Below, one piece after another: positions 1 to 41,821 of a DNA stretch of 41,821 nucleotides. Source of the DNA: Dehalococcoidales bacterium (GTDB lineage: Bacteria; Chloroflexota; Dehalococcoidia; Dehalococcoidales; Fen-1064); NCBI GenBank assembly GCA_016783135.1, contig JADHXC010000015.1:1-41821 (forward strand), given 5' to 3'. The position numbers and the translations under genes are program-made. The notes beneath the pieces are model-generated. The model ran no database searches. It worked only from the letters and a program-made list of their open reading frames with translations, and was not told the DNA's origin. Each line of letters starts with the position of its first letter. The first letter of the stretch is position 1.

Positions 1-169
1 TCATTCTTACAGAATGACGTTAGCAGAATCTGAAACCAGATTCTGCCGGTGTCCCCCAGATATAATATTTCCCCCCTTCCGCAGAAGGCTCCTTCCTGGC
101 TAGGAAGGGTAAGGCGGCCCATATGGGCCGCACGGGGATAGTCGAAAGGGTTTTTCATCACCCTGATAG
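1..169. repeat. MITE-A copy 1 (left end outside window)
   Basis: The sequence is nearly identical to 9159-9308, so it is one of a dispersed family. It contains the hairpins TCATTCT-tac-AGAATGA (1-17) and GCAGAATCTG-aaac-CAGATTCTGC, a CCTTCCTGGCTAGGAAGG near-palindrome, and the degenerate right terminal repeat TTTTTCATCACCCTGATAG ending at 169. The left terminus is beyond the window. It has no coding capacity, so it is a non-autonomous element. The right end abuts the Shine-Dalgarno of the next gene. Confidence 0.7.
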
Positions 170-178
170 GGAGGAAGA

Positions 179-718
179 ATGGCACGTGTCGGTTTATTGA
201 ATAAAGAGCAGGTCGGCCCGGCATTCCGGGAAATGTACCAGAGGAGCGAAGAGCAAGGCCGGGAAGTCCTCAACGTGATAAAGCTGATAGCGAACTGCCC
301 GCAGATGGGTCCGGAGTACTTTCGTTTCGCCGGCTCGGTAATACGGGGGGAGACCGTCCCCATGAAGCTGCGGGAGCTGGCTACTTTAAGAGTGGGAAAC
401 CTCACTGGGGCCGACTACGAGTTCCTGCATCACATTCCCCTCGGAGTGGCCGGCGGCCTGACCCGGAAGCAGATTGACGAAATGGGGGACTGGCAGGCAT
501 CATCCCTGTTCGACGAGCAGGAGCGTATCGTGCTGCGTTACACGGATGAAGTCACACGGGATAACAATGTTTCCGACCAGACGTTCAGCAAGCTCAGGGA
601 GTTCTTCAGCGAACACGATATTGTTGAGCTTACCCTGGTTATCGGCTATTTCATCATGCTCTGCCGGATACTGGTTGCCCTTCGGTTGGAGCTGGAGCCC
701 GGGTTCAATCCGGACTAA
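179..718 (+). CDS. Carboxymuconolactone decarboxylase (CMD/AhpD-like) family protein
   Basis: A 179-residue all-helical protein of the CMD/AhpD fold. The family core is visible as MKLRELATLRVGNLTGADYE followed by FLHHIPLG, at about residues 62-87. The CxxC pair of AhpD-type peroxidase reductases is absent (GADYEFLHH occupies that region), so a thiol peroxidase-reductase role is unlikely. It is closer to decarboxylase-like or unknown-substrate members. The start ATG at 179 has GGGAGG at 169-174, 4 nt upstream, overlapping the end of a MITE. It is monocistronic and convergent with the ROK gene. The family call is firm and the substrate unknown. Confidence 0.85.
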   Translation: MARVGLLNKEQVGPAFREMYQRSEEQGREVLNVIKLIANCPQMGPEYFRFAGSVIRGETVPMKLRELATLRVGNLTGADYEFLHHIPLGVAGGLTRKQIDEMGDWQASSLFDEQERIVLRYTDEVTRDNNVSDQTFSKLREFFSEHDIVELTLVIGYFIMLCRILVALRLELEPGFNPD

Positions 719-756
719 TACCTGCCTGCATAATTCCGCGTAGGAGCCTGGATTCT

Positions 757-778
757 GCGCCACTGAAGGCAGTGGCGC
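757..778. terminator. Hairpin between convergent genes
   Basis: Perfect 9-bp stem GCGCCACTG / CAGTGGCGC with an AAGG tetraloop, 39 bp after the CMD stop and about 105 bp from the stop of the convergent ROK gene. A second weaker stem (CTGCTGGC-aa-GCCAGTAG) follows at about 797. No T-tract follows, so it may be a bidirectional transcript-end stabiliser and not a classical intrinsic terminator. Confidence 0.45.
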
Positions 779-884
779 GTCACCTTGAGTTTACCTGCTG
801 GCAAGCCAGTAGGCCAGAGCCGAAGGACCTCTACTCCCGGGACCTGTCAGTGTGTATACAAGCAGACGCTGGTATTGCTTCACC

Positions 885-1778
885 TCACGGTAAAGAGATG
901 GCCTGTTGCGCCAGGGCAATCGCCCCCAGCACCCCGGCCTTCTGCCCGAGAGCGGGGAGAACGATGTAGCTGTCAGTATCGTTGCTGAGCGGTGGTACGG
1001 GCACAAAATCATGTATCAGTTCATGCACATTCTTCCTCACCATCGGCAGCAGCGATTCCTGCTGCAGGACACCCCCACCGATGATTACCCGTTGTGGCGA
1101 AAGGGCGAAGATAATATTGACCAGACCGAGGGCCAGGTACCTCGCCTCTAAACGCCAGGCGGAGTGGTCGGCAGGGAGGGTCTCCGGTGGTTGTCCCCAG
1201 CGCTCTTCAATGGCAGGTCCGCAGGCCAGTCCCTCCAGGCAATCGCCATGATACAGGCAACAACCGGGATATGGGTCCCTGACCGGGTCATGCGGGATGT
1301 ATACGTGGCCCATCTCTGGGTGGGACAAGCCGTGTATCAGATGACCGTTCACCATGCCGCCACCGCCGATTCCGGTACCCACCGTGAGGTAAATGAAGGT
1401 GTCCAGCCCCTGTGCCACCCCCCATTTGTGTTCGCCAAGAGCGGCAGCATTGACATCGGTGTCAAGTAGCACCGGTACATTGAGAGCCTCTTGCAGCACA
1501 CCGGCGAAGTTGGTGTTTGTCCAGCCTGTCTTTGTCGTGGTGGTGATATAGCCGTATGTCGGTGAATCAGGATTGAGGTCGAGTGGGCCAAAGGAACCGA
1601 TGCCGATAGCTGTCAGAGGTTCCGGCCGCTCACGGAAGAAATCAATAGTCCGTCCGATGGTCTCGGAAGGAGTCGTCGTGGCAAAGCGGACCTCGGCGCT
1701 CACGTCATCAGGGCAGGTGCCCACGGCACAGACGAACTTGGTACCTCCTGCCTCGATGCCCCCGTATAGGCTTCGCAT
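885..1778 (-). CDS. ROK-family sugar kinase (fructokinase-like)
   Basis: A 297-residue ATP-dependent sugar kinase, cytoplasmic. The N-terminus [15 protein letters not shown] is the phosphate-binding motif typical of the bacterial fructokinase branch of ROK kinases. [15 protein letters not shown] and TVGTGIGGG follow. The zinc-binding segment [12 protein letters not shown]...[19 protein letters not shown] (about 154-187) carries the His and Cys ligands of ROK proteins. VIIGGGV is the C-terminal nucleotide-binding motif. Length is normal for fructokinase-like ROK enzymes. Likely reaction: fructose (or another hexose) to the 6-phosphate. It stands alone and is divergent from the SDR gene. Substrate is inferred from the subfamily only. 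Confidence 0.88.
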
Positions 1779-1885
1779 AAATTACTCTCCCCGGTCTTGT
1801 CTCCAACACTTTAAGTAGCCACGGCCGTCTTGTCAAACTGCATCGGAAGGATATCCTCGACTTTCCATGACCTTGTGGATGTGTG

Positions 1886-1926
1886 TATACTGGAAGATAG
1901 TATAACTGGTGTCGACATGATACCAG
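1886..1926. promoter_or_regulatory. Two inverted repeats in a divergent intergenic region
   Basis: Between the ROK gene (-) and the SDR gene (+) are TATACT-N7-AGTATA (1886-1904) and CTGGT-N11-ACCAG (1906-1926). They lie where promoters of the two divergent genes must be, so they could be operators. No strong sigma-70 pair was identified here. Confidence 0.25.
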
Positions 1927-2038
1927 AGTAGTATAGTTGACGTGACGGTGGAATTAGACCGGCAAACCCCGTGACGCAGTTCATGTAGTCGAGCCCCGGA
2001 CTGCGGACGTTCAGGTCTCCAGCATCGGGAGGTTTGTA

Positions 2039-2800
2039 TTGATAGAGGAATTTAACCTGACAGGAAAGGTGGCCATTGTCACCGGCGGCAACGGCGGTAT
2101 TGGCCGTGGCATTGCCATCGGGCTGGCCCGTGCCGGTGCCGAAATCGTCATCGCTGCCCGCAACGAAGAAAAGACCGGCCGCGTGATTGATGAGATTACC
2201 GGTCTGGGTCACCGCTGCCTGGGTATTCGTTGTGATGTGCAGAGCCGCGACGATATTCAGGCCACAGTTGATGCCACGCTGAAGGAGTTTGGCAGAATCG
2301 ATATCCTGGTCAACAACGCCGGTATCTCCGCGGGCGGACCGCCGCAATCGATACCGGAGGAGACCTGGGATAATGTGGTCGGCACCAATCTCAAGTCGGT
2401 CTTCCTGTTCTCGCAGGCGGTATATCCGGCGCTGGTCGAAGCGGGCGGTGGCAAAATTATCAATATCGGGTCGGAGTATTCTATCTTCGGCAGTGCCTTC
2501 GTTCTTCCCTATTCGGCGAGTAAGGGTGGCGTCATTCAGATGACCAAGTCCCTGGCTGTGGCCTGGGCGGGCAACAATGTTCAGGTCAATACCATCATAC
2601 CCGGATGGGTGCGAACCGATATGACGGCGTCGGTCATCGATAATGGACCCTTCTACCAGGGAATCGTGCAGCGGACTCCGGCGGGCCGTTTCGCCGAACC
2701 GGAGGAAGTGGCTGGCACAGCCGTTTTCCTTGCGTCGGCGGCATCTGATTTTATCACCGGCCAGAGTATTGTCTTCGACGGCGGGTACTCGATAGCATGA
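2039..2800 (+). CDS. Short-chain dehydrogenase/reductase (SDR), 3-oxoacyl-ACP reductase / glucose dehydrogenase-like
   Basis: A 253-residue classical SDR, a cytoplasmic NAD(P)-dependent oxidoreductase. It has the cofactor motif TGGNGGIGRG (about 16-25), NNAG (about 90-93), the catalytic Ser of the NIGSEYS segment, YSASKGG (Tyr-x3-Lys), and the C-terminal FITGQSIVFDGGYS. The start is TTG at 2039, supported by GGGAGG at 2027-2032, 6 nt upstream, and by the usual short N-terminus before the Rossmann beta strand. Substrate cannot be told from sequence. No partner gene is adjacent. Confidence 0.88.
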   Translation: MIEEFNLTGKVAIVTGGNGGIGRGIAIGLARAGAEIVIAARNEEKTGRVIDEITGLGHRCLGIRCDVQSRDDIQATVDATLKEFGRIDILVNNAGISAGGPPQSIPEETWDNVVGTNLKSVFLFSQAVYPALVEAGGGKIINIGSEYSIFGSAFVLPYSASKGGVIQMTKSLAVAWAGNNVQVNTIIPGWVRTDMTASVIDNGPFYQGIVQRTPAGRFAEPEEVAGTAVFLASAASDFITGQSIVFDGGYSIA

Positions 2801-2830
2801 GAATAATATTGATATATTATGAGGAAGATA

Positions 2831-2905
2831 TTGCAGGGTGCTAAGAAAGAAGGCCCATCCGGGATGTACGGGCGATGGTAAAAGGGCCTCTCATCATCCT
2901 GATAG
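2831..2905. repeat. Degenerate short inverted-repeat element related to MITE-A
   Basis: The left end GCAGGGTGCTAAGAAAG...GGCCC and right end GGGCCTCTCATCATCCTGATAG form imperfect terminal inverted repeats. They resemble MITE-A termini (GCAGGGTGCTGAAA / CATCACCCTGATAG). Only 75 bp, non-coding. It ends 4 bp before the Shine-Dalgarno of the receiver gene, the same arrangement as at 1-179. Confidence 0.45.
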
Positions 2906-2920
2906 GTCAGGGAGGTAGCG

Positions 2921-3307
2921 ATGGCAGCAAAAAGTGCGCATGTCCTGGTTGTTGATGATGAGCCACACCTCTGTGTTGCGCTGAGCCGGATACTGGAGAA
3001 GGGCGGGTACCGGGTAACGACCACGACCAATGGTCAGACGGCGCTCAAACTCATCAAAGAGAACCGTCCGGATGTAGTACTGCTTGACCTCATGATGCCG
3101 GGACTTGACGGTCGGGAGGTGTGTCGACGGATTCGCAAATCAGGTATAGAAGTCCGCGTGATATATTTCACTGCTAAGGCAGATGCGAGTGACCCATCGA
3201 AGTTGAAAGAGCTTCGTAAGGAAGCGGATGACCTCCTGGTTAAACCGGCCACCAGCAGGCAGATAATATCGAAGGTAAGCAGTGTACTGAATGGCGATGT
3301 CAAGTGA
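2921..3307 (+). CDS. Stand-alone response-regulator receiver protein (CheY-like)
   Basis: A 128-residue single receiver domain with no output domain. Acidic pocket D12-D13, phosphoacceptor D56 in LLDLMMPGLDG, switch Thr84 (YFTAK) and Lys108 (LVKPA) are all present, so it should be phosphorylatable. The start ATG at 2921 has AGGGAGG at 2909-2915. No histidine kinase is encoded nearby, so it is an orphan; partner and output are unknown. It probably acts by protein-protein contact. Confidence 0.88.
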   Translation: MAAKSAHVLVVDDEPHLCVALSRILEKGGYRVTTTTNGQTALKLIKENRPDVVLLDLMMPGLDGREVCRRIRKSGIEVRVIYFTAKADASDPSKLKELRKEADDLLVKPATSRQIISKVSSVLNGDVK

Positions 3308-3415
3308 CCGCGTGCTCTGCCATAATCCCATGAACTGACTGCCCCGCTCAGGCCGTCCGTCTCCGGAGGCAGTCGGATTGCATAAACCAGAAATGAACCA
3401 CAGGAGGACCGATAC

Positions 3416-4063
3416 ATGCTAACCGTTGCCGAAGCCATGCGCCAGCGACGCAGCACCCGTAGTTTCAAGAGGACGCCTGTACCCGACGAAATGATTCTGG
3501 AGATGCTGGAAGCAGCCCGACAGGCACCTTCTGCCAGCAACTCGCAGCCCTGGCGCTACGTCGTGGTTACCGACCCTGAAGAAAAGAAGGAGTTGCGCCG
3601 TCTGTGCTTCGGACAGGCCTTCATCGAAGAAGCGGGCGTGGTATTCGTGGTCTGTGCCGACCTGTCGTCGTACTCCGGCAGCACCTATAAGAAACGACGC
3701 CAGGAAGCGGTCGATGCAGGAGTGCTTCCCGCCAGTGCCCTCAGCGACCCGGTTTACAAGCGCCTCATGGAATCTACTGACGACCCTGACCTTGCCGTGT
3801 ACGTCACGCCGGCAACCGCCAACACCTATATTGCCACCGAGCACATAGTGCTGATGGCTGCCGCCCTGGGACTGGGTTCATGCTGGGTGGGGGCAATCAG
3901 TGACCGGGAAGCAATCAAGAGATTGCTCGGAGTCCCTGAAAATAGCATGCTGCTGGGGCTGGTAGCTGTCGGCTATGCCAATGGAACACCCCCGTACCGG
4001 CCGAAGCTGCCTCTTGAGGACATCCTGCTGCGTCCCTTCCCGGCCACGGCGGGTGATAAATAG
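3416..4063 (+). CDS. Nitroreductase-family FMN oxidoreductase
   Basis: A 215-residue nitroreductase-fold flavoprotein. The FMN phosphate-binding N-terminus is RQRRSTRSFKRTPVPDE (about 10-26), followed by AARQAPSASNSQPWRYVVV (about 33-51). The C-terminal half has the typical HIVLMAAALGLGSCWVG and the VAVGYANGTPPYRPK end. It would use NAD(P)H to reduce nitro compounds, quinones or another electron-poor substrate. The start ATG at 3416 has AGGAGG 8 nt upstream. It is convergent with the DUF6125-like gene. Family is certain, substrate unknown. Confidence 0.88.
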   Translation: MLTVAEAMRQRRSTRSFKRTPVPDEMILEMLEAARQAPSASNSQPWRYVVVTDPEEKKELRRLCFGQAFIEEAGVVFVVCADLSSYSGSTYKKRRQEAVDAGVLPASALSDPVYKRLMESTDDPDLAVYVTPATANTYIATEHIVLMAAALGLGSCWVGAISDREAIKRLLGVPENSMLLGLVAVGYANGTPPYRPKLPLEDILLRPFPATAGDK

Positions 4064-4120
4064 AGGCAGGAAGCAACCCTCGGACCTGGGGTTTGGTACG
4101 AGTCCGGTCAGGGTGGAATG

Positions 4121-4606
4121 TCAGCGACTGAAGCGTACGGTGCAGGTCTGCGCTCCTTCGCAGAGCCGGCACTCAATCTCGGAACGTATGTCGTCCCCGA
4201 ATTCGGCTGCCCACCCGGAGAACTCCGTAGTGCAGATTTTATTGCCCACCCGGGCAGAGAGATGCTTCCGGCCGGAGGAGACCATAATGTTGTGCCAGGG
4301 GCAGTCATCGATGGTTACCCGGAAAGCGCCGTCATTTCCCACCCTCTCCGCCTTAAAGGAGTACCCCTCAAGCCTCATCTTGGTGGTAAGGCATTCGCGG
4401 AGGGCTTCTATTCCATCCCCCAGTCCGGTTAGCTCCTTGAGCTTGCGGGCCTGAATCTTGGGAAAGACCTTCCATACTTCGTTGTCGATATCGAGAGCAA
4501 CATCAAATCCGTACTTCTCCTCGACTTTCATGCACCACAGACCATCAATGGCTGTATAGCAGCGCTGGAAGTAGTCTGCTGCCTGCTCACCGGTCAACTC
4601 AATCAT
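4121..4606 (-). CDS. DUF6125-like (L-2-amino-thiazoline-4-carboxylate hydrolase-related) protein
   Basis: About 161 residues. The pattern GEQAADYFQRCYTAIDGLW, KVEEKYGFD, DNEVWKVFPKIQARKLKELTG, then Cys-rich segments (DDCPWHN, NKICTTEFSGWAAEFG, CRLCEGAQTC) resembles the DUF6125 / ATC-hydrolase-like family of anaerobes; function is unproven. The frame continues upstream to an ATG at 4666. I prefer the ATG at 4606 because AAAGGCGG lies just upstream and the protein then starts MIELTGEQAADYF, where family homology begins. It is convergent with the nitroreductase. Confidence 0.7.
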   Translation of the reverse strand: MIELTGEQAADYFQRCYTAIDGLWCMKVEEKYGFDVALDIDNEVWKVFPKIQARKLKELTGLGDGIEALRECLTTKMRLEGYSFKAERVGNDGAFRVTIDDCPWHNIMVSSGRKHLSARVGNKICTTEFSGWAAEFGDDIRSEIECRLCEGAQTCTVRFSR

Positions 4607-4730
4607 CGTTACCGCCTTTCTGGCATAGTCTCGTGCCGTCTGAACATGCTTCAGAAATGGTAGCATAATCCGGCTAGGGCGGCCAAATACTAACTCGCCC
4701 GGTACATCGGCGACAGGCCGTTCCCCTGCC

Positions 4731-4827
4731 TGTCATTGCGAGCCGTGGCCGAGTGCAGCGAGGCGATGGCGCGGCAATCTCGTGGCTATCAGAAGATTGC
4801 TTCGTTACGGTGTTCCTCGCAATGACA
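4731..4827. repeat. Palindromic intergenic repeat (TGTCATTGCGAG...CTCGCAATGACA)
   Basis: Perfect 12-bp inverted ends TGTCATTGCGAG (4731-4742) and CTCGCAATGACA (4816-4827) enclose GCAATCTCGTGGC / AGATTGCTTCG segments that also recur at 9309-9392 and 18110-18155. This is a REP/MITE-like dispersed repeat, non-coding, sitting between the ABC operon end and the DUF6125-like gene. Confidence 0.65.
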
Positions 4828-4842
4828 CCCTACCTGTCCGAA

Positions 4843-5889
4843 CTAGTGAACACTCTGGGTCGACAACAATCTGCCCGACCACCTTAAGAATGCTGCACCG
4901 AGGACGATGAGCGGTACCATGTACAGTAACACATCCAGGGTACCGGTGTAGTGACTGCCTGTAGCCAGCCTTGCCATCAGACTGAACGGTGACGGACTGA
5001 CCAGGTAGCTCAGGCCGACCATCACCACCAGCCCCATGGAGTAGGCGAACTGAGCCCTCTCCCTGTCCTTGAAGTAGAGCGAGGCGGCGGCCGCACCCAC
5101 GGATACGATGGTACCAACGGTAGCACTAAGCAGGAGTACCAGGCCGAGGTTCTCTATGTACAGGTGGTTCAGCCGCAGCAGCAGCGCCCAGGCCGTACAC
5201 TGGACTAGCACGGTAATAACCGCGGCACATACCTTGGCCCCGAGTATCTGGTTGAGTGAAACCGGCGCCGACCGGAGGGTATCCAGTGTCTTGTTCTCAA
5301 CCTCCTCCGACACGGTATCGATGACGATACTCCCTGCCAGCAAGGCGGGGAAGAACATGAGTATCGGGAGAATCAGCGAGTACAGGAACTCGTAGCTGGT
5401 GTCTGTCCGGGCGTGCAGGTCCGTATATTGCATGGCGATGCCGTTCTGCTCGCGTAGATAGGACTCGTATTTCTTCAACGGCTCCTTGAGTACCATCATT
5501 ATCACGGTTGCCCTGGAGTCCATCTCAGGCAACATCAGCTTCATATTCACCACGTTCCCAATCTTCTCCGGCACAAGGAGGACGGTATCCACCCGGCCGG
5601 TCTGGAAGGCACTCTCGGCACTGGCGGCATCGGGTAGTGACTTGACCCTGAGACTCTCCTCCTTCAGTATTCCCACCAGCGGTCCGTCGGTCTGGTCAAC
5701 TACGCCTACCGTGACTGTCATTTTAGTGCTCTGCCCGATGGAGTCGGGGTCGTAGAAAGCCATCAGACCGGTGACGATAACCGAGGAGAAAGATGCAATG
5801 AAAAGCTGAATGACGATGGCCAGCATAATCGTCTTCTCTTTGGTGACGGACTTCAGCTCTCTCCGCACCATGGCGAAGAACCTGCTCAT
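4843..5889 (-). CDS. ABC-2 type exporter permease
   Basis: A 348-residue NatB/YhgE-like ABC-2 permease. It has an N-terminal membrane anchor (IMLAIVIQLFIASFSSVIV), a large extracytoplasmic domain, then about five hydrophobic segments with SEEVENKTLDTLRSAPVS, the family signature before the coupling region. The frame is open to 5994, but the start is taken at ATG 5889: it overlaps the upstream permease stop as ATGA and gives the canonical MSRFFAMVRRELKSVTKEKT start. Translationally coupled to the upstream permease. It should form a transporter with that permease and the ATPase at 7753-8727. Cargo unknown; sodium, antibiotic or peptide export are options. Confidence 0.85.
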   Translation of the reverse strand: MSRFFAMVRRELKSVTKEKTIMLAIVIQLFIASFSSVIVTGLMAFYDPDSIGQSTKMTVTVGVVDQTDGPLVGILKEESLRVKSLPDAASAESAFQTGRVDTVLLVPEKIGNVVNMKLMLPEMDSRATVIMMVLKEPLKKYESYLREQNGIAMQYTDLHARTDTSYEFLYSLILPILMFFPALLAGSIVIDTVSEEVENKTLDTLRSAPVSLNQILGAKVCAAVITVLVQCTAWALLLRLNHLYIENLGLVLLLSATVGTIVSVGAAAASLYFKDRERAQFAYSMGLVVMVGLSYLVSPSPFSLMARLATGSHYTGTLDVLLYMVPLIVLGAAFLRWSGRLLSTQSVH

Positions 5890-7652
5890 GATAGCACTCC
5901 CACTACGGTAAGATTGTACAGAATATGAAGGACGGAACCGGCGATTATCGCTAATGGATATCGTTTCACGCCGAAGCGGGCTGTTATCAGGCACACGAAA
6001 GAGGTGAATATAAAGTGGGCGAGCAGAGGCATTATCAGAAGACCCGAACCGAAGATGGCGGTAGTGAACATGGATTCGGATATCACCTTAAGGGCAACAT
6101 AAAGCAGCAGCTTTTCACCGGCAAAGAAACCCAGGGCAGCAACGAACGACAGAGTTATCACGGCCTTTGTGGACTTCACCACGCCATTCTGCAGGAGGAC
6201 GGCGATTCCGGCTGATTTGGCAATCTCTTCCACGACAACGGACAATACCAGTACGGTGCCCATGGCGTAGGCAATCGGTAGATTGAAGGCAATAGCTATT
6301 GAGGCCAGCTGCACCATGAAGACCGCCGGGATGATGAAAATGCTGAGAAGGAATATGGACAGGTGTGGATGTCTCTTGTTTATCGTCAGGTGGAGCGCCT
6401 CACCCAGTTTCCGGTGAAGCGGTCGGAAGCCCATGAGGTACTCCTCGTTGAAGACGCGTGTCCCGATGAACATCCCCAGCCCAAAGATAAGGTACATCGG
6501 TGTGGTGGAGAGGAGATACTCACTCAGCCCGAATGTTTCTCCCTTGTACATCTCTACTGCCAGGTTGAGCGGTGATATGTAACTGAGGTCACTTATCCCG
6601 GAGAACATAGACGGGAAGATGAGGTAGATGGTGATACCTGATACCGCCAGCAGTGAGAAAAACGTCTGGTCTTTGAAGGTGCGGTAGAGCAGGGACACCA
6701 TCAGGTATATAGACAGGATAAAGAGCATGATGGGAACGAAGATTGCCAGGGCCAGGGGGACGCTGCCCTTGAGCAGCAGGGTTATCACGATGATGCTGAT
6801 AACCGAGTACCCGATATAAGGCAGCATCTTGCCCACGATAATCTGAAAAGGCGTGACCGGTGTAGAGAGAAGAACTACGAGCTTCCGGTTAATCTTCTCC
6901 TCCATGAAGCTGCTTGTGAAGAAGATACTGATGAAGAAGATAGGCACCACGTAGAAGAAGGCGAGCATTACCTGGGCGAGGGGAATTGGCGGGTCCATCA
7001 GGGACGGGATGATTATCTCTTCGTCGGAGACGAACTCCGCCTTGAACTCCGGCAGTGCGCCGCCACTCCGGAAATCCTCCAGCTGTGCCAGGACCGCGCT
7101 GTCGGTGGAGCCGGACGACCCCGGTGAGAGCCCTGACTCAGGAGAGCTATCGGCTGGTTCCAGCAGGTCCCAGAACGATACCTCGGCGCTGGCGACAGCG
7201 ATATTGCCCTCCGGTAGTTCCACATGGTGGACCTCGACGCGAAGCGGGAACGCCCTATCGAGTTCATATTTATTTGCTATTCGGGACAACTCTTGCTTTT
7301 CCAGGAATTGCTTCAGCGCACCGGCAGCGCATAGTGACCGCCGTTCATCCTTCCGCCAGACCACTTCCCCACCGTTGATGTAGACATCTATCTTCTTCTC
7401 GGCCAGCAGTGTATAGCCCGTGATACGGTCGACGGTAACGACATTGAAGCGTGTATCCGATATCGTGGGGGCATCCGGGCCGGCACCAATTGTGTAGAAC
7501 TCCTTGCTGAGGATGAACCCCTGCTGAGAGACGAAATAAGACAGGAATGCAGCCAGTCCGATGACAAGCAGGATAATCACTCTTGACCTGCCCCGGAAAC
7601 GTGTCCGCAGGCGGGTGATTTCCCGCTTTGAGATGGTCAGGATATTCCTCAT
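5886..7652 (-). CDS. ABC-2 permease fused to a PrsW-like intramembrane protease domain
   Basis: 588 residues. Residues 1-400: an ABC-2/NatB-like permease with one N-terminal TM (about 24-42), an extracytoplasmic domain with a Ser/Pro/Gly linker (about 168-185), and a TM bundle starting at about 226 containing MEEKINRKLVVLLSTPVTPFQ. Residues about 430-588: a second multi-TM domain with EEIAK (E475, E476, K479), GFFAGEK (F510, E513), H546 in LLAHF, and H576-x3-N580. That is the order and spacing of PrsW/CPBP-type intramembrane metalloproteases. The middle gene of the exporter operon; its stop overlaps the next start. The fusion suggests regulated cleavage of a membrane substrate tied to transport; this is inference. 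Confidence 0.75.
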   Translation of the reverse strand: MRNILTISKREITRLRTRFRGRSRVIILLVIGLAAFLSYFVSQQGFILSKEFYTIGAGPDAPTISDTRFNVVTVDRITGYTLLAEKKIDVYINGGEVVWRKDERRSLCAAGALKQFLEKQELSRIANKYELDRAFPLRVEVHHVELPEGNIAVASAEVSFWDLLEPADSSPESGLSPGSSGSTDSAVLAQLEDFRSGGALPEFKAEFVSDEEIIIPSLMDPPIPLAQVMLAFFYVVPIFFISIFFTSSFMEEKINRKLVVLLSTPVTPFQIIVGKMLPYIGYSVISIIVITLLLKGSVPLALAIFVPIMLFILSIYLMVSLLYRTFKDQTFFSLLAVSGITIYLIFPSMFSGISDLSYISPLNLAVEMYKGETFGLSEYLLSTTPMYLIFGLGMFIGTRVFNEEYLMGFRPLHRKLGEALHLTINKRHPHLSIFLLSIFIIPAVFMVQLASIAIAFNLPIAYAMGTVLVLSVVVEEIAKSAGIAVLLQNGVVKSTKAVITLSFVAALGFFAGEKLLLYVALKVISESMFTTAIFGSGLLIMPLLAHFIFTSFVCLITARFGVKRYPLAIIAGSVLHILYNLTVVGVLS

Positions 7653-7666
7653 AGTGAAAAACAGGG

Positions 7667-7732
7667 CCTGCCCCGTGACCCGGGGCAGGACGGCTCCCCT
7701 TCCCGTAAATGCCCCACAGCTTGCTGTGGGGC
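7667..7732. promoter_or_regulatory. Two strong hairpins between ATPase and permease genes of the ABC operon
   Basis: CCTGCCCC-N7-GGGGCAGG (7667-7689) and the perfect 10-bp stem GCCCCACAGC-TT-GCTGTGGGGC (7711-7732; only 2 nt between arms, so the loop must open by a pair) fill the 100-nt gap after the ATPase stop. Neither is followed by a T-run on the minus strand. They could stabilise the ATPase segment of the mRNA or attenuate the permease genes. Confidence 0.4.
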
Positions 7733-7752
7733 ACTTCTATTGGCGGTCTGGC

Positions 7753-8727
7753 CTACACGGAGTCGGGTGCAGCCAGCTCGGTGCCGTTCATCAGCTTCAC
7801 GTAGATATCTTCTAGGGCGGACTGCCGGATGGAGAGGTCCACCAGAGCCCAGCCTTTGTCCGAGACCTGCCGCAGCAGTGAAGCTATCTGTCCGACATCG
7901 GCAGACTTGAATATGTAGTTGTCGCCCCTCTTTTCGTAGGGCAGGTCATCCGCCGTCTTGAAGGTTATCTCGTACTCCCTTTCTCCCAGTCTCTGCCGGA
8001 GGGACTCCATGGAATCAACTACTACCAGTCGACCATTCTTCAGAATGGCGACACGGTCGCAGATGTATTCGATATGGAACAGGTTATGGGCGCTGAGAAG
8101 AATTGTCTTACCCTCGTCCCTCAGTGCCCTGAGATAGTCTATAATGAAAAAAGAGGTCAGCGGGTCCAGCCCTGAGTTTGGCTCATCGAGTATCAGCAGT
8201 CCGGGGTTATGTAGCAGGGTTCGGGCGATGGCTGCCTTCCGTTTCATGCCCTTGGAGAGCTCGCCGGTGAGCTTGTTCTCTTCGGCCAGATTCAGTACCC
8301 CGAGCAACCGGTGGATACGGTCGCGTGCCACACTGCGCGGGATGCGGTAAAGCTCCGAGAAGAACAACAGGTACTCGGTGACCGTCATGTTCTCGTAGAA
8401 TGGACTCTCCTCCGGCAGGTACCCTATGAAGCTCTTGATACGCGTACCTTCCCTGGTGATGTCCATGCCCATTATCTCTATACTACCCTCGGTTGGACTT
8501 ATCAGGCCGGTTATCATCTTGAGAATGGTGGTCTTACCGGCACCGTTATGACCGATGATACCCAGGATTTCACCTTCTCTGACATCCAGGTCCAGATGGT
8601 CGACGGCGACACAGTCCCGGTAGGACTTGCTGACGCCTTGCAGCATGATGATAGGGTTCTCACCTGTTTGAGTCCAATTGTCTCTGTATCTCTGTGAAAA
8701 CGGTCGCTCGATTACCTGGCGCAACAA
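7753..8727 (-). CDS. ABC transporter ATP-binding protein (ABC-2 exporter type)
   Basis: 324 residues. Walker A GHNGAGKTT (59-67), signature LSKGM (157-161, a variant of LSGGQ), Walker B LLILDEP with D181/E182, and H-loop LLSAHNL are intact; a C-terminal regulatory extension of about 90 residues follows. It powers the two permeases downstream on the same strand. The start is a TTG at 8727 (or the next TTG at 8724), preceded by GGAAGGAG. An internal ATG (residue 28) would remove residues just ahead of the first beta strand and has no good ribosome site. First gene of a three-gene operon. Confidence 0.88.
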   Translation of the reverse strand: MLRQVIERPFSQRYRDNWTQTGENPIIMLQGVSKSYRDCVAVDHLDLDVREGEILGIIGHNGAGKTTILKMITGLISPTEGSIEIMGMDITREGTRIKSFIGYLPEESPFYENMTVTEYLLFFSELYRIPRSVARDRIHRLLGVLNLAEENKLTGELSKGMKRKAAIARTLLHNPGLLILDEPNSGLDPLTSFFIIDYLRALRDEGKTILLSAHNLFHIEYICDRVAILKNGRLVVVDSMESLRQRLGEREYEITFKTADDLPYEKRGDNYIFKSADVGQIASLLRQVSDKGWALVDLSIRQSALEDIYVKLMNGTELAAPDSV

Positions 8728-9093
8728 AATCTCCTTCCCGGACCCATGTATCGATTGATGTCACGATGCTGGGAACTTCGGCTTTGCACCCTAACTGGTT
8801 CATTCTAATGCGCATAGGCCTTCCCGGTAAGGTCATGCTGGTGCAAAATCGTGGGGCCAGCGACTTAATATCGTGAGCCACGCAGCCCAGGGTTCTGTCT
8901 ACGGTAGGGCACTCCCCAGTAGCACCCGGCATCGGCTGTATTGTAGCGTCACTGATGTACCGGATAAGCCCTAGTCCGTGAGTCCAGATTCAGAATGTCC
9001 ACCTCAGGGGTGCTAGCTCTATCGAATGATTTCCACGTCTTTGCGAGCGATACTGCTGGCTTTGCCAGCAGGCCGAAGCGAGCGCCACTGAGT
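8728..9093. other. Intergenic, no gene recognised
   Basis: About 365 bp upstream of the ABC operon. A 90-codon open frame on the minus strand (8660-8932) overlaps the ATPase start, resembles no family and is probably spurious. The region must contain the operon promoter and leader, but I could not pick a convincing -35/-10 pair. Confidence 0.4.
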
Positions 9094-9308
9094 CTAGCAG
9101 GGTGATGAAAAGGGGAGGTCAGAGGGGTTTTACCCCTTTGGCAGGGGTGTCTGGGCGTCATTCTTACAGAATGACGTTAGCAGAATCCGAAACTAGATTC
9201 TGCCGGTGTCCCCCAGATATAATCTTTCCCCCCTTCCGCAGAAGGCTCCTTCCTGGCCAGGAAGGGGGTCAGGGGGATGGTCGAAAGGGTTTTTCAGCAG
9301 CCTGCTAG
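9094..9308. repeat. MITE-A copy 2 (complete, 215 bp)
   Basis: Bounded by CTAGCAGGGTGATGAAAAGG (left) and TTTTTCAGCAGCCTGCTAG (right): terminal inverted repeats with CTAG at both ends. Inside are the TCATTCT/AGAATGA hairpin and the perfect palindrome CCTTCCTGGCCAGGAAGG. No open frame for a transposase. CTAG ends with a TA core fit IS630/Tc1-mariner-type target choice (IS630 is known to prefer CTAG), so an IS630-like enzyme may have mobilised it. Confidence 0.75.
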
Positions 9309-9392
9309 TGGCGCGCAATCTCACATCCATCCCCGCAGATTGCGGCAATCCCATAGGGATTACTTCGTCGCCTGCGGCTCCTCGCAATGACA
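9309..9392. repeat. Half copy of the TGTCATTGCGAG palindromic repeat
   Basis: Contains GCGCAATCTC, GATTGCGGCAATC, ATTACTTCGTCGCC and ends CTCGCAATGACA (9381-9392), the right half of the palindrome at 4731-4827. It lies immediately beside a MITE-A copy. Confidence 0.5.
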
Positions 9393-9441
9393 GGTAAGGT
9401 CTCCCCCAAAGAATCGACGGATAAGAGATAAGTATAATGGG

Positions 9442-9471
9442 TTGAACTGTATCGCTTTCCTGTGTGATAAT
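9442..9471 (+). promoter_or_regulatory. Candidate sigma-70 promoter of the CoA-transferase operon
   Basis: TTGAAC (9442-9447), 18-nt spacer, GATAAT (9466-9471). It would give a leader of about 95 nt before the GTG/ATG start of subunit A. A second TATAAT at about 9433 has no matching -35. Confidence 0.35.
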
Positions 9472-9573
9472 CAGTGCACCTCTGTCCCTGCTGGTAGTCT
9501 AGCGTGAACAGGAACCACCACAGGGACTGTCTTGTCTGGCTGGTAGGCCTGCAGCCGGTAGAATAGGGAGAGT

Positions 9574-10416
9574 GTGTATCGAATGAATAGTAAGGTTTGC
9601 ACTGTTGCCGAAGCAATGGCTGAAGTCCATGATGGCGACATGATTGCCGCGCACTTCTGGGGTGTCGCTGGCAGTCCCGGGTACCTTTTTCGTGCCCTTA
9701 TTGAGCGTGGTGTAAGGGACCTGACTGTTTGCATGAACAATTTTCTACCCGTCCCGCCAACGCTCGGAGAGATGGGCTTTGCCGACCCGACCGGACTCCT
9801 TCCACAGATAAGAAAAATAATCACCGCTTTTATGGGCACCCGGGCCTTCGGGAGTATGAATGCCGAATTTCTTGGTACCCGGGTGGAAGACGGGACGTTG
9901 GAAATAGAGAGCACCACACATGGTGTCCTGATTGAGCGACTTCATGCCGGTGCTATGGGACTGGGTGGTTTCTATAATCCTATCGGCGTCGGGACTACCG
10001 TGGAGAAGGGAAAGGAAAAGCGGACTATTGACGGCGTGGAATACCTCTTCGAGGGACCGCTCCGGCCCGATGTGGGACTGGTGAAGGCTGCCAGGGCGGA
10101 CACCAGGGGTAACCTGGTCTACCGGGGCTCGGCCCGGGGAGCCAACCCTGTCATTGCCATGGCATCCAGGTACACTATCGCCGAGGTGTTTGAGATTGTA
10201 GAACTTGGAGAACTCGACCCGGAAATGGTGGTAACACCCGGGGTGTATATCGACCGTATTGTCAGGATACCCGATGATGACCCGTACAGCTTGAAACAGC
10301 GACCGGAGACAATCCAGGCGATAGTTACATACGCTCTCACCCGGCTAGCCGAAGAGGAGGCTGCTGCCGCTGCTGAAAGAGCCTTGCAGGAAGACCGGCA
10401 AGGAGGTGTACAATGA
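9574..10416 (+). CDS. CoA-transferase subunit A (3-oxoacid/glutaconate type)
   Basis: A 280-residue alpha subunit of a family I CoA-transferase, which moves CoA between acyl-CoA and a free acid. Visible family segments: the early GVAGSPGYLFRALIERGVRDL, the central HAGAMGLGGFYNPIGVGT, and the C-terminal VVTPGVYIDRIV. The C-terminus (EEEAAAAAERALQEDRQGG) is a charged helical tail. The GTG at 9574 and the ATG at 9583 are both possible starts (AGGGAG at 9565-9570 is 3 or 12 nt away). Its TGA overlaps the ATG of subunit B by 4 nt, so the two are coupled and probably form a heteromer. The acid substrate is not predictable. Confidence 0.87.
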   Translation: MYRMNSKVCTVAEAMAEVHDGDMIAAHFWGVAGSPGYLFRALIERGVRDLTVCMNNFLPVPPTLGEMGFADPTGLLPQIRKIITAFMGTRAFGSMNAEFLGTRVEDGTLEIESTTHGVLIERLHAGAMGLGGFYNPIGVGTTVEKGKEKRTIDGVEYLFEGPLRPDVGLVKAARADTRGNLVYRGSARGANPVIAMASRYTIAEVFEIVELGELDPEMVVTPGVYIDRIVRIPDDDPYSLKQRPETIQAIVTYALTRLAEEEAAAAAERALQEDRQGGVQ

Positions 10417-11078
10417 AGGACAGACTCACTGAAGAACTGCTTGCCATGAGGGCAACCAGGGAGATACAGCCGGGCGAATACTGCAACCTGGGTATCGGTC
10501 TTCCCCAGATGTGTGTCTCGTACATACCGGAAGGCTGTATCGTCCAGACAGAGAACGGCGCACTCGGTTACGGGCCTTTAATTACTGCCGAGAACTTCGA
10601 CCAGATGGACCTCGACCTTGTGGATGCCGGTTCGAGGTTTTTCACCCCCGCTCCCGGGATGGTCTTCTTTGACATGCTGACATCGTTTGCCATGATAAGG
10701 AGCGGTCGGCTTACCAGTATACTCGGTGGTCTCCAGGTCTCGGAGAGAGGTGACCTCGCAATACACGGTATCAGTGAGGATGACATCTACCCGCAAATCG
10801 GCGGTGCCATGGACCTCGCTTGGGGGGCGAAACGGCTGATTGTCGCCATGACTCACAGTACTAAGGAAGGCAAGTCGAAGATTGTGAAGGCATTGACACT
10901 GCCCGTCAGTGCCAGGGGGTGTGTCGACCTGATTCTGACCGACCTGGCGGTGATTGAGGTGACACCCGAAGGGCTGCTCCTCAAAGAGTATGCTCCGGGT
11001 TGGACACCGGAAGAGATTCAGGAGCAGACCGAAGCCCGCCTGATTGTAGCCGACGACGTCGGAGAAATCGAGTTCTAA
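10413..11078 (+). CDS. CoA-transferase subunit B
   Basis: A 221-residue beta subunit carrying the catalytic glutamate. The family segment GEYCNLGIGLPQM is followed by VQTENGALGYGP, in which the Glu of TENG is the residue that forms the CoA thioester intermediate (SENG in most relatives). GAMDLAWGAKRLIVAM and TDLAVIEVTPEGLLLKEYAPG complete the fold. It starts ATG inside the ATGA overlap with subunit A. The pair would act in short-chain acid activation or fermentation-type acyl-CoA metabolism. Convergent with the carboxylesterase. Confidence 0.88.
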   Translation: MKDRLTEELLAMRATREIQPGEYCNLGIGLPQMCVSYIPEGCIVQTENGALGYGPLITAENFDQMDLDLVDAGSRFFTPAPGMVFFDMLTSFAMIRSGRLTSILGGLQVSERGDLAIHGISEDDIYPQIGGAMDLAWGAKRLIVAMTHSTKEGKSKIVKALTLPVSARGCVDLILTDLAVIEVTPEGLLLKEYAPGWTPEEIQEQTEARLIVADDVGEIEF

Positions 11079-11136
11079 CGAGTCGCTTCGGCGTTAGCTG
11101 TTTCCCCCGGACAGGAGACGTATGCACAGGCACGCG

Positions 11137-12687
11137 TCAGAATGTCCCGGCGGATGCGTCCGGAATGGCGTCCCAGGCGCGGCGTTCCTCTTCGTAGGGC
11201 GCTTCCACAAGAGCACTTTCCCTGCCGAGGAGCATGGTCTCCCGCCGCTCGCCATAGGCCGGCCACTTACCGAGGCTCTCACAGCTCGGGTCACCGGTCC
11301 TGGCAAAGGCCACCCAGGCGTCCTGCATGTTCTCGGAAAGGGCATCAGCCTCCGGTCCTGTCCCGGAGAAGTTCTCCTCGTGCGTTCCAAAGAGGAATCC
11401 CAGCTCCAGGGCATGGCATGCTCCCAGCTTGCCGTCCATTGCCGGCGAGGTCCAGGTGAACAGGTAACTGTAGGCAGGAGTGCCACGCTGCATCTGGGTT
11501 TCGGCAAGTACGATAGCCGGCATTCGGAACGTATGGTCGGTCTGTATAGCACTGAGAAGCTCGGCCGGTGTGGTCGGCGCACCCCGTTTATCCCGTGCCT
11601 TCCGATAGGCTTCAATTAACCCGCTGACATCCCCGGACGGAATCAATCTCTGGCAGCGTCTTAGAAGCTGCCCTTCGGTAAGTCTGGCCATGCTCGGGTC
11701 CATTACACTGAACAACTTCCACTCTTCGAGATTAGAACCGACCAGAACATGAACGCCATCGGCTGAGCCACTGGCGATGGCATTGATAGGAAGCTCTGGA
11801 AGCACCTTACCGTCAATAACCGGCTGGAGCGGCAGACCGCCACCGATGTCCGAACCGGGCGCAGCCGCTTTCAGGGCAAGCTCTCTCTGGGCATTCATCA
11901 GCCGGTCGGTGGTGAGCGCACGCAGGGCATCGGCATCGGTGGCACTAACCCCGAGAGTGTCGATGAGTGCTCGCGTCGCTCGAACCGCCCGGTCTACGGA
12001 ACTCGCGGTGTGGGCGGCACCGCTCTGCGGAATGGCCTTCTGGAACAGCCCCCGTGAGCCGGGCATGGCTAGCTGGGCACCGACACTCATACCACCGGCA
12101 GATTCCCCGAAGATGGTCACGTTGTCCGGGTCTCCCCCGAAAGCCGCAATATTATCGCGTACCCACTCCAGGGCGAAGGTTTGGTCGAGTAGTCCCTCGT
12201 TGCCTGTTGCCGGGATTCTGCCGTTGGTGACATCATCCAGCTTGAGGAATCCGAGAGCACCCAGGCGGTAGTTGATGGTGACCAGCACGACATCGCCGCG
12301 CATTGTTATATTGCGTCCATAGTAGACCAGGGCCGAACCGGAGCCTGAGGTGAAGCCGCCCCCGTGAATCCAGAAGAGTACCGGACGGCGCGCGTCGTCC
12401 AGGCCCGGGGTGAAGATGTTGAGGTAAAGGCAATCTTCGTCCTGGGGTTCGGGCTGCGGGGCAGCGAGTATGCTGCTCTCGGGCGGGTTCTGTGGTGCGG
12501 TGGTGGCGAACCGTTTCACCGGACGGACACCGTCCCAGGGTTCAGCCGGTTGGGGAGGAAGCCAGCGGCGGCCTCCCACAGGCGGGGCAGCGTAGGGAAT
12601 TCCGCAGAAAACGTACGTTCCGCGCCGGTAGTTACCTTCCACCTTTCCTGCAGTTGTCTTGACAATTGCTTCAGTAGCCTCACTCAT
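11137..12687 (-). CDS. Type-B carboxylesterase/lipase
   Basis: A 516-residue alpha/beta hydrolase of the cholinesterase/carboxylesterase family. Oxyanion-hole HGGG (108-111), nucleophile elbow GESAGG with Ser196, EDCLYLNIFTP (about 84-94) and a late CHALELGFLFG segment with the likely catalytic His are intact. No signal peptide, so probably cytoplasmic. The start ATG at 12687 has AAGGAGG just upstream. It hydrolyses carboxylic esters; true substrate unknown. Monocistronic, and divergent from the nuclease-like gene that follows. Confidence 0.9.
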   Translation of the reverse strand: MSEATEAIVKTTAGKVEGNYRRGTYVFCGIPYAAPPVGGRRWLPPQPAEPWDGVRPVKRFATTAPQNPPESSILAAPQPEPQDEDCLYLNIFTPGLDDARRPVLFWIHGGGFTSGSGSALVYYGRNITMRGDVVLVTINYRLGALGFLKLDDVTNGRIPATGNEGLLDQTFALEWVRDNIAAFGGDPDNVTIFGESAGGMSVGAQLAMPGSRGLFQKAIPQSGAAHTASSVDRAVRATRALIDTLGVSATDADALRALTTDRLMNAQRELALKAAAPGSDIGGGLPLQPVIDGKVLPELPINAIASGSADGVHVLVGSNLEEWKLFSVMDPSMARLTEGQLLRRCQRLIPSGDVSGLIEAYRKARDKRGAPTTPAELLSAIQTDHTFRMPAIVLAETQMQRGTPAYSYLFTWTSPAMDGKLGACHALELGFLFGTHEENFSGTGPEADALSENMQDAWVAFARTGDPSCESLGKWPAYGERRETMLLGRESALVEAPYEEERRAWDAIPDASAGTF

Positions 12688-12762
12688 TGCTTCCTCCTTG
12701 TGGTCTGGTCTTGTTGAGGCGAATTGTAGAGGTTGCTGGCAGTAGTGTCAACATATTTCTAC

Positions 12763-12791
12763 TTGACAGGTAGGGGTACAGCCGATAAAGT
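12763..12791 (+). promoter_or_regulatory. Sigma-70-like promoter
   Basis: A perfect TTGACA (12763-12768), 17-nt spacer and TAAAGT (12786-12791), 37 nt upstream of the next gene. Consistent with vegetative expression of 12829-13575. Confidence 0.5.
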
Positions 12792-12828
12792 CAGGACGGA
12801 TGGTGGATAGTACGCTGTCACGTGGAAG

Positions 12829-13575
12829 GTGGAAGTGTCCTCAGAATTGCAGGCCGAATCACACGGGATAAACCTGCTCAACGAAAAACAGCTCCATGCT
12901 GCTCTGAAAGCATGGTATGTCCAGCCGGGGGACCAGGTGGAGGTAGCCGTTGATGGCTACATCATAGACATCGTGCGGGGCGACCTGCTGATTGAGATAC
13001 AGACGCGCAACTTCAGTGCGATTAAGAGTAAGGTTGTGGAGCTTGTTCGAGGCCACCCGGTCCGCGTGGTATATCCGATCGCCACGGAGAAGTGGATAGT
13101 GCGGATGCCGGAAAAAGGTGACCGTATCCTGGGACGACGGCGTTCACCTAAGAGGGGCATTCCTGCCGATTTCTTCGAGGAGCTGGTCAGCTTCCCGGAA
13201 CTCATCTCTAACAACAACTTCTCCATTGAATTGCTGCTAGTCCGGGAGGAAGAGGTACGCCGTCAGGACCGGAGGCGCGGCTGGCGCAGAAAAGGGTGGA
13301 CCATCGATGAACGGCGATTGCTGAAGGTGCTGGACCGGCTGGTACTGGAAACACCTGCGGACATGGCGACTTTCATCCCGGAAGACCTGGCGATGCCATT
13401 CACTACCTCCGACCTGGCATGCACCGTCGGCAGGCCGCGTCGACTTGCCCAGAGGATGGCCTACTGCCTGAGGGCGATGGGTTGTATCACACCGGCAGGG
13501 AAGCAGGGTAACGCCATTCTGTATACCCGCACTGATGCCTGGAATTTCCTCAGAACCCGTATCCGTAATATCTAG
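12829..13575 (+). CDS. Conserved PD-(D/E)XK-like protein, probably Chloroflexota-typical
   Basis: 248 residues. The N-terminal third has the arrangement of a PD-(D/E)XK nuclease core: DGYIIDIVRGDLLIEIQTRN with Asp, then E-x-Q replacing E-x-K, then AIKSKVVELV and VRVVYPIATEKWIVR. The rest is basic (RRQDRRRGWRRKGW) with a probable winged helix near the C-terminus (LACTVGRPRRLAQRMAYCLRAMG). I recognise this as a conserved hypothetical type of Chloroflexota, but know no function. The GTG at 12829 lacks a strong ribosome site; the GTG at 12835 is an alternative. It has its own promoter and no operon partner. Confidence 0.7.
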   Translation: MEVSSELQAESHGINLLNEKQLHAALKAWYVQPGDQVEVAVDGYIIDIVRGDLLIEIQTRNFSAIKSKVVELVRGHPVRVVYPIATEKWIVRMPEKGDRILGRRRSPKRGIPADFFEELVSFPELISNNNFSIELLLVREEEVRRQDRRRGWRRKGWTIDERRLLKVLDRLVLETPADMATFIPEDLAMPFTTSDLACTVGRPRRLAQRMAYCLRAMGCITPAGKQGNAILYTRTDAWNFLRTRIRNI

Positions 13576-13639
13576 CCATACACCAGATAGGTCTGCACAG
13601 GCTGACCACCACGTTGGTAAAATAAGCTGCTATTCCCCT

Positions 13640-13668
13640 GTGATACTTCTGCCAGCAGGTCGTATAAT
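13640..13668 (+). promoter_or_regulatory. Candidate promoter of the alpha-2-macroglobulin gene
   Basis: GTGATA (13640-13645), 17-nt spacer and a perfect TATAAT (13663-13668), about 90 nt before the chosen start at 13760. The -10 is strong, the -35 is 4 of 6. Confidence 0.45.
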
Positions 13669-13759
13669 ACAATAACATCGATGCAGATGGTCTGTCTTAA
13701 TCAAGATGTATCTATTTCGGAATAAGGCGAGATACCGGGAGTATCAAAAGGGGAGGACC

Positions 13760-16700
13760 ATGAAGAGGTCAGGAAAGATAAAGGTAGCAGCCGTGGTACT
13801 GCTTCTGGCGCTGGTTGGCTCGATTATGCCGGCCTGTCGCTGTGCAGGACCGGCGGAAAGCTACATGGCAATGGTGCCGCGAGTCCTGCACAGCGGCAGC
13901 ACGGAGTCGGTCTCCCTGGCGCTCTTCCAGGGAGAAAGGCTGGTGTCTGGTAATGTCCAGGTCTCGCTGTTGAAGGATGGCAAGGAGATAGTCCGGGCCA
14001 GCAAGACCATCAAAGGTAAGGGAACGATAGAGATTGACATCCCCGATGTTGCTGAAGGGCAGTATCAGGTCCAGGTAACGGGAGAGGGTTTTGAAGATAA
14101 GGCGACGGTAGTCGTGGAGAAGAGCCTTCTCGTCTTTCTGGAAACAGACAAGCCGATATACAAACCCGGCCAGACGATGCACATGAAGGTGGTCACGCTC
14201 AATGGTGAACTCATGGCTGAAGTCGGTCAGGTGGTCGTGGAAGTCTTTGACGCTAAGGGGATAAAGATATTCCGCAAGGAAGTACAGACGGATGACTTCG
14301 GGATGGTCGATATAGACCTGCCCATCTCCACGGAACCGAACGAGGGCGTCTGGAAGATAAACGCCATCACGGAAAAGGGGAAGACCCAGCTTGACGTGCG
14401 GGTGGAGAAGTACGTGCTCCCCAAGTACGAGGTCAAGGTAGAGCTTCCCAGGGACTGGTTCCTGGTAAACGAACCCTTAACAGGCAAAGTGAGTTCGGAG
14501 TACAGCTTCGGCAAACCGGTGAAGGGAGAGCTGGAAATCAGGGCCTCACGCTATGTCGGTGAATGGCAGGAGTACGCCACGTTCGCGAAGGACATTGACG
14601 GCGAGGCGGAGTTCGAGCTACCACCGGTACGTTACGTAGCCGGGGTCCCCGAGGCCGGTGGCAAGGGCAACGTTATGCTTGACATAACTGTCCGAGAGAC
14701 GGCCACCGGTTACGAGGAGCAGACCAGTCGACTTCTCTCGGTTGCCGAATCACCGTTGACTATGCAGCTAATACCGGAGAGCATGGTCTTCAAACCGGGT
14801 CTGGCATTCGGCTTCCTGGTAATCACCGAGACACCGGGTAATGAACCCGTAGACAAGCAGGTAGAGTTGGGGATACGGTACCTCGATGGTGAATACGAGG
14901 AGATAAAGACTGAGGAAAAGAGGGTTAATACCGGCAAGGGGAAAGCGATGGTTACCGTTACGCCACCGGATGAAGCGGTCGCCATGATTATTGATGCCCG
15001 TGCCGAGGACGCCGGGACTTCAGTGACCCTTCAGGCTTCCTACTCACCTTCGGGAAATTTCATACACGTGGAACAGGTAAGTGAAGGTACTCCGCGAATA
15101 GGGGAACAGATAAAGTTCAAGGTCAACTCCACCCGGCGGGCAGCCAACTTCTACTACGAGGTCGTATCGCGCGACAAGGTGGTGTTTTCCGATTATACAG
15201 GGAGCAGCACGATTGCCTTCGATACCACCCCGATGATGACACCGTCCGCCAGGCTGCTGGTATACCAGATTCTACCCAACAGCGAGGTTGCCGCGGACTA
15301 CATACCGTTCCAGGTCATACCGGAGTACCCACATAATGTAACGGCGGAGTTCAGCAAAGAGGAGGCCGCACCCGGCACCGAAGTGGACATCAACCTCACC
15401 ACCGAGGGTGAAGCCAGGGTGGGCATTGCCGTTGTAGACAGGTCCGTTTTCATACTGGCCGAGAACCGGCTCAACCTCCAGCAGGTCTTCGATGAGCTGG
15501 AGAGGCTCTACATGAAGCCCCAGGTGGAGCTGCACGAAGTCTCAATCTACCCGACAATCACCACCAGGGGGGCGAAGGATGTCTTTGAGGATGCCGGCGT
15601 GGTGGTGCTGAGTAACAATAACATACCCGAAGGCAAGGAGTACGAGTCCCAGGGAGGCAAGGGCATTTTCCTGGCGCGTGATGGTCTCATGGAGAAGGGA
15701 ATGGCAATGGTTGAGGAGGCCGAAGCAGCACCGGTTGTTGCGGCTTCGGCGACCGATGATGCCGGACTGGCCGAGGTGCAGCGGGTGCGGCAGTTCTTCC
15801 CCGAAACCTGGCTGTGGCAGAACATAGTTACTGATACCGAAGGCCGGGCCTCTCTGACAGTGACTGTGCCGGATACCATCACCACCTGGATGCTGCGTGC
15901 CATCGCCATATCCAGGGAGAAGGGATTGGGAATAGGAGAAGACCAGTTGCGGGCGTTTCAGCCGTTCTTCCTCAAGATAGACCTGCCGTACTCGGCGATA
16001 AGGAGTGAGGAGTTCCCGGTGCAAGTAGCCATCTACAACTACCTGGATGAGCCTCAGAGCGTGCAGGTGGAGATTGAAGAAGCCGACTGGTTCGACTTGC
16101 TGGACGAGGATGTCCGAACGGTTGAGATAGCTGCCAACGAGATTGGCGGAGCCTCATTCGTGATTCGACCGACAGGGCTGGGCATCAATGAAGTCAAGGT
16201 TACGGCCCGCAGTCAGCAGGCAGCCGATGCCATGATAAAGACCATCATCATCGAGCCGGAGGGCGTTTCCCGGGAGGTGGTAGACAACCTTACCCTGTCG
16301 GAAGGGGACTCACACGTAATCTCGACAGCAATACCTTTCGAGGCTGTTACCGGCTCCGGCCGGGCATACCTGACAGTGACCTCCAGCTACCTCACCCAGA
16401 CTATCGAAGGACTGGAGGAGCTTATCCAGATGCCTTTCGGCTGTGGCGAGCAGAACATGATAACGCTGGCGCCCGATATCTTCATCACCAGGTACCTCCA
16501 GGAGAGCGGTCAGGTCAAGCCGGAGATAATGGCCAGGGCCGAGAAACTGATGATAACCGGTTACCAGAGACAGTTGACCTACCGCCGTAATGACGGCAGC
16601 TTCTCCGCCTTCGGTCAGAGCGATGATGAGGGCAGCCTGTGGCTGACTGCCTTTGTCCTTAAGTCGTTCGCCCAGGCCAGGGACCTCATGTATATCGACG

Positions 16701-17893
16701 ATAGTGTGCTCAATGAGGCCATGACGTGGATAAAGGGTCACCAGAGCCAGGACGGCTCCTTTGACGTCGTCGGGTTTGTACACCACCAGGAGATGTTGGG
16801 CGGGATGTCCGGTAAGGATGCCCTGACGGCCTATGTTGCCATAGCCCTGATGGAAGCAGGGGACACCACTGGCGCTGCCAGGGCAGTCGACTACCTGGAA
16901 GGCAGGCTCAGCGGAATGGATGACGCCTACACTGTGGCGCTCACCGCCTACGCCCTGGAGCTTGCCGGTAGCGACAGGAGTGATGAAGTCTATCAGAAGC
17001 TGATGGACATGGCCCAGGAAGACGAGGATGGTCTGCACTGGGGTGCCGGAGAGGGGCCGGTGCCTGTGGAAGGCGAAGGTATCACCCGCCGCATGCCGGG
17101 AGACCAGAACCGAAGCACCGAGATTGAGACTACTGCCTATGCCACCCTGGCTCTCATCGAACGTGGCGATGTCTTCAATGCGTCACGCTCCTCCAGGTGG
17201 CTGGTATCGCGCAGAAACGCCTATGGCGGCTACGGCTCCACTCAGGACACGGTGGTCACGCTTCAGGCGCTCACCGAGTACTCCACCGGCACCAGGGCTG
17301 ATGTTGACCTGACGATAACCATCAATACCGAAGGAATCAGCAAGCAGCTCAGGCTGACCCAGGACAACTTCGATGTCCTCCAGGTGGTGGCGATACCGGT
17401 CGACCGTGAGGTCGAGATAGGTGTCACCGGCAAGGGTGAGGCCGTCGCACAGGTAGTACGCAGGTTCAACCTGCCCGAGGCGGAAAGGGGCGAGGAAATC
17501 CTGAGCATAGACGTTGACTACGATGTCACTGATGTCGAGGTGAACGACCTGGTGACAGTATCGGTGGAACTGGCCTTCAACCCACCGGTGCCCATGAAGG
17601 CAGGGATGATTGTTGCCGATATCTCTGTACCGACTGGTTTTACCCCGGTGGCGGAGACAATCGCGGCTGCTGTCGAAGCGGAGGCCAGTCTCAAGCGCTA
17701 TGATGTTGCCGGACGCAAGGTGATATTCTACATCGAGGATATGTTTACCGGCGACCGGATATCCTTCACCTTCCAGGTGAGGGCAATGTACCCCGTCAAG
17801 GCCAGGGGTGTTAGCTCCGAGGTGTATTCCTACTACAAACCGGAAATCCGTGGCGAGACGCTGGGCGAGGATGTCATCGTCACCGGAAACTAG
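13760..17893 (+). CDS. Alpha-2-macroglobulin family lipoprotein with thioester
   Basis: 1377 residues. The ATG at 13760 is preferred over the upstream in-frame ATG (13706): GGGGAGG sits just upstream and it puts a signal peptide first (MKRSGKIKVAAVVLLLALVG) with Cys26 in a weak lipobox (IMPAC), suggesting a membrane-anchored lipoprotein. Macroglobulin domains follow (TDKPIYKPGQ at 129-138 is the conserved motif), then a bait-like low-complexity stretch at about 590-670. The thioester PFGCGEQNM with Cys895 and helical repeats (SQDGSFD, AYGGYGSTQDTVV) of the thioester domain follow, and a C-terminal receptor-binding-like domain. Family role: trapping proteases via bait cleavage and covalent thioester capture. 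Layout is closer to CD109/A2M than to the very long enterobacterial form. No PBP1c gene is adjacent. Confidence 0.9.
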   Translation: MKRSGKIKVAAVVLLLALVGSIMPACRCAGPAESYMAMVPRVLHSGSTESVSLALFQGERLVSGNVQVSLLKDGKEIVRASKTIKGKGTIEIDIPDVAEGQYQVQVTGEGFEDKATVVVEKSLLVFLETDKPIYKPGQTMHMKVVTLNGELMAEVGQVVVEVFDAKGIKIFRKEVQTDDFGMVDIDLPISTEPNEGVWKINAITEKGKTQLDVRVEKYVLPKYEVKVELPRDWFLVNEPLTGKVSSEYSFGKPVKGELEIRASRYVGEWQEYATFAKDIDGEAEFELPPVRYVAGVPEAGGKGNVMLDITVRETATGYEEQTSRLLSVAESPLTMQLIPESMVFKPGLAFGFLVITETPGNEPVDKQVELGIRYLDGEYEEIKTEEKRVNTGKGKAMVTVTPPDEAVAMIIDARAEDAGTSVTLQASYSPSGNFIHVEQVSEGTPRIGEQIKFKVNSTRRAANFYYEVVSRDKVVFSDYTGSSTIAFDTTPMMTPSARLLVYQILPNSEVAADYIPFQVIPEYPHNVTAEFSKEEAAPGTEVDINLTTEGEARVGIAVVDRSVFILAENRLNLQQVFDELERLYMKPQVELHEVSIYPTITTRGAKDVFEDAGVVVLSNNNIPEGKEYESQGGKGIFLARDGLMEKGMAMVEEAEAAPVVAASATDDAGLAEVQRVRQFFPETWLWQNIVTDTEGRASLTVTVPDTITTWMLRAIAISREKGLGIGEDQLRAFQPFFLKIDLPYSAIRSEEFPVQVAIYNYLDEPQSVQVEIEEADWFDLLDEDVRTVEIAANEIGGASFVIRPTGLGINEVKVTARSQQAADAMIKTIIIEPEGVSREVVDNLTLSEGDSHVISTAIPFEAVTGSGRAYLTVTSSYLTQTIEGLEELIQMPFGCGEQNMITLAPDIFITRYLQESGQVKPEIMARAEKLMITGYQRQLTYRRNDGSFSAFGQSDDEGSLWLTAFVLKSFAQARDLMYIDDSVLNEAMTWIKGHQSQDGSFDVVGFVHHQEMLGGMSGKDALTAYVAIALMEAGDTTGAARAVDYLEGRLSGMDDAYTVALTAYALELAGSDRSDEVYQKLMDMAQEDEDGLHWGAGEGPVPVEGEGITRRMPGDQNRSTEIETTAYATLALIERGDVFNASRSSRWLVSRRNAYGGYGSTQDTVVTLQALTEYSTGTRADVDLTITINTEGISKQLRLTQDNFDVLQVVAIPVDREVEIGVTGKGEAVAQVVRRFNLPEAERGEEILSIDVDYDVTDVEVNDLVTVSVELAFNPPVPMKAGMIVADISVPTGFTPVAETIAAAVEAEASLKRYDVAGRKVIFYIEDMFTGDRISFTFQVRAMYPVKARGVSSEVYSYYKPEIRGETLGEDVIVTGN

Positions 17894-18010
17894 TTTCCGG
17901 CAGCTGTCGGGAACTGGTTCCCGTAAGATGCCGGGAGGCTCGATTCTCCCGGTAGGGGTGGCAGCGCCCCCGGAGCGGAGTGGGGTCGGGTGCTATAACT
18001 CGACCCCACT
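17883..18010. terminator. Cluster of four palindromes after the macroglobulin gene
   Basis: CCGGAAACTAGTTTCCGG (17883-17900, perfect and spanning the stop codon), CGGGAAC-tg-GTTCCCG (17908-17923), CCGGGAG-N8-CTCCCGG (17931-17952) and AGTGGGGTCG-N12-CGACCCCACT (17979-18010). No T-tract follows the last. They probably form serial stem-loops in the 3' end of the mRNA. Confidence 0.5.
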
Positions 18011-18109
18011 CTCTTATGCATTCAGTCTGGCAAGAGGTAGAGATTCTTCGCTCTCCCTTCGCTCAGAGCCCCGGCTCGGAATGAAGGTACAGGCACTATT
18101 CAGCTACGT

Positions 18110-18155
18110 TGTCATTGCGAGGAGCACAGCACCGAGCAATCTCGTGGCAGCACCC
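18110..18155. repeat. Half copy of the TGTCATTGCGAG repeat
   Basis: TGTCATTGCGAGGAGCACAG (18110-18129), then GAGCAATCTCGTGGCAGCA, matches the left half of 4731-4827; the right half is missing. It lies in the 485-bp gap between the macroglobulin and YchF-like genes. Apart from this repeat, the palindromes, a TGTACT/AGTACA hairpin at about 18265 and a promoter, nothing else is recognised in the gap. Confidence 0.5.
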
Positions 18156-18286
18156 CGCTGGCCATTGGACATAACGTTGGAAACGAATCACGCTCGGTTA
18201 GCCACGATTCGTTTCCCTTATTCTTCATTATCTGATTTATCGCCATTATTCTATCTGTCATTAATGTACTGGACGAGTACATGTAG

Positions 18287-18316
18287 TTGAAGTAAAGGCT
18301 TATATGAGAGTAGAAT
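18287..18316 (+). promoter_or_regulatory. Candidate promoter of the YchF-like gene
   Basis: TTGAAG (18287-18292), 18-nt spacer, TAGAAT (18311-18316), 62 nt ahead of the start codon. Confidence 0.35.
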
Positions 18317-18378
18317 AGCCCCAAAGCCACCACAGGTTCCGGAAGTAATCAGGCAGACGGGATGGTGCTGCCCGCACG

Positions 18379-19482
18379 ATGAATATCGAGTTTGGCATAA
18401 TAGGACTGCCACAGAGTGGCCGGACGACAATCTTCAACGCACTGACCGGCGGCTCGGTGGACACGGCAAAGCACACCCGGGAAGGTGCGGCGCACATCGG
18501 CGTCACCAGGGTATCCGACCCACGCCTGGAAGTGCTGACCGATATCCTTCACCCCGAAAAGACGGTGCCCGTCTCAGTATCATATGTCGATATTGGTGCC
18601 TCGGTGAAGGGGCTCGCGGAAGACAAAGGTATCGGGGGCCAGCTACTGAGCCAACTCAGCAGGGTCGATGCCCTGATAAACGTCGTCCGGGTCTTCGATG
18701 ATGAACGCATTCCCCACAGCGAGGGTAGCCTGGATGTGGACCGGGATATTACGACCATGAGTCTGGAGCTTGTCTTCTCTGACCTGGCCATTATCGAAAG
18801 GAGATTGGGTAGGATAGAGGTCTCCATGAAAGCGGCCAAACAGGCAGAGCGGCAGACCTACCTGCACGAGCAGGAACTTCTGGGAAAGATAAAGGCTTCG
18901 CTGGAAAAAGACATCCCTGTCCGAGAGCAGGACCTGACCCCTGAAGAGACCAGGATGATAAGTAACTTCCAGTTTCTGACCGGCAAACCATTACTGGTTG
19001 TGGCCAACATCGGTGAAGAACAGTTGTCTGATGTGGTATCACTGGAAGACAGACTGAATTCGGTGCATGCGCGACCGCAATGTTGCGTGATTGCTCTCTG
19101 CGGCAAACTGGAGATGGAACTGACGCAACTCGACGATGAGACCAGGGAGACCTGGCGTGCTGAGTTCGACCTTACCGAGTCGGGACTTGACCGCGTCGTT
19201 CGGCTGTCCTATGAGCTCCTCGGACTGGTCTCCTTTTTCAGTATCGCCTCGAATGAAGTAAGGGCATGGCCGGTGCGGGCCGGTACCGAGGCACCGGTCG
19301 CTGCTGGCAAGATACATACCGACATGGAGAGAGGCTTCATACGGGCCGAGGTTATCAGCTACGACGACCTTGTCAGGTGTGGCGCAATAGCCGAAGCCCG
19401 CAGGAAGGGCCTGCTGCGGATGGAAGGCAAGTCCTACCGGGTCCAGGATGGCGACGTGATAACCTTTCTGTTCAATGTGTAA
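18379..19482 (+). CDS. YchF/OLA1-like P-loop NTPase with TGS-type C-terminus
   Basis: 367 residues, the usual YchF length. N-terminal P-loop GLPQSGRTT (9-17) and FNALTG are where YchF has GLPNVGKST; the invariant Walker A lysine is Arg15. VSYVDIGASVKGLAEDKGIGGQLLSQLSRVDALINVVRVF is the switch/Walker B region of the family. A helical coiled-coil domain follows (about 130-200). The NKxD-like position reads VANIGEE. The C-terminal RAWPVRAGTEAPVAAGKIHTDMERGFIRAEVISYDDL is the TGS/DUF933 domain. YchF proteins bind ribosomes and ATP. The Lys-to-Arg change may weaken hydrolysis, so this is probably a divergent paralogue. Confidence 0.85.
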   Translation: MNIEFGIIGLPQSGRTTIFNALTGGSVDTAKHTREGAAHIGVTRVSDPRLEVLTDILHPEKTVPVSVSYVDIGASVKGLAEDKGIGGQLLSQLSRVDALINVVRVFDDERIPHSEGSLDVDRDITTMSLELVFSDLAIIERRLGRIEVSMKAAKQAERQTYLHEQELLGKIKASLEKDIPVREQDLTPEETRMISNFQFLTGKPLLVVANIGEEQLSDVVSLEDRLNSVHARPQCCVIALCGKLEMELTQLDDETRETWRAEFDLTESGLDRVVRLSYELLGLVSFFSIASNEVRAWPVRAGTEAPVAAGKIHTDMERGFIRAEVISYDDLVRCGAIAEARRKGLLRMEGKSYRVQDGDVITFLFNV

Positions 19483-19534
19483 TGTGTCAGATGCGGTTTT
19501 GAATATAGGTCTTATGAGAGTGCGGGCGTGAGTT

Positions 19535-19685
19535 CTAGTGTACTATCTTACAAATGCCTTTACAGCCTTTATCATTCTAGACTCGATCCGGAATACATAT
19601 TTGCCCCCTGGATTCCATCCTGCGCTGGAATGACATCAACATCCATCATACGTCAAGATATATACGAGACGAGACACTACACTAG
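19535..19685. repeat. MITE-B copy 1 (151 bp)
   Basis: Ends CTAGTGTACTATCTTACAAA and CGAGACACTACACTAG are imperfect terminal inverted repeats with CTAG termini. The interior (CCTTTACAG..., GACTCGATC...TGCC) matches the copy at 28350-28504. Non-coding. Its right-hand CTAG (19682-19685) is also the left-hand CTAG of the next MITE-A copy. Confidence 0.65.
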
Positions 19686-19865
19686 CAAGGTGATGGAAAA
19701 GGGGAGTCCAGAGGGGGTGCCCCTTCTGAGAGGCGCCCCCTCTTCTGAGAGGCGCCCCCTTCCGGCAGGGGTCTGGGGGTGTCCCCCAGAAGCAAATTTT
19801 ACCCCCTTCCTGGCCAGGAAGGGGGTCAGGGGGATGGTCGAGATGGTTTTTCAGCAGTCTGCTAG
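19682..19865. repeat. MITE-A copy 3 (184 bp)
   Basis: Begins CTAGCAAGGTGATGGAAAAG and ends GTTTTTCAGCAGTCTGCTAG. It contains an exact 19-bp tandem duplication (19723-19741 and 19742-19760, unit CTTCTGAGAGGCGCCCCCT) and a 26-bp perfect palindrome at 19801-19826 centred on TGGCCA. It supplies the probable start codon of the downstream small membrane protein. Confidence 0.75.
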
Positions 19866-20139
19866 AAAGAAAGTCATCGTGTGGCTGGTGGCCATCTTCG
19901 TTGCCGCCGGAGCAGTGATAGTGCATATGATTGCCTGGCACAACAATGGCATGCACCTTGAGATGTTCCAGTGGCCGGAGACGGGCAAGGGCTACCTGAC
20001 GGCTCTTTATAACCTGGTAGTGATGCTGGTACTGGGGGTATTGCTGGGTGTTCTACTGGACCGGATAGGTAACCTGGTAGGGCGTGGTGAAGGTGAGAAG
20101 AATGCGCCAGGTGAAGAAGAGACGGATGGCCAGAACTGA
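19834..20139 (+). CDS. Small two-TM membrane protein, start within a MITE
   Basis: About 101 residues. Two hydrophobic helices (VIVWLVAIFVAAGAVIVHMI at about 14-33 and LYNLVVMLVLGVLLGVLLD at about 58-76), a short loop between them, and a charged C-terminal tail (GEGEKNAPGEEETDG). No recognised family. The frame is open further upstream through MITE-A to about 19528, but that part is repeat sequence. ATGs at 19834 and 19843 lie inside the MITE; an in-frame GTG at about 19879 would be the first start outside it. The protein is plausible; the exact start is uncertain. Confidence 0.55.
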   Translation: MVEMVFQQSARKKVIVWLVAIFVAAGAVIVHMIAWHNNGMHLEMFQWPETGKGYLTALYNLVVMLVLGVLLGVLLDRIGNLVGRGEGEKNAPGEEETDGQN

Positions 20140-20280
20140 CGGCATTAAGCGGTGCGTAATCCGCTTGGAGGAATGTCTCCCTGGCTTCTGCACGTGTCCG
20201 ATTGTATTGCTGTGACTGGTGGTTTATGGTTGGGGGCTACTGGTAGATTGCCGGTTTCAAAGTAGAGAATAGCGGTTTAT

Positions 20281-21354
20281 ATGATTACATTTCCGATGTT
20301 GCCGGGCATAGAGATAAATCTGTACCTGCTTGTTTTCACAGGTCTTGGGGCGGGTATAGTCAGCGGGTTCGCCGGTGTTGGCGGTGGGTTCTTCATGACT
20401 CCAGCGCTGATAGTACTCGGTTTTCCGGCGAATATTGCTGTTGGCACCAGCCTTGCCTGGGTTGTTGGTAACTGTGTTGTTGGCGCCTTCCGGCATGGAA
20501 AGCAGGGTAATATTGACATCAAGCTGGGACTGGTGATGATTTCCGCTGCCATGGCCGGGATGGAAATCGGCGTACGTATTCTCAATTGGATAACGCGTAT
20601 GGGTCTCGCCGATGAAGGTGTGCTTTCAATTGCAATTGTCGTACTGCTGATTGTTGGTACTTATACTCTGATGGAATCCGTCAGAAGAAAGAGACAGCTT
20701 GATGTGATGCTGAAACAGGGGGAGGTGGCGCCACCTATGGGTGCACCACCCCTGGCGCAGCGGCTTCAACGGATTAAGCTCCCTCCTATGGTACACTTCT
20801 CTGGAGCAAGGATTACTATATCCATCTGGATTGTGGTCGCCATCGGTTTGCTTACCGGTATGCTGGCCGGTGTCATGGGTGTTGGCGGCGGTTTTATCAT
20901 GGTGCCGTCGCTTGTGTACCTGGTGGGAGTTCCATCCTTTGTAGCTGTGGGTACGGACCTTTTCCAGATTATTTTCTCCGCTGCTTATGGGGTCGTCCGA
21001 CACAGTATGAGTGGCAATGTCGTCATCTTCGCTTCCTTTGTCATGCTGATCGCCTCCAGTATTGGCGTACAGTTCGGGGTGCTGACCACACGCTACGTAC
21101 GGGCGGTCTCCGTGAGGTATATTCTGGGCATCTGCATCATGCTTTCGGCAGGGGGGAGCGCTCTCAAACTGTACGGAGTTCTGCTGGGAGAGAGGGCTGC
21201 GTGGGCCGGGACTGGTTCACTGATTGTCACCTTTGGCGGTCTGGGGCTGGGGGTGGTAATGATAATAGCGCTGCTCGTGATAGCTGTTCGGCATCGTAAT
21301 GGGAGGAACATCCCCTCATGGGCGCGGTCACTGATGTCGGATACGGATAACTGA
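20281..21354 (+). CDS. TauE/SafE-family sulfite/organosulfonate exporter-like membrane protein
   Basis: 357 residues with two homologous halves, each opening with the family signature: GAGIVSGFAGVGGGFFMTPAL (about 24-44) and GMLAGVMGVGGGFIMVPSL. About eight to nine TM helices, with a longer cytoplasmic linker between halves (about 122-173, RRKRQLDVMLKQGEVAPP). TauE/SafE proteins move small sulfur-containing or other organic anions across the membrane; the substrate here is unknown. The ATG at 20281 has no strong ribosome site. Monocistronic, last gene before the tRNA. Confidence 0.88.
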   Translation: MITFPMLPGIEINLYLLVFTGLGAGIVSGFAGVGGGFFMTPALIVLGFPANIAVGTSLAWVVGNCVVGAFRHGKQGNIDIKLGLVMISAAMAGMEIGVRILNWITRMGLADEGVLSIAIVVLLIVGTYTLMESVRRKRQLDVMLKQGEVAPPMGAPPLAQRLQRIKLPPMVHFSGARITISIWIVVAIGLLTGMLAGVMGVGGGFIMVPSLVYLVGVPSFVAVGTDLFQIIFSAAYGVVRHSMSGNVVIFASFVMLIASSIGVQFGVLTTRYVRAVSVRYILGICIMLSAGGSALKLYGVLLGERAAWAGTGSLIVTFGGLGLGVVMIIALLVIAVRHRNGRNIPSWARSLMSDTDN

Positions 21355-21436
21355 GACTGTACCGGCAATCAACAGCATTACCAGTTTGGCGACCAGATTG
21401 CGCTCGATACCGTCAAATTGATATAATGCCCAGAGT

Positions 21437-21512
21437 GGGGCTGTAGCTCAGTTGGGAGAGCGCCTCCCTTGCACGGAGGAGGCCAGGGGTTCGAGTCCCC
21501 TCAGCTCCACCA
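21437..21512 (+). tRNA. tRNA-Ala (anticodon TGC)
   Basis: A 76-nt cloverleaf with encoded CCA. Acceptor GGGGCTG pairs with CAGCTCC (one G-U), D arm AGCTCAGTTGGGAGAGC, anticodon stem CCTCC-CTTGCAC-GGAGG with TGC, T arm AGGGGTTCGAGTCCCCT, discriminator A. The antisense strand gives the familiar spurious peptide GAEGTRTPGLLRAREALSQL, which is not a gene. The accessory region begins just downstream. Confidence 0.97.
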
Positions 21513-21840
21513 AAGGGGACGATACCTAGAACTTGTCGCCGTTTGCCGCGCCATTCGATATGGCCAGCCAGAGTCTTCTCAGCTACCTTCAGTTGGCCAC
21601 CGGCCAAGGGCAGAGTAGAAGTGCACTGAGCCCGTGCTGTTCGAATCCAATCCGCTAGAGCAAGCTGTACAATAGACAGGACCTTCACTCCGGCCTCTAT
21701 CCTCAGTGGCTAGTCGCAACGAGAATCACATTAACGCACCGCTAGCTCGTCGTCTCCGCCGCTAGCCCGCGCTGGGTCCCTCCAGCAAGTGCACCCGACA
21801 ATCCAGTGGATCGTATGACGATGTTGCTCCACAGCTTCAT
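21513..21840. other. Non-coding junction downstream of tRNA-Ala
   Basis: About 330 bp with no convincing gene. On the minus strand, 21540-21688 reads with a protein-like composition (LPLAGGQLKVAEKTLAGHIE WRGKRRQV) ending against the tRNA. This could be the tail of an old integrase/recombinase, but I recognise no motif. No second copy of the tRNA 3' end was noticed further right. Confidence 0.3.
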
Positions 21841-21917
21841 ACACTATCGTACCATCGCGAACTCCGCCCACAGCATCTTGTACGAGAGTTGACAGATAGT
21901 GTAGGAAAACGTATTAT
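21841..21917 (+). promoter_or_regulatory. Strong promoter with inverted operator half-sites for the XRE regulator
   Basis: A consensus TTGACA (21889-21894), exact 17-nt spacer and TATTAT (21912-21917). The -10 ends only 6 nt before the ATG at 21924, so transcription should begin at or next to the start codon and the mRNA would be leaderless. ACACTATC (21841-21848) and its complement GATAGTGT (21895-21902, inside the spacer) are likely operator half-sites for the XRE protein itself. Confidence 0.65.
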
Positions 21918-21923
21918 CTATGC

Positions 21924-22106
21924 ATGGCTACATTGAGAGAACTGAGGGAAAAGCACTTCCTGAGTCTGGGTGAACTCGCAAAGAAGGCCAGCTTGCCGAG
22001 GAGTACAGTATACGACCTTGAGAAGGGCAAGCACAAGCCTATCCGCCGAACCATCCGGAAGTTGGCGGCAGCACTGGAAGTGGAGCCCGGGGAGATTGAG
22101 TTTTGA
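21924..22106 (+). CDS. Small XRE-family HTH regulator (controller-protein-like)
   Basis: 60 residues, just one helix-turn-helix domain: LGELAKKASLPRSTVYDLEKGKHKPIRRT (about 15-43) is the XRE HTH, and it ends KLAAALEVEPGEIEF. The size fits the C (controller) proteins of restriction-modification systems, which delay restriction until methylation is established. It has no Shine-Dalgarno, consistent with leaderless translation. It heads the block running to the glycosylase gene. A near-identical C-terminal peptide appears as a remnant at 33415-33480. Confidence 0.85.
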   Translation: MATLRELREKHFLSLGELAKKASLPRSTVYDLEKGKHKPIRRTIRKLAAALEVEPGEIEF

Positions 22107-22180
22107 AGGAGTTTGCAGCACCTTACCTTGGACCCGCACCTAAGTGACGGTCACGGTGATATGCTGCTTGGGAGAGCGAC

Positions 22181-23020
22181 GTGGCACAGCAATCCCGCAT
22201 TCAAGAACTGGCGCAGGCCACGCATTTCATGCGATGGGTAACAGGAAGTGATCTATCTCCGGTCGATGAGCCGGACAGGACACAGTCGTCACGTCCGGGC
22301 GGGCATCCGGACTTTGTGTTCAGCGCTCCCCCACGCGGACAATACGTGATTGAAGTAACCCGGTTGTTGACACCGGAATTGAGAACCTTGGAGGGACAGC
22401 TGCAGAAGAACGTCGCCTCGGGGTTTCAGGGAGATGTGAAGGGTACTTGGGCTTTAGAGGTGCCACCGGAAGTGCTCGGCCAGCTGGACTTGCGGGGGCA
22501 GGCTGCACAGCAAGTAGTGACGGAAATCACCGGGATCCTAACGGCTGGTGGCCGGTCGCCGGGTCGCCACGTTCTAGACAACGGCTTCGTGCTCTGGCAG
22601 GCCAGGGAAGACGGGGCTAAGATTGTTCCCCTGGTCACCATGAGAGGATTGCCAGCAGAGGCAGACGGCAGGAGTAAGCAGGGCCGGGCACTTCGGAACG
22701 AGCTAGGCAGGATCCTACGCGAAGCACACTGCAAGTTTCAGGGATACGCTGAGCACCGCATTCTGCTTGTGGACGTCTCGCAGAGTGGCCTAGACGTCGA
22801 TTTCCACGCCGGGTTCTCAAAGTCGGGCCCGGGAATCTTGCGGAAGTGGTGTTCAGCACTGCTTACAAGACGGACGAACATCGACCACGTGTGCCTGGAG
22901 CCGGGAATCCGAGTATTTAGGGGCATCACGAACTTGTTGGCAACAGGCCACAAGTACGTCGACACCCCGGGGGGCTACTACCGTGAAGTCTGGACCAGGA
23001 CCGATCTTACGAAGTTGTAG
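22181..23020 (+). CDS. Predicted PD-(D/E)XK-like nuclease, candidate restriction endonuclease
   Basis: 279 residues, no family recognised with confidence. HPDFVFS (P43-D44) followed by YVIEVTRLL (E58-V59-T60) has the layout of a PD-(D/E)XK core, with Thr replacing the final Lys, a variant seen in some uncharacterised nuclease-like families. The rest is soluble alpha/beta with no TM. It lies between a C-protein-like regulator and a cytosine methyltransferase, the usual place of a restriction enzyme. GTG start at 22181 with GGGAG about 7 nt upstream. Restriction activity is inferred from position plus the weak motif. Confidence 0.55.
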   Translation: MAQQSRIQELAQATHFMRWVTGSDLSPVDEPDRTQSSRPGGHPDFVFSAPPRGQYVIEVTRLLTPELRTLEGQLQKNVASGFQGDVKGTWALEVPPEVLGQLDLRGQAAQQVVTEITGILTAGGRSPGRHVLDNGFVLWQAREDGAKIVPLVTMRGLPAEADGRSKQGRALRNELGRILREAHCKFQGYAEHRILLVDVSQSGLDVDFHAGFSKSGPGILRKWCSALLTRRTNIDHVCLEPGIRVFRGITNLLATGHKYVDTPGGYYREVWTRTDLTKL

Positions 23021-23087
23021 TGAAAGCAACGACGGGGCAGGGACAGAAAAGTAGGCTTCCTCAACTGCCCGGTATGAAGGAAGAGGA

Positions 23088-24302
23088 ATGAACTTGCGGA
23101 GAGCGTCTTTGGGTGAGGCTGCCGTTCATACCAGTGGCTGTGCCGCGCCGCGGCACGCCGCCCCGACGGCTATTGACCTCTTCTGTGGTGCAGGCGGGCT
23201 GACGCTCGGACTGAAGCAAGCCGGTTTCAGTGTCCTAGCTGCTGTTGATAATGACCCATTGGCGATAGAGACCTACAGACAGAATCACCCTGAGGTTATC
23301 ACGTGGTGCCGAGACATTCGAGCACTCGCGCCCATGGAGGTAATGCAGAGCGTGGGGTTTCGGCCGGGAGACCTGGACCTTCTGGCCGGATGTCCTCCCT
23401 GTCAAGGATATTCGATGATGAGAACGCTTAACGGTAGCCGCACCGTTGATGATGACCGCAACGGCCTCGCCCGCGATTTCCTCCGGTTTGTGAAAGCCCT
23501 ATTGCCGAAGGTCGTGATGATGGAGAATGTGCCAGGCCTAGCGACCGATGCCATAATGGCAGAAGGGCTTAGGCAATTGGAGGGTCTTGGCTACTTCACT
23601 GGGTTCCACCTAGGAGACATGACGGTTAGCGGAGGTGGCTCTCAGGTGGTCCGAATACTCGACGCCGCGGAGTACGGCGTTCCTCAACGCCGGCGAAGGA
23701 TGCTTCTCCTCACAGGACGATTCGGAGCCGTGCCGTTCGCTCCCGCGGACCTGACGCGGGCTACGGTGTGGGATACAATAGGACGGCTGCCAGCCCCGGG
23801 AAGTGGCTATGATCCACTACACAATTGTACGGAGAAGAGGTCAGAGCGCATTCGTGGGCTGATCGGTAAGATCCCGAGAGACGGAGGGAGCAGAAGTAGC
23901 CTGGGAGTCGACGAACAACTGGCCTGCCACAGAGCGTGCACGGGATTCAAGGACGTGTATGGCAGGATGTCATGGGGCAAGGTGGCGCCGACCATCACGA
24001 GCGGGTGTACCAATCCGTCGAAGGGGCGTTTTCTACATCCTGAACAAGACCGAGCGATCACGCTGCGCGAGGCCGCCCTGCTGCAATCATTCCCTGCCGA
24101 CTACTCGTTCTCGCCGCAGCAGGGAAAACAGGGGGCAGCGAGGCTCATCGGGAATGCGATTCCACCGGAGTTCGCCCGGCGACAGGCTGTGAAGATTCGC
24201 GAGTACCTTCAGGCGGAGCAGAGCACAGCCGGTGACGACCTACCCCCAGAGAGCCAGGCTGTGCCAGAACGACGGGAGGTGCTGGAGAATGACAAGCATT
24301 GA
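23088..24302 (+). CDS. DNA (cytosine-5-)-methyltransferase
   Basis: 404 residues. SAM-binding motif I DLFCGAGGLTLGL (30-42), catalytic motif IV GCPPCQGYS with Cys105, motif VI ENVP (146-149), motif VIII QRRRR (200-204) and motif X GNAIPP (355-360) are in order. The target-recognition region is short (about 230-310) and ends PTITSGCTNPSKGRFLHPEQ. All catalytic motifs are present. It transfers a methyl group to C5 of cytosine in an unknown site. The tail beyond residue 375 is disordered. It overlaps the helicase start by 14 nt, so expression of the two is coupled. Confidence 0.93.
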   Translation: MNLRRASLGEAAVHTSGCAAPRHAAPTAIDLFCGAGGLTLGLKQAGFSVLAAVDNDPLAIETYRQNHPEVITWCRDIRALAPMEVMQSVGFRPGDLDLLAGCPPCQGYSMMRTLNGSRTVDDDRNGLARDFLRFVKALLPKVVMMENVPGLATDAIMAEGLRQLEGLGYFTGFHLGDMTVSGGGSQVVRILDAAEYGVPQRRRRMLLLTGRFGAVPFAPADLTRATVWDTIGRLPAPGSGYDPLHNCTEKRSERIRGLIGKIPRDGGSRSSLGVDEQLACHRACTGFKDVYGRMSWGKVAPTITSGCTNPSKGRFLHPEQDRAITLREAALLQSFPADYSFSPQQGKQGAARLIGNAIPPEFARRQAVKIREYLQAEQSTAGDDLPPESQAVPERREVLENDKH

Positions 24303-27204
24303 GGATATTCTGGAGCAGGAATTGACCCCTGGGCAACGTGATGCCGCATCGGATCCGGCTGCAGAGGTGCTCACGCTCGCCTGCGCCGGATCGGGGAAAT
24401 CAAAGACCCTGGCGTACCGTATCGCTCGGATCGTAGCCGAGGGCCAGAACCCGTCAAGCATCGTCGCGTTCACGTTCACCGTGAAGGCAGCAGACTCTAT
24501 CAAGCTTCAGGTATCACGAGCCATCGAGAACGTTGGCCTGGATCCCGCCATCATTGGTGCGATGTACATCGGGACAATACACTCGTATTGCGAATACGTT
24601 CTGACGGAGATGAATGCCCGGTACCGGCAATTCGATGTACTGGATCCAAACCGGCTGCGGCTGTATCTTATCTCCCGATACGGCGAACTGGGTCTGTACC
24701 GGTTGCGCGCGCGAGCGCGCCGCCAGAGCTACTTTGACACGGTGAATCAGGTTGCCGAGGCCTGGGCGACGATGAACGATGAGGGAATCGCAATCGGGGA
24801 TGTAGTAGCCGAAGACCCAGAACTCGGAGAGTTGCTGTCCAACTTGGCCGCGTACATGAACCGAGACGAGTTCATAGACTTTTCCCTGATGATACGCCGT
24901 GCCGCGGACGCCTTGGCTGGGCAGGACCCAGACGCGCTTAGGGCAGTTCGCGACCTGAGACACTTGATGGTCGACGAGTATCAGGATGTCAATCCTGCCC
25001 AAGAGGAATTGATACGGCAACTGCACCGTCACTCGCAGACATTATTCGTGGTCGGTGATGACGACCAGGCTATCTACGCGTGGCGGGGTGCAGATGTAGG
25101 CAACATCCTGACGTTTCAGGAACGATATCCCGGGGCGTCCCAGCATACCTTGTCCTTCAATTTCCGGAGCACCCGTGCAATAGTCCGAACCGCCGACGAG
25201 TTCGCCGCTCAGCAACTGGGCGCAACGCGGACGGTGAAGAACCCCGAAGCCGAGGACCCGGAAGGTCCACGGGACTATCGCGTCCTATGGTTTCCAGACA
25301 GAGAGCATGAGGCCGAGTGGGTCATAGAGCGCATTCGGGCGCTGCTCGGAACCGCCTATCGAGAACGTGACGGCACAGTTCGGGGCCTGACGCCGGCCGA
25401 CTTCGCGATCCTGATGCGCTCCACGAGAACGGCCGAGCAGAATGGCGAACCACGTCATGCGGCCTTCACCCGTAGGCTTGGTAACGACGATATCCCCTTC
25501 TCCCTTGAGCAAGGCGGCGGCATATTCGAACGACCCGAGGTGCGTGTGCTGAGCGATACTTTGGAGACGCTGAGGAACGGCACACCTGACCGAGACTCCG
25601 TTCGCGAGCTCTTCCGAAACAGTGTGGAACCGGCATATCCGCATGCCGATTTCAACCGCTTGGCGGCTGTGCTTACCGACTGGGGTCGGCGGATCCACGC
25701 CCCGCCAGGGGGGCCACGGCAGCGCATCTATCCGCAGATGCTGGTTCACGACCTTCTTGCTGCGTTCGGTCTCGCTGAGAGCGACTTTGGCGAAGCGGTC
25801 CTGCTCGACCTTGGAGTCTTCAGTCGAATAATGCAGGACGTGGAGGCGGTCTACATGAGCATTGACTCAGCCAGTCGATTCGGTGAAGTGCTCAACTTCC
25901 TGCATCATGTTGCGGAAACGGGTTACGACACAGGGACTAGCGAATTGCAGGTTCGCCCCGATGCCGTCACGGTATCTACCGTGCACCGTGTCAAAGGGCT
26001 GGAGTTCCCGGTCGTGGTCGTTGCGGACGTAGAGAACGGTCGTTTCCCAGGCAGACGCCACGACTACGACGGCTGGATACCGGGCAACCTGATTGCAGAC
26101 GCCCTCCAGAGAGGAGCATATCAAAGCACGATTGACGAGGAGGCGCGCCTCTTCTATACAGCGTTGACTCGAGCCGAGCGTTTCCTATACGTGGCCGGCA
26201 GCGAGTGGCTTCCGGACGGCCGGAGGGCCAGGAACCGATCACGCTTCGCTCTGTATCTTAGGGATGAAGAGATATCTGACGACCCTGTCGGCCTGCCCGA
26301 AGGTCTCAGACCCGAAACGCCGGTTCGTCGCCTGGAGGAGACCTCTATTCCGACGAGCTTCTCCGACATCAGCTATTATCTGCGATGCCCGAGGGATTAC
26401 CAGATGCGCAGGGTGTTCGGCTTCAGCCCAGCCATTGCGGAGATGTTCGGATTCGGGATGACTATTCACGCGGCAATAAGCCGGCTGCACCAGCAATTCC
26501 CGGACAGCATGCCTACGGGCGAAGCAGCCGAAGAAATCGCCAGAGAGATCTTCCACCTGAAACACGTTCCACAGAGCGCTGACCCCGAAAGCAGACCCGG
26601 TGCATACGAGCGAGCGCAGGCCCGAGCCGCGGAGATCGTGAGGGCATACGTCGAGGCCTATGGGGATGATTTCGCCCACCGACGGCAGGTGGAAGCACGG
26701 TTTGAGATTCCGGTTGGCGAAGCTGCCATTTCAGGCTCAATAGACCTGATCATCAGAGAGGATACTGAAGGCAACATCCTAGATGCAAGCGTCCTTGAGT
26801 ACAAAACGCTCGAGGGGGGCCAAGTGCCTGAGGAAGAAGAGAGTTTGCATTGGACCGACCTCTCCACGCAGGTCCAGCTCTACGCCAAAGCAGCAAGGGA
26901 GGTTCTCGGTGAGAACACTCGAACAGGGGCCGTCCACCTGCTACGAGACAACCAGCGGATCGACGTCCCGGTCAGTGATGAAGCGGTCAATGCAGCCGTG
27001 GCGAACGTGGAATGGGCCGTGGAACGAATACTCGATAGTGATTTCCCACGACGACCCCGACAAGATAAGTGCAACTCGTGTGACTTCAAGGCATTATGTT
27101 CCCTGCGCCCGGAGTCGTTCAAGACTAACCGTGTGCCCCCACCAATCCACACACCGGCAGGAGCCCGGCAGGCGCGAGCATTCAGTGAGTACGAAGAGGG
27201 GTAG
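24289..27204 (+). CDS. UvrD-like superfamily 1 helicase fused to Fe-S PD-(D/E)XK nuclease
   Basis: 971 residues from the ATG at 24289; the open frame to 24232 is inside the methyltransferase and lacks homology. Walker A ACAGSGKSKT (31-40), DEYQD, GDDDQAIYAWRGAD, FNFRST, VSTVHRVKGLEFPVVVV and YTALTRAERFLYV are the SF1A helicase motifs. The C-terminal about 300 residues form an AddB/Cas4-type nuclease: first Cys in YLRCPRDYQ, GSIDLI (Asp), VLEYKT (E-x-K), QVQLYA, and CNSCDFKALC for a 4Fe-4S cluster. It would unwind 3'-5' and degrade DNA. Coupling to a 5mC methyltransferase suggests a restriction or repair effector. It is not the chromosomal RecB/AddA by context. Confidence 0.88.
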   Translation: MTSIEDILEQELTPGQRDAASDPAAEVLTLACAGSGKSKTLAYRIARIVAEGQNPSSIVAFTFTVKAADSIKLQVSRAIENVGLDPAIIGAMYIGTIHSYCEYVLTEMNARYRQFDVLDPNRLRLYLISRYGELGLYRLRARARRQSYFDTVNQVAEAWATMNDEGIAIGDVVAEDPELGELLSNLAAYMNRDEFIDFSLMIRRAADALAGQDPDALRAVRDLRHLMVDEYQDVNPAQEELIRQLHRHSQTLFVVGDDDQAIYAWRGADVGNILTFQERYPGASQHTLSFNFRSTRAIVRTADEFAAQQLGATRTVKNPEAEDPEGPRDYRVLWFPDREHEAEWVIERIRALLGTAYRERDGTVRGLTPADFAILMRSTRTAEQNGEPRHAAFTRRLGNDDIPFSLEQGGGIFERPEVRVLSDTLETLRNGTPDRDSVRELFRNSVEPAYPHADFNRLAAVLTDWGRRIHAPPGGPRQRIYPQMLVHDLLAAFGLAESDFGEAVLLDLGVFSRIMQDVEAVYMSIDSASRFGEVLNFLHHVAETGYDTGTSELQVRPDAVTVSTVHRVKGLEFPVVVVADVENGRFPGRRHDYDGWIPGNLIADALQRGAYQSTIDEEARLFYTALTRAERFLYVAGSEWLPDGRRARNRSRFALYLRDEEISDDPVGLPEGLRPETPVRRLEETSIPTSFSDISYYLRCPRDYQMRRVFGFSPAIAEMFGFGMTIHAAISRLHQQFPDSMPTGEAAEEIAREIFHLKHVPQSADPESRPGAYERAQARAAEIVRAYVEAYGDDFAHRRQVEARFEIPVGEAAISGSIDLIIREDTEGNILDASVLEYKTLEGGQVPEEEESLHWTDLSTQVQLYAKAAREVLGENTRTGAVHLLRDNQRIDVPVSDEAVNAAVANVEWAVERILDSDFPRRPRQDKCNSCDFKALCSLRPESFKTNRVPPPIHTPAGARQARAFSEYEEG

Positions 27205-27279
27205 GCTGGCACGTAGTTGCACGCTGAGCTTGGTGAGCGGATGACTGGCAACTGCCGGGGGGATTCCGAGAGGAGTTGC

Positions 27280-27966
27280 GTGCTGCCTTCAAAGCGGGAC
27301 GTAGAGGTGCGGATACGAAGGGCAGCCGCCACTCTGGCTACCCTGCCGCCGTTCGGAGTCGATGTCCCGTGGAGAAGGTGTCGAACTCCGTACCGCATAT
27401 TCTTGGCTGAACTCCTCTTGGTCAGAACCCGCGTGGACTTGGTTGCCGAGCGCTTCGAAGGGATCTACCGTCGTTTTCCCTCACCCGCTGCATTCGCTGC
27501 AGCTTCGCAGGATGATGTGGCGGAGGCACTTGCTTCACTGGGACTACGTAAGAGAATCCCACTGATAAGACGGGCCATGGAGTATCTCGTTGACAGACAT
27601 GACGGATGCATACCGGCAAGTCAGGAAGAGCTGCTGCGAATACCCGGCGTGGGAACATATGCAGCGGCGGCGACTGCTGCATTCGCCTTCGGTCATAGGG
27701 GTGTGCCTGCGGACGTCAATGTTCTGCGTCTATTGGCAAGGATCACGGGACTCGAAATGGAGCACAGAACCAAGGGGTCAAAGACCCTGAGAGCATTACT
27801 GCCGTTGCTGGCTCCGGAAACAGGAGGTCCTGCGTGCGAGGTTGTCCTGGACTTCGCGCGTTTGACATGCAAACCAAGGCGACCAAGATGCGATGAGTGC
27901 TCTCTAGTATCCTGCTGTCACCACGCTCATGCACACATCCCGCCTGCATCCGCCTCAAGTGCGTGA
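27280..27966 (+). CDS. HhH-GPD DNA glycosylase of T:G-mismatch (Mig) type
   Basis: 228 residues from the GTG at 27280, which has AGAGGAG 4 nt upstream; in-frame TTG 27217 and ATG 27241 are alternatives. PWRRCRTPYRIFLAELLLVRT opens the MutY/EndoIII fold. In the helix-hairpin-helix IPGVGTYAAAA the position of EndoIII's catalytic Lys is Tyr127, and Asp145 lies in VPADVNVL. A Tyr/Asp pair 18 residues apart is the arrangement of Mig.MthI (Y126/D144), the thymine glycosylase encoded with a 5mC methyltransferase. The cluster cysteines C-x6-C-x2-C-x5-C (197-213) are intact. Likely job: removing T from T:G pairs made by deamination of this operon's 5-methylcytosines. Confidence 0.85.
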   Translation: MLPSKRDVEVRIRRAAATLATLPPFGVDVPWRRCRTPYRIFLAELLLVRTRVDLVAERFEGIYRRFPSPAAFAAASQDDVAEALASLGLRKRIPLIRRAMEYLVDRHDGCIPASQEELLRIPGVGTYAAAATAAFAFGHRGVPADVNVLRLLARITGLEMEHRTKGSKTLRALLPLLAPETGGPACEVVLDFARLTCKPRRPRCDECSLVSCCHHAHAHIPPASASSA

Positions 27967-28117
27967 GCCTTCACTGAGTGTGTTCTGAACGCACTGTCGG
28001 CAAGCTCTTTATCCAACAGGCTCGGACTGTGGATGTTTAGAGGTACTGTTGCAGTAGGAATTCAGGGTCACCTCTCACCTGTCCACGAGCAACCCAGTTG
28101 TCCGTCTGGGAGAGATT

Positions 28118-28217
28118 CTGGGCACCTTTGATCGCATACAAAGTGAGTTGACGGATGCCCTGGAAGGTCTGAGCCAGGAGGAGTTGACATGGCGGCCGGG
28201 ACCACCCCATCCTGCAA
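28118..28217 (+). pseudogene. DinB-superfamily gene remnant
   Basis: A short stretch encodes DRIQSELTDALEGLSQEEL followed by TWRPGP, the typical first helix and turn of DinB/DUF664 four-helix proteins. The frame then degenerates; the metal-ligand histidines are missing and no full domain can be assembled. A decayed fragment with no expected function. Confidence 0.4.
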
Positions 28218-28349
28218 CGGCACCGTACTCGGCCACGTCAATGAAGGGCGCAATAGCCGCCACGGGAACCTTTGTCAAGTACCCATGGCGATCAAGGAGG
28301 CCTTCAAGTTCAGGACATTCCTGCACCGGGGTATCGGCAGGAAGACGAT

Positions 28350-28504
28350 CTAGTGTACCGTCTCATAAATGACCTTACAGCGAGTGATCTTGGCGAGAAT
28401 GGACTCGATCGATGCCTGCCATACGAACGGCCTAGGGTCGGTATTGGACGCCGCCAGATACTCATCAACCGCTATGTCATTCTATATATGAGACACTAGA
28501 CTAG
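28350..28504. repeat. MITE-B copy 2 (155 bp)
   Basis: Ends CTAGTGTACCGTCTCATAAA and ATGAGACACTAGACTAG mirror each other imperfectly. The interior (CCTTACAGCGAG, GACTCGATCGATGCC) matches the copy at 19535-19685. CTAG termini, non-coding. Confidence 0.65.
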
Positions 28505-28941
28505 CGTGGCCACGATCCAAGCCGCTCTGTCGGCGTGTTGTCTGGCAGCCACTATCAAAGCCTTCACAACGAGGTCATTCCCCACCATGCGAAGGGCCTC
28601 TGAGGCAGCTGCTCTCTGGTGCTCAAACCAGGCCGTTACGTTAAGTCTGGGGAGAGCCGCAAGAGGGCTCCCCCGAAGCGAAGATGACGTCGGCGGCAAG
28701 CAATCGCTGCGGATCTGATTGGCGATGAACGAACTGGATGCTGGCCAGACACGCAGTCCCAGCTACGTGTACGCGGCCACTTATGATGCTAGCGGATACT
28801 ACGCCTTGATGCCGATCAACAGTCTTATCCTCGCCGGTGACCTCCTCAATGCCATTGACCAAATCAAGGAGATTGACCTTTTCCAATCTCCTCTTCTTCC
28901 TGCTCAGTCTGGACAGCGCCGGGGACGACTGCATTGCATTA
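28505..28941. other. Intergenic, no gene recognised
   Basis: About 440 bp between the MITE-B copy and the stop of the minus-strand unknown gene. Several short overlapping open frames exist on both strands (60-100 codons), but none resembles a family or has a good ribosome site. Probably decayed sequence separating the two defence blocks. Confidence 0.4.
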
Positions 28942-29694
28942 TTAGCCATCGTGAGCAGGAGGAGAATGGCCTTTCAAAATATCTTCGATTATTGTGTAGC
29001 ACTGCTGAGCGACATTAACAAACGGACTAATATCGTCACATGGTAATAGCACGCCGTCCTGGTTGCGTTTCTTTATTCCGATTTCCGTTTCGGAACCGTC
29101 CCATGCCTTCACCTTTACCAATTGTGGCCTACCTTGGCCGACCTTGATCCACTGGAAGTCTACGTAGGTGCCATGCAAAGAGGTCATAGGTTTGTCTTTC
29201 GTAGATATTTCAGAGACTCTGAATCGCCAACCATGCTTGATTGCGTTGTGGAAACCGTGGTACTGCCCCCTGAATTGTTGCAGCTTCTCGTATCTTTCTC
29301 CTATTCCCGAATAGTCGAGTGCTGAGGTCTGCTCATGATGAATGTTGAATATGTTTCTGATATCCTCATGTGTTAGTTGATTCAAGTTGCTGTAGAAGTC
29401 CGCGACCTCGGTCGGTGTTACACTTAATACTCGCTCCATGTACAGCAGCCCAGTCTCTTTGCAGGCTAGAGAATAGCAGGCAACATCCTCAACATACTGG
29501 CAAGCAAGTTCAGCAATCATGATTTCTATGTACGCTCTACCTTGGAATTGAGTATTTCTACTGATGTTGGGAAAGAACTGGTCAAATTTGTTGAACAGCA
29601 CTTCCAGCAATTTGACAGTGCCATACCTGTTGGCATGAAGATGGTCGATAGCAATGAGAGGAGACCAATCCAACTCAGCTTCTTCTAAGTCCAT
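28942..29694 (-). CDS. Uncharacterised protein with YHGFHNAIKHG motif
   Basis: 250 residues, not recognised. The ATG at 29694 is chosen over the GTG at 29715 because GGAGG lies 6 nt upstream of it. The first 120 residues look all-helical (AYIEIMIAELACQYVEDVAC). FRGQYHGFHNAIKHGWRF (about 141-158) resembles the xNAxKHG helix of HEPN-like or DUF5677-like helical proteins, and a beta-rich segment plus a final helix follow. No TM or signal peptide. Base composition is clearly more AT-rich than the genes on either side, suggesting recent transfer. Last gene in the minus-strand run; a defence accessory role is only inferred from place. Confidence 0.6.
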   Translation of the reverse strand: MDLEEAELDWSPLIAIDHLHANRYGTVKLLEVLFNKFDQFFPNISRNTQFQGRAYIEIMIAELACQYVEDVACYSLACKETGLLYMERVLSVTPTEVADFYSNLNQLTHEDIRNIFNIHHEQTSALDYSGIGERYEKLQQFRGQYHGFHNAIKHGWRFRVSEISTKDKPMTSLHGTYVDFQWIKVGQGRPQLVKVKAWDGSETEIGIKKRNQDGVLLPCDDISPFVNVAQQCYTIIEDILKGHSPPAHDG

Positions 29695-29894
29695 TGTGTT
29701 CCTCCGTTTACCCACCTCTTATTGGTTGGGCTTCCAGCACAAGCGTAGTTGCTTGTTAAGTCGAAGTCAATTGATCATGGAAAAAGCTGAGGACACTTTC
29801 TGACGTGTTGTGGGCAATGTAGCTTCGCTTATATCGCGCAACGCCTTCTTCATGTGCCCGTTAGAAAAGATAGCTAGGGGTAATACAATCTAAA

Positions 29895-30350
29895 TTACCT
29901 CTCAACTAAAGCTGGCAAACAGTTGTGTACACGAAAATAATTACCTTTCACTAACCTTTCAGTTTCCTCAGGTAGATCATTTTGCAGCCATCCATATTCG
30001 AGTTTCCAACCACCCCATAGAAGAGCCCAAGTAGGATACATAGCCACATGTCGTCCACGGAAGTCCTGAAACCGCGACCTAAAGGAAGTCGGGGCAGCAC
30101 CGATGTAAATTATCGGACAATTAGCAATACGATTTAGCCTATTCAACCGATTTTGGACCCTTTTGGTGAGAAAGTCCCATCCGATCTCATCCAATAGTCT
30201 AAATGCTCGATTAGTAATTTCGTCAACAGGAATCCCCATTTGTTTCACACGGATAGCATATACACCTATGCTGGAAAGGTCGCGGCTAGGAACAACAGTC
30301 GTTATGTCTTTCCATCGGAAATCAACAAACACTTCATCACATTGACACAT
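29895..30350 (-). CDS. GIY-YIG nuclease-domain protein
   Basis: 151 residues. The two-part signature is present: GVYAIRV (G29-V30-Y31) and PIIYIGAA (Y82-I83-G84), then the conserved Arg segment SFRSRFQDF (R91/R93) and a late Glu cluster PEETERL (128-131) that could supply the metal-binding Glu. So it is a small stand-alone GIY-YIG fold, likely a nuclease. The ATG at 30350 has GGAGG about 6 nt upstream. The gene begins 49 nt inside the end of the upstream membrane-protein gene in another frame, implying coupled translation. AT-rich like its downstream neighbour. Target unknown. Confidence 0.72.
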   Translation of the reverse strand: MCQCDEVFVDFRWKDITTVVPSRDLSSIGVYAIRVKQMGIPVDEITNRAFRLLDEIGWDFLTKRVQNRLNRLNRIANCPIIYIGAAPTSFRSRFQDFRGRHVAMYPTWALLWGGWKLEYGWLQNDLPEETERLVKGNYFRVHNCLPALVER

Positions 30351-30814
30351 GTTTCACCTCCTGCTAACATCACGAACTTAGTTGGCATATCTTTCCGTAG
30401 AGTCACACCCATGTGCCCGTGCAGGACCCGAGAAGGCATATCGGCTCCGTGCACTTCCACATCGTTATTGAACATCCCTTCTGAGGGCTGCCTGCCTCTC
30501 TTGCCGACGACACGCATCCACGTAGCGCGGGCCAACTGTACCCTGTTAAAGTTGAAAGAAGCGTTCCCCGCGTTCCACACCGTGGCCACGATGACATGTC
30601 TGTCCTGCGTGGGCTCAAAGGCGAAGTGAATGTCCTTGCCGCTCAGGATGAAGGCTGGTATCGGGACCACGAAGACAGCTATCACGATCGGGACGAGTAG
30701 GTTGATCGTGCTTCTGTAGTCATCCGAGTCCTCGATCCAAACCAAGGGCAGAGTGAAGACAATAGCAAGGATGACCAAGGCGGCAATCAGGAATACCCCG
30801 ACGTTCCCGTTCAA
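30302..30814 (-). CDS. Two-TM membrane protein with soluble C-terminal domain
   Basis: 170 residues. Two hydrophobic helices (VGVFLIAALVILAIVFTLPL at about 5-24 and NLLVPIVIAVFVVPIPAFIL at about 38-57), then a soluble domain with beta-strand character (HVIVATVWNAGNASFNFNRVQ...). No family recognised. The start is TTG at 30814 with AGGAGG 9 nt upstream. The frame is open further upstream and reads VEPADIEF there, close to the C-terminus of the XRE protein, so it may have arisen by fusion or deletion at an XRE gene. It overlaps the GIY-YIG gene by 49 nt. Possibly a membrane effector or sensor. Confidence 0.6.
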   Translation of the reverse strand: MNGNVGVFLIAALVILAIVFTLPLVWIEDSDDYRSTINLLVPIVIAVFVVPIPAFILSGKDIHFAFEPTQDRHVIVATVWNAGNASFNFNRVQLARATWMRVVGKRGRQPSEGMFNNDVEVHGADMPSRVLHGHMGVTLRKDMPTKFVMLAGGETCVNVMKCLLISDGKT

Positions 30815-30946
30815 TGCTCCGGCCTCCTGGAACTCAATATCCGCCGGCTCGACTCGTGGGCGTCCGCATCCGGAGCGTGTTTCAAGAAACGCCGCACGCC
30901 GTTGAACCCGGCCCCACGAGACGGCAGTGTAGACGTGAAAACTCAG

Positions 30947-33385
30947 TCACACCAAGTCCCGCTCGAGACTGCGCACTACTTCGCCAAAATACCACACAGC
31001 TAGGTCCTCATCTTCAGCTTCAGTGCTGTCATCTAGTGCGTCGAGGCTCACCGCTATGGGAACGCTGTCCAGCACCATATCCCTGGACCACCATTCAATG
31101 GCCGCGGAGCTGGTGCTCTCGCATTTGTTGCGAAGTGGGGTATCCTGAGAGAACTCCTTATGAGTCATGAACATTATCCTCGAACACCCAACGTGGTTGG
31201 CGAGTGTCACGTACTTCATAGCCTGTTCCTCGCTCAGTTCCTCACCAAGCCCTTTGCATTCCGCAACAACTAGCCGTTCATCCTTGACAGCCACCAGATC
31301 AAGCTCCATGTGGGCAATACCGGTTGCCTTCGCAACCCCGTCTTGCAAGGCATGAATCTCGACACCAGGGTAGTATCCCATTACTACTGCACCCTGTACC
31401 TCGGGCACTGCTACATCGCCAGCGTATCCCAATAGCGCCGGCCCTTCGCTCTGCCAACGGAGGTGAACGGCATTCATCAACAGGAGATGGTCGATAACAC
31501 CCTGATCAAGCCCCCTTGCGTAGAGTTCGTTCACTCGGTATTGCCAGTCTGTGCGGTCCGGCATCAGGGGCACAGCTTGCTCGGTTTGACAGCCATCACA
31601 TCGCCAGCGCTTGGTCAACCGGTCCAGTGCGTACCATTCTTTGAGTTGACATGTGGGGCATTTCATCTCCACACCGCGGGACACGATGTTCCTGTCGAGT
31701 AGCCAGTCAAGGAGGGCCATGCCCTTCTGGTGTTCCCAGAATTCTTTCAGCTGACCGTGGGTCTTGGCAGGACGCCGGGCCTCGAAAACCCTCTCCTCGG
31801 GGAGAAGAGACATACTTCTCAGAGCATCAAAGACCTTGCTGCTGGCCAGTACTCGCATATTGCCCAGCCCACCAAGCAAGTTCAACACACCTACTGCCAA
31901 CCTACCCTTGTCCGAGGGCGAGCATTCGTATCCGGCATCCGCGAACAGCGACGCAAGGACGGCCCAGCCACTTGGCACGCTGATTCCCACTCTAGCTGGC
32001 CAAAGCGATGGCGTGACGTGCCTTGCATACCCCGTTCTCGTCTTCCTCGGTGAAGGGGAGAGCCGTTGCGCCTCCAGAGAAGGACTCTGCGGGATTCTGG
32101 TACGCGCCAGTGAGACCTCCCAGTGAACCTCGTCCAGCGGACCGAATCCCTCAAGAGTTCTGGGACGAGGCAAACGCAAATGGGCTACGCCATCCGAGAG
32201 CACAACTTCGCTCGTGTCCATGCTGTGGTAGTGGCCCCATCGCCCTGAGACGAATCGGCCCAGACCCCGCGTCACGAACTGGGCGCCTGTGATGCCCTTT
32301 CCCAGCCTTGTCTTGAGAACCTCATCCTGCACGGACGTGCTCACCACATACGCACACTGCCTTTGCCTGGGAAGAAGCGACGAGCCCAACCGGTCCTCCA
32401 AACCAAGTGCAGCCTGGGCCGCTTCAAGCCCCTCGCTGGTCTCCAGGATGCTGAGTGGTATCCACAATGGGAGGAACCGCTGATATGGCCGCTCCATTCT
32501 GAGGACCCAGTAGAGACACAGGTCAGACACGGACCCATCGTCGCCGGTGACGAGGATTCGGTGTTGAAAGGGCTCATCGCTCTGCGGGTCTTCAACGGTT
32601 CCCCCGCCGAGGTCGTAGGCCGGCCCGTGGGGGACGAGCCCCAGCTTCGTCAGGTTCAGCAAACTGTGGTACCGAGAGGCACCTGACGCGTCTGGCGCCT
32701 TGGACGACAGCAATTCCGCGAGTGCCTGGGACGGAGTCGAAGGGTCGACGTCGACCAGCCTCGCGTAGTGAGAGTATCTCGTCTCACTCGACCACCCGTT
32801 TGCCGCTAGGAGCCGACCAGCAAACTGCTCATTGAGCCTTCCGAACTGTGCGTACACGGGAAGCCGCAAAGGGTTGGACGATGGCTCCATGGACGGCGAG
32901 GCGACATTGGCACCGGCCAGAGGTACTATCATCTGCACGGGGCTGGCGGCCAAGCCCACGACGACGGAACCGGTAGTTATCTCCTCCACCTCATACAGCA
33001 CACCCCGCCCGAACGCTCTCAGTGCCGTGTACTGCATCGTGCCAACGACGAGGAGACTGTCCTGCGGATTCTCCCACCGGTGTACATCTTGCCCTGCGCG
33101 CTCGAAGCGTTCGCGAGTCTCTTCATCCAGGCCCGCGCAGTCCACCACGGTGTCAGGGTCCAGCTTTCCTAGGATGCCTCGCCATGTCTCCGAAAGCCCG
33201 CGCTTGCGCGAATACGGAATAAGCGGGTTCAAGACCCCGCCCCAAGTCAGACAGCAAGCCTCGATTGCGCGCAGGGCGGTCTCAGGGTCGTCGTCCGGTA
33301 TGATGTAGGCCACGCGTGTGGGCCTGATGGCGACTGTGCCCTCGTTCCTCCCCTGCACACGCTCTCTAGAGAGTATCCACTCCAT
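30947..33385 (-). CDS. Large zinc-ribbon plus PD-(D/E)XK protein, uncharacterised N-terminal region
   Basis: 812 residues. N-terminal segment RPTRVAYIIPDDDPETALRA leads into TWGGVLNPLIPY (about 21-58), an alpha/beta pattern I cannot place. A long middle region (about 60-570) contains GDDGSVSDLCLYWVLR (about 281-296). A zinc ribbon has C576/C579 and C596/C599. The C-terminus has E694-L-D696 then VVAEC-K711 (E709-x-K711), a clear PD-(D/E)XK core, plus QAMKYVTLANHVGCSRIMFM after it. No TM. ATG start with GGGGAG 10 nt upstream. Third gene of the methylase/helicase cassette on the same strand. Likely nuclease effector or target-recognition component; the N-terminal function is unknown. Confidence 0.75.
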   Translation of the reverse strand: MEWILSRERVQGRNEGTVAIRPTRVAYIIPDDDPETALRAIEACCLTWGGVLNPLIPYSRKRGLSETWRGILGKLDPDTVVDCAGLDEETRERFERAGQDVHRWENPQDSLLVVGTMQYTALRAFGRGVLYEVEEITTGSVVVGLAASPVQMIVPLAGANVASPSMEPSSNPLRLPVYAQFGRLNEQFAGRLLAANGWSSETRYSHYARLVDVDPSTPSQALAELLSSKAPDASGASRYHSLLNLTKLGLVPHGPAYDLGGGTVEDPQSDEPFQHRILVTGDDGSVSDLCLYWVLRMERPYQRFLPLWIPLSILETSEGLEAAQAALGLEDRLGSSLLPRQRQCAYVVSTSVQDEVLKTRLGKGITGAQFVTRGLGRFVSGRWGHYHSMDTSEVVLSDGVAHLRLPRPRTLEGFGPLDEVHWEVSLARTRIPQSPSLEAQRLSPSPRKTRTGYARHVTPSLWPARVGISVPSGWAVLASLFADAGYECSPSDKGRLAVGVLNLLGGLGNMRVLASSKVFDALRSMSLLPEERVFEARRPAKTHGQLKEFWEHQKGMALLDWLLDRNIVSRGVEMKCPTCQLKEWYALDRLTKRWRCDGCQTEQAVPLMPDRTDWQYRVNELYARGLDQGVIDHLLLMNAVHLRWQSEGPALLGYAGDVAVPEVQGAVVMGYYPGVEIHALQDGVAKATGIAHMELDLVAVKDERLVVAECKGLGEELSEEQAMKYVTLANHVGCSRIMFMTHKEFSQDTPLRNKCESTSSAAIEWWSRDMVLDSVPIAVSLDALDDSTEAEDEDLAVWYFGEVVRSLERDLV

Positions 33386-33414
33386 AAACTGCAGGCTCCC
33401 CGGTCTGTGGGTAC

Positions 33415-33480
33415 CTAGAACTCAATCTCCCCCGGCTCTACTCCCAGAGCCGCCGCCAGCTTACGGATCGTCAGGCCGAA
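33415..33480 (-). pseudogene. Remnant of an XRE regulator C-terminus
   Basis: On the minus strand this reads LTIRKLAAALGVEPGEIEF followed by a stop, almost the same as the last residues of the XRE protein at 21924-22106 (TIRKLAAALEVEPGEIEF). The HTH itself is missing; instead a 38-codon open frame (33471-33587, MVEENNGGLSRTEHV...) precedes it in another frame. It lies in the 220-bp gap between the helicase and zinc-ribbon nuclease genes, so an XRE gene probably once sat here. Confidence 0.6.
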
Positions 33481-33606
33481 GAAGAGTCAGTGTCATAGTC
33501 GGGTAGCTCCGTAAGTCCCATACGGTGATCCATGTCCTGTCTGACGTGTTCGGTCCGACTGAGTCCTCCATTATTCTCTTCCACCATTTTCTCAAATCCT
33601 GCACTC

Positions 33607-36600
33607 TCACAGAAGCCCTTCGCTGCAGACAATCCGAACAACCTCAGTCTCCATTGTAGAGTCCCCTCCCTCATCCTCTGCTGGAGGAGCAAGCCGATAG
33701 CGCGCCCGCAGGGCCTCCAGCCGTCGAACGAGGCCGGTCCCTTCCAGGCGCAATTCGCGGATGTCCCGCAACTCTGGTAGCACCGACTCCGGTAGATTGC
33801 CCAAAAAAACCTGGCGCAATACGGTGATACGCTGGAGTTCTTCAGAATCCTCTTTGGCATCCTCACGAGCAAGGTTGAGGTGCTTCGAGAGATAACGACG
33901 CAATCGGGAGTCCGACCCAGGGCGACGACTCCTCCCCAGTCGATGCTCGGCGTCCTGTCGGAACTGATGGTATCCTGCCATCACACGGTCATTGTGTTTC
34001 TCCGGCAACTTCCGTCCCGGTGTCGAAGAGTTGCACTGAAGGACTGCAATCAACTGTGACGGTGTGATGGACCTGGGCGTCAGCCTATCGTCGACAGCAT
34101 ACGACCAGGTGACACCAGTAGCGTTCAACAAGACTACGCTCTCAGCTGGCCGAGGGTCGTCAAAGGGCGATTCAATGCCCTGTTCCTGCGTGGGAGTCAT
34201 CATCGGCATCTGTGCCCCTTCAATCTCCAGAATCTGCTGCGTATATCGCTGTCCTTCCGCATCCTTTGATTCTGATGGTTTTTGCTTTACTGGCTTCGCT
34301 GCCCTGATGCCGTCCGGCAGGTTCGTGATAGTCTCCCACAACGTGGGGTCTTCTGCCTGAAGCTGTTGAAGGAGGGCAACTCCCACCTGGTGAGCGGCGA
34401 CATCATCCAGTCCATCATCATCGTCATCAGGTAATTGGCCCTTAACGTAAATGCGGTACATTGCCTTGGTATTCAGCTTCTCCCTGGTATCCAGAAGCCT
34501 GTTGTCCAGTCCAATCAGGTCGTGGAACGATTGAATCCTGTTCAGCAACCGCTCAGTGAGGGACAACGTATTGTCAATGTCGGTGTCCGGCCACATGTTA
34601 TTAAGGTGTATCTCCGTGTAGTCCGTGCCGATCCGGTCCACTCGGCCGAATCTCTGTATCATACGTACCGGATTCCAGTGCAGGTCGTAGTTTAGCACGC
34701 GACCACAGTCTTGTAGATTCTGGCCTTCCGATACCACGTCAGTGGCAATGAGCATCCTTACCTCAGGGCCGGACATCCGCTCAATCCTCTTGCCATCTCG
34801 GTCTTTCTTCAAGTTGGCATCCGGTGCAAACCGCTTCAAAACGCTCTCCACCTGGTCGCGGTTACTCCCGCTCAGTCGTGCGATTGACCGGTCTTTGCCG
34901 CCCGGGTTCAGTTGCTCGAAGAGGTATTCGACTGTCGTCTCAGCTTCTGAGAAGATCACGATCTTCTCGTCTTTATGCAGGCTTGCGATGAACTTCTTGA
35001 GGGAAATGAGCTTGTCGTCATCATCTGGTCCGATACCAACCATGGATTGATGAACGCCAAATAGGATGGAGTAGTCTGCGTCAAGGTCCTCGATCCACCC
35101 GACTATGTCGAAATCGTCTGTAGGATGTACGAGCTTCGACCGAGGCTCATCAGCCTCGGTACGGCGGCTCTCTTCAGCCTGCAGGCTCTCCAGTGTTTCT
35201 TCGGGATCAAAACTGTCTCCAGCCAAGAGCTTGGTCGCCGTTTGGCCGATGGGCACATAGTCCGCTTCCAGGGCGCTCTTGAAGTTCCGATTGCTGGCCA
35301 TAAGAGACTCCAGGGTTGAACGAAAAGCCGCAACGCTGGACTCCAACCGTTTTACCAACAGCGCGCCCATCAGTGCTGCGATACGGTTCCGCGCTCGGTA
35401 CAGGTCTCGGTACTGGGCCTTACCCTGAGCCGATGGCTTTATGTATTCGGTAACCCGGTAGCGGGCCGCCTTGTGTTGCTTGAGTCTATTCAGGAGGTCA
35501 TCAAAAGACCCGGTCTTGGCGTAAACGTGATCCAGCAGGTATGGAATGCTCTTCAGCCTGGGAACGGGGAACTGCACTGGTTTGCCGTTGACCTCAGCCT
35601 TGTCTCCGTACAGCTCTCTGATATCCCGTCTCCGGCGGCGGATGAACACCGGCGTTAGCACCCGCTCAATCTCAGCTTTCGGATACTTGGGCTCAGGAGG
35701 CCGCGTAGGCGCACCTTCGTTCTTCTTGCCCTTCACCTGCCACAGCGTGTATGCCGATTGCCAGTTCTCGAAGTCAATCCGGTATTGGTGCCATGCCTGG
35801 ACGGCGGCGAAGTATTCCTCAAGTGCCAGCGGCTCCAGATTGAGCCCGTGGTCTACCTCATCCAGGAAGAGGCGTAATTGACGGTAGATGTCCCGCGGTC
35901 CAAGGTTCTGTGGGGTGGCTGATAGCAGAACCACCTTGTGGTCTCCACCGTCCAGATACTCCGACAACGCCCGATAGCGACGGTTCAGGTTCCGGAAGTT
36001 GTGGGCTTCATCGACCAGCACGGGCCCTCGGTTGCCATAAATCTCTTCTAGGACCAGACCGGGGCCCTCCACCGACTCGTCGAGGTATTCCTCCGCTTCT
36101 TCGTCCCACCGGGCTGAGGGCTTTGGGATTATGCGAGACATTGAGACCACGGCGGCCCCCAACTGGAATAGCTCATTCATGCGCTCCCACATGGGCACGA
36201 GGCCGGCAGGACAGACAATCAGCGGGTCTCCTTTCTCAGTGTAACGAAGCTGGCGGAGTATCTCCGCACCGATATAGGATTTACCCAGCCCGACAACATC
36301 GCCTATGAAGCAGCCACCATGCAGGTCAATCATCCTAAGTGCCCGGCGGACGGCATCCAACTGGAAGTTGGCCAGTTTTGGCTCCCGTGGTGGTGGCGGC
36401 GCTGGCAGGGCACCGATAACCTCGTCCCCGTATAACTCGTACAGCGCCTTCAGGTACACGTGATATGGTGGGGTCTCCGCCAGGGGCCACGAGCGGTTGA
36501 GTTCCGTCATGAAGTCCTCGGTGATATCCGCAGAGTCTGCCCAAAGGGCCTTGAACCAGTCTTTGAGTGCCTGCATCTCACCGTCGCCGGTGACACGGAC

Positions 36601-37137
36601 GTTGAGTTCGGTGTTGCCCTCGAAGCCGGCCAGTGAGAAGTTCGAGGAGCCGACAATGGCAGAGCCAGGGTCGACTGAACCGTCCGGGTACCAGCAGAGG
36701 TAGGCCTTCGCGTGCAGCGGGCTCTTCAGGTAGGCGTGGACCTGGACCTTATCAGCAGCGATGAGGTCCCGCAGTGCAGCTACCGCATGCTCGGAACCTT
36801 CTGTCTGCGGTAATTGGCTCACTCCCTTGCCTACGTCCTGTACCACCTGTCCGGCCGCTTGCCGTAGCTCACTCCGACGCATTGTCTGGCCGAGTTCCAG
36901 GTGCGCCTTTAAGGCCTCAGCTTGTTGAAGGCCCAGCGCGACCTCCTCCAGTACTTTGCGGTCGGCACGCCCCACCAGGATGCGGACCTGGTCCAGCCGT
37001 GATAGGTCCTCGGCTACTGCCTCGAAACCGGAGATGAAGAAGAAGCCGACGGCTATGTCCGCTCGGGCTGACCCGCCCAGCATTTCCTTGAAACGCTGGA
37101 TTAGGGTAGGGTCAGTGTTGGCGTGTAGTATGTTCAT
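33607..37137 (-). CDS. PLD-nuclease / SNF2-family helicase fusion
   Basis: 1176 residues. Residues 1-200: a phospholipase-D-type nuclease domain with LHAKAYL (H142, K144) and GSSNFSLAGFEGNTELN (N166, E177), a single HxK motif of the kind that dimerises to make an active site. Residues about 255-900: superfamily 2 helicase with Walker A GLGKS (283-287), DEAH (376-379), SAT (406-408), then VVSEGQNLQDC and QRFGRVDRIG in the second RecA lobe. The C-terminal about 250 residues are helical and charged. ATG start at 37137 with GAGGAT about 6 nt upstream. It sits between the adenine methylase and the zinc-ribbon nuclease. Likely ATP-dependent translocation plus DNA cleavage; comparators are DISARM helicase/PLD genes and NgoAVII/CglI-type enzymes. 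Confidence 0.87.
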   Translation of the reverse strand: MNILHANTDPTLIQRFKEMLGGSARADIAVGFFFISGFEAVAEDLSRLDQVRILVGRADRKVLEEVALGLQQAEALKAHLELGQTMRRSELRQAAGQVVQDVGKGVSQLPQTEGSEHAVAALRDLIAADKVQVHAYLKSPLHAKAYLCWYPDGSVDPGSAIVGSSNFSLAGFEGNTELNVRVTGDGEMQALKDWFKALWADSADITEDFMTELNRSWPLAETPPYHVYLKALYELYGDEVIGALPAPPPPREPKLANFQLDAVRRALRMIDLHGGCFIGDVVGLGKSYIGAEILRQLRYTEKGDPLIVCPAGLVPMWERMNELFQLGAAVVSMSRIIPKPSARWDEEAEEYLDESVEGPGLVLEEIYGNRGPVLVDEAHNFRNLNRRYRALSEYLDGGDHKVVLLSATPQNLGPRDIYRQLRLFLDEVDHGLNLEPLALEEYFAAVQAWHQYRIDFENWQSAYTLWQVKGKKNEGAPTRPPEPKYPKAEIERVLTPVFIRRRRRDIRELYGDKAEVNGKPVQFPVPRLKSIPYLLDHVYAKTGSFDDLLNRLKQHKAARYRVTEYIKPSAQGKAQYRDLYRARNRIAALMGALLVKRLESSVAAFRSTLESLMASNRNFKSALEADYVPIGQTATKLLAGDSFDPEETLESLQAEESRRTEADEPRSKLVHPTDDFDIVGWIEDLDADYSILFGVHQSMVGIGPDDDDKLISLKKFIASLHKDEKIVIFSEAETTVEYLFEQLNPGGKDRSIARLSGSNRDQVESVLKRFAPDANLKKDRDGKRIERMSGPEVRMLIATDVVSEGQNLQDCGRVLNYDLHWNPVRMIQRFGRVDRIGTDYTEIHLNNMWPDTDIDNTLSLTERLLNRIQSFHDLIGLDNRLLDTREKLNTKAMYRIYVKGQLPDDDDDGLDDVAAHQVGVALLQQLQAEDPTLWETITNLPDGIRAAKPVKQKPSESKDAEGQRYTQQILEIEGAQMPMMTPTQEQGIESPFDDPRPAESVVLLNATGVTWSYAVDDRLTPRSITPSQLIAVLQCNSSTPGRKLPEKHNDRVMAGYHQFRQDAEHRLGRSRRPGSDSRLRRYLSKHLNLAREDAKEDSEELQRITVLRQVFLGNLPESVLPELRDIRELRLEGTGLVRRLEALRARYRLAPPAEDEGGDSTMETEVVRIVCSEGLL

Positions 37138-37146
37138 GCATATCCT

Positions 37147-37233
37147 CTATGCAGATGAATTCGTTATCTCCTTGGCCCTCATTCTTGCTCCGCGCTGCCC
37201 TAGCACCGCCTCAGCCGCCTCGACGAAAGTCAT
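37147..37233 (-). pseudogene. Truncated HARE-HTH mini-ORF
   Basis: A 28-codon frame starting ATG at 37233 encodes MTFVEAAEAVLGQRGARM then RAKEIT and soon stops. This is the characteristic first half of the HARE-HTH (HB1/ASXL/restriction-endonuclease helix-turn-helix) domain, normally about 70 residues. It fills the 112-nt gap between the methylase stop and the helicase start. Either a decayed regulator or DNA-binding component, or a leader peptide. It ends 10 nt before the helicase ATG, so translational coupling is possible. Confidence 0.6.
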
Positions 37234-37249
37234 CACTGCTACACTCCTA

Positions 37250-40180
37250 CTAGCCTGGCCTTGCCAGCCAAGTGTGAATATTGTCCTGTTCGCCTGCTCC
37301 AATCCCGTACACTTGGTACACTAGTGAGTCAAGTCGCTGTTCCAGTTTCTCCGTTGGGCCACTAGTATCCTCAACTTCGGTAACAAGCCGTTCGACCTCA
37401 TTGCGCACCGCCCAGTCTTCAGGGACACACAGTGGAAGTTCTCTTAGGCCGGATAGCGTGATCTGGCGGAAGTCGTCCTTCGTAGCTGCAGCCGACCGTG
37501 ATAAGTACAGATACGACATCAGTTCGGAGTTGAGGACGGCCAAGAGCCAAACCAAGCAACTTGAGTCTTGGTGACTCTTCAGCTTGATGGAGTAGAGATC
37601 CTTCTTTGAACAGAATGATGCGTCTGTCCGCGCAGCCTGCAGACGATTAGCACGGCTCACGATCCTTCTCAGGAGAATCCGCTCTCCCTCATGGTACCGC
37701 CTATCTAAATCCGCCACGTGGACGAAGCGGCAGTCCTTTCCTGGCACTACTCTATACCTGTAAACGTTTCCAGTGAAATACTCCACTGCGCCAGCCGCAG
37801 GATGTTCGAGAATCGTGTACAGGTAGGCTTCGATTCCTCGTTTTGTGTCGGCCATGTGACCGAGGGGGCTGGTCTCACCTAGTAAACTGCTGAGCAACTC
37901 CGTGCCTTTTGAGGTCAGTGGTATCCGATGGAGCGCGTCTGATGTCACTAGTTTCCAAGGTATTGTCTCCAGTTTGGAGGCGATGTTGTCGAAGTCGACG
38001 CCCCCTTTCTTATCTAGGGTGGCGATCAGAAGAGCCTGGGCCTGATTTGACCGAGAGACATGCGCAATAGTGACTGCAGTGTCAACGTACGGTGTGTCAA
38101 ATACATCGTACGGGAGATTTACGATGACTTGTGGCTGCGCACGACTCATGAGAGCCTTCCTGAAGGCTGCAAACCGCTCGCCAGTTTCCCAAGATGTTGG
38201 TGTGATGTATGCGAATGTACCGGTTGGCGCCAACTCAGTGGCTAGCAGCATGAATGCCGTGTAGGAATCACGAGCCTTGGTGACATTCGAGTAACGAGAC
38301 ATCGCTTCAATGCCGTAGGGAGGATTGGCTACCACCACATCGAACCCACCGTTCTGATCGAATACTTCGGAGAAGCTAATTCGCCAGTCAACCGCATCAT
38401 CCGGCGCTGGAGAGAACGCGAGAGCTGCCTTCAAGTTGGCCATTTCCCCTCGAATCTCTTCAGCCAGTTGGCGCTTGTCAGCATCACCAGGGTACATGTG
38501 CCGGTGCTTCAGGTCTGCTAGCTTCCCTGATACTGAGCGTGCTTGCTCACGGAACATCTCATATTGCGGGTTGAGTTCGGAAGGATTGGGGTCTGGTGCG
38601 GTCAGACTGTCCCCACATACAATCTTAAAATCCAGGTTTGGTAGCGGTAGGGGCGGAAATGACTCATAGTCGATAGCTAGAGAGAGCCACAGACGAAGCA
38701 TGGCTATGTTCACCGCGAACTGGTCTATATCCGCACCGTAGACATTCTTCTCAATGATACGGAGCTTGAGGTCGTAGAGGCTCTTGGCGTCCATAAGGAG
38801 CTTCTCGCTGTACAGGGCTGTCTCCAGTTCGACAAGTTCGTGCATCATTCCCAGGAGGTAAGCACCGGAACCACAGGCTGGGTCTACCACCTTGATATCC
38901 TCCAGCGCCTTCCGTACCGCCTCGGCGCTGGTCAGATTGAGTCCTGACACGTCGTGCTGGTCCACGAAGTGCTGTACTGCCTCTGCAGGTAGATTGGAAG
39001 CTTTCCCCTGGAGGTAGCCCTTCAGCGCCTCCCGGCACATGAACGAGACGACAGGACGCGGCGTATAGTAGGAACCCGATTCGTGGCGTCCCGTCACCAA
39101 TTCCTCAAAGACCTTCCCCAGCATTTCTGGGTCGACAGCCACTTCCTGGTCCAGTGGCGTGGACTCCATTACCGTGAAGTTATAGCATTCAAATAGGTCT
39201 CGGAGTATCGCCGATACCGCTTCATCGGGGATAGTGATATCCGGTTTTTTGTCATACTCTTCCTCGGTGAATAGACCGCCGTTCAGGAATGGCACGTCGC
39301 CTATCAGAGCATGGATTGCCGGATTGTCCTTGGCCAGGTCAGCCGAGCGGTAATTGTTGAGCCCAACAAAGAACAGAAGCTTCAGGCGTTCCTCATAGAA
39401 GCTCACGCTACTCTTGTTCTCCTGGTAGTCTTTCCACAAGGCTGCCAGGTAGTCAGGGTTCCCGTTAAATCTGAGCCAGCCCTTACGGGACAGGAAATAA
39501 ATAAACATAAGCCGGTTAAAAAGAGTCTGGACAAAGAGCTTCTGCGCCTCACGACCATCTTCAGTGTTAGGGAAGCCCTTGACGAGTCCCTGAACGCGCT
39601 CGAAGACATCTCGATACTGCTGGAAGAAGGCTGTTGTAACAGCTTCAACGTTGAATGCTTCTTCCAGAGCTAAGCGTATGTCTCTCTTTTTCTGCCATTC
39701 GTGGTAGATGTTAGATAATTGCTGGAGGGCGGTCCGTCGAGGTAGGTCCCGCTCAATGACCATGCGGCGCAACGCAGGGGTGGAGCCCGCAAACTTTGGG
39801 AGGATAACGTGTAGCTGGGAGGCTCCGCCTCCAGCCTGCTCGCTGGTCATGAGTAAGAGCATGTCGTCGCCCAACTGGTTGGCGATGAGCTTGGCGGCTG
39901 CCACGGCTTCGGCTTTCCGGACTCGGGTTGTGCCGGGTATCTGAAGGGGCACATAGACGATGTTGACTCCCTCCATTGAGGCAATGCGGTCAGCATCGGA
40001 GGGGAGAGTGACGTTCTGCGGTGCTTTGTCGAGACTGACCCTGCCGGTGGCGGGATTGAAATCGAATTTCTCGGTGAAGAGTTGGCGAAGCCGATGGGGG
40101 CGCTCGGAAGAAATGGCGTCAAAGAAGCGTTGAAGATGGCCATCTAACTCTTGAGCATCCCGTGTGTCGATGATGGGCAC
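37250..40180 (-). CDS. Eco57I-type N6-adenine DNA methyltransferase
   Basis: 976 residues. Methylase motif I DPACGSGAYL (433-442), preceded by the GSYYTPRPVVSFM segment (369-381), and catalytic motif IV NPPY (619-622) are intact. A C-terminal TaqI/Eco57I-like specificity domain follows (about 760-960). The N-terminal 200 residues lack a PD-(D/E)XK nuclease core, so unlike type IIG enzymes it should only methylate. Cleavage would come from the PLD-helicase and zinc-ribbon nuclease downstream. GTG start at 40180 with AAGGAGG 6 nt upstream. First gene of the minus-strand block, with its own promoter at 40257-40285. Confidence 0.9.
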   Translation of the reverse strand: MPIIDTRDAQELDGHLQRFFDAISSERPHRLRQLFTEKFDFNPATGRVSLDKAPQNVTLPSDADRIASMEGVNIVYVPLQIPGTTRVRKAEAVAAAKLIANQLGDDMLLLMTSEQAGGGASQLHVILPKFAGSTPALRRMVIERDLPRRTALQQLSNIYHEWQKKRDIRLALEEAFNVEAVTTAFFQQYRDVFERVQGLVKGFPNTEDGREAQKLFVQTLFNRLMFIYFLSRKGWLRFNGNPDYLAALWKDYQENKSSVSFYEERLKLLFFVGLNNYRSADLAKDNPAIHALIGDVPFLNGGLFTEEEYDKKPDITIPDEAVSAILRDLFECYNFTVMESTPLDQEVAVDPEMLGKVFEELVTGRHESGSYYTPRPVVSFMCREALKGYLQGKASNLPAEAVQHFVDQHDVSGLNLTSAEAVRKALEDIKVVDPACGSGAYLLGMMHELVELETALYSEKLLMDAKSLYDLKLRIIEKNVYGADIDQFAVNIAMLRLWLSLAIDYESFPPLPLPNLDFKIVCGDSLTAPDPNPSELNPQYEMFREQARSVSGKLADLKHRHMYPGDADKRQLAEEIRGEMANLKAALAFSPAPDDAVDWRISFSEVFDQNGGFDVVVANPPYGIEAMSRYSNVTKARDSYTAFMLLATELAPTGTFAYITPTSWETGERFAAFRKALMSRAQPQVIVNLPYDVFDTPYVDTAVTIAHVSRSNQAQALLIATLDKKGGVDFDNIASKLETIPWKLVTSDALHRIPLTSKGTELLSSLLGETSPLGHMADTKRGIEAYLYTILEHPAAGAVEYFTGNVYRYRVVPGKDCRFVHVADLDRRYHEGERILLRRIVSRANRLQAARTDASFCSKKDLYSIKLKSHQDSSCLVWLLAVLNSELMSYLYLSRSAAATKDDFRQITLSGLRELPLCVPEDWAVRNEVERLVTEVEDTSGPTEKLEQRLDSLVYQVYGIGAGEQDNIHTWLARPG

Positions 40181-40256
40181 CCTATTCCTCCTTACACCTT
40201 GGTGGGAGTTATGGGCTTGCTCCTCTTTCAGAAAAGAAATTCTTCAGGTCACGCCA

Positions 40257-40285
40257 ATTATACGCTCATGTTCGCTTATGGGCAA
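40257..40285 (-). promoter_or_regulatory. Sigma-70 promoter of the methylase cassette
   Basis: On the minus strand TTGCCC (40285-40280), exact 17-nt spacer, perfect TATAAT (40262-40257). Predicted start of transcription near 40250 gives a leader of about 70 nt to the methylase GTG. Confidence 0.6.
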
Positions 40286-40361
40286 GGGGGTACCCTTTTG
40301 GGGCGTCTCAGAGATTCGACTGGAAACAGGCTAAAGGTAACAACATAGCGTGATGTTACCT

Positions 40362-40468
40362 CTAGCAGGGTGCTGAAAGAGGGGCATAACGCCGGAAACC
40401 AGCCCCAAATTCGTATCTGGACGGCGCGCCATTTTTCGTAAAATGAGGTTTTTTCAGCACCCTGCTAG
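40362..40468. repeat. MITE-A-type element, short form (107 bp)
   Basis: Perfect 17-bp terminal inverted repeats CTAGCAGGGTGCTGAAA / TTTCAGCACCCTGCTAG. The interior differs from the longer MITE-A copies, so only the ends define membership. It lies between the promoter of the methylase cassette and an IS3-type remnant. Confidence 0.8.
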
Positions 40469-40480
40469 GATAAAATTGTC

Positions 40481-40594
40481 CCTTTTTTGCTCATTGAGCA
40501 ATGGAGGAGAGAATACATCCAGGTCCGGCCTTATAGTGCTCTTGGTTACCGGCCACCTGCGCTTGAAGCTAAACTATCTTTAACTCTAACATAG
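40481..40594 (+). pseudogene. IS3/IS481-type transposase C-terminal remnant
   Basis: The plus strand reads IEQWRREYIQVRPYSALGYR then PPALEAK and a stop, the hallmark C-terminus of DDE integrase-core transposases (usually RPHSALGYRPP). Everything upstream is missing, replaced by the MITE-A element. A non-functional fragment. A TGTGGGG-ca-CCCCACA hairpin (40609-40624) follows and may be part of the old element end. Confidence 0.65.
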
Positions 40595-40634
40595 GAAGTG
40601 GTATCCTTTGTGGGGCACCCCACAGGGTGTCGAC

Positions 40635-41177
40635 CTAGAAGTCTGGCCGAAAGCCCCTTTGTGTGAAGCAGTACCTCTCAGTTGACCATGGGGATAGGGA
40701 CATAGTCATCACAGATAATTTGAGCACATGGGTTGTGATGGCAATCAGGAAACCTTGCTGGAAAACCGCAAAAAGGGAGGCACCTGGCTGATTTACCTTA
40801 CCCATCATGCCAAGCTTCGTGGCTACCAGGGTCAGGTTAGCCACCGTGGCCGCCATCAGTAGCTGGAACAGGGTCTTTGCTCGCCCAAAGTAGCGCGCCT
40901 GCCGCATGCCCAGTTGCATCAGCCTCGCCAGACGGTGTTCCGATACCTGACGGCGTTGTTTGTATTCTACGAAGACCTCGCTATGCTGCAGGGCACGAGC
41001 TTGCTGGAGAAGGGCCTCTTGAGGATGCAAACTGACTGTACGTCCCCTGCCTTTCTTACTGGCGACGCACTTCGGCCGCAGGACACAAGCCCGGCACACT
41101 GCCGCGTCAAACTCAAATCCCCGTGACGGCTGTCGTCCCCCATGACCATCAGGATGGCTCTTCTTCCGTTGCGTCAT
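40635..41177 (-). pseudogene. IS1182-type transposase C-terminal fragment
   Basis: The minus-strand frame contains FEFDAAVCRACVLRPKC, GRGRTVSLHPQEALLQQARA, EHRLARLMQLGMRQARYFGR and FQLLMAATVANLTLVATKLG, the C-terminal half of IS1182-family DDE transposases. The N-terminal catalytic part is absent: sequence upstream belongs to another decayed gene whose TGA overlaps this frame's ATG. The last 60 residues are divergent. Inactive. Confidence 0.7.
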
Positions 41178-41490
41178 TCGGTGAAGACCACGTAGCGACA
41201 TTCATCGTCCGGCAGCGGTCCGATGTCTATCGGGCTGAAACGCGCTGAGCGGGTGAATACGTCTCCTGTCGCATACGCTTCGTTGATCTCTTTGACAGTA
41301 TGGAATTCGGGGCCACGTAGTATACCTCACTGAGCTGGCGTTCCAGATCGAGCAGCAGTTCGTGTTGCCTGGAGTACCGTGTGGGGCGAAGGGGCATCCC
41401 GTGGTAGGATTCGCCGAAGAGGTCCCACTCCTTAGTATTGGATCGGGCCAGGTAGTCGCTGAGTTTGGATTGCAGGAAGAGCGGGGCTGC
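41174..41490 (-). pseudogene. Frameshifted, 5'-truncated conserved hypothetical gene
   Basis: The minus strand reads PLFLQSKLSDYLARSNTKEW, DLFGESYHGMPLRPTRY, ELLLDLERQLSEVYYVAP, then after a one-base shift near 41310 continues FHTVKEINEAYATGD, RSARFSPIDIGPLPDDE and CRYVVFTE-stop. The continuity across the shift shows one original gene. Its 5' part is cut where the recombinase fragment begins. I recognise no function. Confidence 0.5.
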
Positions 41491-41696
41491 CGGATATCCA
41501 TGTTCATAGCCTGCGTCACACCGCCGGCTACCGACTCCGGAAGGCTCGTGCGAGCGAGCGTGACATCCAGGATGTCCTCGGCCACGTGAACATATCCACC
41601 ACCTCCCTCTACACGCACCTCGTCCGCGATGACCTGAGGCGATGGTTCCCCAAGCGCTTCTCCAGGGCGAGGCAGGGCAGGCTTGACTGGCAGTGA
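41481..41696 (+). pseudogene. Tyrosine recombinase (phage-type integrase) C-terminal fragment
   Basis: The plus strand reads AGLPDIHVHSLRHTAGYRLR, then IQDVLGHVNISTTSLYTH and a basic tail ending at 41696. This gives the LRHT (catalytic Arg/His), LGH and catalytic Tyr of the integrase family in correct order. The N-terminal part is missing; upstream lies the unrelated fragment at 41174-41490. It may mark the old right boundary of the accessory region. Confidence 0.7.
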
Positions 41697-41716
41697 GGAG
41701 CAAGCTTCCAGAACAC

Positions 41717-41821
41717 TCATCGTGTGATTGCGTACAACCAGATTGCGCTTACAATGAGCATGACAAAGGAGAAGGGCACCGAGAAACCAATGTAGGACCG
41801 GAAGCGTGATAGCAGCCGGAG
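41717..41821 (-). CDS. C-terminus of a membrane protein (cut by window end)
   Basis: The final 34 codons of a minus-strand gene entering from the right: a basic stretch RLLSRFRSY, then a hydrophobic helix IGFSVPFSFVMLIVSAIWLY and AITR-stop. Consistent with a C-terminal TM segment. Nothing more can be said about its family. Confidence 0.4.
   Translation of the reverse strand, partial: LRLLSRFRSYIGFSVPFSFVMLIVSAIWLYAITR

Follow-up and report, generated by a model that had tools for sequence, protein, structure and literature searches.

Why should the permease subunit of an ABC exporter end in a set of helices bearing the motifs of an intramembrane protease? The question is raised by a gene in the window analyzed here, a stretch of 41,821 nucleotides from a Dehalococcoidales contig (JADHXC010000015.1). 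Three genes lie in a row on the minus strand: an ABC ATPase, a permease extended by the protease-like domain, hereafter the fused gene, and a second ABC-2 permease (Table 1). The limits of the fused ORF given in the first-pass annotation of this DNA are correct. The ATG of the second permease overlaps the stop codon of the fused gene, while the ORF itself opens further upstream. The best NCBIfam model for the ATPase is DrrA, with a score below its cut-off. Two hairpins separate the ATPase gene from the fused gene; a T run comes after the second and lies a few bases upstream of the ATG of the fused permease, and this arrangement resembles an intrinsic terminator or an attenuator within the operon.

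Table 1. Features of the three-gene locus (positions are those of the window; residue numbers are those of the fused protein).
Feature	Position	Strand	Remarks
ABC transporter ATP-binding protein	7753..8727	-	324 aa from TTG; true start uncertain; PF00005 111.8 bits
Intergenic stretch with two strong hairpins	7653..7752	-	MFE -50 kcal/mol, z -3.24; 0 of 200 shuffles equal it
Fused gene, ABC-2 permease and PrsW-type domain	5886..7652	-	588 aa; ATG at 7652, TGA 5886-5888
ABC-2 permease part, residues 1-424	6381..7652	-	PF12698 at 226-392, 22.2 bits (below cut-off)
PrsW-type intramembrane protease domain (predicted), residues 428-588	5889..6371	-	profile comparison and motif conservation
Motif 1, EEIAK, residues 475-479	6216..6230	-	E475, E476, K479 invariant in 17/17 and the archaeon
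Motif 2, FFAGE, residues 509-513	6114..6128	-	F509, G512, E513 (and K514) invariant in 17/17 and the archaeon
Motif 3, H546	6015..6017	-	invariant in 17/17 and the archaeon
Motif 4, HILYN (HxxxN), residues 576-580	5913..5927	-	H576, Y579, N580 invariant in 17/17 and the archaeon
Second ABC-2 permease, without protease domain	4843..5889	-	348 aa; PF12698 71.3 bits

The remainder of the contig holds other features. Positions 22181-40180 are likely to form a defence island. A C5 cytosine methyltransferase (23088-24302), a UvrD/GajB-like helicase with a C-terminal match to a Cas4-like nuclease (24232-27204), a protein matching a model of a type II nicking endonuclease (27217-27966), an HKD and Snf2 helicase (33607-37137) and a protein resembling a type IIG restriction-methyltransferase (37250-40180) are found there; PADLOC models give no match for an 812-aa protein (30947-33385) or a 279-aa protein (22181-23020). 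On the plus strand, positions 13706-17893 encode a 1395-aa protein that, judged by eye, resembles a bacterial alpha-2-macroglobulin and carries a CGEQ thioester motif.

In the N-terminal part of the fused protein, a first hydrophobic segment (residues 19-48) is followed by a large hydrophilic region (~49-220) and by a block of hydrophobic segments reaching ~353, before a separate set of five segments begins at residue 428. The PF12698 match lies below the 31.6-bit cut-off of that model. PF12698 matches 12 of 13 homologues at E<=1, and of six scanned one by one, five exceed the cut-off (46.3, 38.4, 38.4, 36.9 and 36.5 bits; the sixth reaches 27.0). An ABC ATPase gene, the neighbor expected of an ABC-2 exporter permease, adjoins the fused gene in 16 of the 17 loci compared, this contig included, and in many of them it is divergent instead of in line. 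The second permease adjoins the fused gene in 16 loci as well, the exception being L004, where the contig ends within the fused gene. To note, L103 (G016:C164) is the sole locus of the 17 in which no adjacent ABC ATPase was found; its second permease is present.

The C-terminal part comprises hydrophobic segments at 428-464, 449-487, 491-524, 527-562 and 566-588, so that every motif sits in a separate hydrophobic stretch. The succession EEIAK, FFAGE, H546 and HILYN, one per stretch, is the order described for PrsW. The first-pass annotation had singled out EEIAK, FFAGEK, a histidine and HILYN, with E475, E476, E513, H546 and H576 as key residues, and its motifs, numbering and hydrophobic placement all hold. 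Over 18 sequences, the mean number of lysines and arginines is 2.67 in loop 486-496 and 2.17 in loop 558-566, as compared to 0.06 in 453-459 and 0.17 in 523-536. From this distribution the first two loops are expected to be cytoplasmic and the other two outside; the five helices would therefore finish with the C-terminus outside.

The alignment of 17 Chloroflexota domains consists of this protein and 16 others, two of which are close to it (L006, 98% identity; L002, 95%); E475, E476, K479, F509, G512, E513, K514, H546, T550, H576, Y579 and N580 are invariant throughout. With an archaeal homologue added, both glutamates of motif 1, E513 and both histidines are kept in 18 of 18 sequences. The dN/dS ratios of the domain against two near relatives (0.057 and 0.082; 0.042 and 0.018 for the ABC membrane part) indicate purifying selection, and the domain is clearly constrained. 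A search pattern combining the four motifs and the distances between them, composed after the motifs had been seen, is matched by 37 of 1676 ORFs, namely 19 of 20 fused proteins, 18 of 21 PrsW and none other. The fused protein that misses it is L004, cut by the contig end, and the pattern never arises in 200,000 shuffled versions of residues 425-588.

FxxxE is a motif of the PrsW superfamily, and the four-helix core fold of PrsW is common to Rce1 and APH-1. PrsW has been described with EExxK in TMH3, HxxxD in TMH6 and, in TMH5, another conserved histidine, which type II CAAX proteases do not have (PMC4602095). The motifs are all present in the fused domain, in the form of EExxK, FxxxE, the extra histidine (H546) and, for HxxxD/N, HxxxN. 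Model searches give a divided answer. The domain of the fused protein itself has no Pfam match even at E 10, NCBIfam yields nothing above noise for the protein, and the full-length family members scanned show no PrsW match. PF13367 (PrsW) is passed, at a cut-off of 23.5 bits and over most of the profile, by three of the 17 family domains (L022, 34.8 bits; L055, 29.2; L020, 25.6), the other 14 showing no PrsW match in the Pfam scan. The first-pass annotation had proposed such a profile search and had named low scores together with lost residues as evidence against its reading: scores are indeed absent for this protein, and the residues are kept in every domain aligned.

Profile-profile comparison carries the assignment further. 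With hhalign, the 17-sequence domain profile aligns to PrsW of related genomes with a probability of 82-87 and with the EExxK, FxxxE, H and HxxxN motifs in register; the PrsW profile was built from 20 ORFs taken from 30 PrsW loci, the other ten loci being left out. Controls with CPBP and with reversed PrsW give probabilities of 0.7 and 0.3, respectively, and none of 200 block shuffles attains the real score of 41.1 (best shuffle, 34.7). The signal needed the 17 sequences against the PrsW set: four domain sequences against one PrsW yield a probability of 0.4. When the fused-domain profile was run against the 1676 ORFs, the top eight matches outside the family all came from PrsW loci and all carried EExxK; the best is significant (E 1.9e-4), while the other seven (E 0.1 to 1.6) individually are not. 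In the reverse direction, the PrsW profile finds no convincing match among the fused proteins (best L053, E 3.9). Searches of the Protein Data Bank sequences with the domain profile (no match at E<=10), of PHROGs with the fused protein (no match) and of viral contigs (111 pattern matches, none a relative) returned nothing. Taken together, the C-terminal domain almost certainly belongs to the PrsW superfamily, as judged from its motifs and profiles.

Membership in the CPBP/Rce1 family (PF02517) was considered and rejected: the first motif is EExxK instead of EExxxR, the hhalign control fails, and the domain of the fused protein is unmatched by the model, which gives 18.1 bits on the sister domain L019, under its cut-off of 22.4. 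The earlier proposal of a PrsW/CPBP match is narrowed to its PrsW half.

Structure prediction adds little resolution. A domain model from four input sequences is weak (pLDDT 67, pTM 0.60), and AlphaFold2, run on the full-length protein from one sequence, gives an unusable model (pLDDT 39.5). Foldseek finds no PDB match to the weak domain model at E<=0.001. VIA-align places APH-1 of gamma-secretase first (Z 10.2; 9.5 for another entry), in a near-tie with NosY (Z 10.0) and with NosY and MlaE permeases over the range 9.4 to 10.0. Rce1 is absent among the structural matches listed by either program, which speaks neither for nor against it.

The distribution of the fusion was surveyed in Chloroflexota, in genome samples (151, 393, 400 and 350) that overlap. 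Full-length relatives occur in four of 151 related genomes, three more matches being short and weak; at the level of the class, 10 of 393 genomes carry the domain, and at that of the phylum, six of 400. A contig scan by single sequence, sensitive to close relatives alone, found three loci. The nearest named relative, 95% identical, comes from a Dehalococcoidales MAG. Several rows were left out of the counts: L014 repeats the protein of L003 and L007 that of L002, L052 lies at the position of L016, L005 and L013 are this locus itself, and L009-L011 are short, weak permease matches; L004, truncated ahead of motif 2, was dropped from the main counts and kept in some comparisons. The joining of an ABC-2 permease to the protease-like domain, as first claimed from this single sequence, is real and is shared by all the full-length homologues identified. 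The ABC half was not encountered without the protease domain at E<=1e-15, since the three genomes of 350 that matched all did so in fused frames.

The fusion extends beyond the phylum. A megaplasmid of Haladaptatus salinisoli (NZ_CP085330.1), one record among the 72,556 of a plasmid collection, encodes a homologue that aligns over 94% of the length of the fused protein (26% identity by tblastn, E 4e-32). Its locus has the same order as here, ATPase, fused permease, permease, and the homologue bears the same letter at all invariant positions except T550. It carries the product name ‘ABC transporter permease subunit’ and matches ABC2_membrane_2, while no protease model matches it. The survey of other genomes suggested in the first-pass annotation finds the fusion in other Chloroflexota and in a haloarchaeon.

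No linked substrate gene was found when the ORFs of the 17 loci were clustered by blastp, because the only neighbors that recur widely are the ATPase and the second permease. Neighbors common to four loci belong to L003, L091, L092 and L094, which resemble one another, and two loose neighbor clusters (8 and 9) each reach five loci. The first-pass annotation had suggested that the domain matures the exported peptide or frees a membrane-tethered regulator, and the evidence speaks neither for nor against these two roles. The genome that carries the fused gene also encodes a stand-alone PrsW and a stand-alone Rce1-like protein; the fused domain is therefore no replacement for either.

Kinship to PrsW, conservation of the residues expected in the active site, a fixed fusion and an operon are established at the level of sequence. 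What these add up to is, as the best explanation and with modest confidence, an exporter with two permeases, one of them bearing an active intramembrane protease of the PrsW type. The exporter would consist of the ATPase and two different ABC-2 permeases, one carrying a minimal five-helix protease at its C-terminus, whose Glu and His residues would form an active site in mid-membrane. Since protease and permease share one chain, the substrate would be a membrane-anchored protein or peptide meeting the transporter. Movement driven by ATP, or the binding of substrate, may present it to the protease or open the protease. The fused domain is probably catalytically active, because the Glu and His residues of the family are kept. 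Kept histidines alone are no proof of catalysis, as the relative APH-1 is a non-catalytic subunit of gamma-secretase. That proteolysis is functionally coupled to the transporter is somewhat more likely than not: covalent attachment has been kept over a long evolutionary distance, so cutting likely serves the substrate or the state of the transporter. Given such coupling, the balance tips slightly toward a protease that processes a membrane-anchored client or controls its quality, ahead of one that releases a signaling protein under regulation. A further step is put forward tentatively, namely that the ATP cycle directly controls or feeds the PrsW site, so that a membrane-anchored client would be exported and cut in one coupled reaction.

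Other readings start from the same residues. The C-terminal helices could merely be extra transmembrane segments of the ABC permease, their motifs coincidental, as ABC permease folds score near APH-1 against the weak model and the domain of the fused protein matches no model. This is scarcely credible given that the motif pattern occurs in no unrelated ORF of the 1676 and in no shuffle, that three sister domains exceed the curated PrsW cut-off and that the profile alignment to PrsW keeps the motifs in register. It is also quite improbable that a PrsW relative has been retained in the permease for assembly or regulation, cutting nothing, in the manner of APH-1. Five Glu and His residues invariant in all 18 sequences exceed the likely needs of a scaffold, although APH-1 is the top structural match (tied with unrelated ABC permeases) and the PrsW scores of the domain itself are weak.

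A role in signal transduction is unlikely, if less so than the loss of catalysis. Here the exporter's own flux would signal a compound or a stress on the envelope, and the domain would make the site-1 cut in a membrane-anchored regulator, for example an anti-sigma factor. There is a precedent in B. subtilis PrsW, which performs the site-1 cut of the anti-sigma factor RsiW (PMC3482391, PMC4602095), and PrsW domains fused to signaling domains are considered likely signaling peptidases (PMC3482391). Conversely, no neighbor besides the ATPase and the permease recurs widely in the 17 loci, and the usual task may already be filled by the separate PrsW of the same genome. The favored reading remains the exporter with an active protease on one permease.

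PrsW proteases have so far been known mainly via one anti-sigma pathway and via fusions to toxin and signaling domains. With a PrsW domain fixed to one subunit of an ABC exporter in Bacteria and in at least one archaeon, the protease family gains a physical partner, and the question arises whether ATP-driven transport can power or gate intramembrane cutting. If so, a transport-gated protease would run from Chloroflexota to a haloarchaeon while being annotated merely as an ABC permease. The annotation gap is visible on both sides: the archaeal homologue is named a permease alone, and the fused protein here has no protease model match.

Among known systems, the closest to the domain is PrsW itself (PF13367; B. 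subtilis PrsW), with which it shares EExxK, FxxxE, H and HxxxN/D across four successive helices. The domain differs in sitting C-terminal to an ABC-2 permease and in having five hydrophobic segments, as compared to eight helices in most PrsW (PMC3482391). Whereas PrsW is described with HxxxD, the fused domain has HxxxN, as does the stand-alone PrsW of the same genome. The fusions treated in section 9 of PMC3482391 involve toxins, PilZ, cyclic-nucleotide-binding, FHA and Zn-ribbon domains, and that section does not mention an ABC fusion; nor is a PrsW-ABC permease fusion described in the literature searched by title and beginning of abstract, where subscription journals are thinly covered. APH-1, a distant PrsW relative (PMC4602095, PMC3482391), resembles the domain in heading the VIA-align rows of the weak model, tied with unrelated folds, but is a eukaryotic subunit unfused to any transporter. 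The two-permease layout has its own counterpart. We take the operon to be comparable to ABC-2 exporters of the NatAB/DrrAB kind, which likewise combine one ATPase with adjacent ABC2_membrane_3 permeases, but here one permease bears an extra protease domain.

The fusion itself finds its nearest parallel in NCBIfam NF041647 (ABC permease/CPBP intramembrane protease), similar by name and by its length of 636 positions in that a permease is joined to a protease. Membership was rejected: the model, with its cut-off of 435 bits, gives no match to the fused protein, the best place in the genome reaches 41.8 bits, the second permease scores 19.2 bits, and 0 of 251 Chloroflexota genomes pass the cut-off. 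A side observation concerns L109-L118, Chloroflexota permeases that match just the first ~400 positions of NF041647, in most rows with a stop codon within the match; they are possibly unfused or split forms of that system. The protease of NF041647 is of the CPBP type and the one here of the PrsW type, both within the same wide superfamily. The principle of a permease/protease fusion is already known from NF041647, and it is the PrsW branch of the superfamily that differs here.
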